Below are positions 1-64,000 of a DNA stretch of 64,000 nt, one piece after another (the first letter of the stretch is position 1; the number at the start of each line of letters is the position of its first letter). The notes beneath the pieces are model-generated. The model was not told where the DNA came from. It did no database searches and was given only the letters and a program-made list of their open reading frames with translations. Position numbers and translations under genes: made by a program. Source of the stretch: a virus; IMG/VR virus record IMGVR_UViG_3300021057_000011, positions 37,450-101,449 of that record; one strand, 5' to 3'.

Positions 1-125
1 CGGGCATGCTGGTGCAAAATTCGCGCGCAGCGATAAAACTGCGAGGCGTGAAAGGCCCCGTCCCAGACCCGGTGCTCGTACTGGGCCTCCAGCTGCTGGC
101 TGAGCAGGTCAATCACACTAGACAT
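1..125 (-). CDS. Partial CDS, possible PD-(D/E)XK (Cas4/RecB-like) nuclease N-terminus
   Basis: The reading frame opens with ATG at 125 and stays open to the left window edge, giving about 41 residues. GGAGG lies nine bases upstream of the ATG, and the start overlaps the stop of the upstream gene. The visible part is a helical leader followed by FHASQFYRCAR. This resembles the entry motif (hydrophobic-x-x-S-x-x-x-C-x-R) at the start of Cas4/RecB-type exonucleases. The catalytic residues would lie outside the window, so the family call is inference. The position beside recA and a second nuclease suits a recombination role. Confidence 0.45.
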   Translation of the reverse strand, partial: MSSVIDLLSQQLEAQYEHRVWDGAFHASQFYRCARILHQHA

Positions 126-930
126 GGTCGAGGGCCTCCGTATGGGCCACCACAGCCGAGTAGAGCGGCATGTCGATCCGCTGGGCCGCCGGCAGGCTGT
201 TGAAGGTCACCCGGTCGTACTCGAGTCCGCAGCGCGCAAGCCAGGCCAGGGTCTCGTGCAGGAACTCGATCGGGCGCTGGGCATCAACCACCAGCTGCCG
301 CTGGTGCAGTTTTTTTGCGGCGTTGAGTTCGGCGATCAGCAGATGATCCGGTTCTGCCGCGGCGTACTGCGTGGCCGTGAAGCGCTGACTCAACCGGGGA
401 CTGTCCGGGTGCAGGGCCAGGGTGTGGTCCAGCAGCACGGCGATCACGGGGGCTTCATACGGCGCGCGCAGCTGGCGGTTGAGCTCGTAGTAATCGATCC
501 CAAAGGGCTGTAGCACGGCCTCGCCGAACTTTTTCAGGTGCGCGTAGAGCTTGACCGTGGCAAAGTAAAACTGACTCAACAACTGGTCGTTCGGGTTGAA
601 GTCCACCAGCCGCGCCGTGATGGGATCGGAGGTATAGACCTCGCGCCAGCTGTGTGTGGGCCGGCGGTCGAAGAAGCGGGAGTCGTCGATCTCGAAGAGA
701 ATCCGGTCCTGATTAGGGCCGATCAGGCGCAGGCGCAGCTTGGCGAAGTGCCGGTGCAGCACACTGGTCCCGTTGAGCTGGGCCACCACGGCGGTCAGAT
801 CGAGCAGGGCCTCGGCCCCGTCGAGCTGGGCGATCAGGGGCACGATCGCCACGGCCGGGCTGAGGTAGGGGTAGTCCTGCTTCCAGGTGGTCACCCACTT
901 GCTGACGAAACTGTGAAAGACTCTATCCAC
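118..930 (-). CDS. Hypothetical protein (270 aa) in recombination cluster
   Basis: This is a 270-residue soluble protein starting at GTG (928-930). The GTG overlaps the TAG of the upstream nuclease gene by a few bases, indicating translational coupling. I recognise no catalytic motif. The C-terminal part reads as alternating helices and strands (EFLHETLAWLARCGLEY), with no membrane segment. Its position between a resolvase-like nuclease and another probable nuclease suggests a role in recombination or DNA processing, but that rests on context only. Confidence 0.6.
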   Translation of the reverse strand: MDRVFHSFVSKWVTTWKQDYPYLSPAVAIVPLIAQLDGAEALLDLTAVVAQLNGTSVLHRHFAKLRLRLIGPNQDRILFEIDDSRFFDRRPTHSWREVYTSDPITARLVDFNPNDQLLSQFYFATVKLYAHLKKFGEAVLQPFGIDYYELNRQLRAPYEAPVIAVLLDHTLALHPDSPRLSQRFTATQYAAAEPDHLLIAELNAAKKLHQRQLVVDAQRPIEFLHETLAWLARCGLEYDRVTFNSLPAAQRIDMPLYSAVVAHTEALDHV

Positions 931-1261
931 GCTGCGCCTCCAGCATCTGTTTGAAATAGTCGTAATCGTGCCGCGTCAAGGCATACAGCTCCAGCCCGCT
1001 CCCAAAAGTAATGACAAGCACCGGGGTCTTGGAGACTTGGCTGGCTTCCTGAATGACCTTGGTGAACCAGGCCTCATGCAGGGTGATGGATTTGCCGCCG
1101 CAGTCTTTATGCTCAAGCAGCACCAGATCGTCCTGCATGTCCCCCTTTTTTCGCAGCGCCCCGCTTTGCTTTGTCAGATGCATGTTGAGGCTTTTTGCGA
1201 GCTTTTTTTCCTGCGTCTGGCTTTCCTGCTTCGTCGTCCGTATACTCTGATACCGTTTCAT
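923..1261 (-). CDS. Small PD-(D/E)XK nuclease, Holliday-junction-resolvase-like
   Basis: The 112-residue product has the layout of small phage resolvase-like nucleases: a helical N-terminus (QEKKLAKSL), then SGALRKKGDMQDD, then strand LVLLEHKD carrying the E-x-K of a PD-(D/E)XK core, then a helix with EA and a strand with TPVLVITFG. The start is set at ATG 1261 because GAGGA lies six bases upstream; the earlier in-frame GTG has no such site. The first 149 bases overlap the 3' end of recA in another frame, and the overlapped part includes conserved-looking residues. Such enzymes cut branched DNA during recombination or packaging. Fold confidence is good; the precise substrate is inferred. Confidence 0.65.
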   Translation of the reverse strand: MKRYQSIRTTKQESQTQEKKLAKSLNMHLTKQSGALRKKGDMQDDLVLLEHKDCGGKSITLHEAWFTKVIQEASQVSKTPVLVITFGSGLELYALTRHDYDYFKQMLEAQRG

Positions 1262-2429
1262 CCGGGTCCTCACTGGGGGGAAAATTATAGGTCACGCCGT
1301 CCTTGTAAACCATCTCGTCCATCTTGTCGTACAGGTACGTGAGGAACTTAGCATCCTGTCGCACCCGCTCCATGAGCTGTACATCGCCCTGTACCTTCAG
1401 ACCGTCGATGGTGTACCAGGTCCCGGTCTTTTGGATCAGACCCAGATCCTTGCCCGCGGTGACAAGCGACTCTTCGCGATCAAAACCGAAACCCATGAAG
1501 GCATTGGGGGAAGGGTATTTCAACGCGGTGGTGTACAGGTCGGCATAGGTTGTCCGCCCTTCGTAGGGGCTGCGAACCTTCTGCATCTCGTAAGCGATCC
1601 GCTTGCCGATGCGACCGCCCATGATAAAAGCCCCGGTCTGGTCATTGGGGTCATTGGGGTCGTACCAGCCCTTGTCAAACTGGTATGTGAGCTCCTTTTC
1701 CACCGACAAAATGATCGAGGTGTCCACAAAGAAATTCACCGACTTGGCGCTGGCAGGTTCCCGCCGGGTAAAGGTCATGCCCCCAGGCCCTTTGTACATG
1801 CCCGTCCGCAGCTGGTTGATGAACACCACCGCGGTCCGGTTGGGCATCACTTTCTTTTTCACCGGGTCATAGTACGTCTGCAGGCTGACCATCAGCTGCC
1901 GGCAAAAACGCTCGAGCAAGGCCGCCCGCTCCGACATTTTGGCGGAGGCCGCCAGGGACTTCTCGGTTTCCTTTTCACCGATCAAGCTGGCAATGTCGTC
2001 CACCACGATCAGGTCAACCAGATTGGCCTTGGCAAACGCAGCCGCCTGGTCCAAACCCAGCTCATGGGTTTCGGCATTGATCAGGTGAATCCGGTTCAGA
2101 TCAACTTTGTACTTCTTCATCAGCTCGACCTGGGCGGTCCATGCATTCTGAATATTCACCACCACGGCGAAAAAATCGGCATTGATCGCATGGTTAAAGC
2201 CGATGGTCTGCATCACGGTACCGGTTTTTCCAGTGGCATACTCCCCCGAAATCATCGACGCCTGGCTTCGCAACAGACCACCGTTGAGGTAGAGATCCAA
2301 GCTGGGAATCCCGGTCGGAATGTACCCGGGCTGGATCCCGATCAGCTCACTGCCGCGGACGACCGACCCGGGTTTCTTACTGTGAAAATTGGCAATCAAG
2401 GCATCAATTTCATTGGCTTTGGAACTCAT
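1113..2429 (-). CDS. recA: RecA-like recombinase
   Basis: This 438-residue RecA/UvsX-type ATPase should form filaments on single-stranded DNA and drive strand exchange. Walker A is GEYATGKT near residue 45, and Walker B is DLIVVDDIASL. The glutamine-bearing switch region is FINQLRTGMYKGPGG, and the typical RecA core strands follow. The start is ATG 2429, since AAGGA sits five bases upstream, whereas it abuts the alternative ATG at 2435. Beyond the core there is an acidic stretch and then a Lys/Ala/Gly-rich basic tail. That tail is encoded where the downstream nuclease gene overlaps. It lies 17 bases downstream of the DNA polymerase gene, consistent with one transcript. Confidence 0.9.
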   Translation of the reverse strand: MSSKANEIDALIANFHSKKPGSVVRGSELIGIQPGYIPTGIPSLDLYLNGGLLRSQASMISGEYATGKTGTVMQTIGFNHAINADFFAVVVNIQNAWTAQVELMKKYKVDLNRIHLINAETHELGLDQAAAFAKANLVDLIVVDDIASLIGEKETEKSLAASAKMSERAALLERFCRQLMVSLQTYYDPVKKKVMPNRTAVVFINQLRTGMYKGPGGMTFTRREPASAKSVNFFVDTSIILSVEKELTYQFDKGWYDPNDPNDQTGAFIMGGRIGKRIAYEMQKVRSPYEGRTTYADLYTTALKYPSPNAFMGFGFDREESLVTAGKDLGLIQKTGTWYTIDGLKVQGDVQLMERVRQDAKFLTYLYDKMDEMVYKDGVTYNFPPSEDPDETVSEYTDDEAGKPDAGKKARKKPQHASDKAKRGAAKKGGHAGRSGAA

Positions 2430-2446
2430 GTCCATCCTTCTTTCTG

Positions 2447-4492
2447 TTAGTTCTTGTCGGCCCAGGAGCGGCCGATGGTCGGAATGGCTTCGAGCGGAAC
2501 CCGCAGTTTGTATGAAGATTCCAGGATCTGCTGCATCACGGGCGCGATGGTTTCAGCGTCGTGTTCCCAACACTCGACGATCAGTTCGTCGTGCACCTGG
2601 AGGACAATCCCGGCACCCGGATGATGGGTCTCGAGATAGGCATCCAGACGGATCATGGCCAGTTTCATGATGTCGGCCTCTGAGCCCTGAATATGACAGG
2701 CAAACAGGGAGCGTTCCGCTGCCGCCCGGCGCCATTTCAGCTTGTCGTCGTGCCCTTTGTAGGTGGCATCAAGATCGGTGATATACCGGCCGGCCAGGGT
2801 CTGCGTCGTGCCGTGCTTGTTCATGGTCCGGTTATGTGCCGCAACATAGTTGGCGGCCACCGGATGCACCACGCGCCAGCCTTTGATGAAATACTCCGGC
2901 ACGCCCAGCGTTTCCGCGCCTCCTTGAAATAATACGCCGAAGTTCACGTTTTTCATCGCTTTTCGCCATTTTTGAAACTGACCCAGCGGAGCGATTTCAC
3001 CCATCTGCTGCAGCTTCTCCGCGTGCTCTTTCTCGGCCTTAAGGCCAGCGAGAAAGTCGTCAATCGGAATGCGATGAATCTGGGCGGCCCCAATACTGTG
3101 CAGGTCCTTGCCGGTGTTGAAGGCATCGACCATCACCGGATCCTGGCTGAAATGGGCCATGATGCGCAGCTGCAACTGACCATAGTCCGCCATCACGAAA
3201 ACCTTTCCCGGAGCTGGCACAAAGGCCGCGCGGAAGCGAGGATCCCCAGGGATGTTCTGTAGATTCGGTTTGTCACTGGACAAACGGCCTGAATCGGTGC
3301 CTACGTTGTTGTAGCTGGTATGAATCCGGGACTCGTGATCTACCAGGTAAGGCAACTTGCTGGTGAACATTTTGATGAAGGTCGCCGCCCGAGAAAATTC
3401 CGCCAGATGTTTAGCGATCTCATGGCCTTGTTTGGCGAGCTGATCGAGCGTTTTCAGATTGGTGGCTTTCTTGCCCCCATCCGTGTAGTTATCCGTGTGC
3501 AGTTTCAATTTGTCGTAGAGGATGTAGCGGAGCTGATCGCCGGAGGTAATTTTGAAACTCTCGCCGGCGATCTCGAAAACCTTCTCCATCCGCTCGCGCT
3601 TAATGGCTTGGGAAATTGCTTCGAGCTCATGGATCATGTCAGGACGAAGGCGAATTCCCCGATGCTCCATCCTCGCCAGCACACTGATGTAGGGCAGCTC
3701 AATCCGTGTGTAATGCTCAAGCAGGTTCCGCTGCTTGAGCTTGGGGATAAAAGTCTGATACATCTTGGGCGGCAGCTGAACGTCCTGGACGGTGTACTCG
3801 ACAAACTCCGGCGCCCAGATATCCGCCGGGCATTTTTTTCCGAAGCTCTTGAGAGAAATGGTGTCCTTTGTTAGCCGCTCGTGAACCGCCCGGGTCTTCA
3901 GACCCTTGGGGGCTTTCACATCCACCAGGTAACCTGCCACCTGGGTATCTTCAATGTTCGCCAGGTTGATCCCCAGCCGCCACATCGCCCGCTGGTCAAA
4001 CCCGATGTTGTGTCCAAGGAAGGTCTTGGCTGGGTCCTCGAAGAAGGGCTTCAGATCCCGCGCTATGCACTCGCGCGGGATGTTGACATCAAAGAGTGTC
4101 CGGTGTCCGATCGAGACATAGAACCCGTGGGTGACACATGGTGCAATCGGCAGAATCGACAGACCCACGACCTTGGCCCAGGCCTCGAGCCCCTCGGTCT
4201 CTGTGTCAAAGCTGAAGAAGGTGTACATCGACAGCATCAGCAGCATGACGTGAAGCATCTCCTCGGTCTGCACGAGCACTTTGTCGATGAAATCGGGCTT
4301 GTTGTACTTCTGCTGGTACAGCGAGACACAGCCGGCACAGCGGATCTGGTTCTCTTCCGAGGCCGCTTCAAAGACGGATTTGGTCTGGCTCAGGTCATCT
4401 TTGGCCGCGCCACAAAGATTTCGGCGCTCAGAGGCCGAGTACAAATGGCGCGCGCGGATCGTGGTTAAGTAGCTGGGAGCCGTAACGGACAT
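2447..4492 (-). CDS. polA: Family A DNA polymerase with 3'-5' exonuclease and N-terminal zinc-like module
   Basis: This is a 681-residue replicative polymerase. The start is ATG 4492, with AGGAGT just upstream; the longer open frame lacks a ribosome site. Residues 16-55 hold His16, Cys27, Cys52 and Cys55, resembling a small zinc ribbon. The exonuclease has DTE at 96-98, GHNIGFD and YTVQD. The polymerase has motif A DYGQLQLR (Asp436), motif B R-K-A-M-K-N-V-N-F-G near 510-520, and motif C VHDELIVE (Asp635). The motif A glutamate of DYSQIELR, which acts as the sugar steric gate in E. coli Pol I, is Gln441 here. Phe is kept at the nucleotide-selection position of motif B. No 5' nuclease domain is present. 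Confidence 0.92.
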   Translation of the reverse strand: MSVTAPSYLTTIRARHLYSASERRNLCGAAKDDLSQTKSVFEAASEENQIRCAGCVSLYQQKYNKPDFIDKVLVQTEEMLHVMLLMLSMYTFFSFDTETEGLEAWAKVVGLSILPIAPCVTHGFYVSIGHRTLFDVNIPRECIARDLKPFFEDPAKTFLGHNIGFDQRAMWRLGINLANIEDTQVAGYLVDVKAPKGLKTRAVHERLTKDTISLKSFGKKCPADIWAPEFVEYTVQDVQLPPKMYQTFIPKLKQRNLLEHYTRIELPYISVLARMEHRGIRLRPDMIHELEAISQAIKRERMEKVFEIAGESFKITSGDQLRYILYDKLKLHTDNYTDGGKKATNLKTLDQLAKQGHEIAKHLAEFSRAATFIKMFTSKLPYLVDHESRIHTSYNNVGTDSGRLSSDKPNLQNIPGDPRFRAAFVPAPGKVFVMADYGQLQLRIMAHFSQDPVMVDAFNTGKDLHSIGAAQIHRIPIDDFLAGLKAEKEHAEKLQQMGEIAPLGQFQKWRKAMKNVNFGVLFQGGAETLGVPEYFIKGWRVVHPVAANYVAAHNRTMNKHGTTQTLAGRYITDLDATYKGHDDKLKWRRAAAERSLFACHIQGSEADIMKLAMIRLDAYLETHHPGAGIVLQVHDELIVECWEHDAETIAPVMQQILESSYKLRVPLEAIPTIGRSWADKN

Positions 4493-4569
4493 GGGACACT
4501 CCTTTCGATAACTGGGATCCGCTTGAGGGAAGCGGCATGTGAACCGGTCACCACCTCCGTGAAGCGGAC

Positions 4570-4596
4570 AAAAACCGGGGGCCCAGAGGCCCCCGG
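4570..4596 (-). terminator. Intrinsic terminator upstream of DNA polymerase gene
   Basis: A perfect 9-bp stem (CCGGGGGCC / GGCCCCCGG) with a 4-base loop is followed on the minus strand by TTTTT. It lies after the small gene ending at 4654 and before polA, and probably lowers polymerase and recA expression relative to the upstream ssDNA-binding gene. Confidence 0.75.
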
Positions 4597-4653
4597 GACG
4601 TATCTGTAGCAAACAGGTGAATCAGAATGGGCTAGTCGATAACCTCGGCCTCC

Positions 4654-4941
4654 TTACAGCGTGATATACAGGGAGTGCTCGGAATCGCGCGCGTCACCCG
4701 TAAAGTGCTGAACGGTGTATCCGACCTCTCGGAGCCACTCCGCGACATCGACCATGGCCTGGGCATTCCAGGCTTTTTGCGGAACAAAAAGGGTCGTTTG
4801 TCCCCGCCGCTTGGCGTCGATCATCCAGTCCTGGACCGCGGTCTTGAGCTGAACGAAGTCGGAGTCCTTCGACTTCCGGTACTCTTCACTCGCCGCCGCC
4901 ATGCGGGCGCGAAACTCGTCGTTGGATAACATGACCGGCAT
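4654..4941 (-). CDS. Small hypothetical protein (95 aa)
   Basis: The start is ATG 4941, preceded by AGGAGGGG at five bases; the ATG at 4959 would itself contain this ribosome site. The protein begins with a charged helix (NDEFRARMAAASEEYRKSKD) and ends in a compact alpha/beta part (TLFVPQKAWNAQ, VGYTVQHFTGD). No family is recognised. It follows the putative ssDNA-binding gene by ten bases and precedes a terminator, so it is the last gene of that sub-operon. Confidence 0.7.
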   Translation of the reverse strand: MPVMLSNDEFRARMAAASEEYRKSKDSDFVQLKTAVQDWMIDAKRRGQTTLFVPQKAWNAQAMVDVAEWLREVGYTVQHFTGDARDSEHSLYITL

Positions 4942-4951
4942 CCCGCCCCTC

Positions 4952-5974
4952 CTAGACATACTTCGAGGCCGGTTGATAGGCCGGATCGATCGGCTGCGCT
5001 GGAGGAGTCATGATGGTGACCGGCGGCCCCTGCACAGGGGGCACCGGGGCACCCACCGGGGCCTGGCCGGGCTGGATGAAGGCTCCACCCTGCGACGGCG
5101 ACACATAGCCCTGCTGTGTACCAGTCTGTGGCCAGGGCGGCACGCTGCCGGGGGCCGGCACCGGAATCTGCACGCCAAGGACCACCGAGGGCTGTGTCGG
5201 TCCCTGCGGCTGGGTCAGATCGGTCTGGGTGCCCAAGCTGTTGCTGGCCTTGGCAGCTTCCTGCTCGCGCTGGCGGCGCAGCATCACACAGAAGGCCTCC
5301 ATTTCCTCGGCCGTGGGGGTGCCGAAATCCATCTCGGCGTCCCAGTTGATGGTCTGCAGCTTGGCCAGCAGCTCGTGGTCGATCGGCTGCAGCTGGCCGG
5401 GCACGACCCCGTCCATCAGCTTGGGCAGGAAGGAGTATTCCTTGCTGTTGGAGTTGTCAGCGATCCGGGTGACGGACAGGGGAAACTGCATCATCGAGCC
5501 GTAGTTCTTGATGACTTCGAGCATCTTGTTGAGGCAGAGCATGCTGATGCCACGCCAGATCAGAATCTGATTGTCCTGGCTGTACTGCTTGCCGGATTTT
5601 TTGGAGGTGTAGACTCCGCCGATGTGGCGCCCTGCAATAAAGCCGACCGTGCGCGGGGTATCGTGCTCCTCGTCGCAGGCCCGGCAGGGTCCGACATAGA
5701 CGACCTTGGAAGGATCGCTGGGGTCCGACTGGGCAGACTTGGTGCAGGTCACCTTGTCCTTGCCGTTGTTGGTTTCGTGCTGACGGTACTTGCCAAAGCA
5801 CGGCATCAGGAACTGCATAATCTTGGTTTCGCCAGGATTGAACCAGGTGTAGCGGAAGTTCTTGTTTTCGTTTTCTGCCCGCTCGGCCTGGCGCTTGGCC
5901 TGCTCTTCGGCCTGCATCTGGGCTTCCGCCTGGACTTCGGCGATCACGTTCATTCCGAATGAAAGACTGGACAT
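4952..5974 (-). CDS. Probable phage ssDNA-binding protein (gp32-like layout)
   Basis: The 340-residue product starts after AAGGAGA. It has an Ala/Glu/Gln-rich coiled N-terminus (to about residue 38), then a core with FNPGETKIMQFLMPCFGKYRQHET, a Cys at VTCTK and a C-R-A-C pair. One His plus three Cys could bind zinc as in T4 gp32. The last ~90 residues are Pro/Gln/Gly-rich and disordered. Zinc-containing OB-fold proteins with flexible tails beside polymerase and recA are usually the replication ssDNA-binding protein. A second, bacterial-type SSB is encoded at 20486-20854, so the two may divide labour. Family assignment is inference. Confidence 0.5.
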   Translation of the reverse strand: MSSLSFGMNVIAEVQAEAQMQAEEQAKRQAERAENENKNFRYTWFNPGETKIMQFLMPCFGKYRQHETNNGKDKVTCTKSAQSDPSDPSKVVYVGPCRACDEEHDTPRTVGFIAGRHIGGVYTSKKSGKQYSQDNQILIWRGISMLCLNKMLEVIKNYGSMMQFPLSVTRIADNSNSKEYSFLPKLMDGVVPGQLQPIDHELLAKLQTINWDAEMDFGTPTAEEMEAFCVMLRRQREQEAAKASNSLGTQTDLTQPQGPTQPSVVLGVQIPVPAPGSVPPWPQTGTQQGYVSPSQGGAFIQPGQAPVGAPVPPVQGPPVTIMTPPAQPIDPAYQPASKYV

Positions 5975-6001
5975 ATTAAAGGGTCTCCTTGGAAGGAAAG
6001 G

Positions 6002-6403
6002 TTAAAGTTTTTGAAGCTGGGACTTGAATTCCGGCAGCAGGGTCTCGCACAGCCGCTCGAAGTTTTCCTTGAGCTTGCGGTGCTGGAACGCGCTGTGTTC
6101 GGCTTCCGGGGTTCCGACGTCGCGGGCGCGGCGCTCGGAGAGCTCGAAGCTGACATAGTGATGCTTGCGCGGATCCGGGGTGTCGATCGCGAAGGTGCAT
6201 TTCATCACGGCGGTGGACTCGATCAGATTGCTCTTGCCCGCCTCGTCGTAAATGCGGTTGGCGTCCACCAGCCGAATTTCCTTCGGTGTGGTGGTCACGG
6301 TCTCTTGTAAAATCGCCAGCTGCTCTCCCAGGGTTTGCACCTGGGCGTGGAGTTGCTGCAGCAGGGCGAGCTCTTCGGTATGGGGAACGGTCTCTGGGTT
6401 CAT
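6002..6403 (-). CDS. Hypothetical coiled-coil protein (133 aa)
   Basis: The start is ATG 6403, with GGAG upstream and placed just after the stop of the preceding gene; the longer open frame is a shadow. Residues about 10-40 form a leucine/glutamine heptad helix (LALLQQLHAQVQTLGEQLAIL). An alpha/beta region and a second charged helix follow (HRKLKENFERLCETLL). No enzymatic motif is seen. It sits between the HTH protein and the ssDNA-binding gene in the replication transcript. Confidence 0.65.
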   Translation of the reverse strand: MNPETVPHTEELALLQQLHAQVQTLGEQLAILQETVTTTPKEIRLVDANRIYDEAGKSNLIESTAVMKCTFAIDTPDPRKHHYVSFELSERRARDVGTPEAEHSAFQHRKLKENFERLCETLLPEFKSQLQKL

Positions 6404-6407
6404 GGGG

Positions 6408-6884
6408 TCACTCCGTAAAGGGATGGCTTTGGTACAGGGCACGGTTGGTTTCGAGGTAGGTGCGAATATCCTCCTTGAGCGTGGTCCAGGATTTGTCTTC
6501 GAGCTCGGCGTCCTCCAGCGCCGCTTCAATCGCATCGCAAATCAGGTGGTAGTCCGCATCGCCGTAGCCGTACTGGTAGCGGCGGAACTTGGTCGGAGCT
6601 GGAAGAATCCCCACCCGCTTGAGCTGCTCGACCTGCTCGAGGCTCAGGCCGGTGGTGGCGGAAATGGCAGCCAGGGTGAACACGTCGTAGGAGAGCGTCA
6701 CCTTGTCCGCCGCGGCCTTGAGCTTGCGCGAAAAATAGGGGTAGCTGATCGGCACCTCGACCGGTTCGGTATGCTCGCCGGCGGTGGGGTGGACATGCCC
6801 GTTCTTGCGCGTGCCGATCGGTTTCCCCAGGGCGGTAGCGCGGGCTTTCTGCTTTTTCCAGGCATTCCTTAGCGGGACTGACAT
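6408..6884 (-). CDS. Probable DNA-binding protein with MerR-like helix-turn-helix
   Basis: The 158-residue protein has a basic N-terminus. Near residues 70-110 is TLAAISATTGLSLEQVEQLKRVGILPAP, followed by an Arg/Tyr stretch and an acidic helix. This is the MerR-type winged-helix pattern: a helix, a turn at TGLS, a recognition helix and the GILP turn. It overlaps the end of the SF2 helicase gene by 16 bases. It may be a transcription factor or DNA-recognition subunit of the replication cluster; the target is unknown. Confidence 0.5.
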   Translation of the reverse strand: MSVPLRNAWKKQKARATALGKPIGTRKNGHVHPTAGEHTEPVEVPISYPYFSRKLKAAADKVTLSYDVFTLAAISATTGLSLEQVEQLKRVGILPAPTKFRRYQYGYGDADYHLICDAIEAALEDAELEDKSWTTLKEDIRTYLETNRALYQSHPFTE

Positions 6885-8209
6885 CCGAGCCTCGCATAGA
6901 CCTGTTTGCGCTTGGCGCCCATCTTGATCAGCATGATGTTGCCGGTGTCGGTCAGATCCACCACCAGCGGCGTTTTCTTGTTGGGCGCGACCCGAGACAC
7001 GCGGCCGAGAACCTGCTCGACCAGGCCGTGCGAGGAAAAGGGTGAACCGAAAATCGCGGTGTCGAGCTCGGGCAAATCCAGTCCCTGCTTCACAATTTGC
7101 AGCTGACCGAAAATCAGGGGCTTCTCATAGGCCTCCTCATACTCCCAGGGCTTCATCCCGCCGCGAAGAAACCCATAATCCACGGGACCCCAGGCGGCTT
7201 CCACGAGCTCCACGAGACGCTCGACATGGGCATGGCGCTCGACAATCACCAGAATCTTTCGCCCGGCCAGCAGACATTTCCGAATCACATCCGCCAGAAC
7301 ATCATTGCGACCCGCATCCAGAGCCATTTCGGTTTTGGTCTTGACCAGGTCCAACTCGCCGCCGCGTTTGGTTTTGAGATAGGCCGTGCTGCGGTGGGAG
7401 AGATGGACCACCTCCGGCACAAGAATAATGCCGGCATCGACAAGCTCCTGGTGGCTGATGCGGTAGCTGATCTCACCCGTACCATAGACCATCACGGGCT
7501 CGAGGCCGTCATCGCGTGGCGTGGCGGTCAACCCCGTCCGGCGCGCAGCCGGCAAAGGCCACAGAGCCTTTTGCCATTCCATCGCGGCGATGCCGTGGCA
7601 CTCGTCGGTGATGACATGGCCGACATCCTGCAGCTCGGGATACTCCTCCGGGGGTTTACCAGACAGGGTCTGAACCATTGCCAGGGTGATGTCCCGCACG
7701 TCCCGCTTTTTGCCCTTGATCAGGCCCGGATCGTAGTCCATGAACTTCTGCATCCGCCGGCGCCACTGGTCGAGCAGCTGCTCGGTCTGGGTCAGAATCA
7801 GGGTCTTGACCGGAATCCGCTCGATCAGACCCAACCCCATGGTGGTCTTGCCCGAGCCGCAGGGCGAGCAGAGAATCTGGTCGCCGGGGTTCCAGACGAC
7901 ATGGTTGATGCCCGAAAGCTGGAAGGCATGAAAGGTGATGTCCAGTCGCGGGGGCGCAATGGGAGCTCCCACGACCGTCCGGTCCTCAAGCCGGGCATAG
8001 GGGAGCAGGGACCGGATCGGGTAGTTTCGGGGCAGCCAGTACTCGTCCCCCATGCGGTGGATGTAGCTGAGCGTGGGCGGCGCGGTTCGTTGATGCGCCG
8101 CGGCCTTGTTCTCGACTTCGAAATGCGAGAGCATGCTGTCGGGCAACAGCTCGCAAGGGATACGGAGCACAGAATCCCGAAGAATCGTGTTAGAAAGGGT
8201 TCCAAGCAC
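6869..8209 (-). CDS. SF2 DEAD/DEAH-type helicase (UvsW/RAD25-like)
   Basis: The 446-residue helicase has motif I CSPCGSGKTT, motif II DECH, motif III GLTATP, a C-terminal RecA fold with VIVERHAHVERLVEL, and motif VI QVLGRVSR. The start is placed at GTG 8209, because TGGAGG lies six bases upstream; the ATG at 8239 lies before that site. The start overlaps the primase 3' end by 20 bases. Phage SF2 helicases of this size (T4 UvsW type) remodel branched DNA, and the neighbours recA and the resolvase-like nuclease suit that. The exact class is inferred from motifs. Confidence 0.8.
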   Translation of the reverse strand: MLGTLSNTILRDSVLRIPCELLPDSMLSHFEVENKAAAHQRTAPPTLSYIHRMGDEYWLPRNYPIRSLLPYARLEDRTVVGAPIAPPRLDITFHAFQLSGINHVVWNPGDQILCSPCGSGKTTMGLGLIERIPVKTLILTQTEQLLDQWRRRMQKFMDYDPGLIKGKKRDVRDITLAMVQTLSGKPPEEYPELQDVGHVITDECHGIAAMEWQKALWPLPAARRTGLTATPRDDGLEPVMVYGTGEISYRISHQELVDAGIILVPEVVHLSHRSTAYLKTKRGGELDLVKTKTEMALDAGRNDVLADVIRKCLLAGRKILVIVERHAHVERLVELVEAAWGPVDYGFLRGGMKPWEYEEAYEKPLIFGQLQIVKQGLDLPELDTAIFGSPFSSHGLVEQVLGRVSRVAPNKKTPLVVDLTDTGNIMLIKMGAKRKQVYARLGCQSR

Positions 8210-9176
8210 AAAGAGCCTCCAGTTGATGCATGCGGACATCCGCGATGTTGATCGCCAAATCCAGTTGGGCCCGGATCTGGTAGTAGGGAGTTTCCCCGAA
8301 GTCTTTTTTGCCCGCCGCCATCGGCACGAAAAAGAGACGCAGGTTTTCGCTCTCGAGCGTGCGCAAGGCCGGACCGAAGGTGCAGTCGTAATAGTCCCCA
8401 GCGGGTTTCAGTTGCAGGCTGGCCCGCTGTCCTGCCAGGTCGTTGTCGAAGGCCAGGTACAGGGTGGTCACGCCCATCTCACGCAAATCTCGCAACTTCA
8501 GCGGCGTGATCGAGAGGCCCAGCGCAGCAGCTGCAGGAAAGCCTGCATAGTGCACTGCCAGATAATCAAACGGACCTTCCACCAGCACGAGCGTGTCGGT
8601 GGCGGTGTGGTGGGTGAAGAGATGGGCATCTCCAAAGGTGCGGCCTTTGCCGGTGAGGTATTTTTGGACATAGTTCTTGCCGCTCCAAAACATCAGGGAT
8701 TCGGATTCCGCGTGGTAGCGACAATCCATTGGCAACCGGCCGACCTCTCCCAGTCGCCGCGTGAGATAGTCGACGGCCGCCGGGTATTTGGAAATCGGCT
8801 CGCAAGCATCGAACAGGCGCTCGCCCATTTCCAGGGTTTCCTGCTCGGGCACGAGAAACTCGTTGAAGGGAATGTAGGAGGTCTCCGTCACATGCACGGC
8901 GGTCTCGGCAAAGCCCGTGTCCCGGACGCCGAGCTTCTTCCAGAACTCCCTGCCCGAAAGCCCGTGCCGGGGACGCCCCGCACTGTCGTGACCGAAGACA
9001 CAGCCCCCGAAGCAGTAGAACAGGTGCTTGTGCACCGAGTACCGGGCGGACAGCCGGCGGCCGGAGTTGGCATGAAACGGACAGGGAAAGGCGTACTGGG
9101 GATTGCTGCTGCCCTGGCCCTCCAGCTTCACGTTTAAGATGCCGGCGGCCGTCAGACGACTCAGGATATCATTCAC
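8190..9176 (-). CDS. DnaG-type primase with zinc finger and Toprim domain
   Basis: The 328-residue protein would make RNA primers. The zinc-binding domain holds C-P-F-H and C-F-G-G-C near residues 32-60. The Toprim catalytic core has LVLVEGPFDYLAV (Glu) and LAFDNDLAGQ (DxD). It is about half the length of bacterial DnaG and lacks a helicase-binding tail, like compact phage primases. It overlaps the genes on both sides by a few bases and is two genes after dnaB in the transcript. Confidence 0.85.
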   Translation of the reverse strand: MNDILSRLTAAGILNVKLEGQGSSNPQYAFPCPFHANSGRRLSARYSVHKHLFYCFGGCVFGHDSAGRPRHGLSGREFWKKLGVRDTGFAETAVHVTETSYIPFNEFLVPEQETLEMGERLFDACEPISKYPAAVDYLTRRLGEVGRLPMDCRYHAESESLMFWSGKNYVQKYLTGKGRTFGDAHLFTHHTATDTLVLVEGPFDYLAVHYAGFPAAAALGLSITPLKLRDLREMGVTTLYLAFDNDLAGQRASLQLKPAGDYYDCTFGPALRTLESENLRLFFVPMAAGKKDFGETPYYQIRAQLDLAINIADVRMHQLEALCAWNPF

Positions 9177-9510
9177 GGTCCTTGAACCTCTCTAAGGCCA
9201 ATTTGCGGATGCGTGGGGGGCATTCCCGCGGGCAGAAAATCACATCCGGCTTTTTCTTCATCCGCCCGACGCGATCGGGAATCCTGGCCGGGTGGCCCCC
9301 CATGTACAAAAACACGTTGTTGCGCAGCTGCAGCACGTAACACTCCGGGTGCGCGACCCGGGTCGGGAATAAATCCAGATCCACCAGGCGGTGGATGATG
9401 GTGCGGAACATGGTCTTGTTCCGACACACCACGACGATATTGAAACTGGCCGGGTCGGAGTACTTCCGGCAGATCCAGTACAAATCGTCGAGGGTGTCGG
9501 CCAGGGCCAT
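9169..9510 (-). CDS. Small hypothetical protein between dnaB and primase (113 aa)
   Basis: A 113-residue alpha/beta protein. It alternates strands and helices (FNIVVVCRNKTMFRTIIHRL, NNVFLYMGGH) and ends in a basic segment with two cysteines (PDVIFCPRECPPRIRK). The pattern loosely recalls a Rossmann-like fold, but I cannot assign a family. Its stop overlaps the primase start and it begins two bases after the dnaB stop, so it is part of the replisome transcript. Confidence 0.6.
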   Translation of the reverse strand: MALADTLDDLYWICRKYSDPASFNIVVVCRNKTMFRTIIHRLVDLDLFPTRVAHPECYVLQLRNNVFLYMGGHPARIPDRVGRMKKKPDVIFCPRECPPRIRKLALERFKDRE

Positions 9511-9512
9511 CG

Positions 9513-10847
9513 TCAGGACTGGTCCTCCCGCGACACGGCGAACAGGGGCATCCCATGCCCGTCGGTTTGCTCCATCCGTGCCTGCGTCTGCGACAGATCC
9601 GCCCGGTAGCCGAAGGCCATGCGCTCAAAGTCCCAGTCGCAGGTCCATTTCACCCGTCGCTGAAAGCCGTCGCGCAGCTTGATCGCCTCGATGCCCATAA
9701 AGGGCAGGTCCCCACCATCAGACACCAGACGCAAAACCACCGAAGCATCGTTGACATAGGTCGGGGAATTGGCCGCGGCGGTGGAGGAGCCCTTGGACCC
9801 TTCCTGGTTGGTGACGATGCCGGGGATGTTATTGAGCATCAGCGCGTCCTTGAACCCGCCGGTGAGCTCCCCTTGCTTCTCCCATTTGTAACCGCCGGCA
9901 AAGAGATAGCCCCCGTCGAGGCCGACGATGTCGGGCTTGATCGCCCGGATCTTGGCCTGCATCAGCTGGATGCCCCCGCTGTCGGAGCCCTGGTCGATAT
10001 AGAAGGGAGACAGGTTGCCCGATGCCCGCTTGTGGGCCAGGTCCTGCAGGAAGGCGAAATACTCCGCTTCCTGGATCGGATCGAGCTCGCTGCGGGCCAG
10101 GGCCCGGTACGGTAGGCCCGACATCAGAGCATCGAGGCGCAGACCCAGCTGCCGGATCGTCATTTCCTTGGTGAAGAGCAGGACCTTCTTCCCCATGCGG
10201 CTGGCGTGGACCAGGCACAGCAGCATCAGCCAGGTTTTTCCCAGGCCGGATTTGCCGAGAATCGTCACAAGATCGCCGCCCTGAAAACCGATGATCTGCT
10301 CGTTGAGCGGTTCCCAGGGTGTGGGGATGAAGGTCTTGCGGATGTACTCGGGATCCTTGCGCCGCTGGTAATCCTGGTCTCGGACCTGGATATTGGCCGT
10401 GACGTCATCCGTCTCGGACTTCGCCAGCGACAAGGCATACTGGCTGGTGAAGTCCATTACGAGCTTCTCGAGATCCGCGACCAGCATCTGCTGCTGCGGA
10501 ATCGGAGCCGCCTTTGCCGCCTCATTTTTGTCGATGATTTCCTTGGCCAGCCCAAGAAGGGATTCCTTGCGCTTGCGATCCTTGACCCGGTCGCAGTAGA
10601 AGCGCAGGGTTTCTTTCGGCGCGGCATAGAAAAACCCGAAGCGGGCCTGAACGGTTTCCGGGTCCGGGACCTTACCGAACTGAACGTAGAAATTCTTGAG
10701 GAAGGTGAAAATATCGTCGTAGGGCTCCTTCAGCCAATTGGGCTCGATCTTTTCCTTAAGCGCGAGCGCGATATCGTTCTCGGCGATCAGGCTGCAGACG
10801 AAGCCCTTGTCGATATCAAGGGGTTGGACAGGCAGTTGCAGAGACAT
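9513..10847 (-). CDS. dnaB: DnaB-like replicative helicase
   Basis: A 444-residue hexameric-type helicase. The N-terminal part resembles the DnaB helical domain. The ATPase core has FQGGDLVTILGKSGLGKT (Walker A near residue 195), VLLFTKEMT, DIVGLDGGYL as Walker B, and a C-terminal strand region. The start is ATG 10847, which forms TGATG with the stop of the previous gene and has GAGGAG upstream; the much longer frame to 11360 is a shadow. It should unwind DNA at the fork with the loader at 12677-13312 and the primase downstream. Confidence 0.85.
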   Translation of the reverse strand: MSLQLPVQPLDIDKGFVCSLIAENDIALALKEKIEPNWLKEPYDDIFTFLKNFYVQFGKVPDPETVQARFGFFYAAPKETLRFYCDRVKDRKRKESLLGLAKEIIDKNEAAKAAPIPQQQMLVADLEKLVMDFTSQYALSLAKSETDDVTANIQVRDQDYQRRKDPEYIRKTFIPTPWEPLNEQIIGFQGGDLVTILGKSGLGKTWLMLLCLVHASRMGKKVLLFTKEMTIRQLGLRLDALMSGLPYRALARSELDPIQEAEYFAFLQDLAHKRASGNLSPFYIDQGSDSGGIQLMQAKIRAIKPDIVGLDGGYLFAGGYKWEKQGELTGGFKDALMLNNIPGIVTNQEGSKGSSTAAANSPTYVNDASVVLRLVSDGGDLPFMGIEAIKLRDGFQRRVKWTCDWDFERMAFGYRADLSQTQARMEQTDGHGMPLFAVSREDQS

Positions 10848-11281
10848 CAGTGCAGTAACTCCTCGAAAAGTGCTAGGGCCCGGGCCCATTTCGGGCTGGG
10901 CTTTTTGATTTTGGCCTTGACCTTGGTCACCAGCCGGCCGGCCCGGTGGGCGGCGGCCCAAACCGGATCGGCGGTAAAAAACACCACGCACTCGACCCGG
11001 CCGAGGTGGTAGCGCTCGCACACGAGAACCGTCGGTGCGATGTCCTCGAACAGCGTGGCGAGCTCGTAGGAGGTCACCACGACAGTGTTCTGGTCGTAGA
11101 GCTTCGCCGCGTGCTCGAGGTTGTTGAGAGTGATCGGGTTCCAGCGGAAGGCATAGGGAGCGAGCCGGGGACATCTCCGCAGCAGCCAGCGCAGCAGCTT
11201 GGGGGTGTCCGTGTCGATGAAGAGACGGTAGTCCCAGGCCGCAGTGTGGCCGAAGTCGTTGGAGATGTCCCCGTGCTGCAT
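10847..11281 (-). CDS. Hypothetical protein (144 aa) coupled to dnaB
   Basis: The gene is joined by ATGA/TGATG overlaps to both neighbours, which fixes the start at ATG 11281. The product looks like a compact alpha/beta protein, with DYRLFIDTDTPKLLRWLL, VVVTSYELATLFED and VECVVFFTADPVWAA, and a basic Lys-rich C-terminus. The early D-T-D and the spacing of strands recall nucleotide-binding folds, but no family can be named. Confidence 0.6.
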   Translation of the reverse strand: MQHGDISNDFGHTAAWDYRLFIDTDTPKLLRWLLRRCPRLAPYAFRWNPITLNNLEHAAKLYDQNTVVVTSYELATLFEDIAPTVLVCERYHLGRVECVVFFTADPVWAAAHRAGRLVTKVKAKIKKPSPKWARALALFEELLH

Positions 11282-12621
11282 CAGGCGATGGCCGTCGCGC
11301 GGGTACGCTTGCCCTTCTTGTCCTGGCCCAGCAACCAACCGGCGACGTTTTCCTCGACATCGACCCGGAACTTGGGATTGAGGTTCTGGGCGAGCTCGGT
11401 GACGTCGTAGACCAGGTCGTAGGCCCCGATCCGCTTTTCGTCCTCGAGCCCCTGCGGCACCCGCTTTTCGTAGATCGGCTCTTCGATGCTGCGGGCGAGG
11501 TCCTTGGGAATCCGGCCCAGGAACTGGTTGAGCACGGCCTGGGCTTCGTTCTTGTTGTAGAGCACCTCTTCGGTGATCAGGGCGTGCATCCGGTCGATGA
11601 TTTCGCCGCTGCCACCGTTGGCGAACCAACGGATGGCTTTGGCGATCAGGATGTGAATAGCGTCCTCGGGCACGTTGATGTTCTTCTGGTTGAAGAGCTC
11701 GACCGCGCCGATCAGATCGACCACCCCGTTGAGACACTGCACGCACGTCCAGCTCGGTGAGAACTTGGACTTGCAGTAGTCGTTCTCGGAGTTCTGGAAA
11801 AAGATGCCCGGCCGGTAGACATGCCGGTTGGGCAGAATTTTTTCCTCGGCGCCGCCGAGAATCAGACGGAAGCTCATCATGTCGGCGGTGAGGTGGGCCT
11901 TGAGAACCTCATAACTACCGCCGCGCTCGGCCAGCTCCGACTTGAGGGCCTTGAGCAGCTGCAGCTGGGTCATCTGCTTTTTGTTGTGGGTCGTGATGCC
12001 CCGGACGATGTTTTCCCCGCCGACAGAAATCGTGCGCAGCGTCAGCGTCGGATTTTCCTTGAGCTTGTTCTCAAGGATGTACTGGCGCATGAAGGCCTTC
12101 TGCTCGCTGTACCAGCCGGCGGGAATGTTGCCGGCGGACGTCAGCAGCTTGCTCTGCCCGAAGCTCGACAGCTTGTAGCCTTCGCCCCTGCAGATCAGCA
12201 GATCCACCGGCTGGCCATCGATGTCCCGGCTTTCGACCCGGACATCGTCGACATCGAAGGTCCGCTCGCGGGTATTGGCGTTGAGCTCCTCGGCCACGAG
12301 GATCATGTCGTCGAGGGTGGGATTCTGCCGCCCGTTGCCGTAGTAGGTCTGCAGCAGGTTGTTGCCGGTGAGAATATCCACGGGCTTCAGGCCCGGTCGT
12401 ACACTGGATGCCGGGGCCGGCACAGTATCGAGGAAGGCCGCGGACACCGGATCGAGAGCCGGGGCATCGAACGTGTCCGCCTCGATGACGACGTCGCCGC
12501 CCTCGAAGCTGCCGGCATCGAAATCGGCCGGGGCCTCGGTCGGTTCGGCGTAGCCCGTCTCGGGTGCGTCCAGGGTCGCGGTGGTATCGGTGAAGTGATC
12601 GGGATTGAAGGTAAAGGTCAT
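11281..12621 (-). CDS. DUF932-like protein
   Basis: The 446-residue protein starts at ATG 12621 after AAAGGAA; an upstream TTG is less likely. An acidic, disordered first ~75 residues leads into a conserved-looking core. The segment PGIFFQNSENDYCKSKFSPS, followed by C-V-Q-C-L-N-G-V, matches the pattern of DUF932 phage/plasmid proteins (a central N-S-E, then C-x-N-G). DUF932 proteins are common near phage replication genes and their molecular role is not established. The assignment is by eye. Confidence 0.5.
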   Translation of the reverse strand: MTFTFNPDHFTDTTATLDAPETGYAEPTEAPADFDAGSFEGGDVVIEADTFDAPALDPVSAAFLDTVPAPASSVRPGLKPVDILTGNNLLQTYYGNGRQNPTLDDMILVAEELNANTRERTFDVDDVRVESRDIDGQPVDLLICRGEGYKLSSFGQSKLLTSAGNIPAGWYSEQKAFMRQYILENKLKENPTLTLRTISVGGENIVRGITTHNKKQMTQLQLLKALKSELAERGGSYEVLKAHLTADMMSFRLILGGAEEKILPNRHVYRPGIFFQNSENDYCKSKFSPSWTCVQCLNGVVDLIGAVELFNQKNINVPEDAIHILIAKAIRWFANGGSGEIIDRMHALITEEVLYNKNEAQAVLNQFLGRIPKDLARSIEEPIYEKRVPQGLEDEKRIGAYDLVYDVTELAQNLNPKFRVDVEENVAGWLLGQDKKGKRTRATAIA

Positions 12622-12676
12622 GGGCAAAGATTCCTTTTCAATGTTTTTTTGTGTGGGTCAGGGTAAAAGCCAGAGA

Positions 12677-13312
12677 CTAGCGACTGTGACCACCTCCCAT
12701 CAGTTTTTTCATCACGGCTTCTTTGGCCCGCGGCCGGTAATCGACCTCGGGCAGTTCCACCGTCACGTTCAACGCAAGGATCTCGTCCAGAAGAGAAGCG
12801 CCCAGCGCACTCTCGAGCTCGGCGTGGGTGGCGGAGGTGACGAAGAAGGTGATTTTTCCGTTTTGACGCCGGCGCTTGAGCACATAGGCGACCAGCTCCG
12901 AAAGCGGCCGGGCCTTGGCTCGTGAGGCATCGAGCAGCCGGGGAAAATCGTCCAGGATCAGGACCGAGCAGGTCAGCAGATGCTGCACCCGTTCTGTCTG
13001 TGCCTCGGAGCTGTACTGAAAAACGGTTTCCGCCACGGCATCGAGATCGACGCATTCCGGCTGCAGCGCGTAGGTCGCGCACAGATGCTTGGCGATGATC
13101 GACACCAGGGTGGTTTTCCCCGATCCCGGGATGCCCGTGATGGTCAGGCCCGTCTGCGTTGGGATCATGTCGGTGAAATTCTGGACGTAGGCCCGCGCGA
13201 CACGCTGGGTCAGTTTATCCTCCAAGCTCTCGAAATCGAACTTCAACAGATCGAGCCGAAAGCCGTGCTGAGTCAGGGCGTTGTACACCCACGGGGGCGT
13301 TGGGTCGGTCAT
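12677..13312 (-). CDS. DnaC-like AAA+ helicase loader
   Basis: The 211-residue ATPase has Walker A GIPGSGKTT, Walker B VLILDDF, a sensor-1-like FFVTSA and an Arg finger region (RRRQNGK). Length and motifs fit phage DnaC/lambda-P-like loaders. Two starts compete. ATG 13312 has GGAGG five bases upstream and is used here. ATG 13330 forms ATGA with the previous stop and would add six residues. It lies directly after the initiator-like gene, giving an order like lambda O-P: initiator, loader, then DnaB. Confidence 0.8.
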   Translation of the reverse strand: MTDPTPPWVYNALTQHGFRLDLLKFDFESLEDKLTQRVARAYVQNFTDMIPTQTGLTITGIPGSGKTTLVSIIAKHLCATYALQPECVDLDAVAETVFQYSSEAQTERVQHLLTCSVLILDDFPRLLDASRAKARPLSELVAYVLKRRRQNGKITFFVTSATHAELESALGASLLDEILALNVTVELPEVDYRPRAKEAVMKKLMGGGHSR

Positions 13313-13326
13313 GGTTTCCTCCGTAG

Positions 13327-14388
13327 TCATGGGGTTTCAAAATCCTCCAACGAAAAATCCGCTCGCAACACGCGAACCGGTCCCCTCGTCCCCGTCCGCG
13401 TCGGGTGACGGGTTTCCAGTTCCGCGGCGACATGGGTGACCATCTGCACCAGGCCACCCAGGGTCGGCAAATCCCAGCTCAGCCGCTCCATGCACTTGAG
13501 GGTCTTGAACTGGGTGATCCAGAACGTCACCAGAGCCCGGGAACGGACCACATCGCCCTGGTAGGCGGCCAGAAGGACTTTGGCCTTACCGACCTCAGCC
13601 CCGCGGCTGGAAGCGGCCTTTACGGGCAAATGGGGGTAAGTCTCGAGAAAGACCTGGTAATAATGCTGAACCAGCTCGGCCGCCGGGCTGGGGGGGCGGC
13701 CGGTTCGGGGGGGCTTTTTAGCGGCCGCATTCGAATGCTTGACCAGAGCGGCTTCTTCCGCCTGTTTGATTCGGGCCAATTTATCAGCGGCGGAGGGTTT
13801 TTGACCAGACGGAGAGGGAGAGTAGCCAGGTGAGTCTTCAGCCGCTCTTTTTTGCTCTTCTTCCAAAGGGAGAGGATACCGAAACCCTTCTCCCTCTTCC
13901 TGGTTTTTCTCCTGGTCCGACTTTTCTGCTGCAGAAGAAGAATACGTAGTATTCTTCTTCTTTTCTTTTAGTAATTGTTTATTAGACTGTGTATGGTCTG
14001 CCGACAGTCGGTTTTTCCCGCGTGTGGGTAAATCATACACACGGCTCGACCCGCATGAATCCTGGGGTTTAGGCTTCGGGGGTTTCAAAACCCATTTTTT
14101 TCCGCAAAACTGCTTTGTTTCCGGGTGTAGCTTGTTCTTGATTTCGAGCAAGTCGGCGTCTTTGAGTTCCTTGGTGGCCTTCCGCACCAGATGGTCGCTG
14201 CCTAAAAAGCTCTCGAGCACCTTCCGCTTGATTTCCCAACGGGAAATATTGGAGTTGAGATAGCCATACAGGGCTCTGGCTGCCAGGCTCAAATCATCTC
14301 GCATAAAGATGACGCGAGGCGTCATGACGAAACCTTCAGAGCCGCAGCCGGATTCGTTTTCTAGTTCAATGCTTTCGTCATTCGCCAT
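13327..14388 (-). CDS. Replication-initiator-like winged-helix protein
   Basis: A 353-residue protein. Residues 20-95 read as a winged helix found in phage/plasmid initiators (TPRVIFMRDDLSLAARALYG, then ESFLGSDHLVRKATKELKDA). Residues 115-220 are a Lys/Ser/Glu-rich linker. The C-terminal domain (AAELVQHYYQVFLE) is helical and may contact the loader. The linker-coding DNA is A+T-rich and carries inverted repeats, as the lambda origin does inside gene O. Initiator function is inferred from the HTH and from the loader directly downstream. Confidence 0.6.
   Translation of the reverse strand: MANDESIELENESGCGSEGFVMTPRVIFMRDDLSLAARALYGYLNSNISRWEIKRKVLESFLGSDHLVRKATKELKDADLLEIKNKLHPETKQFCGKKWVLKPPKPKPQDSCGSSRVYDLPTRGKNRLSADHTQSNKQLLKEKKKNTTYSSSAAEKSDQEKNQEEGEGFRYPLPLEEEQKRAAEDSPGYSPSPSGQKPSAADKLARIKQAEEAALVKHSNAAAKKPPRTGRPPSPAAELVQHYYQVFLETYPHLPVKAASSRGAEVGKAKVLLAAYQGDVVRSRALVTFWITQFKTLKCMERLSWDLPTLGGLVQMVTHVAAELETRHPTRTGTRGPVRVLRADFSLEDFETP
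13933..14043. other. Candidate replication origin inside the initiator-like gene
   Basis: In about 110 bases there are three inverted repeats. The first is a perfect 13-bp arm pair at 13933-13945 and 13949-13961 with a 3-base centre. The second is CCGAC-A-GTCGG near 14000-14012. The third is CGTGTG at 14021-14026 with CACACG at 14038-14043. Between them lies a conspicuously A+T-rich tract (about 13950-13990). The cluster falls in the linker of the initiator-like protein, where coding constraint is low. No experiment is implied; this is an inference from structure and the lambda O precedent. Confidence 0.35.
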
Positions 14389-14390
14389 CG

Positions 14391-15608
14391 TTATGTCTCC
14401 ATCAGGGTTTTAAAAGTGATTTGCTCGGTCTGTCGATCGCTGGTCGAGGGCTGGACCCTATAGATCCGCAGCGGCGTGTGCGGCGCGAGGGTATCCGCCA
14501 GCACAGCGACCCTCGCCACGTCGCGCCAGATAGGCCTAGAAGCGTCTTTGACCACCCGGGAGGGGACAGATATCTTCGGGGTGAACGGCACCCCTTCTGA
14601 GCCCTCCCAGAGGCCCAATTGAAGGCGGCAGGTTTCGCCCTGGTTTTCGAAGTGCAGCAGCAGGAAGGTGTACCAGCGGGTGCCGGGGGAAAGGGCGGCC
14701 CCGTGGGAGTAGATGTAGGGCTTCTGATCGCAGTGGCGAAAGACCAGGGTCTGGCCCGGAGCCCCTTCCTTGGGGCACTCCGTCGCCGGCCGCAGGCCGA
14801 TGGATTCGGCAATCGCCGGCAGGAGCTTCTTGCGGGCGCTCCAGCGGTGGCGGGAGTAGTCCTGCCCCCAGTACAGGACATCGGCCAGGGTCCAGGCCGG
14901 GGTGTCGGTGTAGGGGTCTGTCGAGTGGACAGTAAAGACCAGGCCGAAGTCCCGTTTGACCTTGCGCAGCTGGCTCAAAAAGGCGGCATGGCGAACGCTG
15001 GGTAATTCTGTCTTGATCCACTGCTTGCGGCTGTGGGGAACCTGCTTGAGGCTGTAGCCGTAGAAGGTGTTGTTGAGCTTGTAGAGCAGCCAGATCGTAA
15101 AGGGCCCGCTGTGGCGGTAGACCAGGTCGAAGTCCTTGCTGGTCAGCAATTTGTACTGGGCGGCAGTGGAAGCTCGCCAGAGTGGCCGGAGCCAGGGGAC
15201 CGGCAGGCATTTCAAATACTTCTCGAGCAGGGTGTAGAGCCCGGTGAGGTCGGTGGCGAACTTGGGCCCGCCGTTGCGGAGGTTGAAGGAGTAGGGAAAA
15301 CTTTCGTTCACCGGCATCACCCAGCTGGTGTGCGCGCTGTAGTGCTCATTATGCGGGTCGGTGGTGTAGCGGTAGTTCCGCAGGGAGGTGGGGTGGGTAT
15401 GGATCTTGGTGAAGCAGAGCTCGGCGATGGCGAGCAGGTTCTTCAGGGGCAGCTGCTTCCAAAAAGCGGCGGGAAGGTGGCAGGGGGTTCCCCCGGATTT
15501 GAACAGGACCGTGGCCAGGCCCCAATCGGTCAAGGCCCGCTTGGCTTGAACCATGCCAGCGGCACAAAAGGTGTGAAATTTCCAGATACGTCGGTCGCGC
15601 GCGCCCAT
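14391..15608 (-). CDS. Hypothetical protein (405 aa), first gene of the replication transcript
   Basis: A soluble 405-residue protein rich in Trp, Tyr and Arg (NYRYTTDPHNEHYSAHTSWV, VLYWGQDYSRHRW). I see no Walker, nuclease or HTH motif. The start is taken as ATG 15608; ATG 15554 is an alternative and neither has a strong ribosome site. It ends two bases before the initiator-like gene, so it belongs to the replication operon. The aromatic, basic make-up suits nucleic-acid contact, but this is speculation. Confidence 0.6.
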   Translation of the reverse strand: MGARDRRIWKFHTFCAAGMVQAKRALTDWGLATVLFKSGGTPCHLPAAFWKQLPLKNLLAIAELCFTKIHTHPTSLRNYRYTTDPHNEHYSAHTSWVMPVNESFPYSFNLRNGGPKFATDLTGLYTLLEKYLKCLPVPWLRPLWRASTAAQYKLLTSKDFDLVYRHSGPFTIWLLYKLNNTFYGYSLKQVPHSRKQWIKTELPSVRHAAFLSQLRKVKRDFGLVFTVHSTDPYTDTPAWTLADVLYWGQDYSRHRWSARKKLLPAIAESIGLRPATECPKEGAPGQTLVFRHCDQKPYIYSHGAALSPGTRWYTFLLLHFENQGETCRLQLGLWEGSEGVPFTPKISVPSRVVKDASRPIWRDVARVAVLADTLAPHTPLRIYRVQPSTSDRQTEQITFKTLMET

Positions 15609-15775
15609 GAGAAGGTGACCATGCCAGAGAGGATGGTGAGACCTGTGATAGCTAAGTAGCTACGGGGTAGACCGATGTGACCTGCAAGCAGATCTGAGAC
15701 CAGAGGGTGACCCAATCAGCAAAGCATGCCCTTTAGGCTAAGTCAATACCCTCGTTCAACCCTATAGGGTGGAGC
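15609..15775 (-). promoter_or_regulatory. Leader of the replication operon with weak promoter-like and palindromic elements
   Basis: This 167-base gap holds a minus-strand TTGACT (15741-15746) with TTTGCT 17 bases on (15718-15723), a weak sigma70-type match. It also has a perfect 12-bp palindrome ACCCTATAGGGT (15759-15770) and a TAGCTA pair near 15650. It lies between the inserted homing endonuclease and the first replication gene. Promoter strength cannot be judged by eye. Confidence 0.3.
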
Positions 15776-16426
15776 CTATGCTTTACGATTTGCGGCAGCC
15801 TCCGGTGACACAAATGTGTATCCTTCGAGCTCCTGGTCTGTGTCGAGGTATGTTTTAGCCAGTATCCTATGGCTCGTAAATCCCAAATATTTTTTGGCAG
15901 CTTTAAATGTGTGGAAGGCGCCTACGAGTTCAGAACCTTTATACACAACAACTGGCTTGAAATTTTTTGAATAGTTTCCGTACCATGTGGTTACCCGAAT
16001 GTTATCTAGACTATATCCTTTGGAATCATCTAGGCGATCTAGGCTAGGTTTGAAATTTCTGTTTTTATCTCCATCTAGCCAAGTCGTGTAGATCTTCAGA
16101 TATACCGGATCGTTCAGGTACCGGTCTATTAGTTCTGCCAAGGTATATGTTGGTGGAGGATGTCCCCTTCTTTTACTATTTATTACTTGAGCGCTGAACA
16201 ACATATGCAAGATTCCTTTCGGAGTCTCCTCCCACTTTTCACCATAGCCCAGCTCCTTAACCGTGTTACCAAGGGGAAGTTCGTTGGTGCACGTCGGGGG
16301 GTATTTGACTGAGGGGTCCTCGCCGTACCTTGCTACTTGCCTCAGCCAAGCATTTCTTCGTCGTGTCTCATTTCGTTTGATTTGTGCTGCTATGACTAGT
16401 TGATCGCGACCCTTATCATCCGACAT
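15776..16426 (-). CDS. HNH homing endonuclease (free-standing)
   Basis: The 216-residue protein carries the phage HNH signature P-S-L-D-R-L-D-D-S-K-G-Y with L-D-N-I-R-V at mid-protein. Its C-terminal module (VVVYKGSELVGAFHTFKAAK) resembles the NUMOD/IENR DNA-binding repeats of homing enzymes. The start is ATG 16426, preceded by AGGTG at six bases. The gene is visibly richer in A+T than its neighbours and stands alone between two operons, as expected for a selfish insertion. It would cut intronless or insertless alleles at related loci; its target is unknown. Confidence 0.8.
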   Translation of the reverse strand: MSDDKGRDQLVIAAQIKRNETRRRNAWLRQVARYGEDPSVKYPPTCTNELPLGNTVKELGYGEKWEETPKGILHMLFSAQVINSKRRGHPPPTYTLAELIDRYLNDPVYLKIYTTWLDGDKNRNFKPSLDRLDDSKGYSLDNIRVTTWYGNYSKNFKPVVVYKGSELVGAFHTFKAAKKYLGFTSHRILAKTYLDTDQELEGYTFVSPEAAANRKA

Positions 16427-16501
16427 AAGTTTCACCTTTCTGGTTTTAGCTATTCTTCGTCAAGATCCATTACTTTAAGGGGGTCGGATGGTTTGCATGG
16501 G

Positions 16502-16708
16502 TTAACTCTCTCCTTCGGTAGTCATGAGTTGTCGGTACATCTGCCAGCGTTTTTCAACGTCGGCCAAGTAGCGGTTGAGCTGGTCGAAGCTGTGGGGTTT
16601 GGTTTCATCGCCTTGATCCAGCAGCTCGTCCAAAAAGGCGGCAGCAGAGGACAGGGCATAGTAGAGCTGCTCCGCGATCGGGTAGACGGAAACGGCGTTA
16701 GGTTTCAT
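16502..16708 (-). CDS. Small hypothetical protein (68 aa)
   Basis: A mostly helical 68-residue protein (AEQLYYALSSAAAFLDELLD, then YLADVEKRWQMYRQLM). GGAG lies ten bases before ATG 16708, and the start overlaps the stop of the upstream gene. It is the last gene of the small-gene chain before the homing endonuclease. Function unknown. Confidence 0.6.
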   Translation of the reverse strand: MKPNAVSVYPIAEQLYYALSSAAAFLDELLDQGDETKPHSFDQLNRYLADVEKRWQMYRQLMTTEGES

Positions 16709-17054
16709 CACAGTGGGGCTCCTTATTCAAGATCATGTGGATGTAGCGGAGCTCCTCTTCGAAATCAAGGGTGAGGAGTTTAGTGAGGCCGTGCTGTGCC
16801 GCCTCCAGGGTGGGGTACGTTTCGAAATCACCCAGCTCATACCGCCCATCTGGTTCGGCGTTGTAGAGCCGGGCCTGGACGTTGTAGTACCAGCCAGGAT
16901 CAAACACCGGGTCGGTTTCTTTCATCAGGGTGCAGATGTCGAACACCCTGCCGGGTTTAGTTGGGTGTGGAATATGGGCCCGCCATTCCGTCCCTGGTGA
17001 GGACTCAGTCCAGATAAGTCCCATGTAGCGACGCGGAGAATCAACCTGTGACAT
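16698..17054 (-). CDS. Hypothetical protein (118 aa)
   Basis: The start is ATG 17054 with GGGAGA six bases upstream, overlapping the preceding stop. The protein looks beta-rich early (YMGLIWTESSPGTEWRAHIP) and helical at the end (EEELRYIHMILNKEPH). No family recognised. It is one of a chain of overlapping small genes. Confidence 0.6.
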   Translation of the reverse strand: MSQVDSPRRYMGLIWTESSPGTEWRAHIPHPTKPGRVFDICTLMKETDPVFDPGWYYNVQARLYNAEPDGRYELGDFETYPTLEAAQHGLTKLLTLDFEEELRYIHMILNKEPHCDET

Positions 17055-17634
17055 GGAAGATCTCCCACTGCTTGGCTTCCTGCCGCTCTTTTTTAACTGC
17101 TTCAACGACCTCGGCCAGCTCTTCTTTCAGCCGCTCCTCGGCATACTCCTGCCCGACATAGCCCCAGCAGGAATCCCGGTCCTCGCCATCGACTTCGATC
17201 ACCCAGCCCCAGCAGTTGCCATTGCACCAGTCGCTGTACTCCTGCAGGCAGTGGGTGATTTGCTTTTGCAGCCGCTCCTCGGGGGTGACGGTATCCCAGG
17301 GGTCTTGCTTGTAGGCCGCGTGGTCCTCGATCAGATTGGGGCCGAGGATGAAGTAGCCGGCGAAGGAAACGTCCCATTCCCGGTCCGGGTAATCGCCCTG
17401 ATCGCGCAGTCCGTAATGCACCAGCCCGTGCTCGTAGCGTTCGATCGGGAAGGCCAACGGATCATCCTGGTACTGCTCCAAAAGGCTGTGGTTGTAGTTC
17501 ATCCGGCCGCGCTCGAAGAGCTTCAGCTCTCCGTCGTCACCCAAGGGGCAGGAGCAATCTGGGTCCTGCTCGAGCCAGCCTCGGATGGCAACCCCTTCGA
17601 CAATGATCGTTTGTTCGCATTCACGGTGTACCAT
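17041..17634 (-). CDS. Hypothetical protein (197 aa)
   Basis: A 197-residue acidic protein rich in Trp, Tyr and Cys (YSDWCNGNCWGWVIEVDGED). It has a conserved-looking centre (NHSLLEQYQDDPLAFPIERY, with HGLVHYG after it) and a C-terminal charged helix. The four cysteines are not spaced as a classic zinc site. The start overlaps the stop of the preceding gene. No function can be assigned. Confidence 0.6.
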   Translation of the reverse strand: MVHRECEQTIIVEGVAIRGWLEQDPDCSCPLGDDGELKLFERGRMNYNHSLLEQYQDDPLAFPIERYEHGLVHYGLRDQGDYPDREWDVSFAGYFILGPNLIEDHAAYKQDPWDTVTPEERLQKQITHCLQEYSDWCNGNCWGWVIEVDGEDRDSCWGYVGQEYAEERLKEELAEVVEAVKKERQEAKQWEIFHVTG

Positions 17635-18124
17635 CTTCCCAAATCAGTCCTTTCGCAAAGTAATAGCCGTCCCGGATCGGCGGGCCGTGGAAATCCGTCT
17701 GAATGTTCGGAGCCCGGTCCCCGCTGTAGGTTTTTGTCTTGCTCTCCGGGTGCTTGGCGAAGAGACAGTAGTAATAGACCTCATAGCCGGAGGCCCGGTT
17801 GACATAGCCCGTGACGCGGAACCCGGTCCAGACCAGCTCATTGGAGGCTTTGAGCAGATCCTTCAGGTAGGCCAAAATGGCGAGTGGGTCCGCGTCCCGT
17901 AGCCAGTTCAGGTAGTTTTTGGCCTTAGGTAGATGCCTATCCCCGGCGGCCTTGCGCTGCTCATAGGGGAGCCGGTCGCCGTAAGCGTTCCAGAATTTGT
18001 CCCGTTCCTCATAGATGTCGGGGAACTCGAACTGGCGGATCAGCATGTTGTTCGCCGGCCGCGGGTTAGAGTAATGCATCGCCCCAAACCGATACGGTTC
18101 AGCATGGCTAACTCGACGTTCCAT
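17621..18124 (-). CDS. Hypothetical protein (167 aa)
   Basis: The start is ATG 18124, directly after AGGAGGT at five bases; the open frame above it is a shadow of the upstream gene. The protein has a helical middle (LPKAKNYLNWLRDADPLAIL) and a beta-rich end with many Tyr (GYEVYYYCLFAKHPE). No motif recognised. It overlaps both neighbours. Confidence 0.6.
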   Translation of the reverse strand: MERRVSHAEPYRFGAMHYSNPRPANNMLIRQFEFPDIYEERDKFWNAYGDRLPYEQRKAAGDRHLPKAKNYLNWLRDADPLAILAYLKDLLKASNELVWTGFRVTGYVNRASGYEVYYYCLFAKHPESKTKTYSGDRAPNIQTDFHGPPIRDGYYFAKGLIWEDGTP

Positions 18125-18593
18125 CTCCCACCTCCTTTTCGCACAGATCTTGCAGGGTGTGAAGAATCCGCTCGGCCCAGTCATAGGCGCAATCGGCCTC
18201 TTCCTGGTTGCGGGCATCGCGTTCCCATATCGCCAGAATGCGCTGAAACCGTTCCAGCGGCGGCAGAGGAATCCGCCCATCCGCCAATTGCTCCAACTCG
18301 AGCTTGATGCACAGCCACTCAAACTCCTCTTCGACGGGCGAGTAGGTCTGCTCCAGCCCGGGCTTGGTGATATAGGTCCGGCCGTAGCCATCGAGATGCG
18401 TGAAGTGTTCCCCCCGCTCGGTCTGGCTGGTTAGGTGGTAATGGAAGCGCAGGGTCGGCATGGGCGGGGCCAAATGGGTCGGTCCCCCGGGCGTGAGGGT
18501 GTACTTTTTCTGCGCGACGGGTTGAATGTTGTCGACTGTGGCGCGCACCAGAAGCTGCCCCACCTGTCGTTCATAGTAAATGGTCTCGGCCAT
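18108..18593 (-). CDS. Hypothetical protein (161 aa)
   Basis: ATG 18593 is preceded by GGAGGATCCCT. The N-terminal half is predicted beta (IYYERQVGQLLVRATVDNIQ), and the second half is two acidic helices (EEEFEWLCIKLELEQLADG and ERFQRILAIWERDARNQEEA). No family recognised; member of the overlapping small-gene chain. Confidence 0.6.
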   Translation of the reverse strand: MAETIYYERQVGQLLVRATVDNIQPVAQKKYTLTPGGPTHLAPPMPTLRFHYHLTSQTERGEHFTHLDGYGRTYITKPGLEQTYSPVEEEFEWLCIKLELEQLADGRIPLPPLERFQRILAIWERDARNQEEADCAYDWAERILHTLQDLCEKEVGDGTSS

Positions 18594-19119
18594 AGGGATC
18601 CTCCTTGGTGAGTTCGGTTTCGATCAGGGTGCGGATGTCTTCGAGCCTTTCTGCCTTCAGATTGAGCAGCTGAATAGGCGTGAGGGAGGAACACATTTGC
18701 GGCGGCATCAGGATTTGAATCTGCCGCGCCAGGGGGGGCTCTTTCAGCCGCCGCTGGTATTCCTCCCAGATGAGATCGCTGACAGTCTGGATAGCGTCAA
18801 CGAAATCCGTAGAGAGGTCTTCCGGCCCTTCGTCTTCCAGGGTGCTGTTGAGCCGCAGGCGGGCTTCACAGAGCATCTGGAACCAGCTTTTGGGCCGGTA
18901 CAGAGCCAATGTTTCGGTGAAGCGTTGTTCAGCGAGTTCCCGATCCTGGCGGCAGTACCGGCCCTCGAAATACTCCGAGGACTGACAATTGAACTTGTAG
19001 ACGTGGTAGTCCCGGCTTCCGTCTTGTGCTTCCCAGTAGAGCAGCACCAGCCAGATTTCCGGCCGGGTTTCGATCTGCGCCTTTCGGAGGATATTGGGCT
19101 GGTTAAGGAGTGGGTGCAT
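18571..19119 (-). CDS. Hypothetical protein (182 aa)
   Basis: ATG 19119 follows AGGAGA and forms TGATG with the upstream stop. The first ~60 residues are beta-rich (PEIWLVLLYWEAQDGSRDYH); the remainder is helical and acidic. No motif recognised. It overlaps the next gene by 23 bases. Confidence 0.6.
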   Translation of the reverse strand: MHPLLNQPNILRKAQIETRPEIWLVLLYWEAQDGSRDYHVYKFNCQSSEYFEGRYCRQDRELAEQRFTETLALYRPKSWFQMLCEARLRLNSTLEDEGPEDLSTDFVDAIQTVSDLIWEEYQRRLKEPPLARQIQILMPPQMCSSLTPIQLLNLKAERLEDIRTLIETELTKEDPYGRDHLL

Positions 19120-19520
19120 CAGATGTCTCCTTCGTCAAACAGATTCATGGGATCCTCGCACCACAGAACCGGGGGATCCGGTAGCGGAACCCGCGTGGCC
19201 TGGTGGTGGATTTTCAGCTCCGTGTAGGCCGGGCCCATCGGGTCGAGCATAGAGCCGTACTCACAGGTCGAGACCTGGAAGTTGCCTTCGCGGATGGCGA
19301 AGGACATTTGCAGCTTCTCGTTGTAATTGATGGGCCGCAGGGTTTTGTCGCGGGGAAAGGTGCGCCAGAGGGCTCCGTCTTTCCAGACGAATTCCCCGAT
19401 GCCGCCGACGATTCCAAACACTGCTTGGAGGCGGTGCTGAGGCTGCTCGGCCAGCATCCGCCAGGCCTCCAGAATGGTTGTGACATCCGAGCCGAGCGAG
19501 GGAAGAGTTGGCTTAGTCAT
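19119..19520 (-). CDS. Hypothetical protein (133 aa)
   Basis: ATG 19520 has GGAGGG upstream. After a helical start (SDVTTILEAWRMLAEQPQHR), the protein is beta-rich with Trp (GGIGEFVWKDGALWRTFPRD). No family recognised. The stop is fused to the next start (TGATG). Confidence 0.6.
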   Translation of the reverse strand: MTKPTLPSLGSDVTTILEAWRMLAEQPQHRLQAVFGIVGGIGEFVWKDGALWRTFPRDKTLRPINYNEKLQMSFAIREGNFQVSTCEYGSMLDPMGPAYTELKIHHQATRVPLPDPPVLWCEDPMNLFDEGDI

Positions 19521-19683
19521 CCCAGCCCTCCTCTGCCCGGATCACCGGGTCATCGAAATAAAACCGCTCCATGTCCATGTAGCACAGCTCCGTGGCGAGG
19601 TTGTAAGGCAGCACGGGCCGCTGCGGGGCGTTGTTGTCGGGCAGAATCAGAGCGAAGCGGGAAAAAGTTTTAGCTCTGGGCAT
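19513..19683 (-). CDS. Small hypothetical protein (56 aa)
   Basis: The real start is ATG 19683, with GGAGG six bases upstream; the open frame above it is a shadow. The product begins MPRAKTFSRFALILPDNN and ends in an acidic segment. It overlaps both neighbours by about ten bases, a strong sign of a genuine gene in this chain. Function unknown. Confidence 0.55.
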   Translation of the reverse strand: MPRAKTFSRFALILPDNNAPQRPVLPYNLATELCYMDMERFYFDDPVIRAEEGWDD

Positions 19684-19876
19684 TCGTTTCCTCCTGTAAG
19701 GCCAGAGCGGCCAGTTCATTGCGGTACGTGTGCAGCAGTTTCGTGCCCCGCGCTTTTTGTCTTTGGCGGGCAGTAAGCTTCCTGTCCTCGGTTTGTGTGA
19801 GGAGGTAGGCATCGAGCTTGGTGAGGGTGTCTTCGAGAGCCCAAACCATTTCTTCAAGCGTTTGGCGGCGAGACAT
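19670..19876 (-). CDS. Small hypothetical helical protein (68 aa)
   Basis: ATG 19876 follows AAAGGAGA and overlaps the previous stop as TGATG. The 68 residues are almost entirely helical (TLEEMVWALEDTLTKLDAYL, then a Lys/Arg-rich turn and a second helix), consistent with a helical hairpin. No function assigned. Confidence 0.6.
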   Translation of the reverse strand: MSRRQTLEEMVWALEDTLTKLDAYLLTQTEDRKLTARQRQKARGTKLLHTYRNELAALALQEETNAQS

Positions 19877-20157
19877 CAACTGTCTCCTTTCAGTGCCGCC
19901 AGCGCCGCTGTCAGCTCGGGGTTTTCAATCAGCCCATAGAACTCCTGGCGGCGCAGAAGTTCCGCATCGAACTCCGCCTGGGATCCTGCGAACCAATGGC
20001 TCGTATCCCCCTCACAGTAGGAGAAGAACTCCAGCGTGGTGGGGTTGTACATGTCCCGCAGCAGACCTGGGCATTCGCCGGTCTCGAGGTCGATAAACCC
20101 GGGCAGATCGAAATCGTGCCCGGTGAGCTGAAGCGTGAAGCCGGTTTTGCGAATCAT
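19876..20157 (-). CDS. Small hypothetical protein (93 aa)
   Basis: ATG 20157 follows GGAGG. The N-terminal half is beta-rich (GFTLQLTGHDFDLPGFIDLE), and the C-terminal half is an acidic helical pair ending AALAALKGDS. No family recognised. It is coupled to both neighbours by overlapping start and stop codons. Confidence 0.6.
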   Translation of the reverse strand: MIRKTGFTLQLTGHDFDLPGFIDLETGECPGLLRDMYNPTTLEFFSYCEGDTSHWFAGSQAEFDAELLRRQEFYGLIENPELTAALAALKGDS

Positions 20158-20489
20158 ACAGAAACCTCCGTTTCAACTTTGATTTCAGCGCCGAAGGCAT
20201 GGCAGACAATCGGCCCGCCTAGTTTCTCCGGCACCAGATTCCAGTCGTTCGGGTAGGGGATCAGCGGAAACTCGTCCCGCTTGGCTTGCTGGATCCGCCA
20301 GGCCGGCGGATCGTCCAGCAGGACACACACGCCCAGGTAGCCGTCCTCGGTGAAGTAGCCCACCGCCGTCCCGCTGCCCAGGCCGTTGAAGCAGACCCGA
20401 ACCCGGCTCCCGATGGCGGGAATCCCGGCGGGATTCGACCACTTCAGCGGCGGCACAGGTTCGCTATGCGCAAAGTACTGGGTGCTCAT
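20154..20489 (-). CDS. Hypothetical protein (111 aa), beta-rich
   Basis: The start is ATG 20489, with AGGAGG seven bases upstream, inside the end of the SSB gene. The protein reads as a small beta-barrel (GSRVRVCFNGLGSGTAVGYF, LGVCVLLDDPPAW). Such folds can bind nucleic acid or protein; nothing more specific is visible. Confidence 0.6.
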   Translation of the reverse strand: MSTQYFAHSEPVPPLKWSNPAGIPAIGSRVRVCFNGLGSGTAVGYFTEDGYLGVCVLLDDPPAWRIQQAKRDEFPLIPYPNDWNLVPEKLGGPIVCHAFGAEIKVETEVSV

Positions 20490-20854
20490 GCCAGCGCCTC
20501 CTGAATGAACTCGGGCAAGGTATCGCCTTTGCGGCGGCCCAAAAATTCGAACTGCGTGGCCCTGACATAGACCTTCTGGCGGCGCTGGCCGTCGTTTTCC
20601 CAGCTGTCGATGCGCAGGCTGCCCATCACCGACAGCAGCATGCCTTTGGCGGCATACTGTGCCAGGACTTCGGCCTGGCGATCCCAGAACTGGCAGCCGA
20701 CCCAATCCGTAATCTGCTCGCCGTCGCGGGCATTGCCCGGGCGAGGAACGGCCAGGCGCAGCTCCACCACGGCCGAGCCCTCGACATAGCGCAGAGTGTC
20801 ACGGACCTCATTTCCGACGTAGCCGATCAAGACAACTTGATTGTTTGTACTCAT
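20486..20854 (-). CDS. ssb: Single-stranded DNA-binding protein, bacterial SSB type
   Basis: The 122-residue OB-fold protein is recognisable from NQVVLIGYVGNEVRDTLRYV, the central VVELRLAVPRPG, DWVGCQFWDRQAEVLAQYAA with KGMLLSVMGSL, and the YVRATQFEFLG strand. It lacks the acidic C-terminal tip used by bacterial SSB to recruit partners. The start is ATG 20854 after GAGGAGG. It sits in the small-gene chain, well away from the putative gp32-like protein at 4952-5974. Confidence 0.85.
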   Translation of the reverse strand: MSTNNQVVLIGYVGNEVRDTLRYVEGSAVVELRLAVPRPGNARDGEQITDWVGCQFWDRQAEVLAQYAAKGMLLSVMGSLRIDSWENDGQRRQKVYVRATQFEFLGRRKGDTLPEFIQEALA

Positions 20855-20867
20855 GCTGGCTTCCTCC

Positions 20868-21458
20868 TCAGGGCACCGCATGCGCGGCAGCGTAATTGCT
20901 GATCTCGTCCATCGACGGCATCCGTGGCCGCACTTTGTCGTCTCCGATTTCGACCTGGTCGAGCCGGTAGCGGCGCACGACATCGAAGAAGACCCGGTAA
21001 TCGTCCGGGTGGGCATCTTCGAGACATTCAATGAAGTAATTTTCAGATGCCTCATCGTGGTCGATGGTGCCGCCGAGATGGTGCCAGGCCAGGGCGTATA
21101 GCGCCTTGATCAGGCAATCGTAACTTTTGCGGGCGGTTTTGGTGAAGGTGAAGGGTTCTTCATTTTCACGGTAGTCAGGGTTTTGAATCAGCAGATCTTC
21201 GTGCGGACCCATGACGTGGATGCGCTCAAGAGGATCGCCGTCCTCCGCCGGCCACAGCTTCCAGCGGCAGCACTCCCTCACGGCCTGCCCGTCCTGGTAG
21301 GCATCGTAGAGAGGATCGCCTTCTTCGCGGAGGGCCATGAAGGTCTCGTCGGCTTCGGGCACCTGAAAGGCTTTCAGTATGTCCAAGGCGGCGGCATTGA
21401 AAGCCGCCATTGTCTCCGGGGTCTCGGTCCAATTACTGTAGTACGCGGTGTATCCCAT
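20868..21458 (-). CDS. Hypothetical protein (196 aa), first gene of the small-gene chain
   Basis: The start is ATG 21458 with AAAGGAG upstream. The acidic 196-residue protein begins MGYTAYYSNWTETPETM and contains ALAWHHLGGTIDHDEASENY in its second half. The His/Asp cluster could bind metal, but no family is recognised. It is the first gene after the terminator-rich leader at 21.49-21.81 kb, so its expression may depend on read-through or attenuation there. Confidence 0.65.
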   Translation of the reverse strand: MGYTAYYSNWTETPETMAAFNAAALDILKAFQVPEADETFMALREEGDPLYDAYQDGQAVRECCRWKLWPAEDGDPLERIHVMGPHEDLLIQNPDYRENEEPFTFTKTARKSYDCLIKALYALAWHHLGGTIDHDEASENYFIECLEDAHPDDYRVFFDVVRRYRLDQVEIGDDKVRPRMPSMDEISNYAAAHAVP

Positions 21459-21493
21459 AATCGTCTCCTTTTTCAGTGGGCTCAAAAAACGGC

Positions 21494-21526
21494 AAAAGCC
21501 CGGAAGGGAATCCCTTCCGGGCTTTG
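21494..21526 (-). terminator. Strong hairpin terminator in the leader of the small-gene operon
   Basis: A nearly perfect inverted repeat (AAAGCCCGGAAGGGA and its complement) forms a stem of about 15 bp. On the minus strand it is followed by TTGCCGTTTTTT. It lies directly after the possible leader peptide ORF and about 36 bases before the next gene, the arrangement of an attenuator. Confidence 0.65.
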
Positions 21527-21532
21527 TCCGGG

Positions 21533-21577
21533 TCATAAGCGCCAGCGACATAACCAACGATACAAAGCGATGTTCAC
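21533..21577 (-). CDS. Possible leader peptide (14 aa)
   Basis: AGGAGGA is followed at three to four bases by GTG AAC ATC and a 14-codon frame reading MNIALYRWLCRWRL, ending TGA at 21533. It sits between two terminator hairpins. The frame is too short for statistics. It is proposed only because of the strong ribosome site and the terminator right behind it. If real it could control read-through by ribosome position; the paired Arg-Trp codons would be the sensing site. Confidence 0.3.
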   Translation of the reverse strand: MNIALYRWLCRWRL

Positions 21578-21601
21578 AGTTCCTCCTGCAAATCGACAGA
21601 T

Positions 21602-21638
21602 AAAAAAAGGGCCCGGAGCTCACTCAAGCTCCGGGCCC
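21602..21638 (-). terminator. Intrinsic terminator (minus strand)
   Basis: A perfect 12-bp stem, GGGCCCGGAGCT with its complement, has a 6-base loop and is followed on the minus strand by seven T residues. It would stop leftward transcription arriving from the lysis/tail side before it enters the early region. Confidence 0.8.
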
Positions 21639-21711
21639 GAAAGGTTTACATAGGAATATTTTTTCTAAGGGGATCCGATAGACAGTTCTTGGGAAACGGA
21701 ATGGCGGCTCA

Positions 21712-21729
21712 AATAACGTACACGTTATT
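21712..21729. promoter_or_regulatory. Palindromic operator-like site
   Basis: AATAACGT-AC-ACGTTATT is an 18-base palindrome with 8-bp arms. It lies between two terminators in a non-coding, A+T-rich stretch. The size and symmetry suit a dimeric repressor or activator site. No clear sigma70 promoter is visible beside it. Confidence 0.35.
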
Positions 21730-21772
21730 CAGATTTTTTTCCGAGCCACTCTTTTTTCTACAGGCTCCCTAT

Positions 21773-21809
21773 AAAAATCAGCCGCTGCATATAACAGCGG
21801 CTGATTTTT
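21773..21809. terminator. Bidirectional intrinsic terminator after the receiver-like gene
   Basis: A 15-bp stem (AAAAATCAGCCGCTG with its complement) and a 7-base loop are flanked by T runs on both strands. It follows the last gene of the structural/lysis transcripts (ending at 21949) and closes that side of the genome. With the two hairpins further left it forms a major transcription boundary. Confidence 0.8.
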
Positions 21810-21877
21810 TCTGCCACGGGACCGCCCTGTGGCCTAGAGAATTCAAGCACTTTCAGATTAAGAGCCGTTTATGATAG

Positions 21878-21915
21878 GGTTATCAAGGTTAAGGTTTAGG
21901 GTTAAACTTTGGTTA
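21878..21915. repeat. Cluster of GGTTA repeats
   Basis: Four GGTTA units and one GGTTT occur on the plus strand within 38 non-coding bases (starting at 21878, 21887, 21893, 21900 and 21911). They lie between the receiver-like gene and its terminator. Spacing is irregular (6-11 bases). They could be iteron-like binding sites or chance in a T-rich gap. Confidence 0.4.
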
Positions 21916-21948
21916 ACAAAACCCATGGCCTCTAGGTTATGCGGCTTT

Positions 21949-22350
21949 TTAGGCGGCGACCAGGAAATCGGTTTTCAGCTGCCGCTGCAGCGCGGATTTT
22001 TTATTGGGGGCCGGGATGAAGCTGTAGCCCGTGCACTTTTCCAGAAAGGCCAGGTCCATGTCCACCGGCCGGTTGATCAGCAGCCAGGTCTGCATTCCAG
22101 GGTGCCGGCGAACCAGCTGATCGGCCAGGGTCTTGCCGGTGAGCTCGTCCCCGGAGATGTAGAGATCGCTGATCAGCAGGCTCAGGTGCTCTTCAAAGTC
22201 GGGCGAGGACAGCGTAAACAAGGCCGCCTGCGCCGAGGTAAACGCCAAGACCTTTATCCCTTTGCGTTCAAACCAGGTGCGAATCAGCCCCCGGGTTTCC
22301 GAGCTCGTGTCAATCACGGCGACCAGGGCATTTTTGTCCAAATGCATCAT
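21949..22350 (-). CDS. Receiver (CheY-like) domain protein
   Basis: The 133-residue protein follows the receiver-domain plan: strand ALVAVIDTSSETRGLI, helix, VLAFTSAQAALFTL, strand LLISDLYISGDELTGKTLAD with the Asp expected to be phosphorylated, and a late SFIPAPNKK resembling the conserved-Lys loop. The first acidic pair is reduced to a single Asp (VIDTS rather than DD), so phosphorylation may be weakened. The start ATG 22350 overlaps the previous stop (ATGA). No output domain is attached. Phage-encoded stand-alone receivers are unusual; it may mimic or titrate a host signalling protein. Fold by eye only. Confidence 0.5.
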   Translation of the reverse strand: MMHLDKNALVAVIDTSSETRGLIRTWFERKGIKVLAFTSAQAALFTLSSPDFEEHLSLLISDLYISGDELTGKTLADQLVRRHPGMQTWLLINRPVDMDLAFLEKCTGYSFIPAPNKKSALQRQLKTDFLVAA

Positions 22351-22706
22351 CCGTTGGGGCTCCTTTTCTCCGGATGCTTGAGTTCCCAAATGCGATCATC
22401 GAGCGTCTTGAGGCGCAGATCGGTTTCCAGTTTTTCCGCCTTGTGGTTCCAAAGGTTGTGCTGTTCCATTTCGAGTCGCGACAGCCGTTCGTCGGTCTTG
22501 GTCTTGTACTCGCTGGTGCTGGTCGCGGAGGCCTTGCCTTCGAGGTCCTTGATCAGATCCATCTCGAGTTTGTCGATCGCGGTCTTGAGATCCGACAGCG
22601 GCTCGACGATTTCTTTCTTGATCCACCAGCCGATCAAGGTTGCAAGGGCCCCCAGAATCACCAGTGCCACCGGCCAAAAGGTCCGGATCAACTCGAGCCA
22701 ACTCAT
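22347..22706 (-). CDS. Membrane protein with coiled coil, possible lysis or spanin-like factor
   Basis: The 119-residue protein has one strong membrane segment at residues 8-27 (FWPVALVILGALATLIGWWI). A long charged coiled coil follows (LKTAIDKLEMDLIKDLEGKA, and ERLSRLEMEQHNLWNHKAEK). This N-in, single-pass, coiled-coil design is shared by inner-membrane spanins and XhlA-type lysis accessories. It is the first gene behind a good promoter at 22728-22756 and is coupled to the receiver-like gene. Confidence 0.55.
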   Translation of the reverse strand: MSWLELIRTFWPVALVILGALATLIGWWIKKEIVEPLSDLKTAIDKLEMDLIKDLEGKASATSTSEYKTKTDERLSRLEMEQHNLWNHKAEKLETDLRLKTLDDRIWELKHPEKRSPNG

Positions 22707-22713
22707 GGATTAA

Positions 22714-22778
22714 TCTTTCTATTTTTTAGTATAACCACTTGTTTTAACATTCTCAAGACTCGCTCTGTCTATTTTTTA
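22714..22778. repeat. Direct repeat flanking the lysis-side promoter
   Basis: A 15-base element (plus strand TCTTTCTATTTTTTA at 22714-22728 and TCTGTCTATTTTTTA at 22764-22778) occurs twice, 50 bases apart, with one mismatch. One copy abuts the -10 box and the other lies upstream of the -35 box. It could be a regulator site or a promoter-region duplication. Confidence 0.4.
22728..22756 (-). promoter_or_regulatory. Sigma70-type promoter for the membrane/receiver genes
   Basis: TTGAGA (22751-22756) and TATACT (22728-22733) are separated by exactly 17 bases on the minus strand, in an A+T-rich gap just after a terminator. The start of transcription would be about 15 bases before the ATG at 22706. 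It is the best host-type promoter match in the window. Confidence 0.7.
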
Positions 22779-22821
22779 AGACGTTCTTTACGCTTTCGTT
22801 TTATTACATCTTTTTTCTTAT

Positions 22822-22853
22822 AAAAAAGGCCAGGAGCGGAGGCCCCCGGCCAG
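22822..22853 (-). terminator. Intrinsic terminator after the fibre gene cluster
   Basis: An imperfect GC-rich stem, with GGCC at 22828-22831 pairing with GGCC at 22848-22851 and partial pairing inside, is followed on the minus strand by six T residues. It follows the gene ending at 22871 and separates the tail transcript from the promoter at 22728-22756. Confidence 0.65.
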
Positions 22854-22870
22854 TGGATGGAAACACCCGG

Positions 22871-23257
22871 TTACGAGGTCAAGGCCTGCACGACCTCTTC
22901 CTCGGTCAGGTATTGCTTTTCAATCAGCAGGTCGATCAGTTTGGGGGCATTGTCCGACGTGATCTTGAGGGCCTGCGCCAGCTGCCAGGCCGCCTCAAGG
23001 GCCACTTCGTCAGCCACGGTGTCCAGCGCGAGCTGCTCCATTGCTGCCCGGTCTTCGGCCGAGGCCCATTTGTCCGCCGGCAGTAGGGGCTCCCCGGCAT
23101 CGTCGACGAGCTCGGGCCCGTGAAACAGGATCCGGATCTGACTCAGGGGATCGGGGTGCGTGTGCAGGCCGTTGTTGCAGCCCACGCCCCCGTACCGGGT
23201 ACCATAGCCGGCGGCATCGAAGGCCTTGGAAATTTCATGGGCCAGACTGAAGCGCAT
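22871..23257 (-). CDS. Hypothetical protein (128 aa) after the beta-helix fibre
   Basis: ATG 23257 forms TGATG with the fibre stop. The protein is acidic. It has a Gly/His-rich early region (GTRYGGVGCNNGLHTHPDPL) and two Ala/Leu helices at the end (IEKQYLTEEEVVQALTS). Position after the fibre suggests a fibre chaperone or last tail gene, but there is no sequence proof. Confidence 0.55.
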   Translation of the reverse strand: MRFSLAHEISKAFDAAGYGTRYGGVGCNNGLHTHPDPLSQIRILFHGPELVDDAGEPLLPADKWASAEDRAAMEQLALDTVADEVALEAAWQLAQALKITSDNAPKLIDLLIEKQYLTEEEVVQALTS

Positions 23258-24882
23258 CAGAACCACCCCTCTATGTGAAGTCCGGTTTGAAGGTAGGCCA
23301 CGTTGTTGTCTCCGTAAAACGTCGCTGTGCCGCCGCTGGAGTAGTCCAGCGCGCTGATGAAATGGCTCCCCGCGGCCAACTGCCCCTTCCACCAGGCGTG
23401 CTGGGTCTGGGTCGCGCTCTGGGGGTTGTAGGTGTTGTAGCCCGAGCGGGCGGACGTGGAATCCACCCCGATCCCCGGAGCTCCGGCCGTGCTGGCCGGG
23501 GTCGTTACCTGGAGCAGGAAGCGGGCCTTGAACTGCTCGAGGCCTTCCCCCACCATGAACGTCGCACGGTAGTTCGTGCTGCCGCCATTCGGCGCAGCCC
23601 AGGTCGAGTTGTTGGCATGGGTCCAGGAATTGGCGGAATCCCAGACGCTGAAGCCGACCTCCACGCGGTTGAACTGGTTCCAGATCGACCAGAAGCCGGC
23701 GGTGGCATCGCCGCCAAAGCTCGTGGCCACTTCCCCGTCGGTCGCGGTGATCAGGATCGCGCCCACACGCTTGTAGCGGGCATCGCCATCCTTGATCCCG
23801 AAGCCGAGGGAAGTGTCGATCGCCGTGCTGCGGGTCGTGGCATTGGTCCAGGCGGCGGAGAAGGTCAGCCGCGGCACCCCGGTGATGGCGTCGAGGAACA
23901 GGTCGTATTGGGCATTCGCCGGGCACTTAAACGTCAGCGACACGCTGCCGGTGCCGGTGGCGGCATTGTTGAGGGTGATGCTTGAGGTCGTTGGAATCGT
24001 GGCGATCGTGGTGTTGGCCGGGATGTTCGTCCCCGTCACCTTCATGCCGACCACCAGCTGATCCGTGTCGAGTCCGGTGACCGTGGTTGAGGTATTGGTG
24101 GTGCTGCCGGTCTGGGTGTCGGTGGTTTTGATGCTGGGGCTGGTGATCGTGTACTCGCGCCAGAAGATGCCCTGGGTGTCGTCTGAGAGGGACACGCGAT
24201 GCCCTTTGTCCGAGGGCAGCAGGTAGATCTGGGTCTTGGCCGTCTGGCTGGTCTGAACATACGCCACTGTGCTCGAGAGTGACAGATAGCCCTCGCACAG
24301 ACTCGGAGAGACCCCACGGCCGAGGTTGACCAGCTCCGGCACCGTTGTTCCTGCGCGGATCTCGGAATCGCGCAACAGCAAGCGGGCTGAGGCATTGGTG
24401 TCCCCGGAGCCGTCGGTGAAGGTCACTTCGTCCTCGAAGACACAGTCCACGGCCAGCAGATCGGCCGCGGTGTCGTTGCCGGTGACGTTGATGTCCGCCG
24501 AGATGCCGGAGCTCCCCGGCACGCGGATCCCATCGAGAATCACATAGTGCCCGGAGGACGATACGATGTTGATCCGGTTGATTGCCACCCCGTAATTTTC
24601 CGGGCCCAGGGTGACCCCGCCGGCGAGCCCTTCGTTGGCGCTGCGGGTGAGGGCCTGGAGCGTCAGGTTCTTGTCGGTAACGGTGACGGTTTCGCTGTAC
24701 GTGCCCGGGGCGATCAGGATCGAGGCGCCGCTAGCCGCGGCGTTGACAGCCGATTGGACGGTCGTGAAGGGGGTGGATGTATTCGTGGTGTCGTCGCCGG
24801 GGTGGGACGGATCGACGACCAGGACGGCCCCGCCCGTGCCCAGGCCCCAGTTGGCGGCAGCGTTGATGGTTTTCGTGGCCAT
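23257..24882 (-). CDS. Tail fibre/spike with beta-helix (pectate-lyase-like) domain
   Basis: The 541-residue protein has the parallel beta-helix entry motif TTVQSAVNAAASGASILIAP with GTY after it, near residues 40-65. Short beta repeats follow to about 220. A Thr/Ser/Asn-rich linker (SIKTTDTQTGSTTNTSTTVT) then leads to a C-terminal beta domain with Trp/Asn (about 330-541), a likely receptor- or sugar-binding head. Such spikes often act on surface polysaccharide, but no catalytic residue is certain. It is coupled by ATGA to the gene upstream. Confidence 0.7.
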   Translation of the reverse strand: MATKTINAAANWGLGTGGAVLVVDPSHPGDDTTNTSTPFTTVQSAVNAAASGASILIAPGTYSETVTVTDKNLTLQALTRSANEGLAGGVTLGPENYGVAINRINIVSSSGHYVILDGIRVPGSSGISADINVTGNDTAADLLAVDCVFEDEVTFTDGSGDTNASARLLLRDSEIRAGTTVPELVNLGRGVSPSLCEGYLSLSSTVAYVQTSQTAKTQIYLLPSDKGHRVSLSDDTQGIFWREYTITSPSIKTTDTQTGSTTNTSTTVTGLDTDQLVVGMKVTGTNIPANTTIATIPTTSSITLNNAATGTGSVSLTFKCPANAQYDLFLDAITGVPRLTFSAAWTNATTRSTAIDTSLGFGIKDGDARYKRVGAILITATDGEVATSFGGDATAGFWSIWNQFNRVEVGFSVWDSANSWTHANNSTWAAPNGGSTNYRATFMVGEGLEQFKARFLLQVTTPASTAGAPGIGVDSTSARSGYNTYNPQSATQTQHAWWKGQLAAGSHFISALDYSSGGTATFYGDNNVAYLQTGLHIEGWF

Positions 24883-25760
24883 TATTGATTCACCGTTAAG
24901 CTGCCGATGCTATGCACCAGCAGGAAATCCGTGTTCGCCGCGATGCAGCGCAGGCGCGCGCAGTCATAGCGGTGCGTGCTCTCGAGGTAGCCTCCCGTGC
25001 CCGTGGCGCTGTCGCCCATCGTGGTGTGAATGACCTGGTTGGCGTTTTGGGCGATCTTCCAGCCGCCGGCCCCTTTGCCGTCGACCTCGAACTCGTCGCC
25101 AAGGGCGGCCGTGGTCGGCAGGGTGTAGGTGACCCGCGAGGCGTTGTTGGCAAAGTAGCCGTTGCCTTTGACCAGGCTTGCCGAGGTGCCAGTGGTTTCG
25201 TTCCAGATCAGTCCGCCGCCGATTTGGCCCGGCTGAAGCAGAGCGATCGTGACCGAGGTGTACTCATCGGCGCTGAGGTCCGTGACCGCGTTGCCATAGT
25301 GGACCCAGACCTTGGTGCCGGCCGTGAGGTAGGCCATCGTATCGATGTTGGTGACGAACTGGACATTTGGAACGGTGGCCCCGGCCAGGATGTTCGCTTC
25401 GGTGAACGTGTTCGTGGCGGCCGAAGCGTGGGCCATGATCGTGACGTTGGCACCGGCAACGTCGCCGCAGACCGTCGTGCTGAGGGTGTAGTAGCCGGCG
25501 ATCCCAATGGTGAAGATGGAGCCGTCCGTGGCGGCGGAAGCATCGTTGTGGGTGATGGTGCCCACCGAGTACCGGGCCGTGGCGAAGCGCACGATGTTGG
25601 TGTTCGTGCTGCCTTTGGAGTTGGCCCCGATCCGGCGGATCGCATGCAAGGCGGCCGCACCGGAAAATTCCGCGCCGCCGGCATCGCGCAGGGTCGCCCC
25701 TGCCGGCAAGGTGAGGGTCTTGCCGGCCGCGTCGATGACCAGAGGAGGGTACGCGACCAT
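24882..25760 (-). CDS. Tail fibre/appendage protein (292 aa)
   Basis: The protein begins PPLVIDAAGKTLTLPAGATL with RDAGG after it, matching the start of the next upstream fibre and suggesting a shared attachment segment. The rest is Thr/Ala/Gly-rich beta structure (AGYYTLSTTVCGDVAGANVT) resembling collar/C1q-like heads of fibres. Coupled to the beta-helix gene by ATGA. Role in adsorption is inferred. Confidence 0.65.
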   Translation of the reverse strand: MVAYPPLVIDAAGKTLTLPAGATLRDAGGAEFSGAAALHAIRRIGANSKGSTNTNIVRFATARYSVGTITHNDASAATDGSIFTIGIAGYYTLSTTVCGDVAGANVTIMAHASAATNTFTEANILAGATVPNVQFVTNIDTMAYLTAGTKVWVHYGNAVTDLSADEYTSVTIALLQPGQIGGGLIWNETTGTSASLVKGNGYFANNASRVTYTLPTTAALGDEFEVDGKGAGGWKIAQNANQVIHTTMGDSATGTGGYLESTHRYDCARLRCIAANTDFLLVHSIGSLTVNQ

Positions 25761-25761
25761 G

Positions 25762-26595
25762 TTAGCCGTCGTTCGGTTCGAGCTGCAGCATCAGGTAGCC
25801 GACCGTGTCCAGCGGCGCGAAGGAGCTGGTCGTGACCTGCATTCCGATCACGTCCCCGGCGGCCACGGCGTAGTTGCTGTGCAGGCCGTAGGCGACCGTG
25901 GCGGAATCCTTCTGGGTATCCGTCCCGTCGATGACCAGATTCAAGCCCGTCTGCGTCAAGGCCGTACCGTTGACCGTGGGCTTGACCGTGATCGAGCCGG
26001 CGGTCCGAGCGTTTTTCATCCGGATGCTCGCCCCGACGAGATAGCCCGCGCGGGGGGCGGTGAATTCCATCACCTGCGCATCGGTGAGCTGGTTCTGACC
26101 GTCGAGATAAAACGTCTGCAAAAACTGCTCGCGGCGGCGGGTGGTTTTCTGCTCGACGAAGTTGATGTTGCTGCTGCCGACGGTCAGGCCGCCCATGGAA
26201 TCGAGCAGCCAGACCGTGTTGCCAAACCGGGTCCCCTCGGTGATGCCGACGAGCACCGTGGCGTTGACTTCGGCCGAGGTGTCCATGTCGCTGTGGCGGA
26301 CCCAGGTGCCGTTGGCCCCCGTCCCCAGGGTCTGGATCGTGTAGAGGCCGTTTTCGGTCGCATCGGTGTTGCCGGCGACCAGCACGGTGTCGGAGCCCGT
26401 CAGGGAGATCCCATCGTAGGTGTCCGGGGCGCTGCCGGCGAGGGTGATGTTGGTGGTCGTGACCACGCGGGCCTTGTGGGTGATTTTGTTGGTGTTGCCA
26501 CCGACGCCATTGCCGCCAACGTCCTGCAGGGTATCGCCGCTGGGCAGCGGTGCCGGTTTGCCGTCAACCAGGACCAAAGGGGTGCGAGGTGCCAT
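25762..26595 (-). CDS. Tail fibre/appendage protein (277 aa) sharing domains with its neighbours
   Basis: Residues 1-30 (TPLVLVDGKPAPLPSGDTLQ) align with the start of the 292-residue fibre. A middle beta region follows, and residues 175-277 (EFTAPRAGYLVGASIRMKNA, TAGSITVKPTVNG) align with most of the 131-residue protein encoded next upstream. The gene therefore looks assembled by duplication and shuffling of two modules. Confidence 0.65.
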   Translation of the reverse strand: MAPRTPLVLVDGKPAPLPSGDTLQDVGGNGVGGNTNKITHKARVVTTTNITLAGSAPDTYDGISLTGSDTVLVAGNTDATENGLYTIQTLGTGANGTWVRHSDMDTSAEVNATVLVGITEGTRFGNTVWLLDSMGGLTVGSSNINFVEQKTTRRREQFLQTFYLDGQNQLTDAQVMEFTAPRAGYLVGASIRMKNARTAGSITVKPTVNGTALTQTGLNLVIDGTDTQKDSATVAYGLHSNYAVAAGDVIGMQVTTSSFAPLDTVGYLMLQLEPNDG

Positions 26596-26605
26596 GGGGG
26601 TCTCC

Positions 26606-27001
26606 TTAACTCATCAACAGGGTTATTTTGCCGGCATTGGTAGCCGGGGCGTAGCCGGTATTCGTCATGTGGACCGTCAGCCGGTCGTTGTCCACACAGG
26701 CGACGTCCGCAGCGATTTCCGCTCGGGTCGGGTTGCTGTTGTTGATCGTGACGACAATCCCAGCGACCGCCACGCCGTTTTTTTTCAGCTGGAAGGTCAG
26801 GGTTCCCGCCGTTCGGGGGCTGACCAGTTCCACCCCCAGGTTCCGGACCCGACCAGGGGCCTGGCAGGTATAAAAAAAGACCTGGGTATCGCTGGCGGGA
26901 TTGGCGCCGTCGACAAAGACTTCGCCCACGAGGGGATAGTTGCCGAACGTGGTGCGATCCCCGCTGGCGCCTCCTTCTCGTGGGCGAAAGTTCTGCAGCA
27001 T
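26606..27001 (-). CDS. Small fibre-head-like protein (131 aa)
   Basis: A beta-rich single-domain protein (QAPGRVRNLGVELVSPRTAG, TLTFQLKKNGVAVAG, DNDRLTVHMTNTGYAP). It is a paralogue of the C-terminal domain of the 277-residue fibre encoded just downstream. It may be a free copy of the tip domain or a decoration protein. Confidence 0.6.
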   Translation of the reverse strand: MLQNFRPREGGASGDRTTFGNYPLVGEVFVDGANPASDTQVFFYTCQAPGRVRNLGVELVSPRTAGTLTFQLKKNGVAVAGIVVTINNSNPTRAEIAADVACVDNDRLTVHMTNTGYAPATNAGKITLLMS

Positions 27002-27009
27002 TCAGGGCC

Positions 27010-27351
27010 TCAAAAAATATTCGAGGTTTCGGTCTTGTGCCCGTAGGCGCGCAGACCGGTGGCCGAGCCGGTGATGATTAGGGCCTTGCCCAGCTCGACC
27101 GGGACGTTTTCCAGCAGGGCTTTGGTGGTCTTGGGCGGGACTTCCACCACCAGCGTCGGGTTCGCCGCTCCCAGCTGCACAGTGGCATCCAGGGTGGTGC
27201 TGCCGGAGTTGTTGACCATCACGTTCACCACGTCGATGCGCGGCGGGGTGCTGGCACCGATGTGCACGGTCGTGGCCGAGTTGGCAATCGTGATCGGCAC
27301 AAAGGTCGGCGAAACGCTCAGGGGCATGTAAGGCTTGTCAGGCTGGGTCAT
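27010..27351 (-). CDS. Small beta-sandwich protein (113 aa)
   Basis: The sequence (VPITIANSATTVHIGASTPP, VNVMVNNSGSTTLDATVQLG) reads as an Ig- or fibre-type beta sandwich, without cysteine or catalytic motif. It sits among fibre genes and is probably a virion appendage component. Confidence 0.55.
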   Translation of the reverse strand: MTQPDKPYMPLSVSPTFVPITIANSATTVHIGASTPPRIDVVNVMVNNSGSTTLDATVQLGAANPTLVVEVPPKTTKALLENVPVELGKALIITGSATGLRAYGHKTETSNIF

Positions 27352-27366
27352 GGGGATAGACTCCTT

Positions 27367-27780
27367 CTATTGTCCTAAAGTGAAAAAGATTTTCCCGGTG
27401 GACCCGGGGGTCCGGGTACGCATGTAAAGGGTGTCCTTTCGCGTGCGCAACCGAATGTCTGCGCCCCGACGCGCGTACTTGCGCGCGGGGGAATACAGTT
27501 CCGACGCCAGCTCCCCAACACCGGGCGCCGGGGGATCGTCGGTCCCGTTTTCTTGGAACGACCAGTAGACCCCGTCGGCAACGTCCTCACAGTCGAAGAC
27601 GATGAACGCGGTCTTGACCGGCAGATCCACCACGAACTCGTCTCCGGCACTCAGGCTTTGATCGGCGAGGATTTCGGCGATGTCGACCTCCCAGCCTTGG
27701 GGATCGGCGGGCGTGGTCAACGCGGCCAGCTCATCCATGGACACGCCCGTGCTGGGCAGCTCGAGCTCGAGGTCAGCCAT
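27367..27780 (-). CDS. Hypothetical virion-associated protein (137 aa)
   Basis: An acidic N-terminus is followed by beta-rich sequence (DEFVVDLPVKTAFIVFDCED, ADIRLRTRKDTLYMRTRTPG). It overlaps the holin-like gene upstream by eight bases. No family recognised; grouped with the fibre cluster by position and beta content. Confidence 0.5.
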   Translation of the reverse strand: MADLELELPSTGVSMDELAALTTPADPQGWEVDIAEILADQSLSAGDEFVVDLPVKTAFIVFDCEDVADGVYWSFQENGTDDPPAPGVGELASELYSPARKYARRGADIRLRTRKDTLYMRTRTPGSTGKIFFTLGQ

Positions 27781-28159
27781 TGCGGACCTCCCGCTCTGGA
27801 TGGATGTGGTGCACGGCGGCGTCGATTGCGGCTTCGATCCGGGACGGGGTCATCGCCGGGAACTCCATGCCGAGCTTGCCCATCACTGCGTCCTTGAGCT
27901 GCGTGCCCTCCAAGGTCGGGACCCTGGGGTCGTTGCGCGACCGACGCTGGGCTTCTTGGGCCGCCGCGACATATTGCAGCGCGAGGCTTTCGAGCATGCG
28001 CTGCTGTTCGGCGTTGATCTGAAGGTCTTTGGTGGCCGCGTTGCGCTGCAGGGCCGCGTTGAGCTGGTAGACCAGATAGGGGGTCAGCACCGACACGACG
28101 ATCGGAGAGAGATCGACGATCAGCTGCGATACCGCGTGGGTGAGGGGGGTCAGGTCCAT
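27773..28159 (-). CDS. Possible holin (Holin_LLH-like)
   Basis: The 128-residue protein starts at ATG 28159. One hydrophobic segment (residues ~13-35, LIVDLSPIVVSVLTPYLVYQ) is followed by a charged helix. The C-terminus (TQLKDAVMGKLGMEFPAMTP, SRIEAAIDAAVHHI) fits the layout of LLH-type holins: one membrane pass, then K-x-x-A-V and I-E-A-A-V segments. It has its own promoter-like site at 28233-28241. The endolysin is 29 kb away, so this is a tentative call. Confidence 0.4.
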   Translation of the reverse strand: MDLTPLTHAVSQLIVDLSPIVVSVLTPYLVYQLNAALQRNAATKDLQINAEQQRMLESLALQYVAAAQEAQRRSRNDPRVPTLEGTQLKDAVMGKLGMEFPAMTPSRIEAAIDAAVHHIHPEREVRNG

Positions 28160-28232
28160 ACAATGCTCCCGGTCAGATTCGAGCGAAGAGGGTTTACCGG
28201 GGAGCGGGGAGGGACCAATCTGTGTTTCCCTG

Positions 28233-28241
28233 ACTATAACA
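28233..28241 (-). promoter_or_regulatory. Extended -10 promoter before the holin-like gene
   Basis: On the minus strand TG-T-TATAGT occurs in a 125-base non-coding gap, which also contains a weak hairpin (GGGTC / GACCC) right after the upstream gene. No good -35 box is seen, which is typical for extended -10 promoters. Confidence 0.45.
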
Positions 28242-28284
28242 GATTGTACTTTTGGCAGCCAGAAACAGATCCGAAAAGAGGGGG

Positions 28285-31188
28285 TCACACCTTGAGACCC
28301 AGGGTTGGAAACAAAGGCCGGACAAAGATCTTGGCCAGTGTGCCGCCGCCGTATTTGGTGCCCGCGCCGGCATTTTTGACGTTCTGGGTGTTCATGTTTG
28401 TGCCGGCGGGAAACACCTGGGTGGGTTTGGACAGCCCGTACGAGGAGGCCCCGGTGCCAAAGACCTTGTTGATTACGGTGCTGTTGGCGTCCCACCAGTC
28501 GCGGAAGCCATGCCAAGACGGGCCGTAGACGCTGTCGGAATCAATCGCTCCGGTGCCCATTTCGATCGTGATGTTGCCGGTTTCGTAGGGGTAGAGCTGG
28601 GCCGGGTCTTCCGGGCAGGCCGCCGGCAGGATGCGCATCTCCGTGCCCACGGTCGTGCCCGGGTCGATCACGGTTTCCGCCCCGTCGATCACCGGCGGCA
28701 GCCAGATTTCCACCGGGATCTTGTAGCAGACGATGCTCGAGGAAAAGTCCCGCGCGCCATAGAGGGGGGTGCCGTCGTAAACCTGGTCCTCGAGCACGGG
28801 CCGCAGCTCGTTCTCGAGGAAGTCCTGCTCCTCGGGCGGCAGGGTCGGGTAGAGGGATTCATAGCCGTGCGGGCTGTACGGGGTGCTTTCCCACCAGTAG
28901 TCGAAGGTGTACTGGTCCGGGTCGGGGCCGGTATTGATCGCCGTGCAGCGGGCATTGAGGTGCCAGTACCCCGGCGGCAGGGCAAACAGCGAGCTCCACA
29001 GGCTGAAGGTTTGCACGTACGGTACGCGGGTGACCCCCGTCAGTGTGCTCAGCGGCCCGTACTCCGTGAACGAGGTCGTGATCAGGTCGTTGTCCAGCCA
29101 GGGGGCCTGGGCGGTCACCTCGTTGGCGTAGCTCAGCTCCCAGACCGGGGGATCGTATTCGTGCGCGGTCGGCCGCGGAATTTCCAGCACCGGTCCGCTG
29201 CCGATCTTGACCCAAAACTTCGTGGGCACATTGAAGGCCCCCACGTACAGGCTCTCCCAGCTTTGGTAGGGCAATTCGCCATCGGGCAGCAGCTGGGCGG
29301 GTGTTGGCGAGAGGAAATTGGTGGTGCTGTAGCAGCGCCAGTAGTGCACGTAAAAGGTCAAATGGTGGCAGTAGGGTTCGAGCTCGGCAAAGGTATCGGG
29401 GGTCTCTGCCGGCGCCCGGTTGAGGACATAGGAGGCCTTGGGGCAGAGCTCGTCGGTCTGAAAGTTCCAGCCGTTGTCGACCTCGTTGGAATAGCCCAGG
29501 GTCACGTGCGGCCGCAAATCGTTGGTGATCAGCTCCAGATCATCGGTGTGAGTTTCGAGCACCGAGCTCAGCAGCACCGATTTGGCCACGGGCTTTTGGG
29601 CCGCCTCGAAGCGCTGGGTGTATTTGAGTTCTTCGACCGCGCGGCCGAAGGGTCCAAAGCGATGGCCCGTGGAATTTTCCGGAAACTGGATGTGATCGAT
29701 CACCCCCAATTCGCGAATGCGATGGTCCCCGCTCGAGGTCAGCGGGGGGCCGAAGGAGGTGAACAGATCGCCGGCATCGAGTGCGGCATTGTCCGCGCTC
29801 AGGGCAAAAGGGAACAGGGCAAACAGCGTCGAACCGTCCTGAGATTCCTGAATGGTTTTCAGGGCCTGGCCCTGATAAAAGTGCCGGTCAAACACGGCTT
29901 TGGGCCGGTTGTAGGCCGGCAGGTACCAGGCGCTGGTGACGACCTCTGATCCGTTGAGGGTTTCGTTGCTGAGCTGGAAGTACTGGCTATGCGCCAGCTT
30001 GACCCGGATCCAGCGGGTGTCGGTGGTCACCGCATTGGCGTAGCGGTAGCAAAAGGGTCCGTTCTCCAGCGAGACGAAGTAGCCGGGGTTGGAGACCAGG
30101 TAGCTGATCGCGCCGCCGAGCGGCACGCGCTCGCTGAGTCGGTTCATGTCGATCACGAATTCCTGCACCATGCAGTGCGCGGCGATGAAGTCCGCATCGA
30201 TGGTTTCGCCGGCCTCGATCGTACTCAGCGGGGCCAGGGAGAGCCAGTCGGTGTAAATCTGGTTCATGATCCGGATCCCGTGGACCGGCAGATGGTCGCT
30301 GGAGAGCTCGTCGGTCGTGGCGCCGGGGGTCTGGTTGAGCACCGGGTGGCCTTTGACCATCGTGATCGAGTAGGCCGGGTCGGTGTCGATCTGCTGCTTG
30401 GGGGTCAACCCGGAAATCACCTTGCCGATGTCGGTGTTGTAGACATTGAAGGGCGTGTCGAGGGTGTCATCGGCCGGATTGAGCGAGCCCCACATCTGCT
30501 GGCCGACGGCGGTGGCCCCGAGGGAATCCTGGGTGGTGAAGCTGAACGGCCCGTACAGGGCATACGGACCTGGTGGCAGGATGCTGAGGCGGTTGACTTT
30601 CTGTTTGATCGCGGTGCTGAATTCCGGGTAGACATCGAAGGTCACCACGGTGATCGGCGGCGGACTGGCGTTGAGGTCGAACTGGTTGCTGTCGCAGCTG
30701 TAATCGGCGTAGAGATCGCCATAGTCGAAGTCGGAGGCAAACGGGCGGGTGTCGCTGGCGAGAAAGGGCGTGCTCGCATTCAGCCAGCCGGAATCGAAGC
30801 CCACCGGCCAGCACTTCGGGCCGCCATAGAGAAAGACCTCGCTCACGCGGTTCTGGCCCCGGTTGCTGCTGCTGAGCATAGAGCCGGAGTAAAAATGGGC
30901 GTAGACGGTGCAAAAGGAGAGCACATGGATCGGATGCCCAGTCGGGTAGCTGGGAAAGATGCGCGGCGGGGGGTCTCCCACATCCGAGACCCGGACCTGG
31001 CGGCCCGTGGCGCGGTGCACGACCGATCGCCGGGGCTCAAGCGGAGTTACCCGACCGTTCTCGACCCAGACCTGTTCGCCGGCGCGAATACCGGCAAAGC
31101 CCGGGACTCGGATCAGGGTCCGGCCCTGGACGGCCAGATCGACCGTTCGATCGGGGTGAACGTAGCGAACCAGACCGCGTAGTTTCAT
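28285..31188 (-). CDS. Large tail tip/baseplate-region protein (967 aa)
   Basis: The start is ATG 31188, overlapping the hub gene stop (ATGA). Residues 1-65 form a small OB-like barrel (RTVDLAVQGRTLIRVPGFAG, GEQVWVENGRV). The remainder is Tyr/Trp/Pro-rich mixed structure with many long loops and no Gly-rich fibre repeats. No catalytic motif is recognised. Order (tape measure, small tail genes, hub, this protein, fibres) suggests a tail-tip or central-fibre structural protein. Confidence 0.6.
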   Translation of the reverse strand: MKLRGLVRYVHPDRTVDLAVQGRTLIRVPGFAGIRAGEQVWVENGRVTPLEPRRSVVHRATGRQVRVSDVGDPPPRIFPSYPTGHPIHVLSFCTVYAHFYSGSMLSSSNRGQNRVSEVFLYGGPKCWPVGFDSGWLNASTPFLASDTRPFASDFDYGDLYADYSCDSNQFDLNASPPPITVVTFDVYPEFSTAIKQKVNRLSILPPGPYALYGPFSFTTQDSLGATAVGQQMWGSLNPADDTLDTPFNVYNTDIGKVISGLTPKQQIDTDPAYSITMVKGHPVLNQTPGATTDELSSDHLPVHGIRIMNQIYTDWLSLAPLSTIEAGETIDADFIAAHCMVQEFVIDMNRLSERVPLGGAISYLVSNPGYFVSLENGPFCYRYANAVTTDTRWIRVKLAHSQYFQLSNETLNGSEVVTSAWYLPAYNRPKAVFDRHFYQGQALKTIQESQDGSTLFALFPFALSADNAALDAGDLFTSFGPPLTSSGDHRIRELGVIDHIQFPENSTGHRFGPFGRAVEELKYTQRFEAAQKPVAKSVLLSSVLETHTDDLELITNDLRPHVTLGYSNEVDNGWNFQTDELCPKASYVLNRAPAETPDTFAELEPYCHHLTFYVHYWRCYSTTNFLSPTPAQLLPDGELPYQSWESLYVGAFNVPTKFWVKIGSGPVLEIPRPTAHEYDPPVWELSYANEVTAQAPWLDNDLITTSFTEYGPLSTLTGVTRVPYVQTFSLWSSLFALPPGYWHLNARCTAINTGPDPDQYTFDYWWESTPYSPHGYESLYPTLPPEEQDFLENELRPVLEDQVYDGTPLYGARDFSSSIVCYKIPVEIWLPPVIDGAETVIDPGTTVGTEMRILPAACPEDPAQLYPYETGNITIEMGTGAIDSDSVYGPSWHGFRDWWDANSTVINKVFGTGASSYGLSKPTQVFPAGTNMNTQNVKNAGAGTKYGGGTLAKIFVRPLFPTLGLKV

Positions 31189-33662
31189 AATACCGGCAGG
31201 GCTCCGGCCTCGTAAGTCCACAGAAAGCCGCGGCGGCTGAGGGAAAACGACGCCCCGATCAGCTGACTTTGAACCCCATCGACCGTAATTTCGCCTCCCA
31301 GCGGCGGGGCGTGAAAGGTTTCCCCGACGGCGGTGACCGAAAAGCGGGTGTAGGGTTCGGTGACATAGGCAAAGATTTTCTGAGCCAGCTGTTCAAGGTG
31401 AGACCCCCTGTCCAAAAAATCGGTGATCAGATCGCTCGTGACGTCCTTGGTGTTGCGGTTGCCGAAGGCCTTGAGTCCCTGCGCCACATCGATGTCAGCC
31501 TCTTCGGAAATCCCGCTGTAGTAGGTGAAGGGTCCCAGCACCTTGCTGATGGCGCAGATACCGGGGTAGCATTTCCGGCGCAGGCCGTACAAGGCCCAGC
31601 TGCAGCTAATGGTTTCGTTGTTCTCCTCACACAGGCCGGAATCCTGAAAGGGCAGCAGTTTGCCCGTGCTCGAGATTTTTTGCCGCAGCGGGACGGCGGT
31701 GCTGATCCGGCCGCGGGCAAAGGAGTAGTTTCCGGTATGGGCAATGGCCGAAGCGGTGTTGGTATACACCCGCGCGTAATCCGGCCGCCGGGTGCCGTCG
31801 GTGTCCGGATGCTCCTCGATCCGGTTGATGTACAGGGCATTGGCCAGCTGCTTGTTCTCCCGGTTGAACGCTTCCAGGGCATTGGTGTCCTCTACAAAAT
31901 TGTTGTCCGTGACCACGGGGCCCCCGGTGACATCGATATTGGAGGCATAGTCCCGGGTCGGCAGAATGCACTGGCTGTTGGTGCGCTCTCCCCAGATTTC
32001 GCGTAAATGAAAGGCCAAGGTCGGGCAGTTGCTGGGGCGGTCGGGGTGGTCCTCGTAACCGTCCATGTGAATGTCGACATAGTCCTTGCCTTCCACGAAG
32101 GTGGCGGTCCCAAACAGATCGGTGTAGAAGCTGTCGGTGGGATTGATCTTCGTGACGATGATGGGCTTGTCGAGGTATTTTTTCGTTTGCCGCACGGGGG
32201 TGAAGCGGGCATCCACCGGGATGGATCCGTCCGGGTTGAAGCTGGCAGTGAAGCCGTAGCCACTGGGAGTAATCCCTTCGTAATCGGCCGGCATCGAAAA
32301 GGTATAGGCCGACAGGCCAGGGTTCATGTTCAGTTCCGTCATCACCGTCTGACTGGTTTGTCCCGGGCCGACCAGGGTCATCTGCTGCCCGTCGGGGATG
32401 AAGCCCTGCATGCCAAGCTCATCCGGGGCCAGATCCGAGGGAATCACGTAAATGAAGGGATGAATATCCCCCGGCGCCGGCAGGAGGGTCTGCGCATGGT
32501 TCCAGCGGATCAGGACCCGGTAGTTTGTTTTTGCCAGTGTGTATTCCTCGAGCAAGGTGTTGAGGTCCAGCTTCTTGGCCTTGAGCTGCTGGGCGTTGAT
32601 GAACTTGAACATCCGCTTGTAATCGACGGTCTCCGCGCGTAGTAACTCGTAGTCCCAGACCGACACCACTTCCGCCGTCGATTTGATGTAGCTCGTGATC
32701 GGGTGGGCGGCCGAGTCTTTTTCCTGGTTGTACAGGATGCGGATTTCGTACCAAGCGTTGTCGTTGACGGCAGCCTTGGCGGTTTCAATGTTCGTGTAGA
32801 GGGTCGTGAGCGGAAACTGCCAGATTTTGTCCGGCTGGACCACGCCTTCGCCAAAGGAGATGTCCTTGACCGAGGTGGGCCCGGCCTCGAAGGTGAGGGT
32901 GGTGATCTTTTCCGGCAGGCCGGCGTAGACCGAGTTGTAGGGGGTCATCTCCGAGCTCGCCCGGACCACGACCTGGTCGAACTCGCTGGTGGCGACGGTG
33001 TAATCGAAATCACTCGTCAGCCGGTCGCAGGACACCTGGACCGATCCATGGGGGTTGCGCCCACCCCAGGGGATGAAGAGCAGCTGGTTGTTGTAAAGCA
33101 CCAGGTTCATTCCGGCTGGCTGCGCCAGGGCCTGGAGCTCCTCATACAGCGGCCGGCTGCCGGAGATGTCCCGCTTGAAGATGCGGTAGTCGATAAAGGG
33201 ACCGCAGAACTGGAACACCAGCCCGTGCTCGGTGCAGAGTTTGTTCACCAGGGTGGAGAATTTCAGATCGGCGACGAGCTCGACAGTGGGGTCTTTGGCG
33301 TAAATGCTGCGGTCGTTGAGGTGGAGCGGGGCCGTCCCGTCCGGGAGCAGCCAGTCGTACGTGGCGAGATAGGTCTTGGGCCGGATGTGGTTGAGTGCTG
33401 GGGGAAAGATGCGGCCGACCACCCGGACCGTTTTGCCGGCGGACCCCTTGCCGTAGGTGACGTCGTCGATCACGCCCTGCAGGCTGTCGTAGACCGTGCA
33501 GATCGTTTTCGAGGCGAAGCTCGGCACGCCCGGTTCGTTGGCAAAGACGAAGGAAAAGGTCCCGCCGTCGAGGCGAAAGCTGCACTCGGCCGAGACCAGG
33601 TAGTCGGCCGACACCCCCAAAAAGGCGGGCACATGGATCTGCAGCTCACGGGGCGCACTCAT
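31185..33662 (-). CDS. Tail hub/tip protein, gpD/gp27-like
   Basis: The 825-residue protein starts at ATG 33662, coupled by ATGA. Its first ~250 residues follow the plan of hub proteins: a beta domain (SADYLVSAECSFRLDGGTFS, with FVFANEPG after it), a short-loop domain and then PLYEELQALAQPAGMNLVLY, the helix-strand element common in late-control gene D/gp27-like proteins. The C-terminal half carries several Cys and ends with TVDGVQSQLIGASFSLSRRG. It probably forms the ring at the tail tip through which the tape measure exits. Family call by layout. Confidence 0.5.
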   Translation of the reverse strand: MSAPRELQIHVPAFLGVSADYLVSAECSFRLDGGTFSFVFANEPGVPSFASKTICTVYDSLQGVIDDVTYGKGSAGKTVRVVGRIFPPALNHIRPKTYLATYDWLLPDGTAPLHLNDRSIYAKDPTVELVADLKFSTLVNKLCTEHGLVFQFCGPFIDYRIFKRDISGSRPLYEELQALAQPAGMNLVLYNNQLLFIPWGGRNPHGSVQVSCDRLTSDFDYTVATSEFDQVVVRASSEMTPYNSVYAGLPEKITTLTFEAGPTSVKDISFGEGVVQPDKIWQFPLTTLYTNIETAKAAVNDNAWYEIRILYNQEKDSAAHPITSYIKSTAEVVSVWDYELLRAETVDYKRMFKFINAQQLKAKKLDLNTLLEEYTLAKTNYRVLIRWNHAQTLLPAPGDIHPFIYVIPSDLAPDELGMQGFIPDGQQMTLVGPGQTSQTVMTELNMNPGLSAYTFSMPADYEGITPSGYGFTASFNPDGSIPVDARFTPVRQTKKYLDKPIIVTKINPTDSFYTDLFGTATFVEGKDYVDIHMDGYEDHPDRPSNCPTLAFHLREIWGERTNSQCILPTRDYASNIDVTGGPVVTDNNFVEDTNALEAFNRENKQLANALYINRIEEHPDTDGTRRPDYARVYTNTASAIAHTGNYSFARGRISTAVPLRQKISSTGKLLPFQDSGLCEENNETISCSWALYGLRRKCYPGICAISKVLGPFTYYSGISEEADIDVAQGLKAFGNRNTKDVTSDLITDFLDRGSHLEQLAQKIFAYVTEPYTRFSVTAVGETFHAPPLGGEITVDGVQSQLIGASFSLSRRGFLWTYEAGALPVL

Positions 33663-35539
33663 GCCGGCAAATAATCCGACGGCAGAATCGGCAGCTCGAG
33701 GGATTCGGGCGTGGCCCAGCCGTCCGCCGGCAGCACATCGGAATCCTTCACCAGCTGGTTGTAGACCTGGACATTGATCGCCCAGCTCCACATCCGCTCG
33801 GTCCCGTCGATCCACTGCACGTTGAAGCCGTTTTGAGGTCCAAACACACAGCCCAGGGCAAAGGTCTCACCAAAGACCTCGAGCCCGATCCGATCGAGGA
33901 CCGGGCCCGCGCGCAGCTCCTCGTTGTTGTTGCCGCTGAACAGGCGGAGCGAATCGGCATGCAGCTTCTGCTTGGTCGCAATGCTGAGCCGATCCCCCAG
34001 GGCCAGCTGCTGCTCGAGCAGCTCGAGCAGGGCCCAGGCCTTTTGGTGCTCGAAGTTTTTCGTCTGCAGCTTTTGCACCAGCGAGTTCTCCAGCAGCTCG
34101 CCGGAGAAATCGTACTCGAGCGAAAAGCGGCCGTGCACGATGTTTTCCAGCAGCTCGTCCTCGTAGGCCTCTTTGACCTTTTCGATCATGCTGACGGTGG
34201 TGTGCAGAATATAGCGGTAGACCTTTTCCTCGCGGCGGGTGTTGCCATCGGCCTGCGCGGTCTCCTTGGTCAGGGTGATCGTCTTGGTGCCCTGGTCGTA
34301 ATCGACGGCATCCGTGCGGGAGGTGGTGATCACTTCCGTGCTGCGCTCGGTGCGCTCGGTCTCGGTGATCACCTCAACCCCGTTGCTGTCGAGCTCGCGT
34401 GTGCTCGTGCGGGTCGTGGTCGTGCCGTCGGAGCTCTGTTCGGTGAATTCGGTGGTCTGGCTCGTGGGGGTGCGCTCCGTGCTCGAGGTTGTGGTGCGCA
34501 GCCAGTTGCCGTTTTTGTCGTAGACCTTGGTTTCGTTGGTTTCGTTTAAGGGGCTGATGACGGTGCTGACGGTTTCCTGGCGGGCTTCTTGAAACTCCTG
34601 CTCGAGCTTGGCCAGCGGGTCGAGGTAGGGCTCTTCGCGCACCGTGGCCTCGACAAACTGATTGCCGTCGGGGTCGGTCTTGGTGGTGTAGACGTGGGTG
34701 ATCTTGAGGTTGCTGTCGGGGTCGATCGTGACCTCTTCGACACTTTCGTCGGCACTCCCCTGGCTCAGAACCGTGTCGGTCTCGTTCGGCGGGGCCGGCT
34801 CCACGGTCGATTTCATTTCGTCGTTCCAGTAGGCCAGGTCTTGCTCGACGGTGCTGGGTCCGATGTACTGAACGAAGCGCATGCCGGTGATGGTGGTTAG
34901 CTCGATCGGCTTGCCGAAGACCTTGGGGTTGGTGGTGTAGACCTGCCGCCGGGTTTTGCTGCGGCGGGTAGCGGTCCCGGTCGGGCCCACCAGATCCTCG
35001 GGATCCGCCAGGGTGGTTTCGACCACCACCGTTTCGGTCTGGCTGCTCGGCGGCAGGGTCCGGGTCGTGCGCGTGGAGGTGCGCGGGAACTGCTTGGGGC
35101 TGACCTCGGAAATCGAGGTGGTGTGGGAGCCGCGGTTCTGCTGCGGCCCGATGGCTTCGTAAAAGGCCTGCAGCGAGCCGTAGGGGTTGGTCCCGTTGAT
35201 CAGGTGGTATTCGTTGTTGGGATCGAAGACCGTCTCGTAGGTTTCCTTGACCCGGGTGCCGTCGGACTCGGTGTAGGTCTTTTCCCGGATCGTGGTGATC
35301 GAGCCGTCACGGTTGACCCGCTCGGTGGTGGATTCACGGGCCTTGCCCAGGGCCTCGCCCGTGAGCCAGCTGCGGGTGCGGATCTCGAAGCGGGGCTGCT
35401 TGGCGGAAATGGCCTTGACCGGCAAGATAATGCCGCCGAGGGAGACCACGCAGCCGTTGTACTGGGCCAGCAGCTCCGCGTTGCGGGCCTGCTCCTCGGA
35501 CGTGAGGTCGAAGTAGTACTTGCCGTCGATCAGGGCCAT
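33659..35539 (-). CDS. Large Thr/Ser/Glu-rich tail protein (626 aa)
   Basis: Residues 1-90 and 440-626 look globular. Between about 95 and 440 the sequence is dominated by Thr, Ser, Glu and Arg (TTTSSTERTPTSQTTEFTEQ, DGTTTTRTSTRELD), forming long beta-type or extended low-complexity tracts. Coupled by ATGA to the hub gene. It may be a tail-tip stalk or adaptor. No catalytic motif is seen. Confidence 0.55.
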   Translation of the reverse strand: MALIDGKYYFDLTSEEQARNAELLAQYNGCVVSLGGIILPVKAISAKQPRFEIRTRSWLTGEALGKARESTTERVNRDGSITTIREKTYTESDGTRVKETYETVFDPNNEYHLINGTNPYGSLQAFYEAIGPQQNRGSHTTSISEVSPKQFPRTSTRTTRTLPPSSQTETVVVETTLADPEDLVGPTGTATRRSKTRRQVYTTNPKVFGKPIELTTITGMRFVQYIGPSTVEQDLAYWNDEMKSTVEPAPPNETDTVLSQGSADESVEEVTIDPDSNLKITHVYTTKTDPDGNQFVEATVREEPYLDPLAKLEQEFQEARQETVSTVISPLNETNETKVYDKNGNWLRTTTSSTERTPTSQTTEFTEQSSDGTTTTRTSTRELDSNGVEVITETERTERSTEVITTSRTDAVDYDQGTKTITLTKETAQADGNTRREEKVYRYILHTTVSMIEKVKEAYEDELLENIVHGRFSLEYDFSGELLENSLVQKLQTKNFEHQKAWALLELLEQQLALGDRLSIATKQKLHADSLRLFSGNNNEELRAGPVLDRIGLEVFGETFALGCVFGPQNGFNVQWIDGTERMWSWAINVQVYNQLVKDSDVLPADGWATPESLELPILPSDYLPA

Positions 35540-36088
35540 TTAAAAACCTGCTTCCGGATGCCAGGAACGGAACATCTTGTTGTAGGTGCTGTCCGGTTCC
35601 GCCACGGTGGTCGCGGTCAGCCCCGCAGCCGCCTGTTTGCGCTCTTGAATCAAGGTGGCCGTCAGCCCCGCAGCTGCCGCCGGTGTGATGGTCCGGATGT
35701 AGGTGGCCGTCAGGCCTGAAACCGGTGGGGCGTCTTCAGCGATCCGGGTGGCCGTCAGGCCCGCTGCTGCCTCGGTTTGGAGGACCGTGGTCTTGCTCAG
35801 GCCCGCCACCGAGCCCGGGGACATGACCTGGGTCACGGTCAGGCCCGCCGGGACACTGCTGGGCTCTTTGACCAGCAGGGTGCGGCTCAGGCCCTGGGAG
35901 GAGGTGCTGACGATCGTGGCGATCAGGGCGGCGGTGAGGGCATTCACCACCCCGCTGTCGGGAATGCGGGTGGCCGTCAGACCGGCTTCTTCGCTGCCGC
36001 CATAGATTCGCGTGGCGGTGACACCGGCTTCGTTGGTCTCGAAGGCAATGCGGGTCGCTGTCAGGCCCGATTCGTTGCTGTCAGGCAT
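35540..36088 (-). CDS. Protein built of eleven ~15-residue AGLTATRI repeats
   Basis: The 182-residue product starts at ATG 36088. Apart from six leading residues and a ~20-residue tail, it consists of eleven imperfect units of 14-16 residues with consensus A-G-L-T-A-T-R-I followed by 6-8 variable residues. Units begin near residues 7, 21, 35, 50, 66, 81, 95, 109, 124, 140 and 155. The consensus alternates small and hydrophobic residues, as expected for one beta strand and a turn per repeat, i.e. a solenoid or shaft. It is flanked by tail genes on both sides, so a fibre shaft is likely. I know no named family with this repeat. Confidence 0.7.
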   Translation of the reverse strand: MPDSNESGLTATRIAFETNEAGVTATRIYGGSEEAGLTATRIPDSGVVNALTAALIATIVSTSSQGLSRTLLVKEPSSVPAGLTVTQVMSPGSVAGLSKTTVLQTEAAAGLTATRIAEDAPPVSGLTATYIRTITPAAAAGLTATLIQERKQAAAGLTATTVAEPDSTYNKMFRSWHPEAGF

Positions 36089-36449
36089 ACTTGAAGACCT
36101 TGTCACTCATGGTTTGCTGCAAATGCGCCAGGCTGATCGGGGTCTCCTCGATCATCTGCGGGTGCACGATGAAGCCTTTGGCCTGGACCCCGTCGAAGAC
36201 CCCCACCAGCGTGGTGACCATCTTCCCTAAGCCCGGGACCACGATCGCGTCGTTGAAGAGGACATAGGTGCTGCCGATCAGGGTGATGATGTCGTGGCGG
36301 GCGGGGTGGTCGATCACGACCTTCTCTACGGCCCCGTCGACGGCCGGGCCCTTGAAGGGCACGCCCCCGGACACGGTCCGGCCGTCTTTGAGATAGAAGG
36401 TGATCAGCTCCCCGGGTTTTTCCCCGGGGGTGCGCGGCAGGAAAAGCAT
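36081..36449 (-). CDS. Hypothetical tail-region protein (122 aa)
   Basis: The start is ATG 36449, forming TGATG with the upstream stop; the longer frame is a shadow. The protein is compact and beta-rich with a helical end (GELITFYLKDGRTVSGGVPF, HDIITLIGSTYVLFNDAIVV, ETPISLAHLQQTMSDKVFKY). No family recognised. Confidence 0.55.
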   Translation of the reverse strand: MLFLPRTPGEKPGELITFYLKDGRTVSGGVPFKGPAVDGAVEKVVIDHPARHDIITLIGSTYVLFNDAIVVPGLGKMVTTLVGVFDGVQAKGFIVHPQMIEETPISLAHLQQTMSDKVFKYA

Positions 36450-37228
36450 CAGGACGCTGTCGCAACCGCCTTGTCGCTGTACTTGAACCCACTGGTGGGG
36501 AGGGTCATGTACGGCAGCGAGTTCGAGGCCGCGGTGTCGGCATGCCGGATCACCCGATCCCCGCCGGCGGCAGCCAGGGCCGCGTCGTCGCCGAAGATGC
36601 TGTGCATGTGGGTGTGGTTCAGAGAGGTGATGCCCGTGGCGCTGGGCTCGCCCGACTGGTTGGTGTTGCCCCGGACCGAGCAGGTCGGGTCCTGGTCGAC
36701 GAAGGCGTAGTGCACCGCCAGGTAGGCCTGCAGCACGCCGGCGGTGGTGGAGGTGGCGCTGTGGACGGCCATCGCCAGGTTGAACAGGCAGCGGTTGACC
36801 AGGCCGGTGTTGTTGTCGCCGAGGAAGTTCTGCGAGCTCGGCAGCAGGGGCAGGTAATCCGTGTTGCCGCGCAGGCAGCGGCCGAGGCCTGCGGAGGGGT
36901 CGCCTGTGCCGCCGGTCTGGTTGGCATTGGCGGCCCAATTGGACCCGGACGACGCGCTGTGGGTGGCAATCGCGCGCAACGCGCTGCCGGGCACGGCGGT
37001 CCCGGCATCGTAGGTCGGGCTCGTGCTCCAGAACATCTTGGCATCGCCCGTCCCGGCGGTGATGTTGCTGAGGCCCGAATCCGACCAGGCCTTGAGGATC
37101 GGGTGCGAGGCCAGGGCGTAGGTGGCCGAGATGGCAGTGGCGATCAGGGGAAAAATGACGTCGTAGGCACAGGTGAAGTTCTGGTTCCCGGCCCCGTTGA
37201 TTTTGGTGTTGAGGGCAATTGCGGTCAC
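36449..37228 (-). CDS. Hypothetical tail/virion protein (259 aa)
   Basis: The likely start is GTG 37228, with GGGAG nine bases upstream; the ATG further up has no ribosome site. The sequence is Ala/Ser/Thr/Asn-rich (ATHSASSGSNWAANANQTGG) with a hydrophobic early part (YDVIFPLIATAISATYALAS) and a helical His-containing middle. It is the first gene behind the promoter at 37337-37365 and is probably a structural protein. Confidence 0.55.
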   Translation of the reverse strand: MTAIALNTKINGAGNQNFTCAYDVIFPLIATAISATYALASHPILKAWSDSGLSNITAGTGDAKMFWSTSPTYDAGTAVPGSALRAIATHSASSGSNWAANANQTGGTGDPSAGLGRCLRGNTDYLPLLPSSQNFLGDNNTGLVNRCLFNLAMAVHSATSTTAGVLQAYLAVHYAFVDQDPTCSVRGNTNQSGEPSATGITSLNHTHMHSIFGDDAALAAAGGDRVIRHADTAASNSLPYMTLPTSGFKYSDKAVATAS

Positions 37229-37336
37229 AAGCGGGCGCTCCCTTGTCAGGTGGTGGATGGAACCTGATCGGTGAGCCAAAAAGGGGGCCGGCGGGGTGAT
37301 CGGTCAGGGTGGCAAGACGGCCAAAACCCTGATGCG

Positions 37337-37365
37337 AGTATGCGCTATTGTGAGGGGAAGTTCAA
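37337..37365 (-). promoter_or_regulatory. Sigma70-type promoter for the tail-tip operon
   Basis: TTGAAC (37360-37365) and CATACT (37337-37342) are 17 bases apart on the minus strand, about 110 bases before the GTG at 37228. It points into the tail-tip and fibre genes and lies in the divergent gap opposite the small plus-strand gene. Confidence 0.55.
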
Positions 37366-37399
37366 GGTAGAGGCGGTGAAGTTCCGGATCACGCCTGTG

Positions 37400-37438
37400 T
37401 ATTCAAAAGATCTATTCATTTCTTTCGGTTTTTGAATA
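37400..37438. repeat. Inverted repeat in the divergent intergenic region
   Basis: TATTCAAAA (37400-37408) and TTTTGAATA (37430-37438) form 9-bp arms separated by 21 bases. The element lies between the leftward promoter and the possible rightward promoter, a natural place for a regulator acting on both. Confidence 0.45.
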
Positions 37439-37446
37439 AATTCGCC

Positions 37447-37475
37447 TTAATCTATTCTTAGTTGATCCCTATGCT
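37447..37475 (+). promoter_or_regulatory. Possible promoter for the plus-strand Cys/His gene
   Basis: TTAATC (37447-37452) and TATGCT (37470-37475) are separated by 17 bases, 48 bases before ATG 37523. Both boxes deviate from consensus, so this is tentative. Confidence 0.35.
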
Positions 37476-37522
37476 ACGATGGAATCGAAATTTCTAGCTT
37501 GTGTTGAATAGACGAGGTGCTT

Positions 37523-37861
37523 ATGTCAAAATCCAACCAGTCTGTTGACTGGACTGCGCGTGATGCGCGAGTCGAATCGATCCCACTTCTGACAGCCCCC
37601 GATCCCGATAAGTCGAAAGACTGGTTTACCCCAGTTAGTAGATATTCACACAGTCCCAGGCATGCCTATCATTTCTATCGTCCCGTGAGGGTTTCGAAAC
37701 CCTATCGAACAAAGGTGTCAACACCACGCAAAGCCTCTCCTGAAGGTAGCTCGGTTGTGTGCTTAACACCTGCGCTCTGTTGCGTCCATTGTGGGGACCA
37801 CCCTACCAATCTCAGTGACCATTACGATCACTGCCGCATGAATCCCTTGGCTAGTGGTTAA
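37523..37861 (+). CDS. Small plus-strand protein with Cys/His cluster (112 aa)
   Basis: ATG 37523 has GAGG five bases upstream. The N-terminal ~85 residues are basic and Ser/Pro/Tyr-rich. The C-terminus holds CVHCGDHPTNLSDHYDHC, a C-x2-C-x9-H-x2-H pattern like a single zinc finger. It is one of only two genes on this strand. It is divergent from the tail-tip operon and convergent, with a 4-base overlap, on the zinc-ribbon membrane gene. It may be a late regulator or an accessory insertion. Confidence 0.6.
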   Translation: MSKSNQSVDWTARDARVESIPLLTAPDPDKSKDWFTPVSRYSHSPRHAYHFYRPVRVSKPYRTKVSTPRKASPEGSSVVCLTPALCCVHCGDHPTNLSDHYDHCRMNPLASG

Positions 37862-38121
37862 GTCTCTTTAGCCGAAAGCCTCATCGACCCATAAAGCAGC
37901 ATCATTATGACAAATGCCCAAGCAACACTTGGCCAAAAGGCTTGGTGTAGGTGGTACACAAGAAAAACAAAGATTAGCCCACCGATAACGGTCGAAATTT
38001 CAGAGTGATATGCTTTTTCGGCTTTACGCTTCTGAACCTGGAGACCGTAACCACATTTAGGGCAGGCCAGGGCCTGATCGGACATATGGGTTTTGCACTC
38101 TGGGCACGGAATTAGGGTCAT
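37858..38121 (-). CDS. Zinc-ribbon membrane protein (87 aa)
   Basis: The N-terminus has C-P-E-C and C-P-K-C-G sixteen residues apart, a zinc ribbon. Residues ~43-60 (VIGGLIFVFLVYHL) and ~64-80 (VAWAFVIMMLLYG) are two membrane segments. GAGGAGG precedes ATG 38121. Short zinc-ribbon plus membrane proteins are common in bacteria; the role in a phage tail operon, just after the tape measure, is unknown. Confidence 0.65.
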   Translation of the reverse strand: MTLIPCPECKTHMSDQALACPKCGYGLQVQKRKAEKAYHSEISTVIGGLIFVFLVYHLHQAFWPSVAWAFVIMMLLYGSMRLSAKET

Positions 38122-38175
38122 TGAGGGGCCTCCTCGTCAGTGGGTGCCCCGATCATACCATGGGTCGCCGGATTT

Positions 38176-41100
38176 TCAGCGGTTCGATTTTTCGGAGCTG
38201 AAACCCGGGGACGGCACGGTCCGTGTCGGGGGCTTGTCCACGGCCTGCTGAATCTGGTCCTCCGTCGCGTTCGGGTTCGACAGCAGGGTGACCAGGGTGT
38301 CGAGCGACTGCAGGCCCTTCTCGAGATGGGCCTCATAGTTCTTGGTCGGGGTCGACGGCTTGCCGGCCATCATCGAGAGGACCTTGAACATCTGCTGCAT
38401 CAGCTGGACCTGGGTCCGGACATCGGATTTGACCTGGTTATCTGAGGCCGACTGGACCTGACGCTGGGTGGCCTTGTCGTGTTCTTTGGTGCGGCGGTTG
38501 GTGGCGGCGAGCTCCATGGCCGGCTGGTGATTGACCGTCGCCATGCTGTAGTCGAGGTCGTCGCTGACGACCCGCTTGCTGGCGGCCGAGCGGCGGGGGA
38601 TGCCCGAGCTTTGTGTCCCACGCAGAGCGGCTGCACCCAGGGTGGTGTTGCGCGGGTCGCTGTACAATTCGCGCTGTTTTCCGACGATTTCGGTGATTTT
38701 CTGGGTGTCCTTGAAGCCCACCGCGGCCGCGAATTTTTCCACGGCTTTGGTGAAGAGATCCGCTCCCTTGAGGAAGAGGGTTTCGGGCTTGAGGCCGGCA
38801 TTCTTGAGATCCGGGCGCAGCAGATCGGCCTTGGCATCGGCGTCGGCCTGGATCCGGGCCAAGGTCCCGCTGTCGAGCGATTTGCGGAACTGCTCGAAGC
38901 TGAGATGCGCCCGTTCTTTATCCGGTGCGAGGGTCCGCAGGTTCTCGATTTCGGCCTTGACCAGGTCATCGACAATTCCCCGGCGGGTCTGAATTTTCGC
39001 TTGCTGATCCTCAAGCTCAGTGTCGGGGGCGGTCTTTTGGAGGCGGCGGATAAAGCTTGCAAACGATTTGGCGTGTTCTTTGACGAAGGGCTTTTCCTTT
39101 TCTGAAATCCCGCCAGCCTTGATGTCGCCTAAGGCATTGCCGAAATCCGTGACTTCCTTGAGGATGTCGTCCCGCTTCGCACCGGAGGCAAACAGCGTAT
39201 TGATTTTGCGCGTCGTTTCAAACAGCTCCCCGATTTGGATTGCCTTGTTGACCGGTTCAGGCAAATTGTCCGCGCCAGTCTGGGCCCGGTAAATCGCCCG
39301 GAAAAGGTTGTTACGAGATTTGATCCGGAACTCGTCCCGATCCGCAATAGCCTTGGCGAGCTCGCGCTCTTCTTTTTTGAGCTCAACAGCCTGCTTGGCC
39401 AACTCGTTGATTTTGCGACGGGAATTGACCTCGTCGTTGAGCAGGAACTGGTATTGGCGTTGCGCGTTGCTCAGCCCCTCAGCCAGGTCCTCGGCATTCT
39501 GCCGCTCGATCTCTGCCTGTTCGTCGGGATTGACCGCAACCAGATCTCCAATCTGGTACTCCCGGGCCAGGGTGCTGCGCAGGCCGGCTTTGCGCCGGGC
39601 GGTCTCGTTGCGATCGGCGATCCGATCGAGGATCCCCTGCTGCTGCTGTTCGAACTGCAGCCGGCGGAGCTCGGCGTCCCCCTGTTCCTGGATGATGCTC
39701 ACCCGGGTCAGGTCCCGGTCCGCGGCGCGCAATTCCGCCCGTGAGGTGGGGACCGCACTCGTGCTACGAATGAGGGGAACTTGCTCAATCGCGATTTGGG
39801 TCCGGATCTGGACCGCATTCTGCTCCTGCAGATTGGCGACCTGGCGCAGCAGGTCGATGTCTTTCTGCCGCAGCTGCAGGAGCTTGTCGTAGGATCCCAA
39901 GGCCTGCCCGACGGCCTGGTTGAACTCGTTCACCAGCTGGGTGTACTGGTCTGTCCCAGGCAGGGCGGCATCCACCAGGCGGCTGAGGGCCCGGACCTGC
40001 TGGATTGTCCCTTCGAAAGCGCGGCCGCTGTCGAGGCTGTCGAGCTGCTGCAATGAACGGGTCACCGCATCGATCGCCGTGAGGGTGTCCGACAGGACCG
40101 CGGTCATTTCCCGGGCCAGTTCCGTGCGGCCGCGCAGGGCCTGCTCAGCGGCGATGTCCGCCTGCTCTTGCCGTAGCTTGGCCTCCTTAGCCTCGGGACT
40201 GTCGGCCAGCAGGGGGTTGGAAAAGACGTTGGCGTTGATCTTCCGGATTTCGCTGGCGGCATCCAGTGGGGTGATTCGCTTCTGGGCCAGGTCGGTCTGG
40301 ATTTCCTCGAGCTGCTTCTGGGCATCGTCGATCTGCTGCTGGGTCAGGTTCGAAATCTGGATGCCGGCATTTTTGGATTTTTCACCCACGTCGTTGATGA
40401 CCACACCGAGGGCCTCGAGGTTCTTGCGCAGCTGGTTGGATTCCCCCGCGGCCTGGCGCAAGGTGTTGATGAACTTGCTGATCGTCGTCGCACCGCTGGC
40501 GCCTTTGACATTGTCCTCCGGCCGCAGGGCCTTGAGCAGCCGGTCGAGATCCTTGAAGCCGGCCTCTCGGCCTTCTTCGGAATCGGAAGTGATAGCGCGC
40601 GAGATGATGGTCTGAAACTCTTTCAGGGTTTCAGGGTTTTCGATTTTGAAGCGCGATTGCAGATCTCCCAGGGCCTTGATCTCGCCCTTTTTGTTGGTGT
40701 CCTGCAGCTGCTTTTTCAGCTTGGCCTGAGTGTCCTGATTTTCAATCAGGATGGTCTGGAAGGTGTTCTGCTCGCTCAGCAGGCGCTCGACCCGGCCCAG
40801 GACGATGGGTCCGCGGGCCCGACGGTCTTCCTTTTTCTTTTCGCGCAGCAGCTCAGCGCCCTGCCGGTCTCCGCGAGAGGCTGTGAGCAGAATTTGTGTG
40901 TCGATGTTGTCACTGATCTGCTTGTCGCGAGCGGCTTCCTCTTCGATGACCGTGACCCGTTCATGGCCCTTCTTGGCGGTTTCGGTCTGGGCTTTGAGCT
41001 TGGCGACCAGGGCCTCTTCCGGGGCCAAGGCATCGCTGATCAGCTTGAGGTCCTTGAGCACGGCTTCCAGTCGTTTGGCTTGGGCTGTGGCGGCTTCGTA

Positions 41101-44100
41101 GTAGCCCTTTTCAATCGCCTGGTTTTTCTGCAGGGCGTTGATGCGCTCCTGCTCCTCTTTTTTCAACCGCTCGACGGCGAAGTAATACTGATCAACATCG
41201 GACGCGCGGTCGGCGGCCCGCCCTTTTTCGGCATCTGGTCCGATGAACGTCGGCACTTCGGCCAGGTCCTCACCCAACTGCTCGGTAGCTTTCTTGACCC
41301 CGCGGCGGGTCAGGAACTGGGCGGTTTGAATCTCGGGTGCCAGGCTCCGTTCTGCTGCAGCCTTGGCTCGGGCTTCCTCTGCACGGGTCTTTTCAAGCAG
41401 CTTTTCGAAAACGGGGATGGTCTTGCGCAGCTCTGCGGGGGTTTTGGCTCCGGCCACGAGATCTCCCAGGTCAGACTCGCCCGTGATTTTCTTGATCTGT
41501 TCAAACAACTGCGGCGAAACATTCCCGGTCAGCCGACGCAGGCGCCGTTCGTCCACGTTGGGGAACAAGGTTTTGTCCAGATCACCTAGAACTTTCCTGG
41601 ATGTGACTTCTGCTAAAATCAGTCCACCGAATCCGCCAATGGGTCCTAGACCGGGAATAGCAGATCCCGCGATAGCACCACCAACCCCGGCCACATTTGA
41701 AAGGGTGCCTATGGGTATAATCGGGGATTTACGAGTCAGCTGGGCAAACTGTTGCAGATAGGGATTTGAAATCTGGGGTTCCCCTACCAGTTCCCCTGTG
41801 GAGGCGATGACATCTTCCGCCACACCGGCAGCCAGGGCTAAAGGACCTGCCCCCCGAAGTTTCGAAAGACCGGCAAAAGCAGCTTCGCCCCCGGCCTGCA
41901 GAAAACCGCCCAACCCCCTCAGCGCAGCTCTTGGGTTTCGAATCAGCTGGTTGGCTTGCTGAACACGGGCACTGAAGGGGACACGGGGTTTGGGGGCTGT
42001 CAGCAGGTCATCGTACAGTCCCAGTCCGCGCAAGCTGTCCGCCCCCGCGACCGCGCGTCCTACCCGTTGCACCGTTGTCGGGGTTTGGGTTTTAAGGGCA
42101 TCGATGAGCTGCAACCCTTTTGCGCCGACAAAGGCTCCTCCGGCGATACTAGCCGCGCGCAGCCCCAGTCCCCCGATCTTTTGGAGCCCTTCCCCGGCAA
42201 AACGAGCGGAATCGATCGCAGCATTTCCGGTGCGATCGGTGAACAGTCGGTTGCCGGCAAAGAGCCGGGCGACATTTTCCGCCGAGGTGCGGGAGTAGGA
42301 ATCCGCTTCGTCCGTCAGGTACTGGTCCTTGCCGGCGGAATCGGCCGACAGGGCGGCCAGAAGAGAGACCAGGCCCAGGGCTCCGCCTTTGGAGAAGACC
42401 GTGCTGGCGACCTTGGGATTGGCGAACAGCGCGGGAATTCCCAGCGCCAGGCCGCCGATCGACAGGGCCGTGCCTGTGCCGTCGGGCAGACCGCCACCCT
42501 TGAGAAAGGCATCCAGCCCCTTGCGCAGCTCATTGAGCGCACTCAGCGGCTTGAAAATAGCCGTTGCGAAGACCGCAAAGCCGCTGGTGAGTTTTTCGAG
42601 AACAGAAAAGCCCGTGTTGCCGACGCTGACGAAGGCATTGGTCAGACCCAGGAAGGGCCCTTCCTGGGCACTTTCGCCGAAGGTCTGACCAAAGGCCTTG
42701 CCGATGTTGTTGAGAATGCCCAGCGTCAGCTGCTCGGTTTCGCGCAAGTTCTCCCCGAGCTCCTTGAGCCGGAGCACCCGCCCGGTGGTCTGAATTCCTT
42801 TGCGCAGGTCGTCAAAGGCCCCGATCCCTTCAAAGACCGAGTTGACCAGCGAGAACTTGAACACGCCGGCGGCCACCGAGCCAAAGGCGACCACTTCTGC
42901 ACTCAGCTGGCGCACAATGCCAATGCCGTCCTGGAGCTTGTCGAGCCCCGGCCCGAAATTTTTCAGGATCGCCTCGCCGATGTTGAGTCCCGCGCGCAAG
43001 GACGAGGCGGCCTTGAAGGTTTCCCCGCCAGCGAGGCCCTTGGCGATGTTGCGGTTTTCAAAGGGCAGGGCATGCAGGGCCGACAGGCCCTTGGGAATGC
43101 CTGCGGCGGCCTTGGCGCTGATCAGGCGAGCAGCCAGCGAGCGCTCGAGCGAAAAGCCCTTTTCGACCGCCCCTTTGGCAGTGAAATTGTCCAGCACGCC
43201 GCCGAAGTTTTCCACATCTCCCAGCAGAGCCCGCTTGGCCTTCTTGCCAATCGCGGAATCGATCCCGATCCGAGCGACGTTTCCGACCAGGCCGGTGGCG
43301 AAGTCGCCAGCCCGTTTGAGCACAAAAGGGGCGATGCCAATCGCGAAGACTGCGGCGATTTGGGCCTTGAACTTGACCATGAACTGGAGGAACTCGAGGG
43401 CGCGCTTCGTCAGCCCGCCGAACAGGCCGCCGACGTCCTCTTTGAGGTAGCTGGCGAAGGCCTTCGAGGCGGCCGAGGCGGATTGGTCCGCTTCGCCGAA
43501 GGCCCCAGCAAGGGTATTGGCTCCTTCGGCGGCCTGGACAAGGAAATTCGTGACTTCCTGGAACGAGCTCTCGGTGGACAGCCGGATGATGGTCTGGAGG
43601 AAGTCCTGGACGTTGGACGAAGCGCCTTTGAAGGTTTTTCCCAGCCGCTCGACGGTGCCGGCAAAACGCAGCTGGATGACTTTCTGGAGGGCCGAGACGG
43701 CTCCCTCGGAATCCTGGGCCGAGCCGGAAAAGCCGAAGGTCTTGAGATCCTCGCGGGAAATACCGTACTGGCGCAGGCGGACGAAGCGATTCTGGGTGGC
43801 GGCGATGAAGGCGTCCGTGGCCTGGTCGGGGGTCGTCCCAAAGGCGGCGGCGAGATCGACGATTGATTTGACCACCGAGCCCTGGTACTTCGGTCCCTTG
43901 GTGATGTCCAGATTGCCGGTCAGCGATTGCTGGGTGAAGCCTTCGGCTGCCAGTTTGTTGATCGTTGAAATCAGGTCCTTGCTCTCGAAAAAGGGCACTT
44001 CCAACGCAAAGGGCTGGGCGAAGCCTTCGAAAACCTTCTTGGCTTTTTCGGCTGTACCCAGCGTCGAGCTCAAGGTGGTGAGGAAGACTTCCAGCTGGGC

Positions 44101-46788
44101 GTTGGCTTCGATAAAGACCCCGGAAATGGCCGCGCCGATCTGCGACAGGGCATAGGAAACTTCCCCGATCAGGAACAGATCGCCCACAAAGGTCGAAAAC
44201 AGCGAGGCCGGTTCCGAGGCCCCCATAAGGGCATGCAGGGGTCCGCGGCCTTCGGGTGATCGTCCACCCCCACCGCCTCCGCCCCTGGGTGTCTTGGGCC
44301 CGCCAGGGCCACCAGACGAGGGGACAGTACGCCGGCGACCCGGCACAGGCAACCCGTGGGCTTCGCGTGCGGCGAGATTTTCCGCGGCAATGGCGGCATC
44401 GAGAATCTGCTTTTCTTCAATCCGCCGCTGCTGCAGTTCCGCCAGGCGGGATTCCAGCCGGGATTTGTGGATCGGATCGGTGACTTTGTCCTGGACCTCT
44501 TTGACCGAGCGGATATCTCGTTCCGTCAGTGCCAGTTTGCGCGCGGCCGCATGGAATTTCGGGCTGTTGGCCGAGGCCGCCACCGCGGCCGCCATGCCTT
44601 CCTCAAAGCCTTCCTTGACCTGTTTGCGCAGGTCCTTTTTCAGGTGCGCGGTGTACTTCGAGACATCGATCTGGCTGAGCTCGAGCAGCGCGGATTGCTT
44701 GTCCCGGACTTTGGAGATATCCCCCTGACCAAAGCGGGCGAACAGGCGCTCGAGAGAGGAGCGATTTGTGTCACTCAAGGAGCCACTCGGGGCTCGGAGA
44801 AGACCGTTGACGACCGGTTCCAGGCCTGCCAGTTCCGGAAGTTGGCTGGCAACCCCTAACCGAACGGACAGAGCGGAAGGACTGCCTTTTCCTTGCAGCT
44901 TCGCTTGTGCTTGGGCAAGTGGTCCAGAAGCACTCGGTGATGTCGCCAGTCCTTGTTCGAGTTCATCCAGAAAATCGTCAGAAAGCTCATTGATTAAACC
45001 ACCAATGTCGGAAACACCCTGGACTTCGCGTTTGGCGATACCGTAAAACGAATTCAGTTTGCCCCGCAGGGTTTCGCGATTGACTTCAATGCTCTCATCC
45101 GGTGCCTGTGTTTTGAGGAGGTTTCTGAATTCACGGTATTGACCCACAACTTCTGCGGCATGGGTTTTGGTGAGCTCATCGTCCGAAAAGCGCCCCATCA
45201 AGCCCGCAATTTGGGTTTTGTACCGCATCGAGGTGTCAGTGGTCGTATCTTCTTTAAGACCGTAGTACTTGAGGGTCGGAGCAGTGAGGGTTTGGAAGAG
45301 CTCAGACAGTGCAGCGACCCGTGATGTGACATGGGGAAAATTGGGATCGGCATCGGGTTCGATTTTTGCCCAGGGGCGTCCAAAGGAGCGCATCAATCCC
45401 AGGAACGCACTCTGATCTTCGGGGCTCAGGGTATTGTCCGGGCGCGCAACCAGCTGTTTGAGGAAGGCATCGACGCCCGTCAGCAATTCTGCAATATTTT
45501 TACGCGGCGGGCGATTGCCGCGCCCACCCCCAGGCCCTACAACCCCCCCAGACGCAAAATGGCCTCGCTTGAGCAATTCCTGGACCTGTCCCTGGTTGAG
45601 GACCACCTCCCCGGGATGCAGAATTCCCAGCAGACCCGGACCCTGGGAGCGTTTTCCCGGTCCCAGAATCCGGTTGATCCCACTGTGCGGGCCCAGGTTG
45701 CTGGCAAAGCCCCCGATTCCCCCTACCCCGCCACCGCTAGCGAAGCGGCCAAATCGTTTCTTGAAGTTCGGGTGCTCGATCGCCTGCTTGACGATGCGCA
45801 GGCCGCTGTAGTCATCCAGTGACGAGACGAGCTCCGGGGCCCGGTTCACCATTGCCTGGAGGGCGAAGCGGGACAGGGATTTCTGTAGCTCGGCGTTGCC
45901 GGTGAACGGTTCGTTGTTGGTCAGGATCAGGGGGTTGGACTTGTCCCGGAAGAACTGGTTCAGGGACTGGGCATTGCCGCTCGAGAGCACATGGTAGGCA
46001 TCGCGGACGAGATCGACCTTGCGGGCCGGGTCGTCAGTGAGGTCCCGGTAGTATTCGTTCAGGGCCTTGTGGTATTCCTTCGACATCGCGACGAACTTGC
46101 CCTGGGCCTGCTTGGCGACCGCGGCATTGTAGCTCGGGGCATTGGCCTTGAAGTGTTCCGCGACGTTGTCGGCAAAGCGGTTGCGCAGCGCGCCGTAGTA
46201 GGCGACCCGGAAGCCCGGGTCGGACCCGACCTTGGTGCCCAGCTCCCGCAGCGAGGCCGGCATGGGGGTAAACTCCCCGGTGGGTTTGGGTGTAGGTTTG
46301 GGCGCCGGCCGAATGTCCGGACCATAGGTCTGCTGAACTTGGCGGCTAAGGGCTTGTTTTTCTTCAGAGCTCAGACGCTGGATCGCTGCATCCCGCTTTT
46401 GGGTGTAGAGTGGCGATGGGGTCTCGCGCGAAGGCAGAGGCGTGCTGGTGCGAGGCCGGCCAATGTTGGGAGCTCCGGAGTCCGGGATAATGTTGAAATC
46501 CCGTCGCAGGTTCGTTTTTTTGGCTCGACGAGCAAGTTCAGCCTGAATGCGTTGCTCTTCTGCTTCTTTGCGAAGTGCATGCTGACGTAAGAGTTCCTCT
46601 TTTTCAACACGCCGCATATCACGGCCTGTCCAGGCTGTGTAGTCTTTTCCGGTCAGGCGCTGAAACTCTGCCCGCAAATCTCGGTGGATTTTGTGGGCCG
46701 GGTCGTCCGGGATATTACGTGCAAACTCCAAATTGTACTCAAGCGCTTTGAGCTCGGTCCACAGATAGTCGATACGGGCGATGTCCAT
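38176..46788 (-). CDS. Tape measure protein (2,870 aa)
   Basis: By far the largest gene. It begins one base after the stop of the chaperone fusion, with AGGGGG upstream. The product alternates long coiled coils with Gly/Ala hydrophobic stretches. The N-terminal part carries G-G-F/FASGG segments and LHPGEVVLNQGQVQ near residue 390. The middle (about 850-1,600) has typical tape-measure sequence with predicted membrane-like helices (VGGAIAGSAIPGLGPIGGFG), and the last 1,000 residues are mostly coiled coil. At the usual 0.15 nm per residue it predicts a tail near 430 nm. No peptidase or lysozyme motif was recognised inside it. Confidence 0.92.
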   Translation of the reverse strand: MDIARIDYLWTELKALEYNLEFARNIPDDPAHKIHRDLRAEFQRLTGKDYTAWTGRDMRRVEKEELLRQHALRKEAEEQRIQAELARRAKKTNLRRDFNIIPDSGAPNIGRPRTSTPLPSRETPSPLYTQKRDAAIQRLSSEEKQALSRQVQQTYGPDIRPAPKPTPKPTGEFTPMPASLRELGTKVGSDPGFRVAYYGALRNRFADNVAEHFKANAPSYNAAVAKQAQGKFVAMSKEYHKALNEYYRDLTDDPARKVDLVRDAYHVLSSGNAQSLNQFFRDKSNPLILTNNEPFTGNAELQKSLSRFALQAMVNRAPELVSSLDDYSGLRIVKQAIEHPNFKKRFGRFASGGGVGGIGGFASNLGPHSGINRILGPGKRSQGPGLLGILHPGEVVLNQGQVQELLKRGHFASGGVVGPGGGRGNRPPRKNIAELLTGVDAFLKQLVARPDNTLSPEDQSAFLGLMRSFGRPWAKIEPDADPNFPHVTSRVAALSELFQTLTAPTLKYYGLKEDTTTDTSMRYKTQIAGLMGRFSDDELTKTHAAEVVGQYREFRNLLKTQAPDESIEVNRETLRGKLNSFYGIAKREVQGVSDIGGLINELSDDFLDELEQGLATSPSASGPLAQAQAKLQGKGSPSALSVRLGVASQLPELAGLEPVVNGLLRAPSGSLSDTNRSSLERLFARFGQGDISKVRDKQSALLELSQIDVSKYTAHLKKDLRKQVKEGFEEGMAAAVAASANSPKFHAAARKLALTERDIRSVKEVQDKVTDPIHKSRLESRLAELQQRRIEEKQILDAAIAAENLAAREAHGLPVPGRRRTVPSSGGPGGPKTPRGGGGGGGRSPEGRGPLHALMGASEPASLFSTFVGDLFLIGEVSYALSQIGAAISGVFIEANAQLEVFLTTLSSTLGTAEKAKKVFEGFAQPFALEVPFFESKDLISTINKLAAEGFTQQSLTGNLDITKGPKYQGSVVKSIVDLAAAFGTTPDQATDAFIAATQNRFVRLRQYGISREDLKTFGFSGSAQDSEGAVSALQKVIQLRFAGTVERLGKTFKGASSNVQDFLQTIIRLSTESSFQEVTNFLVQAAEGANTLAGAFGEADQSASAASKAFASYLKEDVGGLFGGLTKRALEFLQFMVKFKAQIAAVFAIGIAPFVLKRAGDFATGLVGNVARIGIDSAIGKKAKRALLGDVENFGGVLDNFTAKGAVEKGFSLERSLAARLISAKAAAGIPKGLSALHALPFENRNIAKGLAGGETFKAASSLRAGLNIGEAILKNFGPGLDKLQDGIGIVRQLSAEVVAFGSVAAGVFKFSLVNSVFEGIGAFDDLRKGIQTTGRVLRLKELGENLRETEQLTLGILNNIGKAFGQTFGESAQEGPFLGLTNAFVSVGNTGFSVLEKLTSGFAVFATAIFKPLSALNELRKGLDAFLKGGGLPDGTGTALSIGGLALGIPALFANPKVASTVFSKGGALGLVSLLAALSADSAGKDQYLTDEADSYSRTSAENVARLFAGNRLFTDRTGNAAIDSARFAGEGLQKIGGLGLRAASIAGGAFVGAKGLQLIDALKTQTPTTVQRVGRAVAGADSLRGLGLYDDLLTAPKPRVPFSARVQQANQLIRNPRAALRGLGGFLQAGGEAAFAGLSKLRGAGPLALAAGVAEDVIASTGELVGEPQISNPYLQQFAQLTRKSPIIPIGTLSNVAGVGGAIAGSAIPGLGPIGGFGGLILAEVTSRKVLGDLDKTLFPNVDERRLRRLTGNVSPQLFEQIKKITGESDLGDLVAGAKTPAELRKTIPVFEKLLEKTRAEEARAKAAAERSLAPEIQTAQFLTRRGVKKATEQLGEDLAEVPTFIGPDAEKGRAADRASDVDQYYFAVERLKKEEQERINALQKNQAIEKGYYEAATAQAKRLEAVLKDLKLISDALAPEEALVAKLKAQTETAKKGHERVTVIEEEAARDKQISDNIDTQILLTASRGDRQGAELLREKKKEDRRARGPIVLGRVERLLSEQNTFQTILIENQDTQAKLKKQLQDTNKKGEIKALGDLQSRFKIENPETLKEFQTIISRAITSDSEEGREAGFKDLDRLLKALRPEDNVKGASGATTISKFINTLRQAAGESNQLRKNLEALGVVINDVGEKSKNAGIQISNLTQQQIDDAQKQLEEIQTDLAQKRITPLDAASEIRKINANVFSNPLLADSPEAKEAKLRQEQADIAAEQALRGRTELAREMTAVLSDTLTAIDAVTRSLQQLDSLDSGRAFEGTIQQVRALSRLVDAALPGTDQYTQLVNEFNQAVGQALGSYDKLLQLRQKDIDLLRQVANLQEQNAVQIRTQIAIEQVPLIRSTSAVPTSRAELRAADRDLTRVSIIQEQGDAELRRLQFEQQQQGILDRIADRNETARRKAGLRSTLAREYQIGDLVAVNPDEQAEIERQNAEDLAEGLSNAQRQYQFLLNDEVNSRRKINELAKQAVELKKEERELAKAIADRDEFRIKSRNNLFRAIYRAQTGADNLPEPVNKAIQIGELFETTRKINTLFASGAKRDDILKEVTDFGNALGDIKAGGISEKEKPFVKEHAKSFASFIRRLQKTAPDTELEDQQAKIQTRRGIVDDLVKAEIENLRTLAPDKERAHLSFEQFRKSLDSGTLARIQADADAKADLLRPDLKNAGLKPETLFLKGADLFTKAVEKFAAAVGFKDTQKITEIVGKQRELYSDPRNTTLGAAALRGTQSSGIPRRSAASKRVVSDDLDYSMATVNHQPAMELAATNRRTKEHDKATQRQVQSASDNQVKSDVRTQVQLMQQMFKVLSMMAGKPSTPTKNYEAHLEKGLQSLDTLVTLLSNPNATEDQIQQAVDKPPTRTVPSPGFSSEKSNR

Positions 46789-47555
46789 TTAGCCCCCTTT
46801 CAGCATCCGCACGAGATCCATCGGCGAGACCGCGTTCTGCTGCTTGGCATCGAAGGGCGTGAGGTTGGCCAGCAAGGGCTTGATGTCGTCGGCATGGTAG
46901 GCCGCGCGGGTGAAGAGCATGAGATCAGCATCGCGTCTGCGCACATGTTTCCAGGTTTCCTCGAAGATCAGCAGGATTTGCCTGGGAGACAGGTTGTCCG
47001 CGATTTCATCGGCCCGACCATGCCCGTGCATGGCCAGAAACGCGATTATATGTTCCCAGGTAAGGGCAGGTCCGTCGCCGGCGGGTTGGGCAGCGGGCTT
47101 TCGGGCGGGCTTTGCGGAGCGGCCGCGAGCGGGAAGAACCTGCCGACCTGATCCATCACCCGCGGCCCGGTAAAATTTTGGCGCCAGATCACATCCAGGG
47201 CACAGATGGCGAGCGCGTGGTCCATGTGGTCGAGCCAGTCCGCCCCTCGGTCCACGCTTTTGCACAAAATCTCACACAACGGGTCGATGAACTGCAGGTA
47301 GAACTTTTCCAGGTGCAGAACGAAGAAGACGTTCATGTCCGAAATCTTGCGGCCGTCCTCGGTGTAGTGGATCTCGTCCCCGTTGATGGTCTTGATGTCT
47401 TCGTACATCTTGCCCACCAAGGGCCCTAAGACCTTGGTCTTCGTCAGGCTCCAGGGCTTGATTTTCACCACGTTGCCGGCGAGGTCGTTGAAGCTGAATT
47501 CACGAAAGACAGCGTCGTACTTCGTTTCGTCGATGCCTTGGATCGGTTCGGTCAT
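46789..47555 (-). CDS. Tail assembly chaperone fusion (gpGT-like) made by -1 frameshift
   Basis: The frame opened at 47555 is read to the slippery site A-AAT-TTT (47172-47178). After a -1 slip it continues in the overlapping frame to 46789, giving about 255 residues: 128 from the first frame and 127 from the second. The second-frame part is a basic Pro/Ala linker and then a helical domain (ALTWEHIIAFLAMHGHGRAD). It has no plausible start of its own. Position between the tail tube gene and the tape measure is exactly where lambda G/GT-type chaperones lie. These proteins bind the tape measure before tail polymerisation. Confidence 0.8.
47046..47555 (-). CDS. Tail assembly chaperone (gpG-like), unshifted product
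   Basis: The 169-residue in-frame product starts at ATG 47555 after GGAG. The core (KYDAVFREFSFNDLAGNVVK, and the helical LHLEKFYLQFIDPLCEILCK) is followed after the slippery site by a Pro-rich tail (PLAAAPQSPPESPLPNPP) which reads like filler over the overlapping frame. It should be made in excess over the fusion, as with lambda gpG. Confidence 0.8.
   Translation of the reverse strand: MTEPIQGIDETKYDAVFREFSFNDLAGNVVKIKPWSLTKTKVLGPLVGKMYEDIKTINGDEIHYTEDGRKISDMNVFFVLHLEKFYLQFIDPLCEILCKSVDRGADWLDHMDHALAICALDVIWRQNFTGPRVMDQVGRFFPLAAAPQSPPESPLPNPPATDLPLPGNI
47121..47178 (-). promoter_or_regulatory. Programmed -1 ribosomal frameshift signal
   Basis: Reading minus codons CAA AAT TTT ACC, the heptamer A-AAT-TTT (47172-47178) fits X-XXY-YYZ exactly in the upstream frame. 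Four to five bases later a 7-bp stem forms between GGCCGCG (47161-47167) and CGCGGCC (47121-47127) with a 33-base loop. Slippery site, spacing and stem together are the classic -1 signal. The shifted frame is open from here to the tape measure gene. Confidence 0.85.
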
Positions 47556-47581
47556 ACACAGGTCTCCAATGGGTTGATCTG

Positions 47582-47611
47582 AAAAAATCCCAGCCCCGCA
47601 CTGGGGCTGGG
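47582..47611 (-). terminator. Intrinsic terminator after the tail tube gene
   Basis: A perfect 9-bp stem (CCCAGCCCC and complement, 5-base loop) is followed on the minus strand by TTTTTT. It lies between the tail tube gene and the chaperone genes and probably lowers chaperone and tape measure levels relative to the abundant tube protein. Confidence 0.8.
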
Positions 47612-47633
47612 GGTCATCCTATGCTAGAAGCTC

Positions 47634-48869
47634 TTAGGCCGGATTCAGGACCATGTAGCCGAGGGGGTAGACCACATCGGCCAGGGTCAGCGGAGCGTCC
47701 GGGGCCTCGGAAATCTCGACCACGGTGTTGAAGGGCAGGAAGCCCGAGGCCACGTCGACAACGTTGCCGTCAAACAGCAGCGCGACGTTCTCGGCGGTGA
47801 CTTCCTCGATCGTGGTCGTCAGCGTCATCTGCTTGCGGACCAGAATCTTCTTGTCCAGGGTCTGCGGGATGCCGGCGAGATGCTCAAGGTACTGCTGCGG
47901 GCTCTGCATGCCACCCAGGCGGACGTTGCCAACGTCGTAGCGTGTCACCGGCAGGCCACGGCTGAGGGCCAGGGCGGTGTTGTTCGGCGTCAGGTAGAGC
48001 TTGTAAACCCCGGCCGTCAGGGTGTCCTGACGGACCGTAACCGGGGCCAGGGTGATCGGGTCGTTGTCGATCCGGATGTAGCAGAGCGGGTTTTCCGCGT
48101 GCGCGGGATTGCTCGAGAACAGGACGTCCAGGCGCAGCTCGGAGCCGACCCAGTCGGTGGGCTGGAACTGGAAGTCGACGGTCTCGGGCGTGGCCGTGCA
48201 GCGGTGGAAGCGGGCCTTGAACCAGCGATCATCCGGCATCTGGTGCTCGAGCTCGGCGGTCCACTCCATGGTCGCCTGCTTTTTGCCCAGGTTGATCTGC
48301 TTGGCCGAATCGGACTTGTAGGAGCCGAACACGGACACGGTCATGCCGGTGTTGACCTTGAAGTTGTTCGAGCCGGTGGCACCGGTGTTGACGAACATGA
48401 TGTTGCCGGTGGCGAACTGGAGGTAGTAGTCGTCCAGAGTCGCGCCGGCACTGGTGTTGCGCAGCAGGGCGTTGGTGTTGATGTTCTCGATCGTGGAGCC
48501 GGCGGCGAAGGCGTAGTTCGTCGCCGGGGTCGCGGTGATGTCCACCGTGCCGGTGCCGGAATTGTAGGCCCAGGTGCCGGAGACTTCCGCCGGTGAGCCG
48601 GTGAAGCCGCTGTCGGTGCGGTCGACGGTCATGACCAGGGTCGTGCCGACGGTGCTCACCGCCGTGACCTGCATCACTTCGGCGATGTAGGTGCCGGCAT
48701 TGTCCGGATCCGGGGTGAGCAGGCGAATGAAATCGTTCACCCCGATGGCTTCGTTGGCGCCCGCGCCGGAATTGCCTTCGAGGTTGTTTTTGGAGGTCGC
48801 GGTGACGGTCGAGCTGGACGTGGAAATGGAATCGGCCAGGGTCGAGGCATACCTTGCTTTGGGGATCAT
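47634..48869 (-). CDS. Major tail (tube) protein
   Basis: The 411-residue protein is Thr/Asn/Val-rich and beta-structured. It has an inserted domain near residues 60-160 (SGTWAYNSGTGTVDITATPA) and a core with SYKSDSAKQINLGKKQATME, then W-T-A-E-L, characteristic of tube subunits. It is encoded immediately before the frameshifting chaperones and followed by a terminator, the standard place for the tube gene. It polymerises as rings around the tape measure. Confidence 0.75.
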   Translation of the reverse strand: MIPKARYASTLADSISTSSSTVTATSKNNLEGNSGAGANEAIGVNDFIRLLTPDPDNAGTYIAEVMQVTAVSTVGTTLVMTVDRTDSGFTGSPAEVSGTWAYNSGTGTVDITATPATNYAFAAGSTIENINTNALLRNTSAGATLDDYYLQFATGNIMFVNTGATGSNNFKVNTGMTVSVFGSYKSDSAKQINLGKKQATMEWTAELEHQMPDDRWFKARFHRCTATPETVDFQFQPTDWVGSELRLDVLFSSNPAHAENPLCYIRIDNDPITLAPVTVRQDTLTAGVYKLYLTPNNTALALSRGLPVTRYDVGNVRLGGMQSPQQYLEHLAGIPQTLDKKILVRKQMTLTTTIEEVTAENVALLFDGNVVDVASGFLPFNTVVEISEAPDAPLTLADVVYPLGYMVLNPA

Positions 48870-48875
48870 CGGTTA

Positions 48876-49370
48876 CTACTCCTTGAATGCACAGAGGATG
48901 GAGTACTCGGTTTGAATCAGCCAGATTTGCTTGTCGGCGTCCCGGAACGGGGTAAGGGACACCAGCTGGATGGATCCAATCGCGAGCGTGTCGGGCTTGA
49001 GGGCTCGGGGGAACGTGCCGACACGGTGACCAGGGGGGACCAGTAGGGTGCGAATGCGGTTGGCGATAGCCTCAGAAAGACTATACGACTTTGCATAAGC
49101 GTGTACAAGCAAGCGGAGTTCCGCTTTGCCCTCAAAGGCTTGCGCCACGCGGCACAGGTAGGTGATCCGAGGGAGTAAATCACTGTCCCCGAAGGTCTGA
49201 TCCTCCAGCGCGCAGAAGCGGTCCAAATTCGAGGCTGTCCCCACGCCGCTCAGGGGGGTGGTGTCATAGTATTTCGCCCCGACCACGGAGCGGAGCGACT
49301 CGGGGTCGCCGGCGTCGTTGTCCTCCCGGACCAGGGTGCGAAAGGCGGTCATGAGATCGGTGGTGGACAT
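48876..49370 (-). CDS. Probable tail terminator/completion protein (164 aa)
   Basis: The alpha/beta protein has an N-terminal helix, ITYLCRVAQAFEGKAELRLL with VHAYAKSYS after it, and a C-terminal beta part. Size and position directly before the tail tube gene match tail terminator proteins that cap the tube. There is no sequence signature I can name, so the call is positional. Confidence 0.5.
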   Translation of the reverse strand: MSTTDLMTAFRTLVREDNDAGDPESLRSVVGAKYYDTTPLSGVGTASNLDRFCALEDQTFGDSDLLPRITYLCRVAQAFEGKAELRLLVHAYAKSYSLSEAIANRIRTLLVPPGHRVGTFPRALKPDTLAIGSIQLVSLTPFRDADKQIWLIQTEYSILCAFKE

Positions 49371-50456
49371 CTATAAGCCTCCGGGGAGCTGAAGCTGGGC
49401 CTTGGCGAGCCAGGCCGGATCGAGAGCAAAGCCGTAGAGGTTGTTGCGGGGGGTTTTGCGCAAGGCCTGCAACTTGGTGAGCATGGGTTTGTCGAGGTAC
49501 TTCAGCGTGGCCGCGTTTTTGGGCAAAATCTGCTCGAGCTGACGCACCAGCTGCAGCTGGGCATTGCTGGTGATCGTTTTGCGCAGCTGCAGGGGGTTGG
49601 CTTTGGCCTTGAGGTGGGCTTGAACGTCGGCTTTGAGCTCGGCCTCGATCTGGTCGGCGACCAGCTGCTTGAGCAGCACCGGCAAAGTCCATTTGCGCCC
49701 CTTGTAGGTGATCAGGGCCTCCGTGCGCAGGATTTTTTTTAATGAGGCAGCGTAGATGCGGGTGGCCTGGGCCCAGTTGCGCTTGATCGCGCCCTCGAAG
49801 GGGTGAAAGCCTACGGTGTAGGTTCGGCCGTCGAGGCCCTGGAAGGGCGTGACCAGCTTGCGGGTGAAGCGGTTACCGTACTCGATGTCCGAGGCGATTC
49901 GGAAGCGGCGGGTTGGGATCCCCAGCTGGTGGAAGGGTTGCAGCGGCCAGCCGCGGAAGGCCAGCGTGTTGTTGCCGTCGCGTGGCGCGCGGTAGGGCTG
50001 CGGGATCGTGCTCTCGAGATCCACCGCGCCGGGACCGAGCTGCAGCTTGAAGCGCGACGGGACGGCCAGGGTGCTCGAAAGGGAGGTGGTGCTGCTGCGA
50101 AAGGCCGCGGTCACCGCTTCGTGGGGCCGGAACAGGCGAGGACCGGCCTTGGTGAGGTTGCCATCGGGACCGATCTGCAGGGCATTGCGCGCGCGCAGGC
50201 CCGAAGTCATGCCGCCGGAGGCCAGGGCCTGCCGCACACTTTTGGCCAGGGCCTCGGCCAGGTTTTTCTCGAGTTCGGTCACCAGCCGGCCTACCAGGTC
50301 CTCGATAAAGGCCGGCATTTTTTGGATCCCCGTCTCCCGGCGAATGACAGCAAGCTCGGCCTTGATCAGGTGGCGGGGGAAGCTGTAGACAAAACTGCTG
50401 GAGCCCCCGTCGGCGGATTGGGGGCTGTAAAAGCGATAGCCCTTCGGCTCGGCCAT
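49371..50456 (-). CDS. Head-tail/neck-region protein (361 aa)
   Basis: The basic, helix-rich protein (FIEDLVGRLVTELEKNLAEA, with LAKSVRQAL after it; later QIEAELKADVQAHLKAKANP) lies between the stopper-like and tail-terminator-like genes. It is longer than usual HK97-gp10-type completion proteins, although its N-terminal helical part resembles them. Role inferred from order. Confidence 0.5.
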   Translation of the reverse strand: MAEPKGYRFYSPQSADGGSSSFVYSFPRHLIKAELAVIRRETGIQKMPAFIEDLVGRLVTELEKNLAEALAKSVRQALASGGMTSGLRARNALQIGPDGNLTKAGPRLFRPHEAVTAAFRSSTTSLSSTLAVPSRFKLQLGPGAVDLESTIPQPYRAPRDGNNTLAFRGWPLQPFHQLGIPTRRFRIASDIEYGNRFTRKLVTPFQGLDGRTYTVGFHPFEGAIKRNWAQATRIYAASLKKILRTEALITYKGRKWTLPVLLKQLVADQIEAELKADVQAHLKAKANPLQLRKTITSNAQLQLVRQLEQILPKNAATLKYLDKPMLTKLQALRKTPRNNLYGFALDPAWLAKAQLQLPGGL

Positions 50457-50457
50457 G

Positions 50458-50877
50458 TCAGCTCCGCACCCGCAGCGCGGTCACCCCGGCACAGCCGCGG
50501 GCGTAGGTCTGGTTCGGCGGGGCATCGGGCGGGATGCAGAGGACTTCCAGGTGCGTGCGCAAATTGTTGATCGCTTCGATTCGCCAGAGCTCGACCGGCT
50601 GGGTGTGCGTCCAAAGGTAATCGCCTTGGACCACCGGCCAGTCCGGCGGCAGAAAGTAGCGGGCTTCGAGACGGTAGGTCTGGCCCCGTTTTTCTTCCTT
50701 GACCGGCTCGTCCGGCTCGTACCAGCTGCCGCGGCCGTGGGCGATCTGGGTCATGACCGTACCGTCGACCTCACCCAGGGGACTGATCACCTGGACTTGC
50801 CGGTAGACCGTGATGCGGAAGGACTCTTCCAGATCCGTCAGGGTGTCGAGGAAATCGTCTTCCACGCCGGCGTACAT
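50458..50877 (-). CDS. Probable head closure (stopper) protein (139 aa)
   Basis: The beta-barrel-like sequence (ESFRITVYRQVQVISPLGEV, RLEARYFLPPDWPVVQGDYL with W after it, VELWRIEAIN) is typical of SPP1 gp16-type stoppers: an N-terminal helix, then a barrel with the V-x-x-G-D-x-L turn. It is third in the connector block, as expected. Confidence 0.6.
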   Translation of the reverse strand: MYAGVEDDFLDTLTDLEESFRITVYRQVQVISPLGEVDGTVMTQIAHGRGSWYEPDEPVKEEKRGQTYRLEARYFLPPDWPVVQGDYLWTHTQPVELWRIEAINNLRTHLEVLCIPPDAPPNQTYARGCAGVTALRVRS

Positions 50878-50878
50878 G

Positions 50879-51499
50879 TCAGACCACCTCGCCGGTGTCG
50901 GGATCCACCCCGTAGACCTTGCCGTGAGCCCGGCGGGTCATGGTCACTTCCTCCACCACGGCCCCGGCTCCGGCCCCGGAGCTCTGGCGCTCGGCCAAAA
51001 TGCCGGCGTAGCCTTTGCGCTTGATCGTGATGTTGCCGCGGGTGGTCTCGGTGATCTGGTCGGTGAGCGCCAGCTGGGAGAGCAGCCGGTCGGTGACGGC
51101 CTCGGTGTCGACCACGCCCACCAGCAGGGCGAGAAACTCTGTGTCAGGGTCGAAGGGGGTTTTGAAGCGCAGGGTGGCCTTGGCGTAATCGACCTGCAGA
51201 TCCTCTGTTGCCGCGACCAGCGGAGTGGTATCGCAGTCGAACTCCTCGAGCACGAGCTGGTTGGCCGTATCGACCAGGCCGTCGGCACTGCTGGCACGAA
51301 AGGCGCGCAGGGAATAGTCCCGAAACGGCAGGGTCCCGAGCTCGAACATGTCATCGGTCGTCGTCGGCAGCAAATCGGCATAGGAAAACTGCAGCGGGGT
51401 CGTGCTCGCGCGGATCGCGCTGCGCAGGATTTCGTCCTCGACCCGCTTGAGGCCGACGATGTCCCGCAGGTAGGTTTTGAGGTACTCGAAGGTTTGCAT
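50879..51499 (-). CDS. Probable head-tail adaptor protein (206 aa)
   Basis: The N-terminal helices begin QTFEYLKTYLRDIVGLKRVE, followed by DEILRSAIRASTTPL, a plan reminiscent of adaptor (SPP1 gp15-type) proteins that bind the portal. The remainder is beta-rich with a basic loop. It is the first connector gene after a terminator. Assignment rests on helix pattern and order. Confidence 0.5.
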   Translation of the reverse strand: MQTFEYLKTYLRDIVGLKRVEDEILRSAIRASTTPLQFSYADLLPTTTDDMFELGTLPFRDYSLRAFRASSADGLVDTANQLVLEEFDCDTTPLVAATEDLQVDYAKATLRFKTPFDPDTEFLALLVGVVDTEAVTDRLLSQLALTDQITETTRGNITIKRKGYAGILAERQSSGAGAGAVVEEVTMTRRAHGKVYGVDPDTGEVV

Positions 51500-51512
51500 G
51501 GCTCACTCCTTG

Positions 51513-51545
51513 AAAAAACGGCCCGGGGGGCAGAGTCCCGGGCCG
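51513..51545 (-). terminator. Intrinsic terminator between head and connector genes
   Basis: A 9-bp perfect stem (CGGCCCGGG and complement, 9-base loop) is followed on the minus strand by TTTTTT. It lies between the 172-residue head gene and the adaptor gene and would reduce expression of connector genes below that of the capsid. Confidence 0.8.
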
Positions 51546-51575
51546 AGCTGTGAAAAAAAGGGCTGAAAAGGAGAC

Positions 51576-52094
51576 TTACACCGTTTGCAGCGACTGCACC
51601 GCGCCCGAGCGGATCAGCCGGCGGGCAAAGGGCTTGCGCAGCGAGACGATCTCACCGGCGGAACGGAAGGCGTGTTTTTCGGTCCCGTCGGTGTAGCGGC
51701 CGGTGCGCTTGACCAGGACTTCCACTCGGGTTTCGTCCATCACGTCGTTGACGATCTGGCTCATGCGGAACTTTTGGTAGGCTTTGGGGTTGGACACGTA
51801 CTGCAGCTGCTGGGAGAGCTCGGCATTCTGCTTGACCAAACCTTGCAGCAGCTTGACCAGACCAGGCTTGTCCTTGATCTCTGCCTGAACGTCCGGATCG
51901 TTCAGCAGCGGATCGCCGAGGTCTTCGACGGGCTGGTCGACAAAGGCCATCGGGCCCTCGTCGACATGGTTCGGGATGTGCAGCTTGGCGAGGTCGTCGG
52001 GGCCGTTGATGGTTTGCACCGGCAGGCCCTCGAAGGGCTTGAGGGATTTGTCCGGGAGGTTCGAGACGGGTTTCTTGAGGGAGTCTTTGGCCAT
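51576..52094 (-). CDS. Head-region hypothetical protein (172 aa)
   Basis: An acidic N-terminal half (HVDEGPMAFVDQPVEDLGDP), a helix (LVKLLQGLVKQNAELSQQLQ) and a basic C-terminus (EIVSLRKPFARRLIRSGAVQ) are visible. It directly follows the capsid gene. It may be a head decoration or head-tail connection protein, but no family is recognised. Confidence 0.55.
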   Translation of the reverse strand: MAKDSLKKPVSNLPDKSLKPFEGLPVQTINGPDDLAKLHIPNHVDEGPMAFVDQPVEDLGDPLLNDPDVQAEIKDKPGLVKLLQGLVKQNAELSQQLQYVSNPKAYQKFRMSQIVNDVMDETRVEVLVKRTGRYTDGTEKHAFRSAGEIVSLRKPFARRLIRSGAVQSLQTV

Positions 52095-52142
52095 TGGGTT
52101 TACTCACTTTTGGATTGAGATAGATCGGTAGCGAGGGGCCCG

Positions 52143-52169
52143 CCGGGAGGCCTGCCTTAGGCCTCCCGG
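52143..52169 (-). other. Stable hairpin after the capsid gene without a T tract
   Basis: A perfect 11-bp stem (CCGGGAGGCCT and complement, loop 5) starts ten bases after the capsid stop. No T run follows on either strand, so it is unlikely to be a rho-independent terminator. It may stabilise the capsid mRNA 3' end or mark a processing site. Confidence 0.5.
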
Positions 52170-52178
52170 GGGTGTCTG

Positions 52179-53243
52179 TTAGCGGGTGCCGCGGGTCTCG
52201 AGGATCGTGATGCGATCGTCGTTGAGCAGACCGCAGCCGCGGTAGGCCAGCCAGGCGATTTCCTGCCGGCGGCCGAAGTCCAGGATGCCGTTGTGCCGGA
52301 GCTCGGCCTTCATGGACTCAGCAAGCGCCAGGGCACGGTCCCCGAAGAACGCGCTCTGGTAGATGATCTGACCCGCGACAATCGTCTGGGCCGGGAACTG
52401 CAGCGGCAGCAGGTCGGTGACGTTGTAATCGCCGATGAAGGTGTGTCCGACGGTGGCCGCCGGGGTGACGGGAGCACCGCCCGCGGCCGGGGTGTAGGTG
52501 CCGGGGTGCTTGATCACGGGCAGGGCGGTGGTTTTGATGAAACGTACGTTGTCGTACATTCCCTCTTCGCCGTTGAACAGCGCGGTCGAGCCCGCGTAAT
52601 TGTGCGCCTTTTCCCAGTTGGGATCGTTCTTGAGCTGGCGCAGGGTGTGCGGATGGGCCGCGCACACGAAGTTGGCTGCTCCGCCGGCGATGGCATCGCG
52701 CCGCTCGGGCACGTTGCGGGTGGCGAAATCCTCGGTGATGTCCTTGATGATCTCCGTATCGAGCACATCCCCCGGGGTCAGCTGCGCGCGGCCGCTGCGG
52801 CCGTGGCCGTAGATGAACGTCGGCGTGTCCTGGAAGATCTTCTCGACGAAGTGCAGGTTGCTGGTGTTGGCGTAGTTCACCGCCAGCTCCCGGTCGATGA
52901 TCGACATCATGTCATAGGCCGACATCTGGAGCAGCCACTCGGACAGGGCGATGGCCTTGCCCCACTGGCGGATGGTCAGATCGACATGGGACATGCTGAA
53001 ATCATCGACAGTCATGTCCGCACCTTCGGTCAGCTCGGAGCCAAAGGACAGGTCATTGACCTTGGGAAATCGGATGGTCTGGCCGGGCTGCTTGTCCGGC
53101 TCGCTGCGGCGCTCGGCCAGCTGCTCGAGGAAGAGGAAGGGCTGCGCGGCGAACAGGATTTCGCGCGAGTGGATCACCAGATCGACTTCGCTAAGCGTCG
53201 AGCTCACACCCGACGCAGAGGTAATGCCAAGAAGTTTGGGCAT
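52179..53243 (-). CDS. Major capsid protein, HK97 fold (N4-gp56-like)
   Basis: The 354-residue protein has the N4-gp56 family layout. An early helix (LFAAQPFLFLEQLAERRSEP) precedes an E-loop strand, QTIRFPKVNDLSFGSELTEG. A spine-helix region follows (SEWLLQMSAYDMMSIIDREL), then VCAAHPHTLRQLKNDPNWEK and the C-terminal P/A-domain strands. GAGGA lies eight bases before ATG. The scaffold-like gene lies directly upstream. It assembles the icosahedral head. No separate protease gene is recognised in the head block. Confidence 0.85.
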   Translation of the reverse strand: MPKLLGITSASGVSSTLSEVDLVIHSREILFAAQPFLFLEQLAERRSEPDKQPGQTIRFPKVNDLSFGSELTEGADMTVDDFSMSHVDLTIRQWGKAIALSEWLLQMSAYDMMSIIDRELAVNYANTSNLHFVEKIFQDTPTFIYGHGRSGRAQLTPGDVLDTEIIKDITEDFATRNVPERRDAIAGGAANFVCAAHPHTLRQLKNDPNWEKAHNYAGSTALFNGEEGMYDNVRFIKTTALPVIKHPGTYTPAAGGAPVTPAATVGHTFIGDYNVTDLLPLQFPAQTIVAGQIIYQSAFFGDRALALAESMKAELRHNGILDFGRRQEIAWLAYRGCGLLNDDRITILETRGTR

Positions 53244-53261
53244 GAGTTACATCCTCACGGT

Positions 53262-54080
53262 CTAGTTTTTCGGAATCAGGGGGGCATGGAGGCGCTGGCG
53301 GGAGCTGCTGAGGAGGGCTTTGCGGTGTTCGGTGAACTCCTCGTCGCTCATCGCCGCGACCTGTTCAGCGGTGATGTCTGACAGTTGACCGGGAGGGGAA
53401 CCAATAGCGGGGTCGGTTACGACGAGATTATCATAGGGCTTTGCTGCCAGCGCATCAATAGCGGGGGCAGCGGGAGCCGCGGCCGGTGCGGGTTCCGGCG
53501 TCGGGGCGGGCGCCGGAGGCGGGGCATTTTTGAGCGCGACCAGGCTTTCGAAGTCGTGTTCGGCCTTGAAGGCGTTGACCCGCTCCTCGGCCTGGGCGTT
53601 AAAGGACTCGAGAATCTCCGTGGCCTGGGTCCGAATCTCCTCTTCGGTCTCACCGCCGACGAATTTCTGAAAGGCCTTGGGCACCTTGATGTCGGCGAAG
53701 ACTTCCGCGCGCAGAGCCCGCAAATTGGCGGCGCGAGCGGTTTCCTGGGTCTGTTTGAGCGCGTCTTCCAGCTGCTGCATGCGCTCGGCGGTTTTGTCAT
53801 CCATTGGCATAGCGGGGGAGTCCTTTTCTGTTTTTTCGGGAGCGGTTTCGAAGGCCGCGAGCTTTTGTTTGAGCTCGGCGTTGGCGTTTTCCATGGCGAT
53901 CAGGGCGTTTTTCGAGGTGTCGATCTGGCTGTAGAGCTTGTCTTTTTCCTTTTGCCGGATCGACGATTCGAATTCGACCCACTCGGTGGAGCGGCTCTTC
54001 TTGACGCGATCGAGAAAAAACAGTCTGTCGTCGGGGGTGAGTTGACCAAAGTAGTCCAGTAGTTCTTGGGGGGTTGGCAT
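53262..54080 (-). CDS. Scaffold-like protein (272 aa)
   Basis: Charged coiled coils (residues ~30-130: SKNALIAMENANAELKQKLA, AERMQQLEDALKQTQETARA) are followed by a helical region. A Pro/Ala-rich linker (PPPAPAPTPEPAPAAAPAAP) comes next, and then a short basic C-terminus ending in SSSRQRLHAPLI. Coiled-coil bulk plus a basic C-terminal capsid-binding tip just upstream of the capsid gene is the standard scaffold design. Confidence 0.75.
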   Translation of the reverse strand: MPTPQELLDYFGQLTPDDRLFFLDRVKKSRSTEWVEFESSIRQKEKDKLYSQIDTSKNALIAMENANAELKQKLAAFETAPEKTEKDSPAMPMDDKTAERMQQLEDALKQTQETARAANLRALRAEVFADIKVPKAFQKFVGGETEEEIRTQATEILESFNAQAEERVNAFKAEHDFESLVALKNAPPPAPAPTPEPAPAAAPAAPAIDALAAKPYDNLVVTDPAIGSPPGQLSDITAEQVAAMSDEEFTEHRKALLSSSRQRLHAPLIPKN

Positions 54081-54099
54081 GTAGTGTCAGGCGCCGTCC

Positions 54100-54282
54100 T
54101 TACTGCCGGGGCTGCTTGGCGATCGGCAACGAGGCCGGGCGCTGCTGAGTGACGTCGCTGCCAGTGGGCGCGTTGACCGGCTTCTCGCGGAACGGGGCCG
54201 GGTTTTCGATGTTGGTCCGGGTGTCGTTGGGGCCCACCGGACCGGTGACGGGATGCTGAATCAGGGGGTGCTTGGGGAGCAT
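54100..54282 (-). CDS. Small hypothetical protein (60 aa) between portal and scaffold
   Basis: GAGGT lies seven bases before ATG 54282 and the gene fits tightly between portal and scaffold. The product is Pro/Asn/Thr-rich and probably disordered (GPVGPNDTRTNIENPAPFRE). Such short head genes may encode minor capsid or ejected proteins; function unknown. Confidence 0.5.
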   Translation of the reverse strand: MLPKHPLIQHPVTGPVGPNDTRTNIENPAPFREKPVNAPTGSDVTQQRPASLPIAKQPRQ

Positions 54283-54291
54283 CGTGTTACC

Positions 54292-55815
54292 TCACGCAGT
54301 GTGTTGGGATAAGACATTGCCGGGGCCGTTCCCCAACGCCTGATCGGAAACCTGCCGGACGGTCGCGCCGTTGCGAGCGACCCCTCCGAAATTGGCCGGT
54401 GAGCCGCTGACGGGAATCTGGGACGCGAGCTGGGCGAGCATCTGCGCCATGTAGATGTTGCGCCCGGTGTCCCGGTCCTCCATCAGCTGATCGATGTATT
54501 GCTTCACGTTCGCCACTCCGAGCTGGCTCAGGGCGTCGGCGACGGTAATCAGCCCCATCTGGAGCCGGTTCATGATGATGTTGGTCTGAATCAGCTGGTC
54601 CATCGGCAGCGGGTCGGGCCAGCAGATGTCGGTGGTGTAGTACTCCTCGAGCTCGTACCAGGTCGAAAAGCTCGGGCGGGAAAGATGACCGTACTGGATG
54701 CCGTATTTGACCAGCAGGCGGTTGACCTGGCTCAGGGCCTGACCATAGGTGAATTGCTTGGTGCGGGTCACTTCCAGCAGCGGCTGGAACAGGACCTGGA
54801 GGGCGGCCCCGGAGGTGTTGGAGATCGCCTGGTCGCCGCCAAAGCCCGCTTTGGGCATTTCCGACAGCATGAACATGGTGTCGATCAGGAACTTCAGGTG
54901 GTCGTTGGCAGCCTTGAGATCGCCCTTCATCTCGAGGTTCTCGATCTTGACGTCCTTGGGGCCCTTGTTGCCGATCACCCACATCTTGCGCGCGCCGCGC
55001 TGCATCTGCTTGATCGTGACCCCGTAGGCGACCGTCACCGGCGAGCCGTAGTAGTCGATGATCTCGCTGATGTTGGTGCTTTTCTCGTTGATGAGCTTGT
55101 TGATGGGGATGATGGAAGCCAGGTCACTGGTGCCAAAGGAGGCTCCGGCCTCCGGGCGGTTGCGGAACATGACCAACGGCACTTCGCCCAGATTGTGCGG
55201 CTGGGAGGAAATCAGGGTCCCGTCGATGTACTGCTGGATGTTCAGGGAATCCAGCCACATCGTCAGGGTGCGCTTTTTAGTCCGCTGGGTCAGGCCGGAG
55301 TCTTCGTTGAGGGGGAATTCAATCTTGGCCGCCAGCAATTGGGAGCGATCGGCCGGGTGGTAGACCGGGGTGACGAACATCGGGGGGATGAGCTTGGGAA
55401 CCGCCCCGCCGGCGTTGTTGGGAAGGACGGCAATCGCGCCGTCGCCGAAAATGCCGCCGAGCTGGGCCATTTCGTAAGTGAAAATGGATTTGTTGCTCAC
55501 GCGCCAGACGCGCTCGAGGTACTCGAGCTGCTCGCGGGAGTAGGGCTCTTCGCGGTCCTTGATCGTCCAGCCTTTGCCCGTGAGAAAGGCGGCCCCTTTG
55601 TTGACCAGCAGCCGGGCAAAGTTCAGGGTGATGTTCTCTTCGCCGTCGGTGCGCTCGTGGGCCCAGTGCCGGCCCTGGTAGAAGTTCCACAGGGTCGCGT
55701 AGCGGCCCAGGCGCTGCATGTCTTCGTGCGAGGGGCGCATGGTGAAGGGCTTCCCCAGATCGTTTTCGGGGAAGTAGGTGCTGACGGTGCTGCCGCGGCC
55801 AAAATCGGTGCCCAT
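54292..55815 (-). CDS. Portal protein
   Basis: The 507-residue protein starts at ATG 55815, with GAGGA upstream. The N-terminal clip/wing region has RLGRYATLWNFYQGRHWAHE and NITLNFARLLVNKGAAFLTG, hallmarks of SPP1-type (SPP1_gp6-like) portals. The stem/crown part contains NISEIIDYYGSPVTVAYGVT and a long C-terminal helical stretch. It forms the 12-subunit vertex through which the terminase packages DNA. It lies upstream of the scaffold-like and capsid genes. Confidence 0.85.
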   Translation of the reverse strand: MGTDFGRGSTVSTYFPENDLGKPFTMRPSHEDMQRLGRYATLWNFYQGRHWAHERTDGEENITLNFARLLVNKGAAFLTGKGWTIKDREEPYSREQLEYLERVWRVSNKSIFTYEMAQLGGIFGDGAIAVLPNNAGGAVPKLIPPMFVTPVYHPADRSQLLAAKIEFPLNEDSGLTQRTKKRTLTMWLDSLNIQQYIDGTLISSQPHNLGEVPLVMFRNRPEAGASFGTSDLASIIPINKLINEKSTNISEIIDYYGSPVTVAYGVTIKQMQRGARKMWVIGNKGPKDVKIENLEMKGDLKAANDHLKFLIDTMFMLSEMPKAGFGGDQAISNTSGAALQVLFQPLLEVTRTKQFTYGQALSQVNRLLVKYGIQYGHLSRPSFSTWYELEEYYTTDICWPDPLPMDQLIQTNIIMNRLQMGLITVADALSQLGVANVKQYIDQLMEDRDTGRNIYMAQMLAQLASQIPVSGSPANFGGVARNGATVRQVSDQALGNGPGNVLSQHTA

Positions 55816-55906
55816 GCCGGTCCTCAACAGGAAGGATGCGAGACCGGTAAGGAATCAGTGGCGGGCGAGAGGGGGACCAGAGGGTGTATCGGGGTGTGTC
55901 AATGGC

Positions 55907-55912
55907 TATACT
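55907..55912 (+). promoter_or_regulatory. -10 box for the plus-strand methyltransferase-like gene
   Basis: TATACT ends six bases before ATG 55919, so a transcript would start at or next to that ATG, the arrangement of a leaderless mRNA. No good -35 match is present (GTGTAT at the right distance). The alternative start ATG 55949 has GAGG upstream and would give a normal leader. Confidence 0.4.
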
Positions 55913-55918
55913 AACGGT

Positions 55919-56734
55919 ATGCATCCGAAATTACAAACGAGGCCCGTGATGACCCCACCCCCTGTGATCGATGAAGACCGCGTCAGCTCTGCGTTTCCGA
56001 TAGACACACCCTGCTCGCTGGGGGACAAAGTTTCCCTGTTGCTGCTGCAGGAAGCGGTGGTGGCCCTGCTGGGGGACTACCAGTACTTCGAAATCGGCAG
56101 CGGCCAGGGAGGATCGCTCTACCCTCACCTGGTGCAGGCGCGCTGCACGCGGGCCTACAGCCTCGACCCGCGCCCCTGGATCCATACCGGCACCGACCAG
56201 ATGGAATTCCCAGGGCCCACCAGCAGCAAGGAAATGGCCAAGACCCTGTTCATGACCCTGTGCGGGGACACCCAGCTCAAAAAGCTGACGGCGATCGAGG
56301 CGACCTCCGATGCGCCGCACGAAACCTTCCGCGAAGCGGGCCGGTCCATCAAGGCCCATTTTTTCTTTTGGGATGGGGACCCGACCTGGTTTCGGAGTGA
56401 TTTCGAGCTCTGCCTGCGCCTGAGCCCGCCGCAGGCGGTCTATGTGGTTCAGGGAGCCCCCGGCCTGGCGTCTGAGCTGCGCGAGATGATCGGACATGTG
56501 CTGCATTTGACCGATCAGGTCATGGCCTACCCGCTGGTGGACACCCTGTTCGTGATCACCAAGAACCTGCCGCTGCACCGCTACACGCCGCTGCAGGCGC
56601 ATCTGCTGGAGTACGGACATCTGCCCTACCTGACCGCCCTGCAGGCGCAGGAAAAATACCAGGCCTTTTACCGCCGGCCTTTGTTTCGGTGGTGGCGGGG
56701 GCTGGTGGCGATGCTGAGTGGCAAACGGGCATAA
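55919..56734 (+). CDS. Class I methyltransferase-like protein (Methyltransf_24 type)
   Basis: The 271-residue product (261 if ATG 55949 is used) has motif I FEIGSGQGGSLYPHL and an acidic end of strand 2 (AYSLDPRPW). HFFFWDGDPTWFRSDFELCL resembles the fiDG-H-s-y-e-x-v-x-x-D segment of Methyltransf_24 proteins, with Pro in place of the usual His. These enzymes methylate sugars, lipids or small molecules; a phage target is unknown. It is opposite in strand to all neighbours, has its own -10 box and faces the endolysin terminator, so it looks like an accessory insertion. Confidence 0.6.
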   Translation: MHPKLQTRPVMTPPPVIDEDRVSSAFPIDTPCSLGDKVSLLLLQEAVVALLGDYQYFEIGSGQGGSLYPHLVQARCTRAYSLDPRPWIHTGTDQMEFPGPTSSKEMAKTLFMTLCGDTQLKKLTAIEATSDAPHETFREAGRSIKAHFFFWDGDPTWFRSDFELCLRLSPPQAVYVVQGAPGLASELREMIGHVLHLTDQVMAYPLVDTLFVITKNLPLHRYTPLQAHLLEYGHLPYLTALQAQEKYQAFYRRPLFRWWRGLVAMLSGKRA

Positions 56735-56758
56735 AAAAACGGTCCCCGTAGGGACCGT
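56733..56758 (-). terminator. Intrinsic terminator after the endolysin gene
   Basis: An 8-bp stem (ACGGTCCC and complement, 4-base loop) is followed by TTTTTTT on the minus strand. It ends the terminase-to-lysin transcript and overlaps the stop of the convergent methyltransferase-like gene. Confidence 0.8.
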
Positions 56759-56814
56759 CGAACCCAAATGATAACAATCGAAACTATCTACTACCCTATC
56801 AAATTGCAGCGCGC

Positions 56815-57819
56815 CTACAGCTTCGCCCGGGTGTAGTTCACGCCCCCGCCACTGCTGCGGGCGATCAGGTACTCCTTGCGGGGCACGGATCCCGCTTCGG
56901 CAATCCCGACATGGACCCACGAGCCGAACTCCTCGATCACCTGATCCACCGGCAGATTCAGGGAGTGGATGAAGCGCATCAGGGCGTCGTTGGTCATGCC
57001 CGGGACATGGATGTCCGCCGCCCGGCCGTACATGTGGGCGGAGTACTTTGCTCCTCCGATGGCGCGGTTGAGCTCCGGGCCGCGGTAGCCGGAGGTCACG
57101 ACCACAGGCTTGCCGAGGGCTACACGCAGGGGCTCGAGCACGGTGTCGCACAGCCGCTCGAGATTGGCGATCTCCTTCGGGCCCGGGGTGTTGGGAATGC
57201 CCTTGCGCGCGGCGGTTTGAGAGACGGTGAGCTCGGTGAGGGTGAAGTGGGCTGACAGCTGGCCCGGAGGCCCATTTTTGGCGGGCTTTTCAGGCGGGTG
57301 GGACGCTGCGACGGGCAAGGGGGTGGTGCCTTTGACGGAGTTTTGCCGGACCCCTTCCTCCCAGAGATCCGCTTCCGCCGCCCGCCGCTTTTTGAGCCCT
57401 TCGGTGACATTTGTGCCGGGGTTGACGTAGAGCATGAAGGCCTGACGCATCGTGCCCCAGTCCTTGGTGCTGAGCTTGCGGCTGATGGTCTCGAAGCCCT
57501 TGGCATTGTAAAAGCCGGCGCCGAGGTTGTAGGCGAAGCTTTCGAGTGCGGCGATCTGGAGCGGGTGCATCTGATCGAAATAGGGCAGATTTTTGAGGGC
57601 CGGGGTGACCGTGGTGAGGACGTGTGAGGTGAGCTCAGCCTCGGCTTTGTCCTCGGTGATGGTATCCCCGCGGCGGACGCGGAGCCCGTCGGCATAGACA
57701 GTGGTCCCGTAGCCGATGGTGGCGACATTCCAGCCGTGCAACGGATCGGGGTAGGCCTCGCGGCGGAAGCCTTCGAAACGTTTGATCAGGGCAATGCCCT
57801 CGGGGGTCGGTAGGTTCAT
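56815..57819 (-). CDS. Two-domain endolysin: GH24 lysozyme plus M15 peptidase
   Basis: The 334-residue protein should cut the host wall at glycan and peptide. Residues 1-150 are a T4-type lysozyme: E16 in KRFEGFRREAY, D25 in YPDP and T34 in ATIGYG. A Pro-rich linker (about 165-185) joins a C-terminal M15-type carboxypeptidase/endopeptidase domain with TSGYRGPELN, SAHMYGRAADIHV and WVHVGI, giving the His-Asp-His zinc set. No signal peptide is seen, so it needs a holin. The start overlaps the zincin gene stop (ATGA). Confidence 0.85.
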   Translation of the reverse strand: MNLPTPEGIALIKRFEGFRREAYPDPLHGWNVATIGYGTTVYADGLRVRRGDTITEDKAEAELTSHVLTTVTPALKNLPYFDQMHPLQIAALESFAYNLGAGFYNAKGFETISRKLSTKDWGTMRQAFMLYVNPGTNVTEGLKKRRAAEADLWEEGVRQNSVKGTTPLPVAASHPPEKPAKNGPPGQLSAHFTLTELTVSQTAARKGIPNTPGPKEIANLERLCDTVLEPLRVALGKPVVVTSGYRGPELNRAIGGAKYSAHMYGRAADIHVPGMTNDALMRFIHSLNLPVDQVIEEFGSWVHVGIAEAGSVPRKEYLIARSSGGGVNYTRAKL

Positions 57820-58751
57820 GGGGTGACTCCTTGAGGTTCTGGGATTTCGAGAAAATCGGGCGGCACGGGCAGTAGCTGAGACAGCGCGGTCGAAAGACGG
57901 TCTACCGAGACTTCGTGCACCTGGTTGTAATGCCCGTAGTACAGGCTGTTCTCATGCTTGGAGAGGTACTTGATCCCAGCATGCTCCACAAACACGAGCT
58001 CCTGGCTGAAAAGGAGATGCAGCAGCTCATGGGCCACTGTTTTTCGCATTTCCCGCCAGCCGCGCGTGAAGAAGGACGCCCCGACCTGCAGCGCGGTGTG
58101 CTGCCGGCCCCGTAGGGGCTGAATCGCGGCATTGGCCTTGTCATCACACATCTCCGCGCGCAGGCACAGGCTGAAATCGAACATCCCCAGGGCCGGCATG
58201 CAGTCCTGCACGATGTAAGATCCCAGCTTCTCGCCGACCGATTCGGGCAGTTCTTTCTCTGGCACGGGCAGGCGGGTTGGCGCCAGCTTGGGTTCCTGGG
58301 CAATCGGAAACGCCGGGTCCGGCGGCAGCTTAAAGCCCGGCCCGAAAAAAACGGGGACCTCGGGCAGCAACTCAATCAGGATCTGGGCCAAGCGCTCGAC
58401 GGCCACATCGTGCAGGCGCTCGTACTGGCACTTCCAGAAGTCCCATTCCATGGGGCGTAGAAAGGTTTCCAGATCCAGGGCGGCGTATTTCTGCGGCTGG
58501 AAATGGACGTCGGCGAGCAGTTCCGCGAAGATCAGTTTCTGTACGCGCACGGGCTTGATGAACAGGTCCCGGTGGAAGGACAGATCGAACCAGCGGGAGC
58601 CCGGCCCGTAAGCCTTCAGCTCCCGATAAACGCCGCCCTCGAGGGGTTTGGCGTCGACAAAGAGCTCGCAATCGTCCATGCGCAAACAGCCCAGGCAGGC
58701 ATCCACATACTGCTGCAGCCGGTCGACTTCGTAGGGGCGAAACTCAGCCAC
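57816..58751 (-). CDS. Zincin-like protein formed by tandem duplication, one copy inactive
   Basis: The 311-residue protein starts at GTG 58751 after GGAGG. Near residues 236-300 it has KTVAHELLHLLFSQ, an HExxH zinc-peptidase motif, with a later HEV that could provide the third ligand. Residues ~70-135 align with this block without gaps for at least 50 positions (KLIFAELLADVHFQ; Y, H, V, V, R-L conserved at equal spacing), but both zinc histidines are Ala in that copy while the Glu is kept. It is coupled to the endolysin. It may be a wall- or virion-processing peptidase; substrate unknown. Confidence 0.65.
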   Translation of the reverse strand: MAEFRPYEVDRLQQYVDACLGCLRMDDCELFVDAKPLEGGVYRELKAYGPGSRWFDLSFHRDLFIKPVRVQKLIFAELLADVHFQPQKYAALDLETFLRPMEWDFWKCQYERLHDVAVERLAQILIELLPEVPVFFGPGFKLPPDPAFPIAQEPKLAPTRLPVPEKELPESVGEKLGSYIVQDCMPALGMFDFSLCLRAEMCDDKANAAIQPLRGRQHTALQVGASFFTRGWREMRKTVAHELLHLLFSQELVFVEHAGIKYLSKHENSLYYGHYNQVHEVSVDRLSTALSQLLPVPPDFLEIPEPQGVTP

Positions 58752-58905
58752 GCTTCCTCCACAGCCGCTCGAGCTGCTGACGGGTGCGCGCGAGCTCGGG
58801 GACCTCGTGCTCCCTGCAGGCGGCGGTATAGCCCCGGTAGAAGCCATACACCGCACTGAGGAAGGCACACAGGGCCACGAAGAGGTAAAAGAGTACAGAC
58901 GGCAT
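58744..58905 (-). CDS. Small membrane protein (53 aa) next to lysis genes
   Basis: GGAGGC sits five bases before ATG 58905, and the TGA at 58744 overlaps the next start. The product has an N-terminal membrane or signal-anchor segment (VLFYLFVALCAFLSAVYGFY) and then a charged helix (VPELARTRQQLERLWRKRG). It is too short for usual gene-length cut-offs. The layout fits a small holin, antiholin or spanin-like protein working with the endolysin two genes on. Confidence 0.6.
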   Translation of the reverse strand: MPSVLFYLFVALCAFLSAVYGFYRGYTAACREHEVPELARTRQQLERLWRKRG

Positions 58906-58907
58906 CG

Positions 58908-59192
58908 TTAGCCTCCCCCTGTTTCAGGGTGAACAGGCTCGACCAGACAACCCTGAACCCATTCAAGGACAGCATCTCCGAAGGTCTGTTCACCCAGTTG
59001 CTGCATGGCGAGGTCCATGGAGTCCATTGTCACATTCATCGCCGTATCCAGAGCCTCTTCCGTGGCCGCATAAATGGGGGCCGAGCGAGACACCAGCATC
59101 TGGGGTATTCCCACGCAGATTCCGACATAGGGTTGCTTGCCTGGCTCGTGGATGAGGACGACAGCGAATAGAGGAAGCTCACAGTGCGACAT
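58908..59192 (-). CDS. Hypothetical protein (94 aa)
   Basis: The start is ATG 59192 with GGAGGA upstream. The first part is beta-rich (LPLFAVVLIHEPGKQPYVGI), and an acidic Met/Ala-rich helical part follows (EEALDTAMNVTMDSMDLAMQ). No family recognised. It overlaps the exonuclease gene. Confidence 0.6.
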   Translation of the reverse strand: MSHCELPLFAVVLIHEPGKQPYVGICVGIPQMLVSRSAPIYAATEEALDTAMNVTMDSMDLAMQQLGEQTFGDAVLEWVQGCLVEPVHPETGGG

Positions 59193-59778
59193 CGTAGATC
59201 CTCCGCATCTCTGCCAGATCCGCATCGGTTTCGGGGGCGGTCAGACGTCGGTTTTCCATGACCCAGGCCATGGCTTTCCGGTAATGCGCCAGTTCGTGCT
59301 GGGCATCTGCCAGGGCATGGTGCGGCAGCGGATTCGGCGGCTGGATTTCGAGCGGCACATGGTTGTCATCTAGGTACTGCTTCAAATCCCAGCAGTACAT
59401 CGGCCAATTCGGCGGCAAATCGCTCATCGACCCCTGCAGCCAGCAGAACAGCACCCAGTCGTAGTCACAAAAATAGCCGCAAAATTGCGGGCTATCAGTC
59501 TGTTCGGCGACCCAGGCCCGGATTTCCTTCCCCAGCAGCGCGGGATAGAGCTTGCGGACCGGCTGATCGTCCAGCGAGGTCATTAGCTGGGGCATGACGT
59601 TGTCGTTGAGCCATTTCGTGGTCTCCTCGGGGCACTTCCACACCGCGCGGGAGTAATCCCCGTTGGTCCAGTCCCGGACGGCATAGAAGGTCTGTCCGTT
59701 CTCCGCAGCCAAACCGATGGACAGGAGCTCGAGGGTGCCGGGGTACTCGATGAATTCGCAGTCGATGAAGATCTTCAT
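59179..59778 (-). CDS. DEDDh 3'-5' exonuclease (RNase T/DnaQ fold)
   Basis: The 199-residue protein has exonuclease motif I FIDCEF (D-x-E), motif II around CGYFCDYDW, and motif III HHALADAQHE, with His and Asp five apart as in DEDDh enzymes. Length fits single-domain exonucleases such as polyadenylate-type exoribonucleases. It could trim RNA or DNA, or scavenge nucleotides. It is part of the overlapping chain between terminase and lysin. Confidence 0.75.
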   Translation of the reverse strand: MKIFIDCEFIEYPGTLELLSIGLAAENGQTFYAVRDWTNGDYSRAVWKCPEETTKWLNDNVMPQLMTSLDDQPVRKLYPALLGKEIRAWVAEQTDSPQFCGYFCDYDWVLFCWLQGSMSDLPPNWPMYCWDLKQYLDDNHVPLEIQPPNPLPHHALADAQHELAHYRKAMAWVMENRRLTAPETDADLAEMRRIYDVAL

Positions 59779-60011
59779 GCAGGAATTTCCACCTTCGCAC
59801 GGGCCTGTTTGGCGCTTTCCAAACAGGTTTCCAGCGCGAGGATCCAGTCTTCGGGGGTTGTGTCCTCGTCTTCGAAGGCAAAGGTGAGGTAGTCGAGCTG
59901 GGCTTGTGGGGTCGCGAGCTCTTTGTAGATCATCGGCAGCACAGGGACCCCGATAATCGTGCCGTCGTTGTCGAGAAGGTTTCCGTCGTTGTCGAACACA
60001 GGAGCTGTCAT
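59775..60011 (-). CDS. Small acidic protein (78 aa)
   Basis: The N-terminus has a short internal repeat (DNDGNLL / DNDGTII), and the rest is an acidic helix (FAFEDEDTTPEDWILALETC). No family recognised. The stop overlaps the exonuclease start (ATGA). Confidence 0.55.
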   Translation of the reverse strand: MTAPVFDNDGNLLDNDGTIIGVPVLPMIYKELATPQAQLDYLTFAFEDEDTTPEDWILALETCLESAKQARAKVEIPA

Positions 60012-60026
60012 AGGGTTACTGTCCTC

Positions 60027-60563
60027 TTACATCTTTTGGAATAGTTCACTGTGCTTGTCAACGGCCGCGAGATAGGCCGGATGAATCACAGCGTAGAAAT
60101 CCGCGTCGGAAATATGATCCCAGCTGAACCAGCCCCTCTCGTTCACCAGGCGGGTGTCTCGCCGCAGGAGAGACTGAATGAGCGGGCCGCTGAGACTGTA
60201 CTCCTGCACCCCATCCCAGACGCCCAAAAGCCGGCCGAAATCTTTCGGAGCAAAGACCAGATACTTCGGGGTCTCCCCATCGAAGGCCAGGCGATGCTGC
60301 GGGGCGGGCTCGAGAATGTCTTTGATCTCGTAATGGGCGTCGAATTCTTCGTAGGTGATCAGGTGCCGGTGGGGAGACTCGTGTTCCCGGGCACTGAACA
60401 TGAAGGTGTACAGCACGGGCTGATGATTTTCCCACACAAGCCGAAACACCCGGTGGTCCCAGTGGCGGGCGGGGTCTTTCGGGACTGCGGAAAACCCGGT
60501 ATCGACCGGAAGATCATGGAAATGGGACCGGACTCGGCGCAGGAGATCGATCGGGGGTGTCAT
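60027..60563 (-). CDS. Hypothetical protein (178 aa) after the terminase
   Basis: The start is ATG 60563, just after the terminase stop; the longer frame is a shadow. The protein is rich in His, Phe and Trp (RVFRLVWENHQPVLYTFMFS, GWFSWDHISDADFYAVIHPA) and looks globular. It has no nuclease or ATPase motif. Function unknown. Confidence 0.55.
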   Translation of the reverse strand: MTPPIDLLRRVRSHFHDLPVDTGFSAVPKDPARHWDHRVFRLVWENHQPVLYTFMFSAREHESPHRHLITYEEFDAHYEIKDILEPAPQHRLAFDGETPKYLVFAPKDFGRLLGVWDGVQEYSLSGPLIQSLLRRDTRLVNERGWFSWDHISDADFYAVIHPAYLAAVDKHSELFQKM

Positions 60564-60568
60564 AAGGA

Positions 60569-63500
60569 TTAGCGTCCTCTCAAAAAATCGTTGCGGCCGC
60601 GCTCGTGGAGGATGTTCTCCACCGGCTCGGCCAGGTACGTGGCTTCGTCTTTGGCCCCCCAATTGGCCAAGGCCAGGGAATCGGGGTAGTCGTCATGGGG
60701 GTCGACCCCATCCACCTTGTCCGCCGGGGCATGGCAGGACAAATAGCCGGAGCGATCCGAGCCGGCTTTGTATTCCTTGATCAGGGTGCGCATCTGGAAG
60801 CAGAAGCGCTTGTGCTGGGGGCTGAGCATCGCCAGCGGGGAGCCCGGGACGATGATGCGGCCGGACTGGACATCGTGAATCAGGGCCTTGTAGAGCTCGC
60901 TCTTGCTTGGCAGCGAGAAGGTGTAGGGCAGGATCAAAATATCCCCAAGAGCGGCGTCGAGGTAGTCGTAGACCACGGCACCCAAGCTCGTGGTATCGAC
61001 CACCACCGTCGAGCCCTGCATCTCCTTGATGAAGCGGACCATGGCGGGAATCTGCTCGGTGTAATTGTCCCCGACCATCTCCAGCCAGCCGAGCAGCCGC
61101 TTGCGGTAGGCGGTGGTGTAAGCCAGCTCGATCGGCTGCTGCATGTCGATTTCCAGCGCCGTCAGAATGGTGCTGTCCTTGGCCTTGCCGACGTCGACGC
61201 CGATGCTGACGGGGTTGAAGCCCCGGTAAAAGGTCAGCAGCTCGAGCTTCGGGTGCAGGATCCCATGGGGATTTTCCGGCGTGCGGTGGGACAATTGGGC
61301 CTCGGTGAAGGCCATGCCGCGCTCGAAGCACCACTCGTTGAGGTAGGACATCCGAAACTCGTCGGAGTCTTCGCCGAGCTTTTCCTTTTCCTTCTCGATG
61401 TACTTCTTGTAGCGGGGGACATGACGCTCGACCTCGCGGTGGTCGACCTCGAAGTGGTTGATTTTGCCGCCTTTTTTCGCCGCCCGGGTGTTCTTGTCGA
61501 CCTGCTCGTAGAGGTCGTTGAGCTGGGTGTTGGCCGTACCGATCATGACCACCGTTCCGGCGGTCGAGGCCGCCATGGGGGAGATGGAGTTGGAGCTGAC
61601 CAGGCCATTGGCAATGAAATTGCGACCAGGAAGCGTCAGGCAGTAGGTCTCCCCCAGCCCGATTTGATGGATTCGCTCTAGCTGATGCCAGCTCAACTCG
61701 GCAGAAGCCGTCCCCCGGCTGGCTAAAAAAACGACGGACTCTTGAAGCAGCCGCGACACCGTATAGTAGTCCGGCTCCGCCTCCAAGGATCCCAATTTCG
61801 CCCACATCTGGTGATTGAGGGTGGCATCGATGTACCAGCCAAGCTGACGATCCCCCACCAACCGGTACAGGGGCTGAATGCCGTTGACGTGCCGTTCCGT
61901 CGGCTGCTGCCACCCGTCTTTGGTCAGGACATCGTAGGTGAAACCGGCTTCGATGTAGTCCCTGAGCTTGATCGTCCACGCTCCATTTTGGACGGGGGTG
62001 GGCCGGTCATCGACCTTGATGAAAATCTCGGTATCCCCAGCCAGGCACTTCCTGATCTTCTTCGGGCTGACGTCCTGGGCTTCTTCGATGATGATCAGGT
62101 GGTAGGTTTTCGACTCGATCATGGCCGATTCCGAGGCCGTCTGGCAGCGGGTCAGGGAGCCGTTGGACATCCGGATCGTATCGCCGCGGTTGACTTCGAA
62201 GGAAATGCCATATTCGCGCATGATGCGACGGCCTTCGTCGTTGGCCAGGCGGGTGCGCATGCGGTCGTAGGTGGTCTTGGACTGGTCTTGCGACGGCGAG
62301 AAGATCCCGATCCAGAAGCCGTCGCGGTATTTTTCGAAGCGCTTGTCGTCGGGGTAGGTGTGGTGCAGGTAGGGCAGCAGGAGCATCATGGCATCGCAGA
62401 CGACGGCGATCGTTTCGGTCTTGCCGGAATTGTGCTGCAGGATCGTGTTGCCGAAGAACTGCTGATCAAGCGTCTCGATGTCGATCAGGGGCTGGGTCGG
62501 TCCGCGGTCGATGCGCAGGATCGGGGCAAAGCAGACCGAGGGGATCAGGGGCTGGCCGTCGGGGAGGGGGGCGAAGGCCTCCTGCTCGGTGACACCGATT
62601 TTTTTGAGCAGGTTGAGCAGCACACAGAGCAGGACCCCGTTCTCCCGGTAGAAAAAGAAGGTCGAGCGCTTCATCCAGTGCTTGAGGTGGGGGTGGGCCT
62701 TCATGACCCGCATGAAGTCCGCCGGGGCCAGCATGTAACCCGTGCGGGCCTTGTAGTGGTCGATGTAGTGCGCGAGCTCCCCGTGCAGGGCATCGTCCCG
62801 GAAATAGGGCTGCAGCCGCTGGCAGTTCTCGAAGCCCGAAAAGACCAGCTTGCCCTCGTGCTCGGTCGGGCTGAGCCCGTGGTGGCGGAGGAAGTAGAGC
62901 AGGGTGGCGTACCACTGCTGGTTGGAGCGAACCGGCAGGGTGATGATCGGGATTTGCTTGCGGTTGTTGCGCCCCATTTCGAGCGTGGCGAGCTTCATCA
63001 GCCAGTGGAGGGTCGTGCGGGGATTGGCAAAGGCATAGGCCAGAATCTCGGCTTCCTTGGCCGGCCCGATCTCGACGGAATGGATGCAGCGGTCGCGGGT
63101 CCGGGAGAAGGAGACGTTGAGGAGCGCGAGGAGGGCATCGTGGTCTGACGGGCGAATGGACAGCGTCAGCTGGTGGGGCAGGACCGAATTGTAGCGTTTG
63201 TGGGCCATCAGCTGGGCGGCATAGAAGCAGCGGGCGGAGAGGGAGGGATCGTCGGGGGTGGCGTCGGCCAAGAGGGAGACCTGGACCTGGAGCTTGGCCC
63301 CTTCGGCGACGGTGCCGTCAGACAGCATTCCCCACTGGTTGTTGGCGAGCTTGAGCAGATGGTCGAGGCTGCAGGTCAGGGAGATCCCGTTGTGGAGGGT
63401 GAGGATGCGGGTTTCTTTGGCCTCGGTTTTTTCCGTTGCCAGGACGGTCGTGGGGGTCAGCCGGCGGCCGTGGGCCGACAGGATGGCGGTCTGGGGGGTG

Positions 63501-63859
63501 AGGGCGGAGATCGGCCGGGGGCCGGCGTCGGTCAGGACATAGGTGTCGGGGTGGACGCACTGCCGGGCGAACAGGCCGGTCAGGGTGGCGACATCCTCCA
63601 GGATGACGGACTCGATGATCCTGCGGGCAAAGGGCAGCTGGTAGGGGCGGAGTTTGGTGTTGGCCAGCTTCTCGCCCAGGGCGAGCATCTTCTCGATGAT
63701 CTTGGAGGTCGGGTGGGGGCAGATGCCGGCGGGGGCCCGCGGGCCCGGGGTCGTGGGCAAGGGTGCCGGCGGCGGCTGGGAAGGTGTGGGCGTCGGGGGA
63801 GGTTGGGGGACGGGCTGGGACGCACTATAAAGACGGGTATTGAACAAACCGAAGGACAT
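60569..63859 (-). CDS. Large terminase subunit interrupted by two inteins
   Basis: The 1,096-codon gene encodes a packaging ATPase/nuclease of about 566 residues after removal of two inteins (residues 101-477 and 605-757). The N-terminal ~45 residues are Pro-rich. The joined P-loop reads LFARQ+SGKTE; Walker B is HLIIIEEAQD, and the coupling motif follows the second intein (SISPMAASTAGT, MIGTA). The nuclease has GVDVGKAKDS, VVVDTTSLG and DPHDDYPDS as the three acidic sites. Both inteins sit in catalytically essential segments, so packaging requires splicing. The frame stays open upstream of ATG 63859, but AGGTGG precedes that ATG. Confidence 0.92.
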   Translation of the reverse strand: MSFGLFNTRLYSASQPVPQPPPTPTPSQPPPAPLPTTPGPRAPAGICPHPTSKIIEKMLALGEKLANTKLRPYQLPFARRIIESVILEDVATLTGLFARQCVHPDTYVLTDAGPRPISALTPQTAILSAHGRRLTPTTVLATEKTEAKETRILTLHNGISLTCSLDHLLKLANNQWGMLSDGTVAEGAKLQVQVSLLADATPDDPSLSARCFYAAQLMAHKRYNSVLPHQLTLSIRPSDHDALLALLNVSFSRTRDRCIHSVEIGPAKEAEILAYAFANPRTTLHWLMKLATLEMGRNNRKQIPIITLPVRSNQQWYATLLYFLRHHGLSPTEHEGKLVFSGFENCQRLQPYFRDDALHGELAHYIDHYKARTGYMLAPADFMRVMKAHPHLKHWMKRSTFFFYRENGVLLCVLLNLLKKIGVTEQEAFAPLPDGQPLIPSVCFAPILRIDRGPTQPLIDIETLDQQFFGNTILQHNSGKTETIAVVCDAMMLLLPYLHHTYPDDKRFEKYRDGFWIGIFSPSQDQSKTTYDRMRTRLANDEGRRIMREYGISFEVNRGDTIRMSNGSLTRCQTASESAMIESKTYHLIIIEEAQDVSPKKIRKCLAGDTEIFIKVDDRPTPVQNGAWTIKLRDYIEAGFTYDVLTKDGWQQPTERHVNGIQPLYRLVGDRQLGWYIDATLNHQMWAKLGSLEAEPDYYTVSRLLQESVVFLASRGTASAELSWHQLERIHQIGLGETYCLTLPGRNFIANGLVSSNSISPMAASTAGTVVMIGTANTQLNDLYEQVDKNTRAAKKGGKINHFEVDHREVERHVPRYKKYIEKEKEKLGEDSDEFRMSYLNEWCFERGMAFTEAQLSHRTPENPHGILHPKLELLTFYRGFNPVSIGVDVGKAKDSTILTALEIDMQQPIELAYTTAYRKRLLGWLEMVGDNYTEQIPAMVRFIKEMQGSTVVVDTTSLGAVVYDYLDAALGDILILPYTFSLPSKSELYKALIHDVQSGRIIVPGSPLAMLSPQHKRFCFQMRTLIKEYKAGSDRSGYLSCHAPADKVDGVDPHDDYPDSLALANWGAKDEATYLAEPVENILHERGRNDFLRGR
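61589..62047 (-). mobile_element. Mini-intein 2 in terminase (153 aa, after Walker B)
   Basis: Residues 605-757 of the terminase begin CLAGDTEIFIKVDD (block A, Cys1). They contain IDATLNHQMW (block B T-x-x-H) and end ETYCLTLPGRNFIANG then LVSSN before Ser+1. The length leaves no room for a homing endonuclease, so this is a mini-intein. The penultimate residue is Ser instead of the usual His. It lies between IIIEEAQDVSPKKIRK and the SISPMAASTAGT segment of the extein, close to the ATPase coupling motif. Confidence 0.85.
62429..63559 (-). mobile_element. Intein 1 in terminase (377 aa, inside Walker A)
   Basis: Residues 101-477 begin CVHPDTYVLTDAG (block A, Cys1). Block B is LTLHNGISLTCSLDH, with Ser at the T-x-x-H threonine position. 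Block F is PLIDIETLDQQFFGN, and the intein ends TILQHN with Ser+1. It separates ARQ from SGKTE of the P-loop. The ~230-residue middle has the length and helical rhythm of a LAGLIDADG endonuclease (ARCFYAAQLMAH; HWMKRSTFFFYRENG), but the acidic active-site residues are not visible, so the endonuclease is probably decayed. Confidence 0.88.
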
Positions 63860-64000
63860 GGACCACCTGGGTAGGAACAGGGTGTTTGACCAGGCGGTGG
63901 GCAGGGCGGCTGGGGGATGGACAGAGCCTGCCAGGTGGACCAGTTCCGAGCATGCCAGATTGTGGGATCGGTGTCGAGTGGGGGCGTGTCTGTGCCGCTT
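63860..64000 (-). other. Right-edge segment with no assigned gene
   Basis: The terminase frame remains open from 63859 to the window edge without an ATG, but the peptide is His/Pro-rich and unlike an enzyme. No promoter or hairpin stands out. A small terminase gene, absent from the window, may lie further right. Confidence 0.3.

Follow-up and report, generated by a model that had tools for sequence, protein, structure and literature searches.

Two homologous halves of predicted zincin fold, one with and one without a complete metal site, in a single phage protein

A phage gene was found to encode a tandem of two homologous halves, and the evidence supports a predicted zincin fold common to both, with a full metal site in the second half (half B) and none in the first (half A). 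The tandem belongs to a family that is named in none of Pfam, PHROG and NCBIfam and is otherwise made up of single-domain proteins; the family is new here, and so is its tandem member.

Results

The tandem gene and its immediate setting

The window covers 64,000 nucleotides of the virus record IMGVR_UViG_3300021057_000011, which is 101,449 bases long. A terminase-large-subunit-like gene (PHROG E 0.002) lies on one side of the tandem gene and a portal gene (PHROG E 1e-39) on the other, and the features of the region are, in coordinates of the window:

58744..58905, minus strand: 53-aa protein with a hydrophobic N-terminus, overlapping the zincin start by 8 bases (membrane reading by eye)
58755..58760, minus strand: RBS-like GGAGGA (GGAGG at 58756-58760), 3 nt upstream of the GTG (read from the sequence)
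57816..58751, minus strand: tandem zincin gene, 311 aa, GTG start at 58751 and stop at 57816 (open frame and translation)
58347..58742, minus strand: half A, residues 4-135, predicted zincin-fold domain without a metal site (single-copy profile and AlphaFold2)
58512..58526, minus strand: AELLA, residues 76-80, with Ala for both His of HExxH and Glu77 retained
58407..58409, minus strand: Asp115 of half A, replacing the family-invariant third-ligand Glu
58257..58346, minus strand: proline-rich linker, residues 136-165 (sequence; pLDDT <50)
57843..58256, minus strand: half B, residues 166-303, predicted zincin-fold domain with a complete metal site (single-copy profile and AlphaFold2)
58017..58031, minus strand: HELLH of half B, residues 241-245
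57900..57914, minus strand: E280, V283 and D284 on the glutamate helix of half B, the third-ligand Glu followed by Val-Asp, invariant in single copies
57816..57819, minus strand: ATGA, the zincin stop overlapping the endolysin start (sequence)
56815..57819, minus strand: endolysin, Phage_lysozyme and Peptidase_M15_3 (Pfam E 1.7e-22 and 1.4e-22; PHROG endolysin)
56738..56759, minus strand: terminator-like hairpin downstream of the endolysin, 9 pairs and a T tail (consensus match only)

The gene start is supported by the N-terminus of the tandem protein, which aligns with that of the single-copy domain. Terminator-like sites numbered 7 in the region, compared with 4.1 (sd 2.5) after shuffling, and the hairpin at 56738-56759 is therefore no more than a consensus match; an Rfam search of 55500-64000 returned no match. 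The 53-aa protein, which matched no family in Pfam or PHROG, has a charged tail and may act in lysis as a holin or spanin-like protein.

The two halves are homologous

The first-pass annotation had proposed a gap-free alignment of the two halves with matching Y, H, V, V and R-L, and this alignment was recovered over 65 positions, 19 of them identical and including all of these residues, with AELLA and HELLH falling in the same register at an offset of 165. Splitting the protein at residue 150 gave a Smith-Waterman score of 79, compared to a mean of 28.7 (sd 4.6, maximum 56) for 2,000 shuffles; the score and the gap-free diagonal together indicate that the original alignment was right and well above chance. 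Aligning half A with half B by blastp gave an E-value of 2e-7, as one comparison; hhalign of half A, as a single sequence, with half B gave a probability of just 47%.

A profile of 11 single-copy proteins, containing none of the window's sequences, gave 61 bits for half B. Half A scored 11.9 bits (E 0.013 in a set of 2,002 sequences), and none of its 2,000 shuffles exceeded 3.4 bits. Because Karate gp9 had come via half B, the test leans slightly toward B and not toward A. When the phage's own 101-kb record was searched by profile, with E-values up to 10 allowed, half B was listed and half A was not. Searching 50,697 phage records with half B gave Karate gp9 as the only meaningful match (E 4e-4), and half A alone returned nothing meaningful from the same records (best E 7); aligned directly to Karate gp9 by blastp, half A reached an E-value of 3e-7 as one comparison.

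The single-copy relatives carry a complete site

For the 311-aa protein, Pfam and PHROGs gave no family above cut-off, and NCBIfam and PADLOC none at E 1. Searches starting from Karate gp9 led to more single-domain genes, both from viral contigs and from bacterial genomes, and single-copy homologues, which the first-pass annotation had suggested looking for, amounted to 12 distinct proteins (Karate gp9, L003, L004, L005, L006, L007, L008, L010, L016, L017, L018 and L042). HExxH followed by Glu-x-x-Val-Asp was present in 12/12 of them and a second copy in 0/12 of the frames read. Outside this set are rows with the same domain (L011, equal to L010; L019, equal to L005; L041, equal to L016), rows from repeat contigs (L009, L012-L015, L023-L030, L033-L038 and L040), the weakly matching IrrE-like protein L032, and L031, a weak match at 26 bits in which VHEVLH is present and the following Val-Asp is absent.

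Profile searches for other tandem members found none, with one match per record in 9/9 records, and genomes likewise yielded no other tandem, with one match each in 3/299 and 3/396 genomes (genome G001 is common to both lists and to the nine-record set). Scans of viral contigs started from window sequences (P0001, half B, three-row A1 or the portal) returned nothing; the scan with A6 (half B first) returned seven contigs, all already known. The scan of genome contigs gave one locus, L019, and a plasmid search gave chance-level matches only.

Half A has lost the metal site and kept the core

The reading of HELLH in the second copy and AELLA in the first, with both histidine ligands gone and Glu77 kept, held up, and the loss extends further than the first-pass annotation had described, as the third ligand is altered too, with Glu280 in half B against Asp115 in half A. 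The site residues H241, E242, H245 and E280 of half B thus have A76, E77, A80 and D115 as their counterparts in half A. Alignment A7 contains 10 single-copy rows (Karate gp9 and L042 are not among them), in which 13 columns are invariant; half B retained 10/13 of these, with changes at W, W and N, and half A 2/13 (Glu77 and Val118); in half A, Glu119 replaces the invariant Asp of Val-Asp. A further 21 columns are hydrophobic in all 10 of these A7 rows, and 18/21 were hydrophobic in A and 18/21 in B, with a background of 52% hydrophobic residues in half A.

The pattern in half A is what a fold under selection without a catalytic site would look like. Because all 12 distinct single-copy relatives have a complete site, the loss in half A is the derived state, and a dead copy is the best reading of this half.

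A common zincin fold is predicted for both halves

In the full-length AlphaFold2 model, where the single-copy rows were aligned to half B only, pLDDT was ~78-91 over residues 171-300 of half B and ~38-60 in half A; modelled alone with the family alignment, half A reached a mean pLDDT of 87.4. Both halves were predicted to contain the zincin core (PMC5512222) of an N-terminal helix, a three-stranded sheet and two C-terminal helices in identical order. The first C-terminal helix of half B carries the HExxH of the superfamily site and the second its Glu, whereas half A lacks this site. The proposed comparison of the two folds came out in favour of a shared one: predicted secondary structures matched at 126/132 aligned positions, compared to a mean of 54.6 and a maximum of 74 for circular shifts, an agreement that is not independent as both models had the family alignment in common. 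Half A of the full-length model, which lacked family rows, had the same secondary structure as the later half A model at 98/135 positions.

Foldseek of either half model against the PDB gave no match at E <= 0.001, and all matches of half A were at E >0.3; a PDB search by sequence profile gave nothing meaningful. In a second look at the PDB with VIA-align, the same zincins topped both halves (BepA, selecase, abylysin, jannalysin, BlaR1 and SPRTN, with IrrE/PprI lower), at Z <8. Against a viral structure library, the half A model matched proteins of uncultured phages that consist of a single domain, at TM 0.82 (E 8.3e-8) and TM 0.80 (E 2.4e-6).

Duplication or fusion

The first-pass annotation had explained the tandem as an internal duplication followed by loss of metal binding. 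The second step stands, the loss in A being derived, and the first is favoured over fusion just weakly, by a tree that joins A and B as sisters with support of 82/77 and a branch length of 7.05 for A. A fusion of two different family members, in place of a duplication within the gene, is unlikely to have given the two halves, as A and B stand together in the best tree and no row is closer by path to half A than half B; in its favour, half A is 12-24% identical to any other row, sits on that long branch, and its sister grouping with B is not strong.

Discussion

A putative peptidase with a possible built-in partner

I infer metal binding and proteolysis for half B and a partner role for half A, and tentatively read the protein as a covalent pair of ~130-residue zincins in which B would be a zinc peptidase and A a non-catalytic partner that clamps or controls it. 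The C-terminal copy, with HELLH and with Glu280 on the next long helix, would act inside infected cells as a small zinc peptidase. The other copy, at the N-terminus, has a predicted fold that is kept but has lost all three metal ligands, together with most of the other residues invariant in the family; it may lie next to the active copy or pack on it, and hold substrate or control access, as dead M16 halves do. Selecase is regulated by oligomerisation, and PDB titles among the structural matches name its monomeric, dimeric and tetrameric forms. In fused M16 peptidases, critical importance for the enzyme has been ascribed to the inactive half (PMC11266112), and it is this precedent, together with selecase oligomerisation, that makes a built-in partner clamping or controlling B the best guess. 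A small zinc peptidase is the likeliest activity of half B because it carries the site described as defining the superfamily (PMC5512222). Evidence of activity or of bound metal was found for no family member, which counts against this reading. A conserved HExxH is no proof of activity, as CD1597 of Clostridioides difficile has its HEXXH intact, yet displayed no proteolysis in the assays used in that work (PMC11460543).

A narrower version, in which the copy lacking ligands pairs with the active one as a pseudo-symmetric clamp and so governs its substrate choice or holds it latent, is rather speculative and would more probably turn out wrong; if true, the tandem would be perhaps the most compact single-chain pairing of an active with a dead zincin, and one of phage origin. 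Dead peptidase copies that serve live ones were found described for much larger enzymes (M16 and carboxypeptidase D), compared to ~300 residues here, and the single-copy relatives with complete sites, one of them in the named phage Karate, would let the effect of the dead copy be measured directly.

Other roles for the domain

The domain may instead cleave a host regulator or defence protein, as thought for IrrE/ImmA-like or SprT-like phage proteases, with half A widening or narrowing the range of targets. Relatives match M78 and SprT weakly and below threshold, the family occupies variable places in phage genomes, and SprT/ArdC-like peptidases of jumbo phages have been proposed to cleave host proteins (PMC7824862), all of which is consistent with such a role; it is nevertheless doubtful, given that the gene lies between terminase and portal, a context without a pointer to early expression.

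It is less probable still that neither half is a working peptidase, that half B binds metal for structure only or has some other role, and that the tandem serves as a binding scaffold. No characterised family member was found, CD1597 was inactive in its tests with HEXXH retained (PMC11460543), and inactive zincins are described as common (PMC3650047), all of which would fit a scaffold, but HExxH and Glu-x-x-Val-Asp on the next helix occur in 12/12 single copies and in half B, as is expected for a metal site under selection.

Gene neighbourhoods and the lysis question

Karate gp9 lies directly upstream of terminase, terminase is downstream of L003, L010 and L016, L007 adjoins a primase or helicase-like gene, and L018 adjoins an exonuclease gene; lysis families were searched for among 10 neighbour proteins of relatives and none was found. 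Because the relatives adjoin terminase, primase or exonuclease genes, the family has no fixed tie to lysis, and a lysis-specific role is weakened. The coupling to the endolysin that had been noted from the sequence is thus present in the DNA, as the ATGA overlap, but its functional meaning is slight, as relatives are not beside lysis genes. That the tandem is a lysis accessory, processing the endolysin, the adjacent small membrane-like protein or another lysis protein, is accordingly very improbable: the overlaps with the endolysin start and with the small hydrophobic protein upstream and the terminator-like hairpin past the endolysin speak for it, and the neighbourhoods of the relatives, with 0/10 proteins in a lysis family, speak against it.

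The portal gene (54292-55827, minus strand) has its closest annotated relatives, at 31-32% identity, in 112-116 kb BRock-type Streptomyces phages. No HExxH domain was present between terminase and portal in the 6 genes of BRock and the 3/7 genes of GiJojo that were translated, and a six-frame scan for HExxH in frames >90 codons found nothing in the terminase-portal stretches of these two phages.

Comparison with known systems

The nearest counterparts are Karate gp9, a hypothetical protein of a Microbacterium phage, and its single-domain family, which have the same domain by sequence as both halves and differ in having one domain with a complete site, in lying beside terminase or DNA genes, and in lacking a dead second copy. 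The minimal gluzincins abylysin, jannalysin and selecase may be alike in fold, being similar in size and in predicted topology (helix, three strands, HExxH helix and glutamate helix), but the structural scores are weak, with VIA-align Z of only 6.4-7.4 for both half models and a Foldseek E >1 for abylysin; in contrast to the tandem they are single domains, and they showed no sequence match to the halves. SprT-like (SPRTN) and IrrE/ImmA (M78) proteins likewise combine a zincin fold, HExxH with a downstream Glu, and occurrence in phages, but have a single catalytic domain. Half B scored 12.7 bits against the SprT-like family PF10263 and the best relative 16.9, compared to a gathering threshold of 25.6; for Peptidase_M78 (PF06114), neither half was listed at E 10, and the best relative reached 17.4 bits against a threshold of 22.

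Anthrax lethal factor has a dead N-terminal zincin-fold domain and an active C-terminal one. The order of dead and active copies is the same here, and its N-terminal region was among the PDB structural matches of the halves, but no sequence relationship was seen, and size and biology are very different.

Fused M16 peptidases and carboxypeptidase D also carry active and site-less metallopeptidase copies in one polypeptide, as described in a review in whose main text the word 'bacteriophage' is absent (PMC11266112); they belong to unrelated families, are much larger, and the M16 site is HxxEH compared to HELLH here. Phage polyvalent proteins contain zincin-like MPTase domains, sometimes several per protein, and in the account given of them these sit among unrelated effector domains, whereas the tandem consists of two zincins and a linker only; the section 'Peptidases' of that paper does not mention dead zincin copies (PMC5512222). 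Active/dead metallopeptidase pairs, as in M16 and carboxypeptidase D, and multi-zincin phage proteins are therefore already known, and no phage active/dead zincin tandem was named in the published titles and abstract beginnings found.

Other features of the window

A 2870-aa frame at 38176-46788 (minus strand) had no Pfam match at E 0.01. The frame at 55778-56734 (plus strand), between endolysin and portal and opposite to its neighbours, contains a methyltransferase-like EIGSGQGG by eye, and neither Pfam nor PHROG matched it at E 0.01. The terminase-large-subunit-like gene (60569-63859, minus strand, 1096 aa) apparently contains two intein-like inserts, of which the first interrupts a Walker A-like stretch and matched an NCBIfam intein N-terminal region at E 0.0013, below cut-off, and the second, judged by eye, starts near CLAGDTE and ends near NGLVSSN.

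Follow-up and report, generated by a model that had tools for sequence, protein, structure and literature searches.

A phage large terminase gene with two inteins at conserved ATPase sites

We analysed a window of 64,000 nucleotides, which corresponds to bases 37450-101449 of a 101,449-bp IMG/VR virus record. A gene on its minus strand, at 60569-63859, is by its sequence a phage large terminase (TerL) gene, and the best explanation of its structure is that inteins have entered it on two occasions, both at conserved ATPase sites, with class 1 splicing of both giving a motor of 566 amino acids. We put the probability of this reading at about 0.9. Its direct support comes from the anatomy of the frame, the precision of the insertion sites, the empty and filled sites in relatives, the homology of the segments to inteins, and the homology of the first intein in three phages. 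A sequence-only reading of this DNA had proposed two inteins in one TerL frame, and the motifs, the exact empty sites and the intein matches confirmed it. The features, all on the minus strand, are as follows.

60569-63859 (-): TerL precursor, 1096 aa; start codon uncertain
63560-63859 (-): N-extein, aa 1-100, ending ...TGLFARQ (first half of Walker A)
62429-63559 (-): intein 1, 377 aa, precursor aa 101-477, C1...HN-S, inside Walker A (ARQ-SGKT)
63290-63559 (-): intein 1, N-terminal splicing part, with Cys1 and with SLDH for block B TxxH; right limit approximate
62810-63079 (-): intein 1 insert, LAGLIDADG-like core; limits approximate, each line of evidence weak
62555-62809 (-): intein 1 insert, helical module with approximate limits, one of the best conserved regions
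62429-62554 (-): intein 1, C-terminal splicing part, blocks F and G, ending ...LIDIETLDQQFFGNTILQHN
62048-62428 (-): middle extein, aa 478-604, from SGKTE (rest of Walker A) through Walker B (LIIIEEAQD) to KKIRK
61589-62047 (-): intein 2, 153-aa mini-intein, precursor aa 605-757, C1...SN-S
60569-61588 (-): C-extein, aa 758-1096, coupling motif region (STAGTVVMIGTAN) and nuclease domain

The gene is located at the right end of the record. Its start codon is uncertain because the reading frame is still open upstream, up to the record end. The predicted N-terminus (63740-63859 (-)) is proline-rich at about residues 16-40, a stretch that is missing from the relatives, and the true start may lie downstream of it. 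Downstream of TerL are an RNase H-like gene, an endolysin gene and the genes for the portal, the scaffold and the major head protein, and genes for DNA polymerase A, a RecA-like and a DnaB-like protein are found further left in the window. This gene content is as expected for a tailed phage. The longest open frame in the window, of 2870 codons, is at 38176-46788 (-). When bacterial genomes were searched for the TerL, no close relative was found; the matches were distant TerLs only, several of them in Streptomyces records.

Without residues 101-477 and 605-757, the joined exteins amount to 566 residues (63.7 kDa). The joined protein matched Pfam Terminase_6N (PF03237) at 23.8 bits, where the cut-off is 22, and among the PHROG TerL families (PHROG 2 and 9) it matched phrog_2 with an E value of 3.8e-22, whereas a Pfam search of the unspliced 1096-residue precursor gave no terminase match. 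In alignment with phage TerLs, the 566 residues aligned with Walker A, Walker B and the TerL core motifs intact, and both intein boundaries fell at sites that are empty in relatives.

Intein 1 splits the P-loop between ARQ and SGKTE (LFARQ/CVHPDT...GNTILQHN/SGKTE), just as the sequence-only reading had placed it, and alignment with intein-free relatives confirmed this position. The terminal residues required of inteins are all present (C1, N377 and S+1). Block B reads SLDH, with Ser for Thr and the His kept, block F is LIDIETLDQQFF, and the end is QHN. The only match to TIGR01445 (intein N-terminus) in the whole 101,449-bp record was at residue 1 of intein 1, with a score below the cut-off; individual profile scores of each intein were below the curated cut-offs. 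A profile built from three sequences of intein 1 matched the gp41-1 intein (6qaz) with an E value of 0.0018, in register at both ends (profile positions 6-71 in the N-terminal part and 332-367 in the C-terminal part).

Intein 2 interrupts the chain just after Walker B (KKIRK/CLAGDT...ANGLVSSN/SISPM), a placement confirmed by the alignment, and it matches the Ssp DnaB mini-intein. This match (1mi8, E value 1.8e-4) extends over blocks B, N4, F and G and includes TxNH. Block B reads GWYIDATLNH, in which both Thr and His are present, and block F is ETYCLTLPGRNFIANG, with a Cys (ETYCLTLP). With C1, a terminal Asn, Ser+1, TxxH, blocks F and G and no endonuclease, the segment has the composition of a mini-intein. 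Its penultimate residue is Ser instead of His; splicing without this His is known from work cited in a review (PMC4031507). No close relatives of intein 2 were found in phages or IMG/VR. A single-sequence structure model of it was discarded (pLDDT 38).

Whether the two boundaries are continuous in other TerLs was examined by alignment with Streptomyces phages BRock, pSt2308 and LuckySocke, IMG/VR relatives, and two gut-phage TerLs. Relatives read through both boundaries without a gap, as in FSRQSGKTETV and NYKIRKSIHPMGAS of L002. The list of relatives was the top 80 by score, which biases it toward intein-free genes. The counts for intein-free relatives (83/83 continuous at site 2 and 82/83 at site 1) therefore show continuity to be the normal state of the sites and give no frequency of filling. 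A Ser is present at +1 in 76 of 86 TerLs that have no intein at site 1, and K-S is by far the commonest residue pair at site 2. In L047, the sole exception at site 1, the P-loop is broken by an insertion that is not an intein: about 0.3 kb containing stop codons (L047:316-612) lies in the P-loop codons after FSRQSGK. Downstream of the P-loop this TerL is about 91% identical to that of L009, which is intein-free. The insertion is possibly an intron; an Rfam search of it gave no credible match.

These alignments bear on the idea that the two segments belong to the normal fold of a TerL subfamily, as inserted domains. Nothing was found in favour of this idea. On that idea intein-free TerLs would keep the segments as folded domains; the relatives are continuous instead. 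Intein-like ends lie at exactly the empty sites, inteins of 140 to 374 residues occupy the same sites in relatives, and the segments match solved inteins (6qaz and 1mi8). We consider the idea extremely unlikely and rejected it.

We then looked for TerLs in which the sites are filled. A scan of IMG/VR for DNA encoding HN-SGKTE returned 78 stretches, of which 11 were in TerL relatives (L134, L123, L138, L125, L136, L145, L147, L152, L098, L102 and L111). As L098, L102 and L111 are near-identical, at least nine distinct other TerLs have an intein at the site-1 bond; such pattern scans detect only SGKTE sites with HN ends, so that these counts are minima from which no frequency can be derived. All site-1 inteins whose left end is present begin at an RQ-C junction. 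Many of the other HN-SGKTE matches look like intein junctions in other SGKTE proteins, which suggests that this bond is a general intein site. The site-2 bond is filled by large inteins in at least three TerLs, those of Bacteroides phage BS162P1, L166 and L196, and the TerL of MT835482 has an intein eight residues beyond it. The most likely origin of intein 2 is a homing intein whose endonuclease has been lost, because other phages have large inteins at this site, with LAGLIDADG motifs that are clear in BS162P1 and L166.

Two of the TerLs, L134 and L123, which are the nearest relatives of the window TerL, carry a P-loop intein homologous to intein 1 together with a second intein in the nuclease domain (HDD(Y/A)-C...HN-CD, at L134:1958-3046 and L175:2301-6176). 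The corresponding site of the window TerL, HDDYPDS, has no intein. Extein identity to the window is 53% for L134 (51.6% in the main segment) and 42% for L123 (40.8%), and the identities of intein 1, 33% and 24%, run parallel to these values. A quick maximum-likelihood tree of 96 TerLs grouped the window with L134 and L123 (SH-aLRT 99), and L134 with L123 (97); the branches of this tree are long and its deeper placements are not to be trusted. The P-loop intein was thus most likely already present in the common ancestor of the three phages and inherited with the gene. In the simplest history, one branch would have gained or kept the nuclease-site intein, and the other branch intein 2.

In the record of L123 (L175:2301-6176), the homologue of intein 1 has SNMER at block B where the window has SLDH, and its frame is open. 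The block B His is described as the most conserved residue of inteins (PMC4031507), and here an Arg appears to stand in its place; this homologue may be defective or may use another residue, as in Tko CDC21-1.

The notion that one or both segments are decayed inteins that no longer splice, and that the gene is dead, draws on such departures: the Ser in block B of intein 1, the penultimate Ser of intein 2, and the apparent loss of the block B His in the L123 version. Against it, the frame is open over 1096 codons, the extein motifs are intact, and both inteins have Cys1, block B His, terminal Asn and Ser+1. We therefore judged a dead gene very unlikely, and rejected it on account of the open frame and the intact motifs.

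The insert of intein 1 was examined for an endonuclease. The LAGLIDADG signature is absent from it in all three phages. The first motif has no acidic residue in the window and L123 (L134 is truncated there), and the catalytic position of the second motif is Glu in the window and L134 and Thr in L123. The insert is thus not a two-motif LAGLIDADG endonuclease with its catalytic acids, whereas other site-1 inteins have clear canonical motifs ending in DG. An AlphaFold model of intein 1 from three sequences had a mean pLDDT of 50, with moderate confidence only at about residues 165-265, where the order helix-strand-strand-helix-strand-strand-helix fits half of a LAGLIDADG fold; the model was poor elsewhere. 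Homing endonucleases recurred among the weak Foldseek matches of this model in PDB and BFVD, none with an E value of 0.001 or lower. A LAGLIDADG fold can be assigned to the insert only weakly. Searches of Pfam and PHROGs with intein 1 and its relatives gave no match, the helical module included. No relatives of the insert were found beyond L134 and L123, and in one such search the matches were weak and confined to the N-terminal splicing part of other inteins.

Comparison of the three sequences provided a view of how the insert has changed. Between the window and L134 the insert core is 34% identical, the helical module 35% and the C-terminal splicing part 30%; between the window and L123 the helical module is 31% identical, the splicing parts 21-23% and the core 18%. 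With three sequences the pattern is suggestive only, in that the insert appears roughly as conserved as the splicing parts and is not clearly decaying faster. The sequence-only reading had seen two inteins at different stages of decay. The mini-intein and the degenerate nuclease motifs of intein 1 agree with this, but for the domain of intein 1 decay is too simple a description, since in the three phages its insert is about as well conserved as the rest.

This conservation could also mean that both elements are plain selfish inteins with no effect beyond their removal, and that intein 1 is still homing by means of a divergent nuclease. The Glu at the second catalytic position in the window and L134, as well as the canonical motifs of other site-1 inteins, would fit such a nuclease; the first motif without an acidic residue and the Thr of L123 at the second do not, and since the three inteins track the TerL tree, recent homing is unnecessary. 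We regard this alternative as possible, though not favoured. That the insert has been kept for a role other than homing, for example in helping or timing splicing of the motor, as in a domesticated intein, seems doubtful.

The proposed mechanism proceeds from a precursor that would be translated whole, each intein folding into a Hint domain. By the class 1 route, the acyl shift at Cys1 would be followed by attack of Ser+1 and Asn cyclisation, upon which the intein would be excised and its flanks joined. We infer splicing of both inteins from their intact motifs and from mycobacteriophage TerL inteins, whose splicing has been demonstrated (PMC5050341). The P-loop would stay broken, and the motor inactive, until intein 1 leaves. 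With breaks in the P-loop and in the stretch that links Walker B to the coupling motif, the precursor is expected to be unable to hydrolyse ATP, and DNA would be packaged only by the doubly spliced 566-residue protein. The claim that both inteins sit at catalytic sites holds for site 1; site 2 is not at a catalytic residue but in the interval that separates Walker B from the coupling motif.

A dependence on splicing raises the question of a post-translational switch, in which redox, temperature or another cue would delay splicing so that packaging starts on time. In its favour, the P-loop intein of M. smegmatis DnaB is known to splice conditionally (PMC6195587), a switch has been proposed for the two-intein TerL of Mic1 (PMC7156551), intein 1 has seven cysteines and intein 2 has two, and the insert of intein 1 has been retained. 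On the other side, nothing in the window sequence indicates regulation, homing alone predicts intein sites in conserved ATPase motifs, and both sites are empty in most relatives. Such a switch, which the sequence-only reading had suggested and which the Mic1 authors had proposed in much the same form, is a conjecture by analogy, and we consider it improbable.

Comparison with known systems, made from the accessible parts of the published accounts, places the window TerL among several relatives in kind. In the TerL of cyanophage Mic1, two different inteins have been published, the large one with an endonuclease domain, and the authors proposed fine control of packaging (PMC7156551). The Mic1 inteins are in the ATPase and nuclease domains, whereas those of the window are both in the ATPase domain; in this layout L134 and L123 are closer to Mic1. 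The TerL of the crAss-like Delta cMAG OBYQ01000140 likewise consists of three in-frame pieces with two inteins; unlike in the window, its TAG codons are recoded and its inteins are described as of the Hint-Hop type (PMC7886860). The view that two inteins in one TerL are uncommon therefore needs qualification, given these two published cases and the pairs in L134 and L123.

The mycobacteriophage inteins TerL1-a to -e and TerL6-f also occupy ATPase-domain sites, including the P-loop, Walker B and the coupling motif (PMC5050341). TerL1-a is between Lys and Thr and TerL1-b one residue away, and the Gln-Ser break of the window is three residues before TerL1-a; the accessible part of that account contains no mention of two inteins in one mycobacteriophage TerL. 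The BS162P1 intein (WAX08797.1) is exactly at the site of intein 2 and ends SGN-S, with Gly for the penultimate His; it is full-length (357 residues, with LAGLIDADG motifs), in contrast to the 153 residues of intein 2. M. smegmatis DnaB resembles the window TerL as an essential ATPase with two inteins, one of them in the P-loop, of which one is slow and oxidation-sensitive and the other fast; its P-loop intein is a mini-intein of class 3, whereas that of the window is large and has Cys1 (PMC6195587).

A TerL with two inteins is thus already known in phages, and the window is a further example with unusual detail and not a new kind. The accessible open-access literature did not show this pair of sites, Gln-Ser in the P-loop and Lys-Ser after Walker B, although such an absence is weak evidence, and the window extends the range of two-intein layouts among phage TerLs. 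Within one TerL group there are at least four intein sites (Gln-Ser in the P-loop, Lys-Ser after Walker B, the position eight residues on, and HDD in the nuclease domain), filled in differing combinations. If the motif-less insert of intein 1 is functional, it would offer a natural test of a phage turning a parasite of its packaging motor into a control element.

Two further observations concern the annotation of intein-bearing TerLs. A different TerL, that of podovirus MW202478.1 (L087:1669-3540), has a mini-intein in its C-terminal nuclease region (NDH/CFHGDT...IVHN/CMDA) and is annotated as large terminase protein only. The intein-bearing TerL of BS162P1 (L003:2872-5595, WAX08797.1) is annotated as a hypothetical protein.
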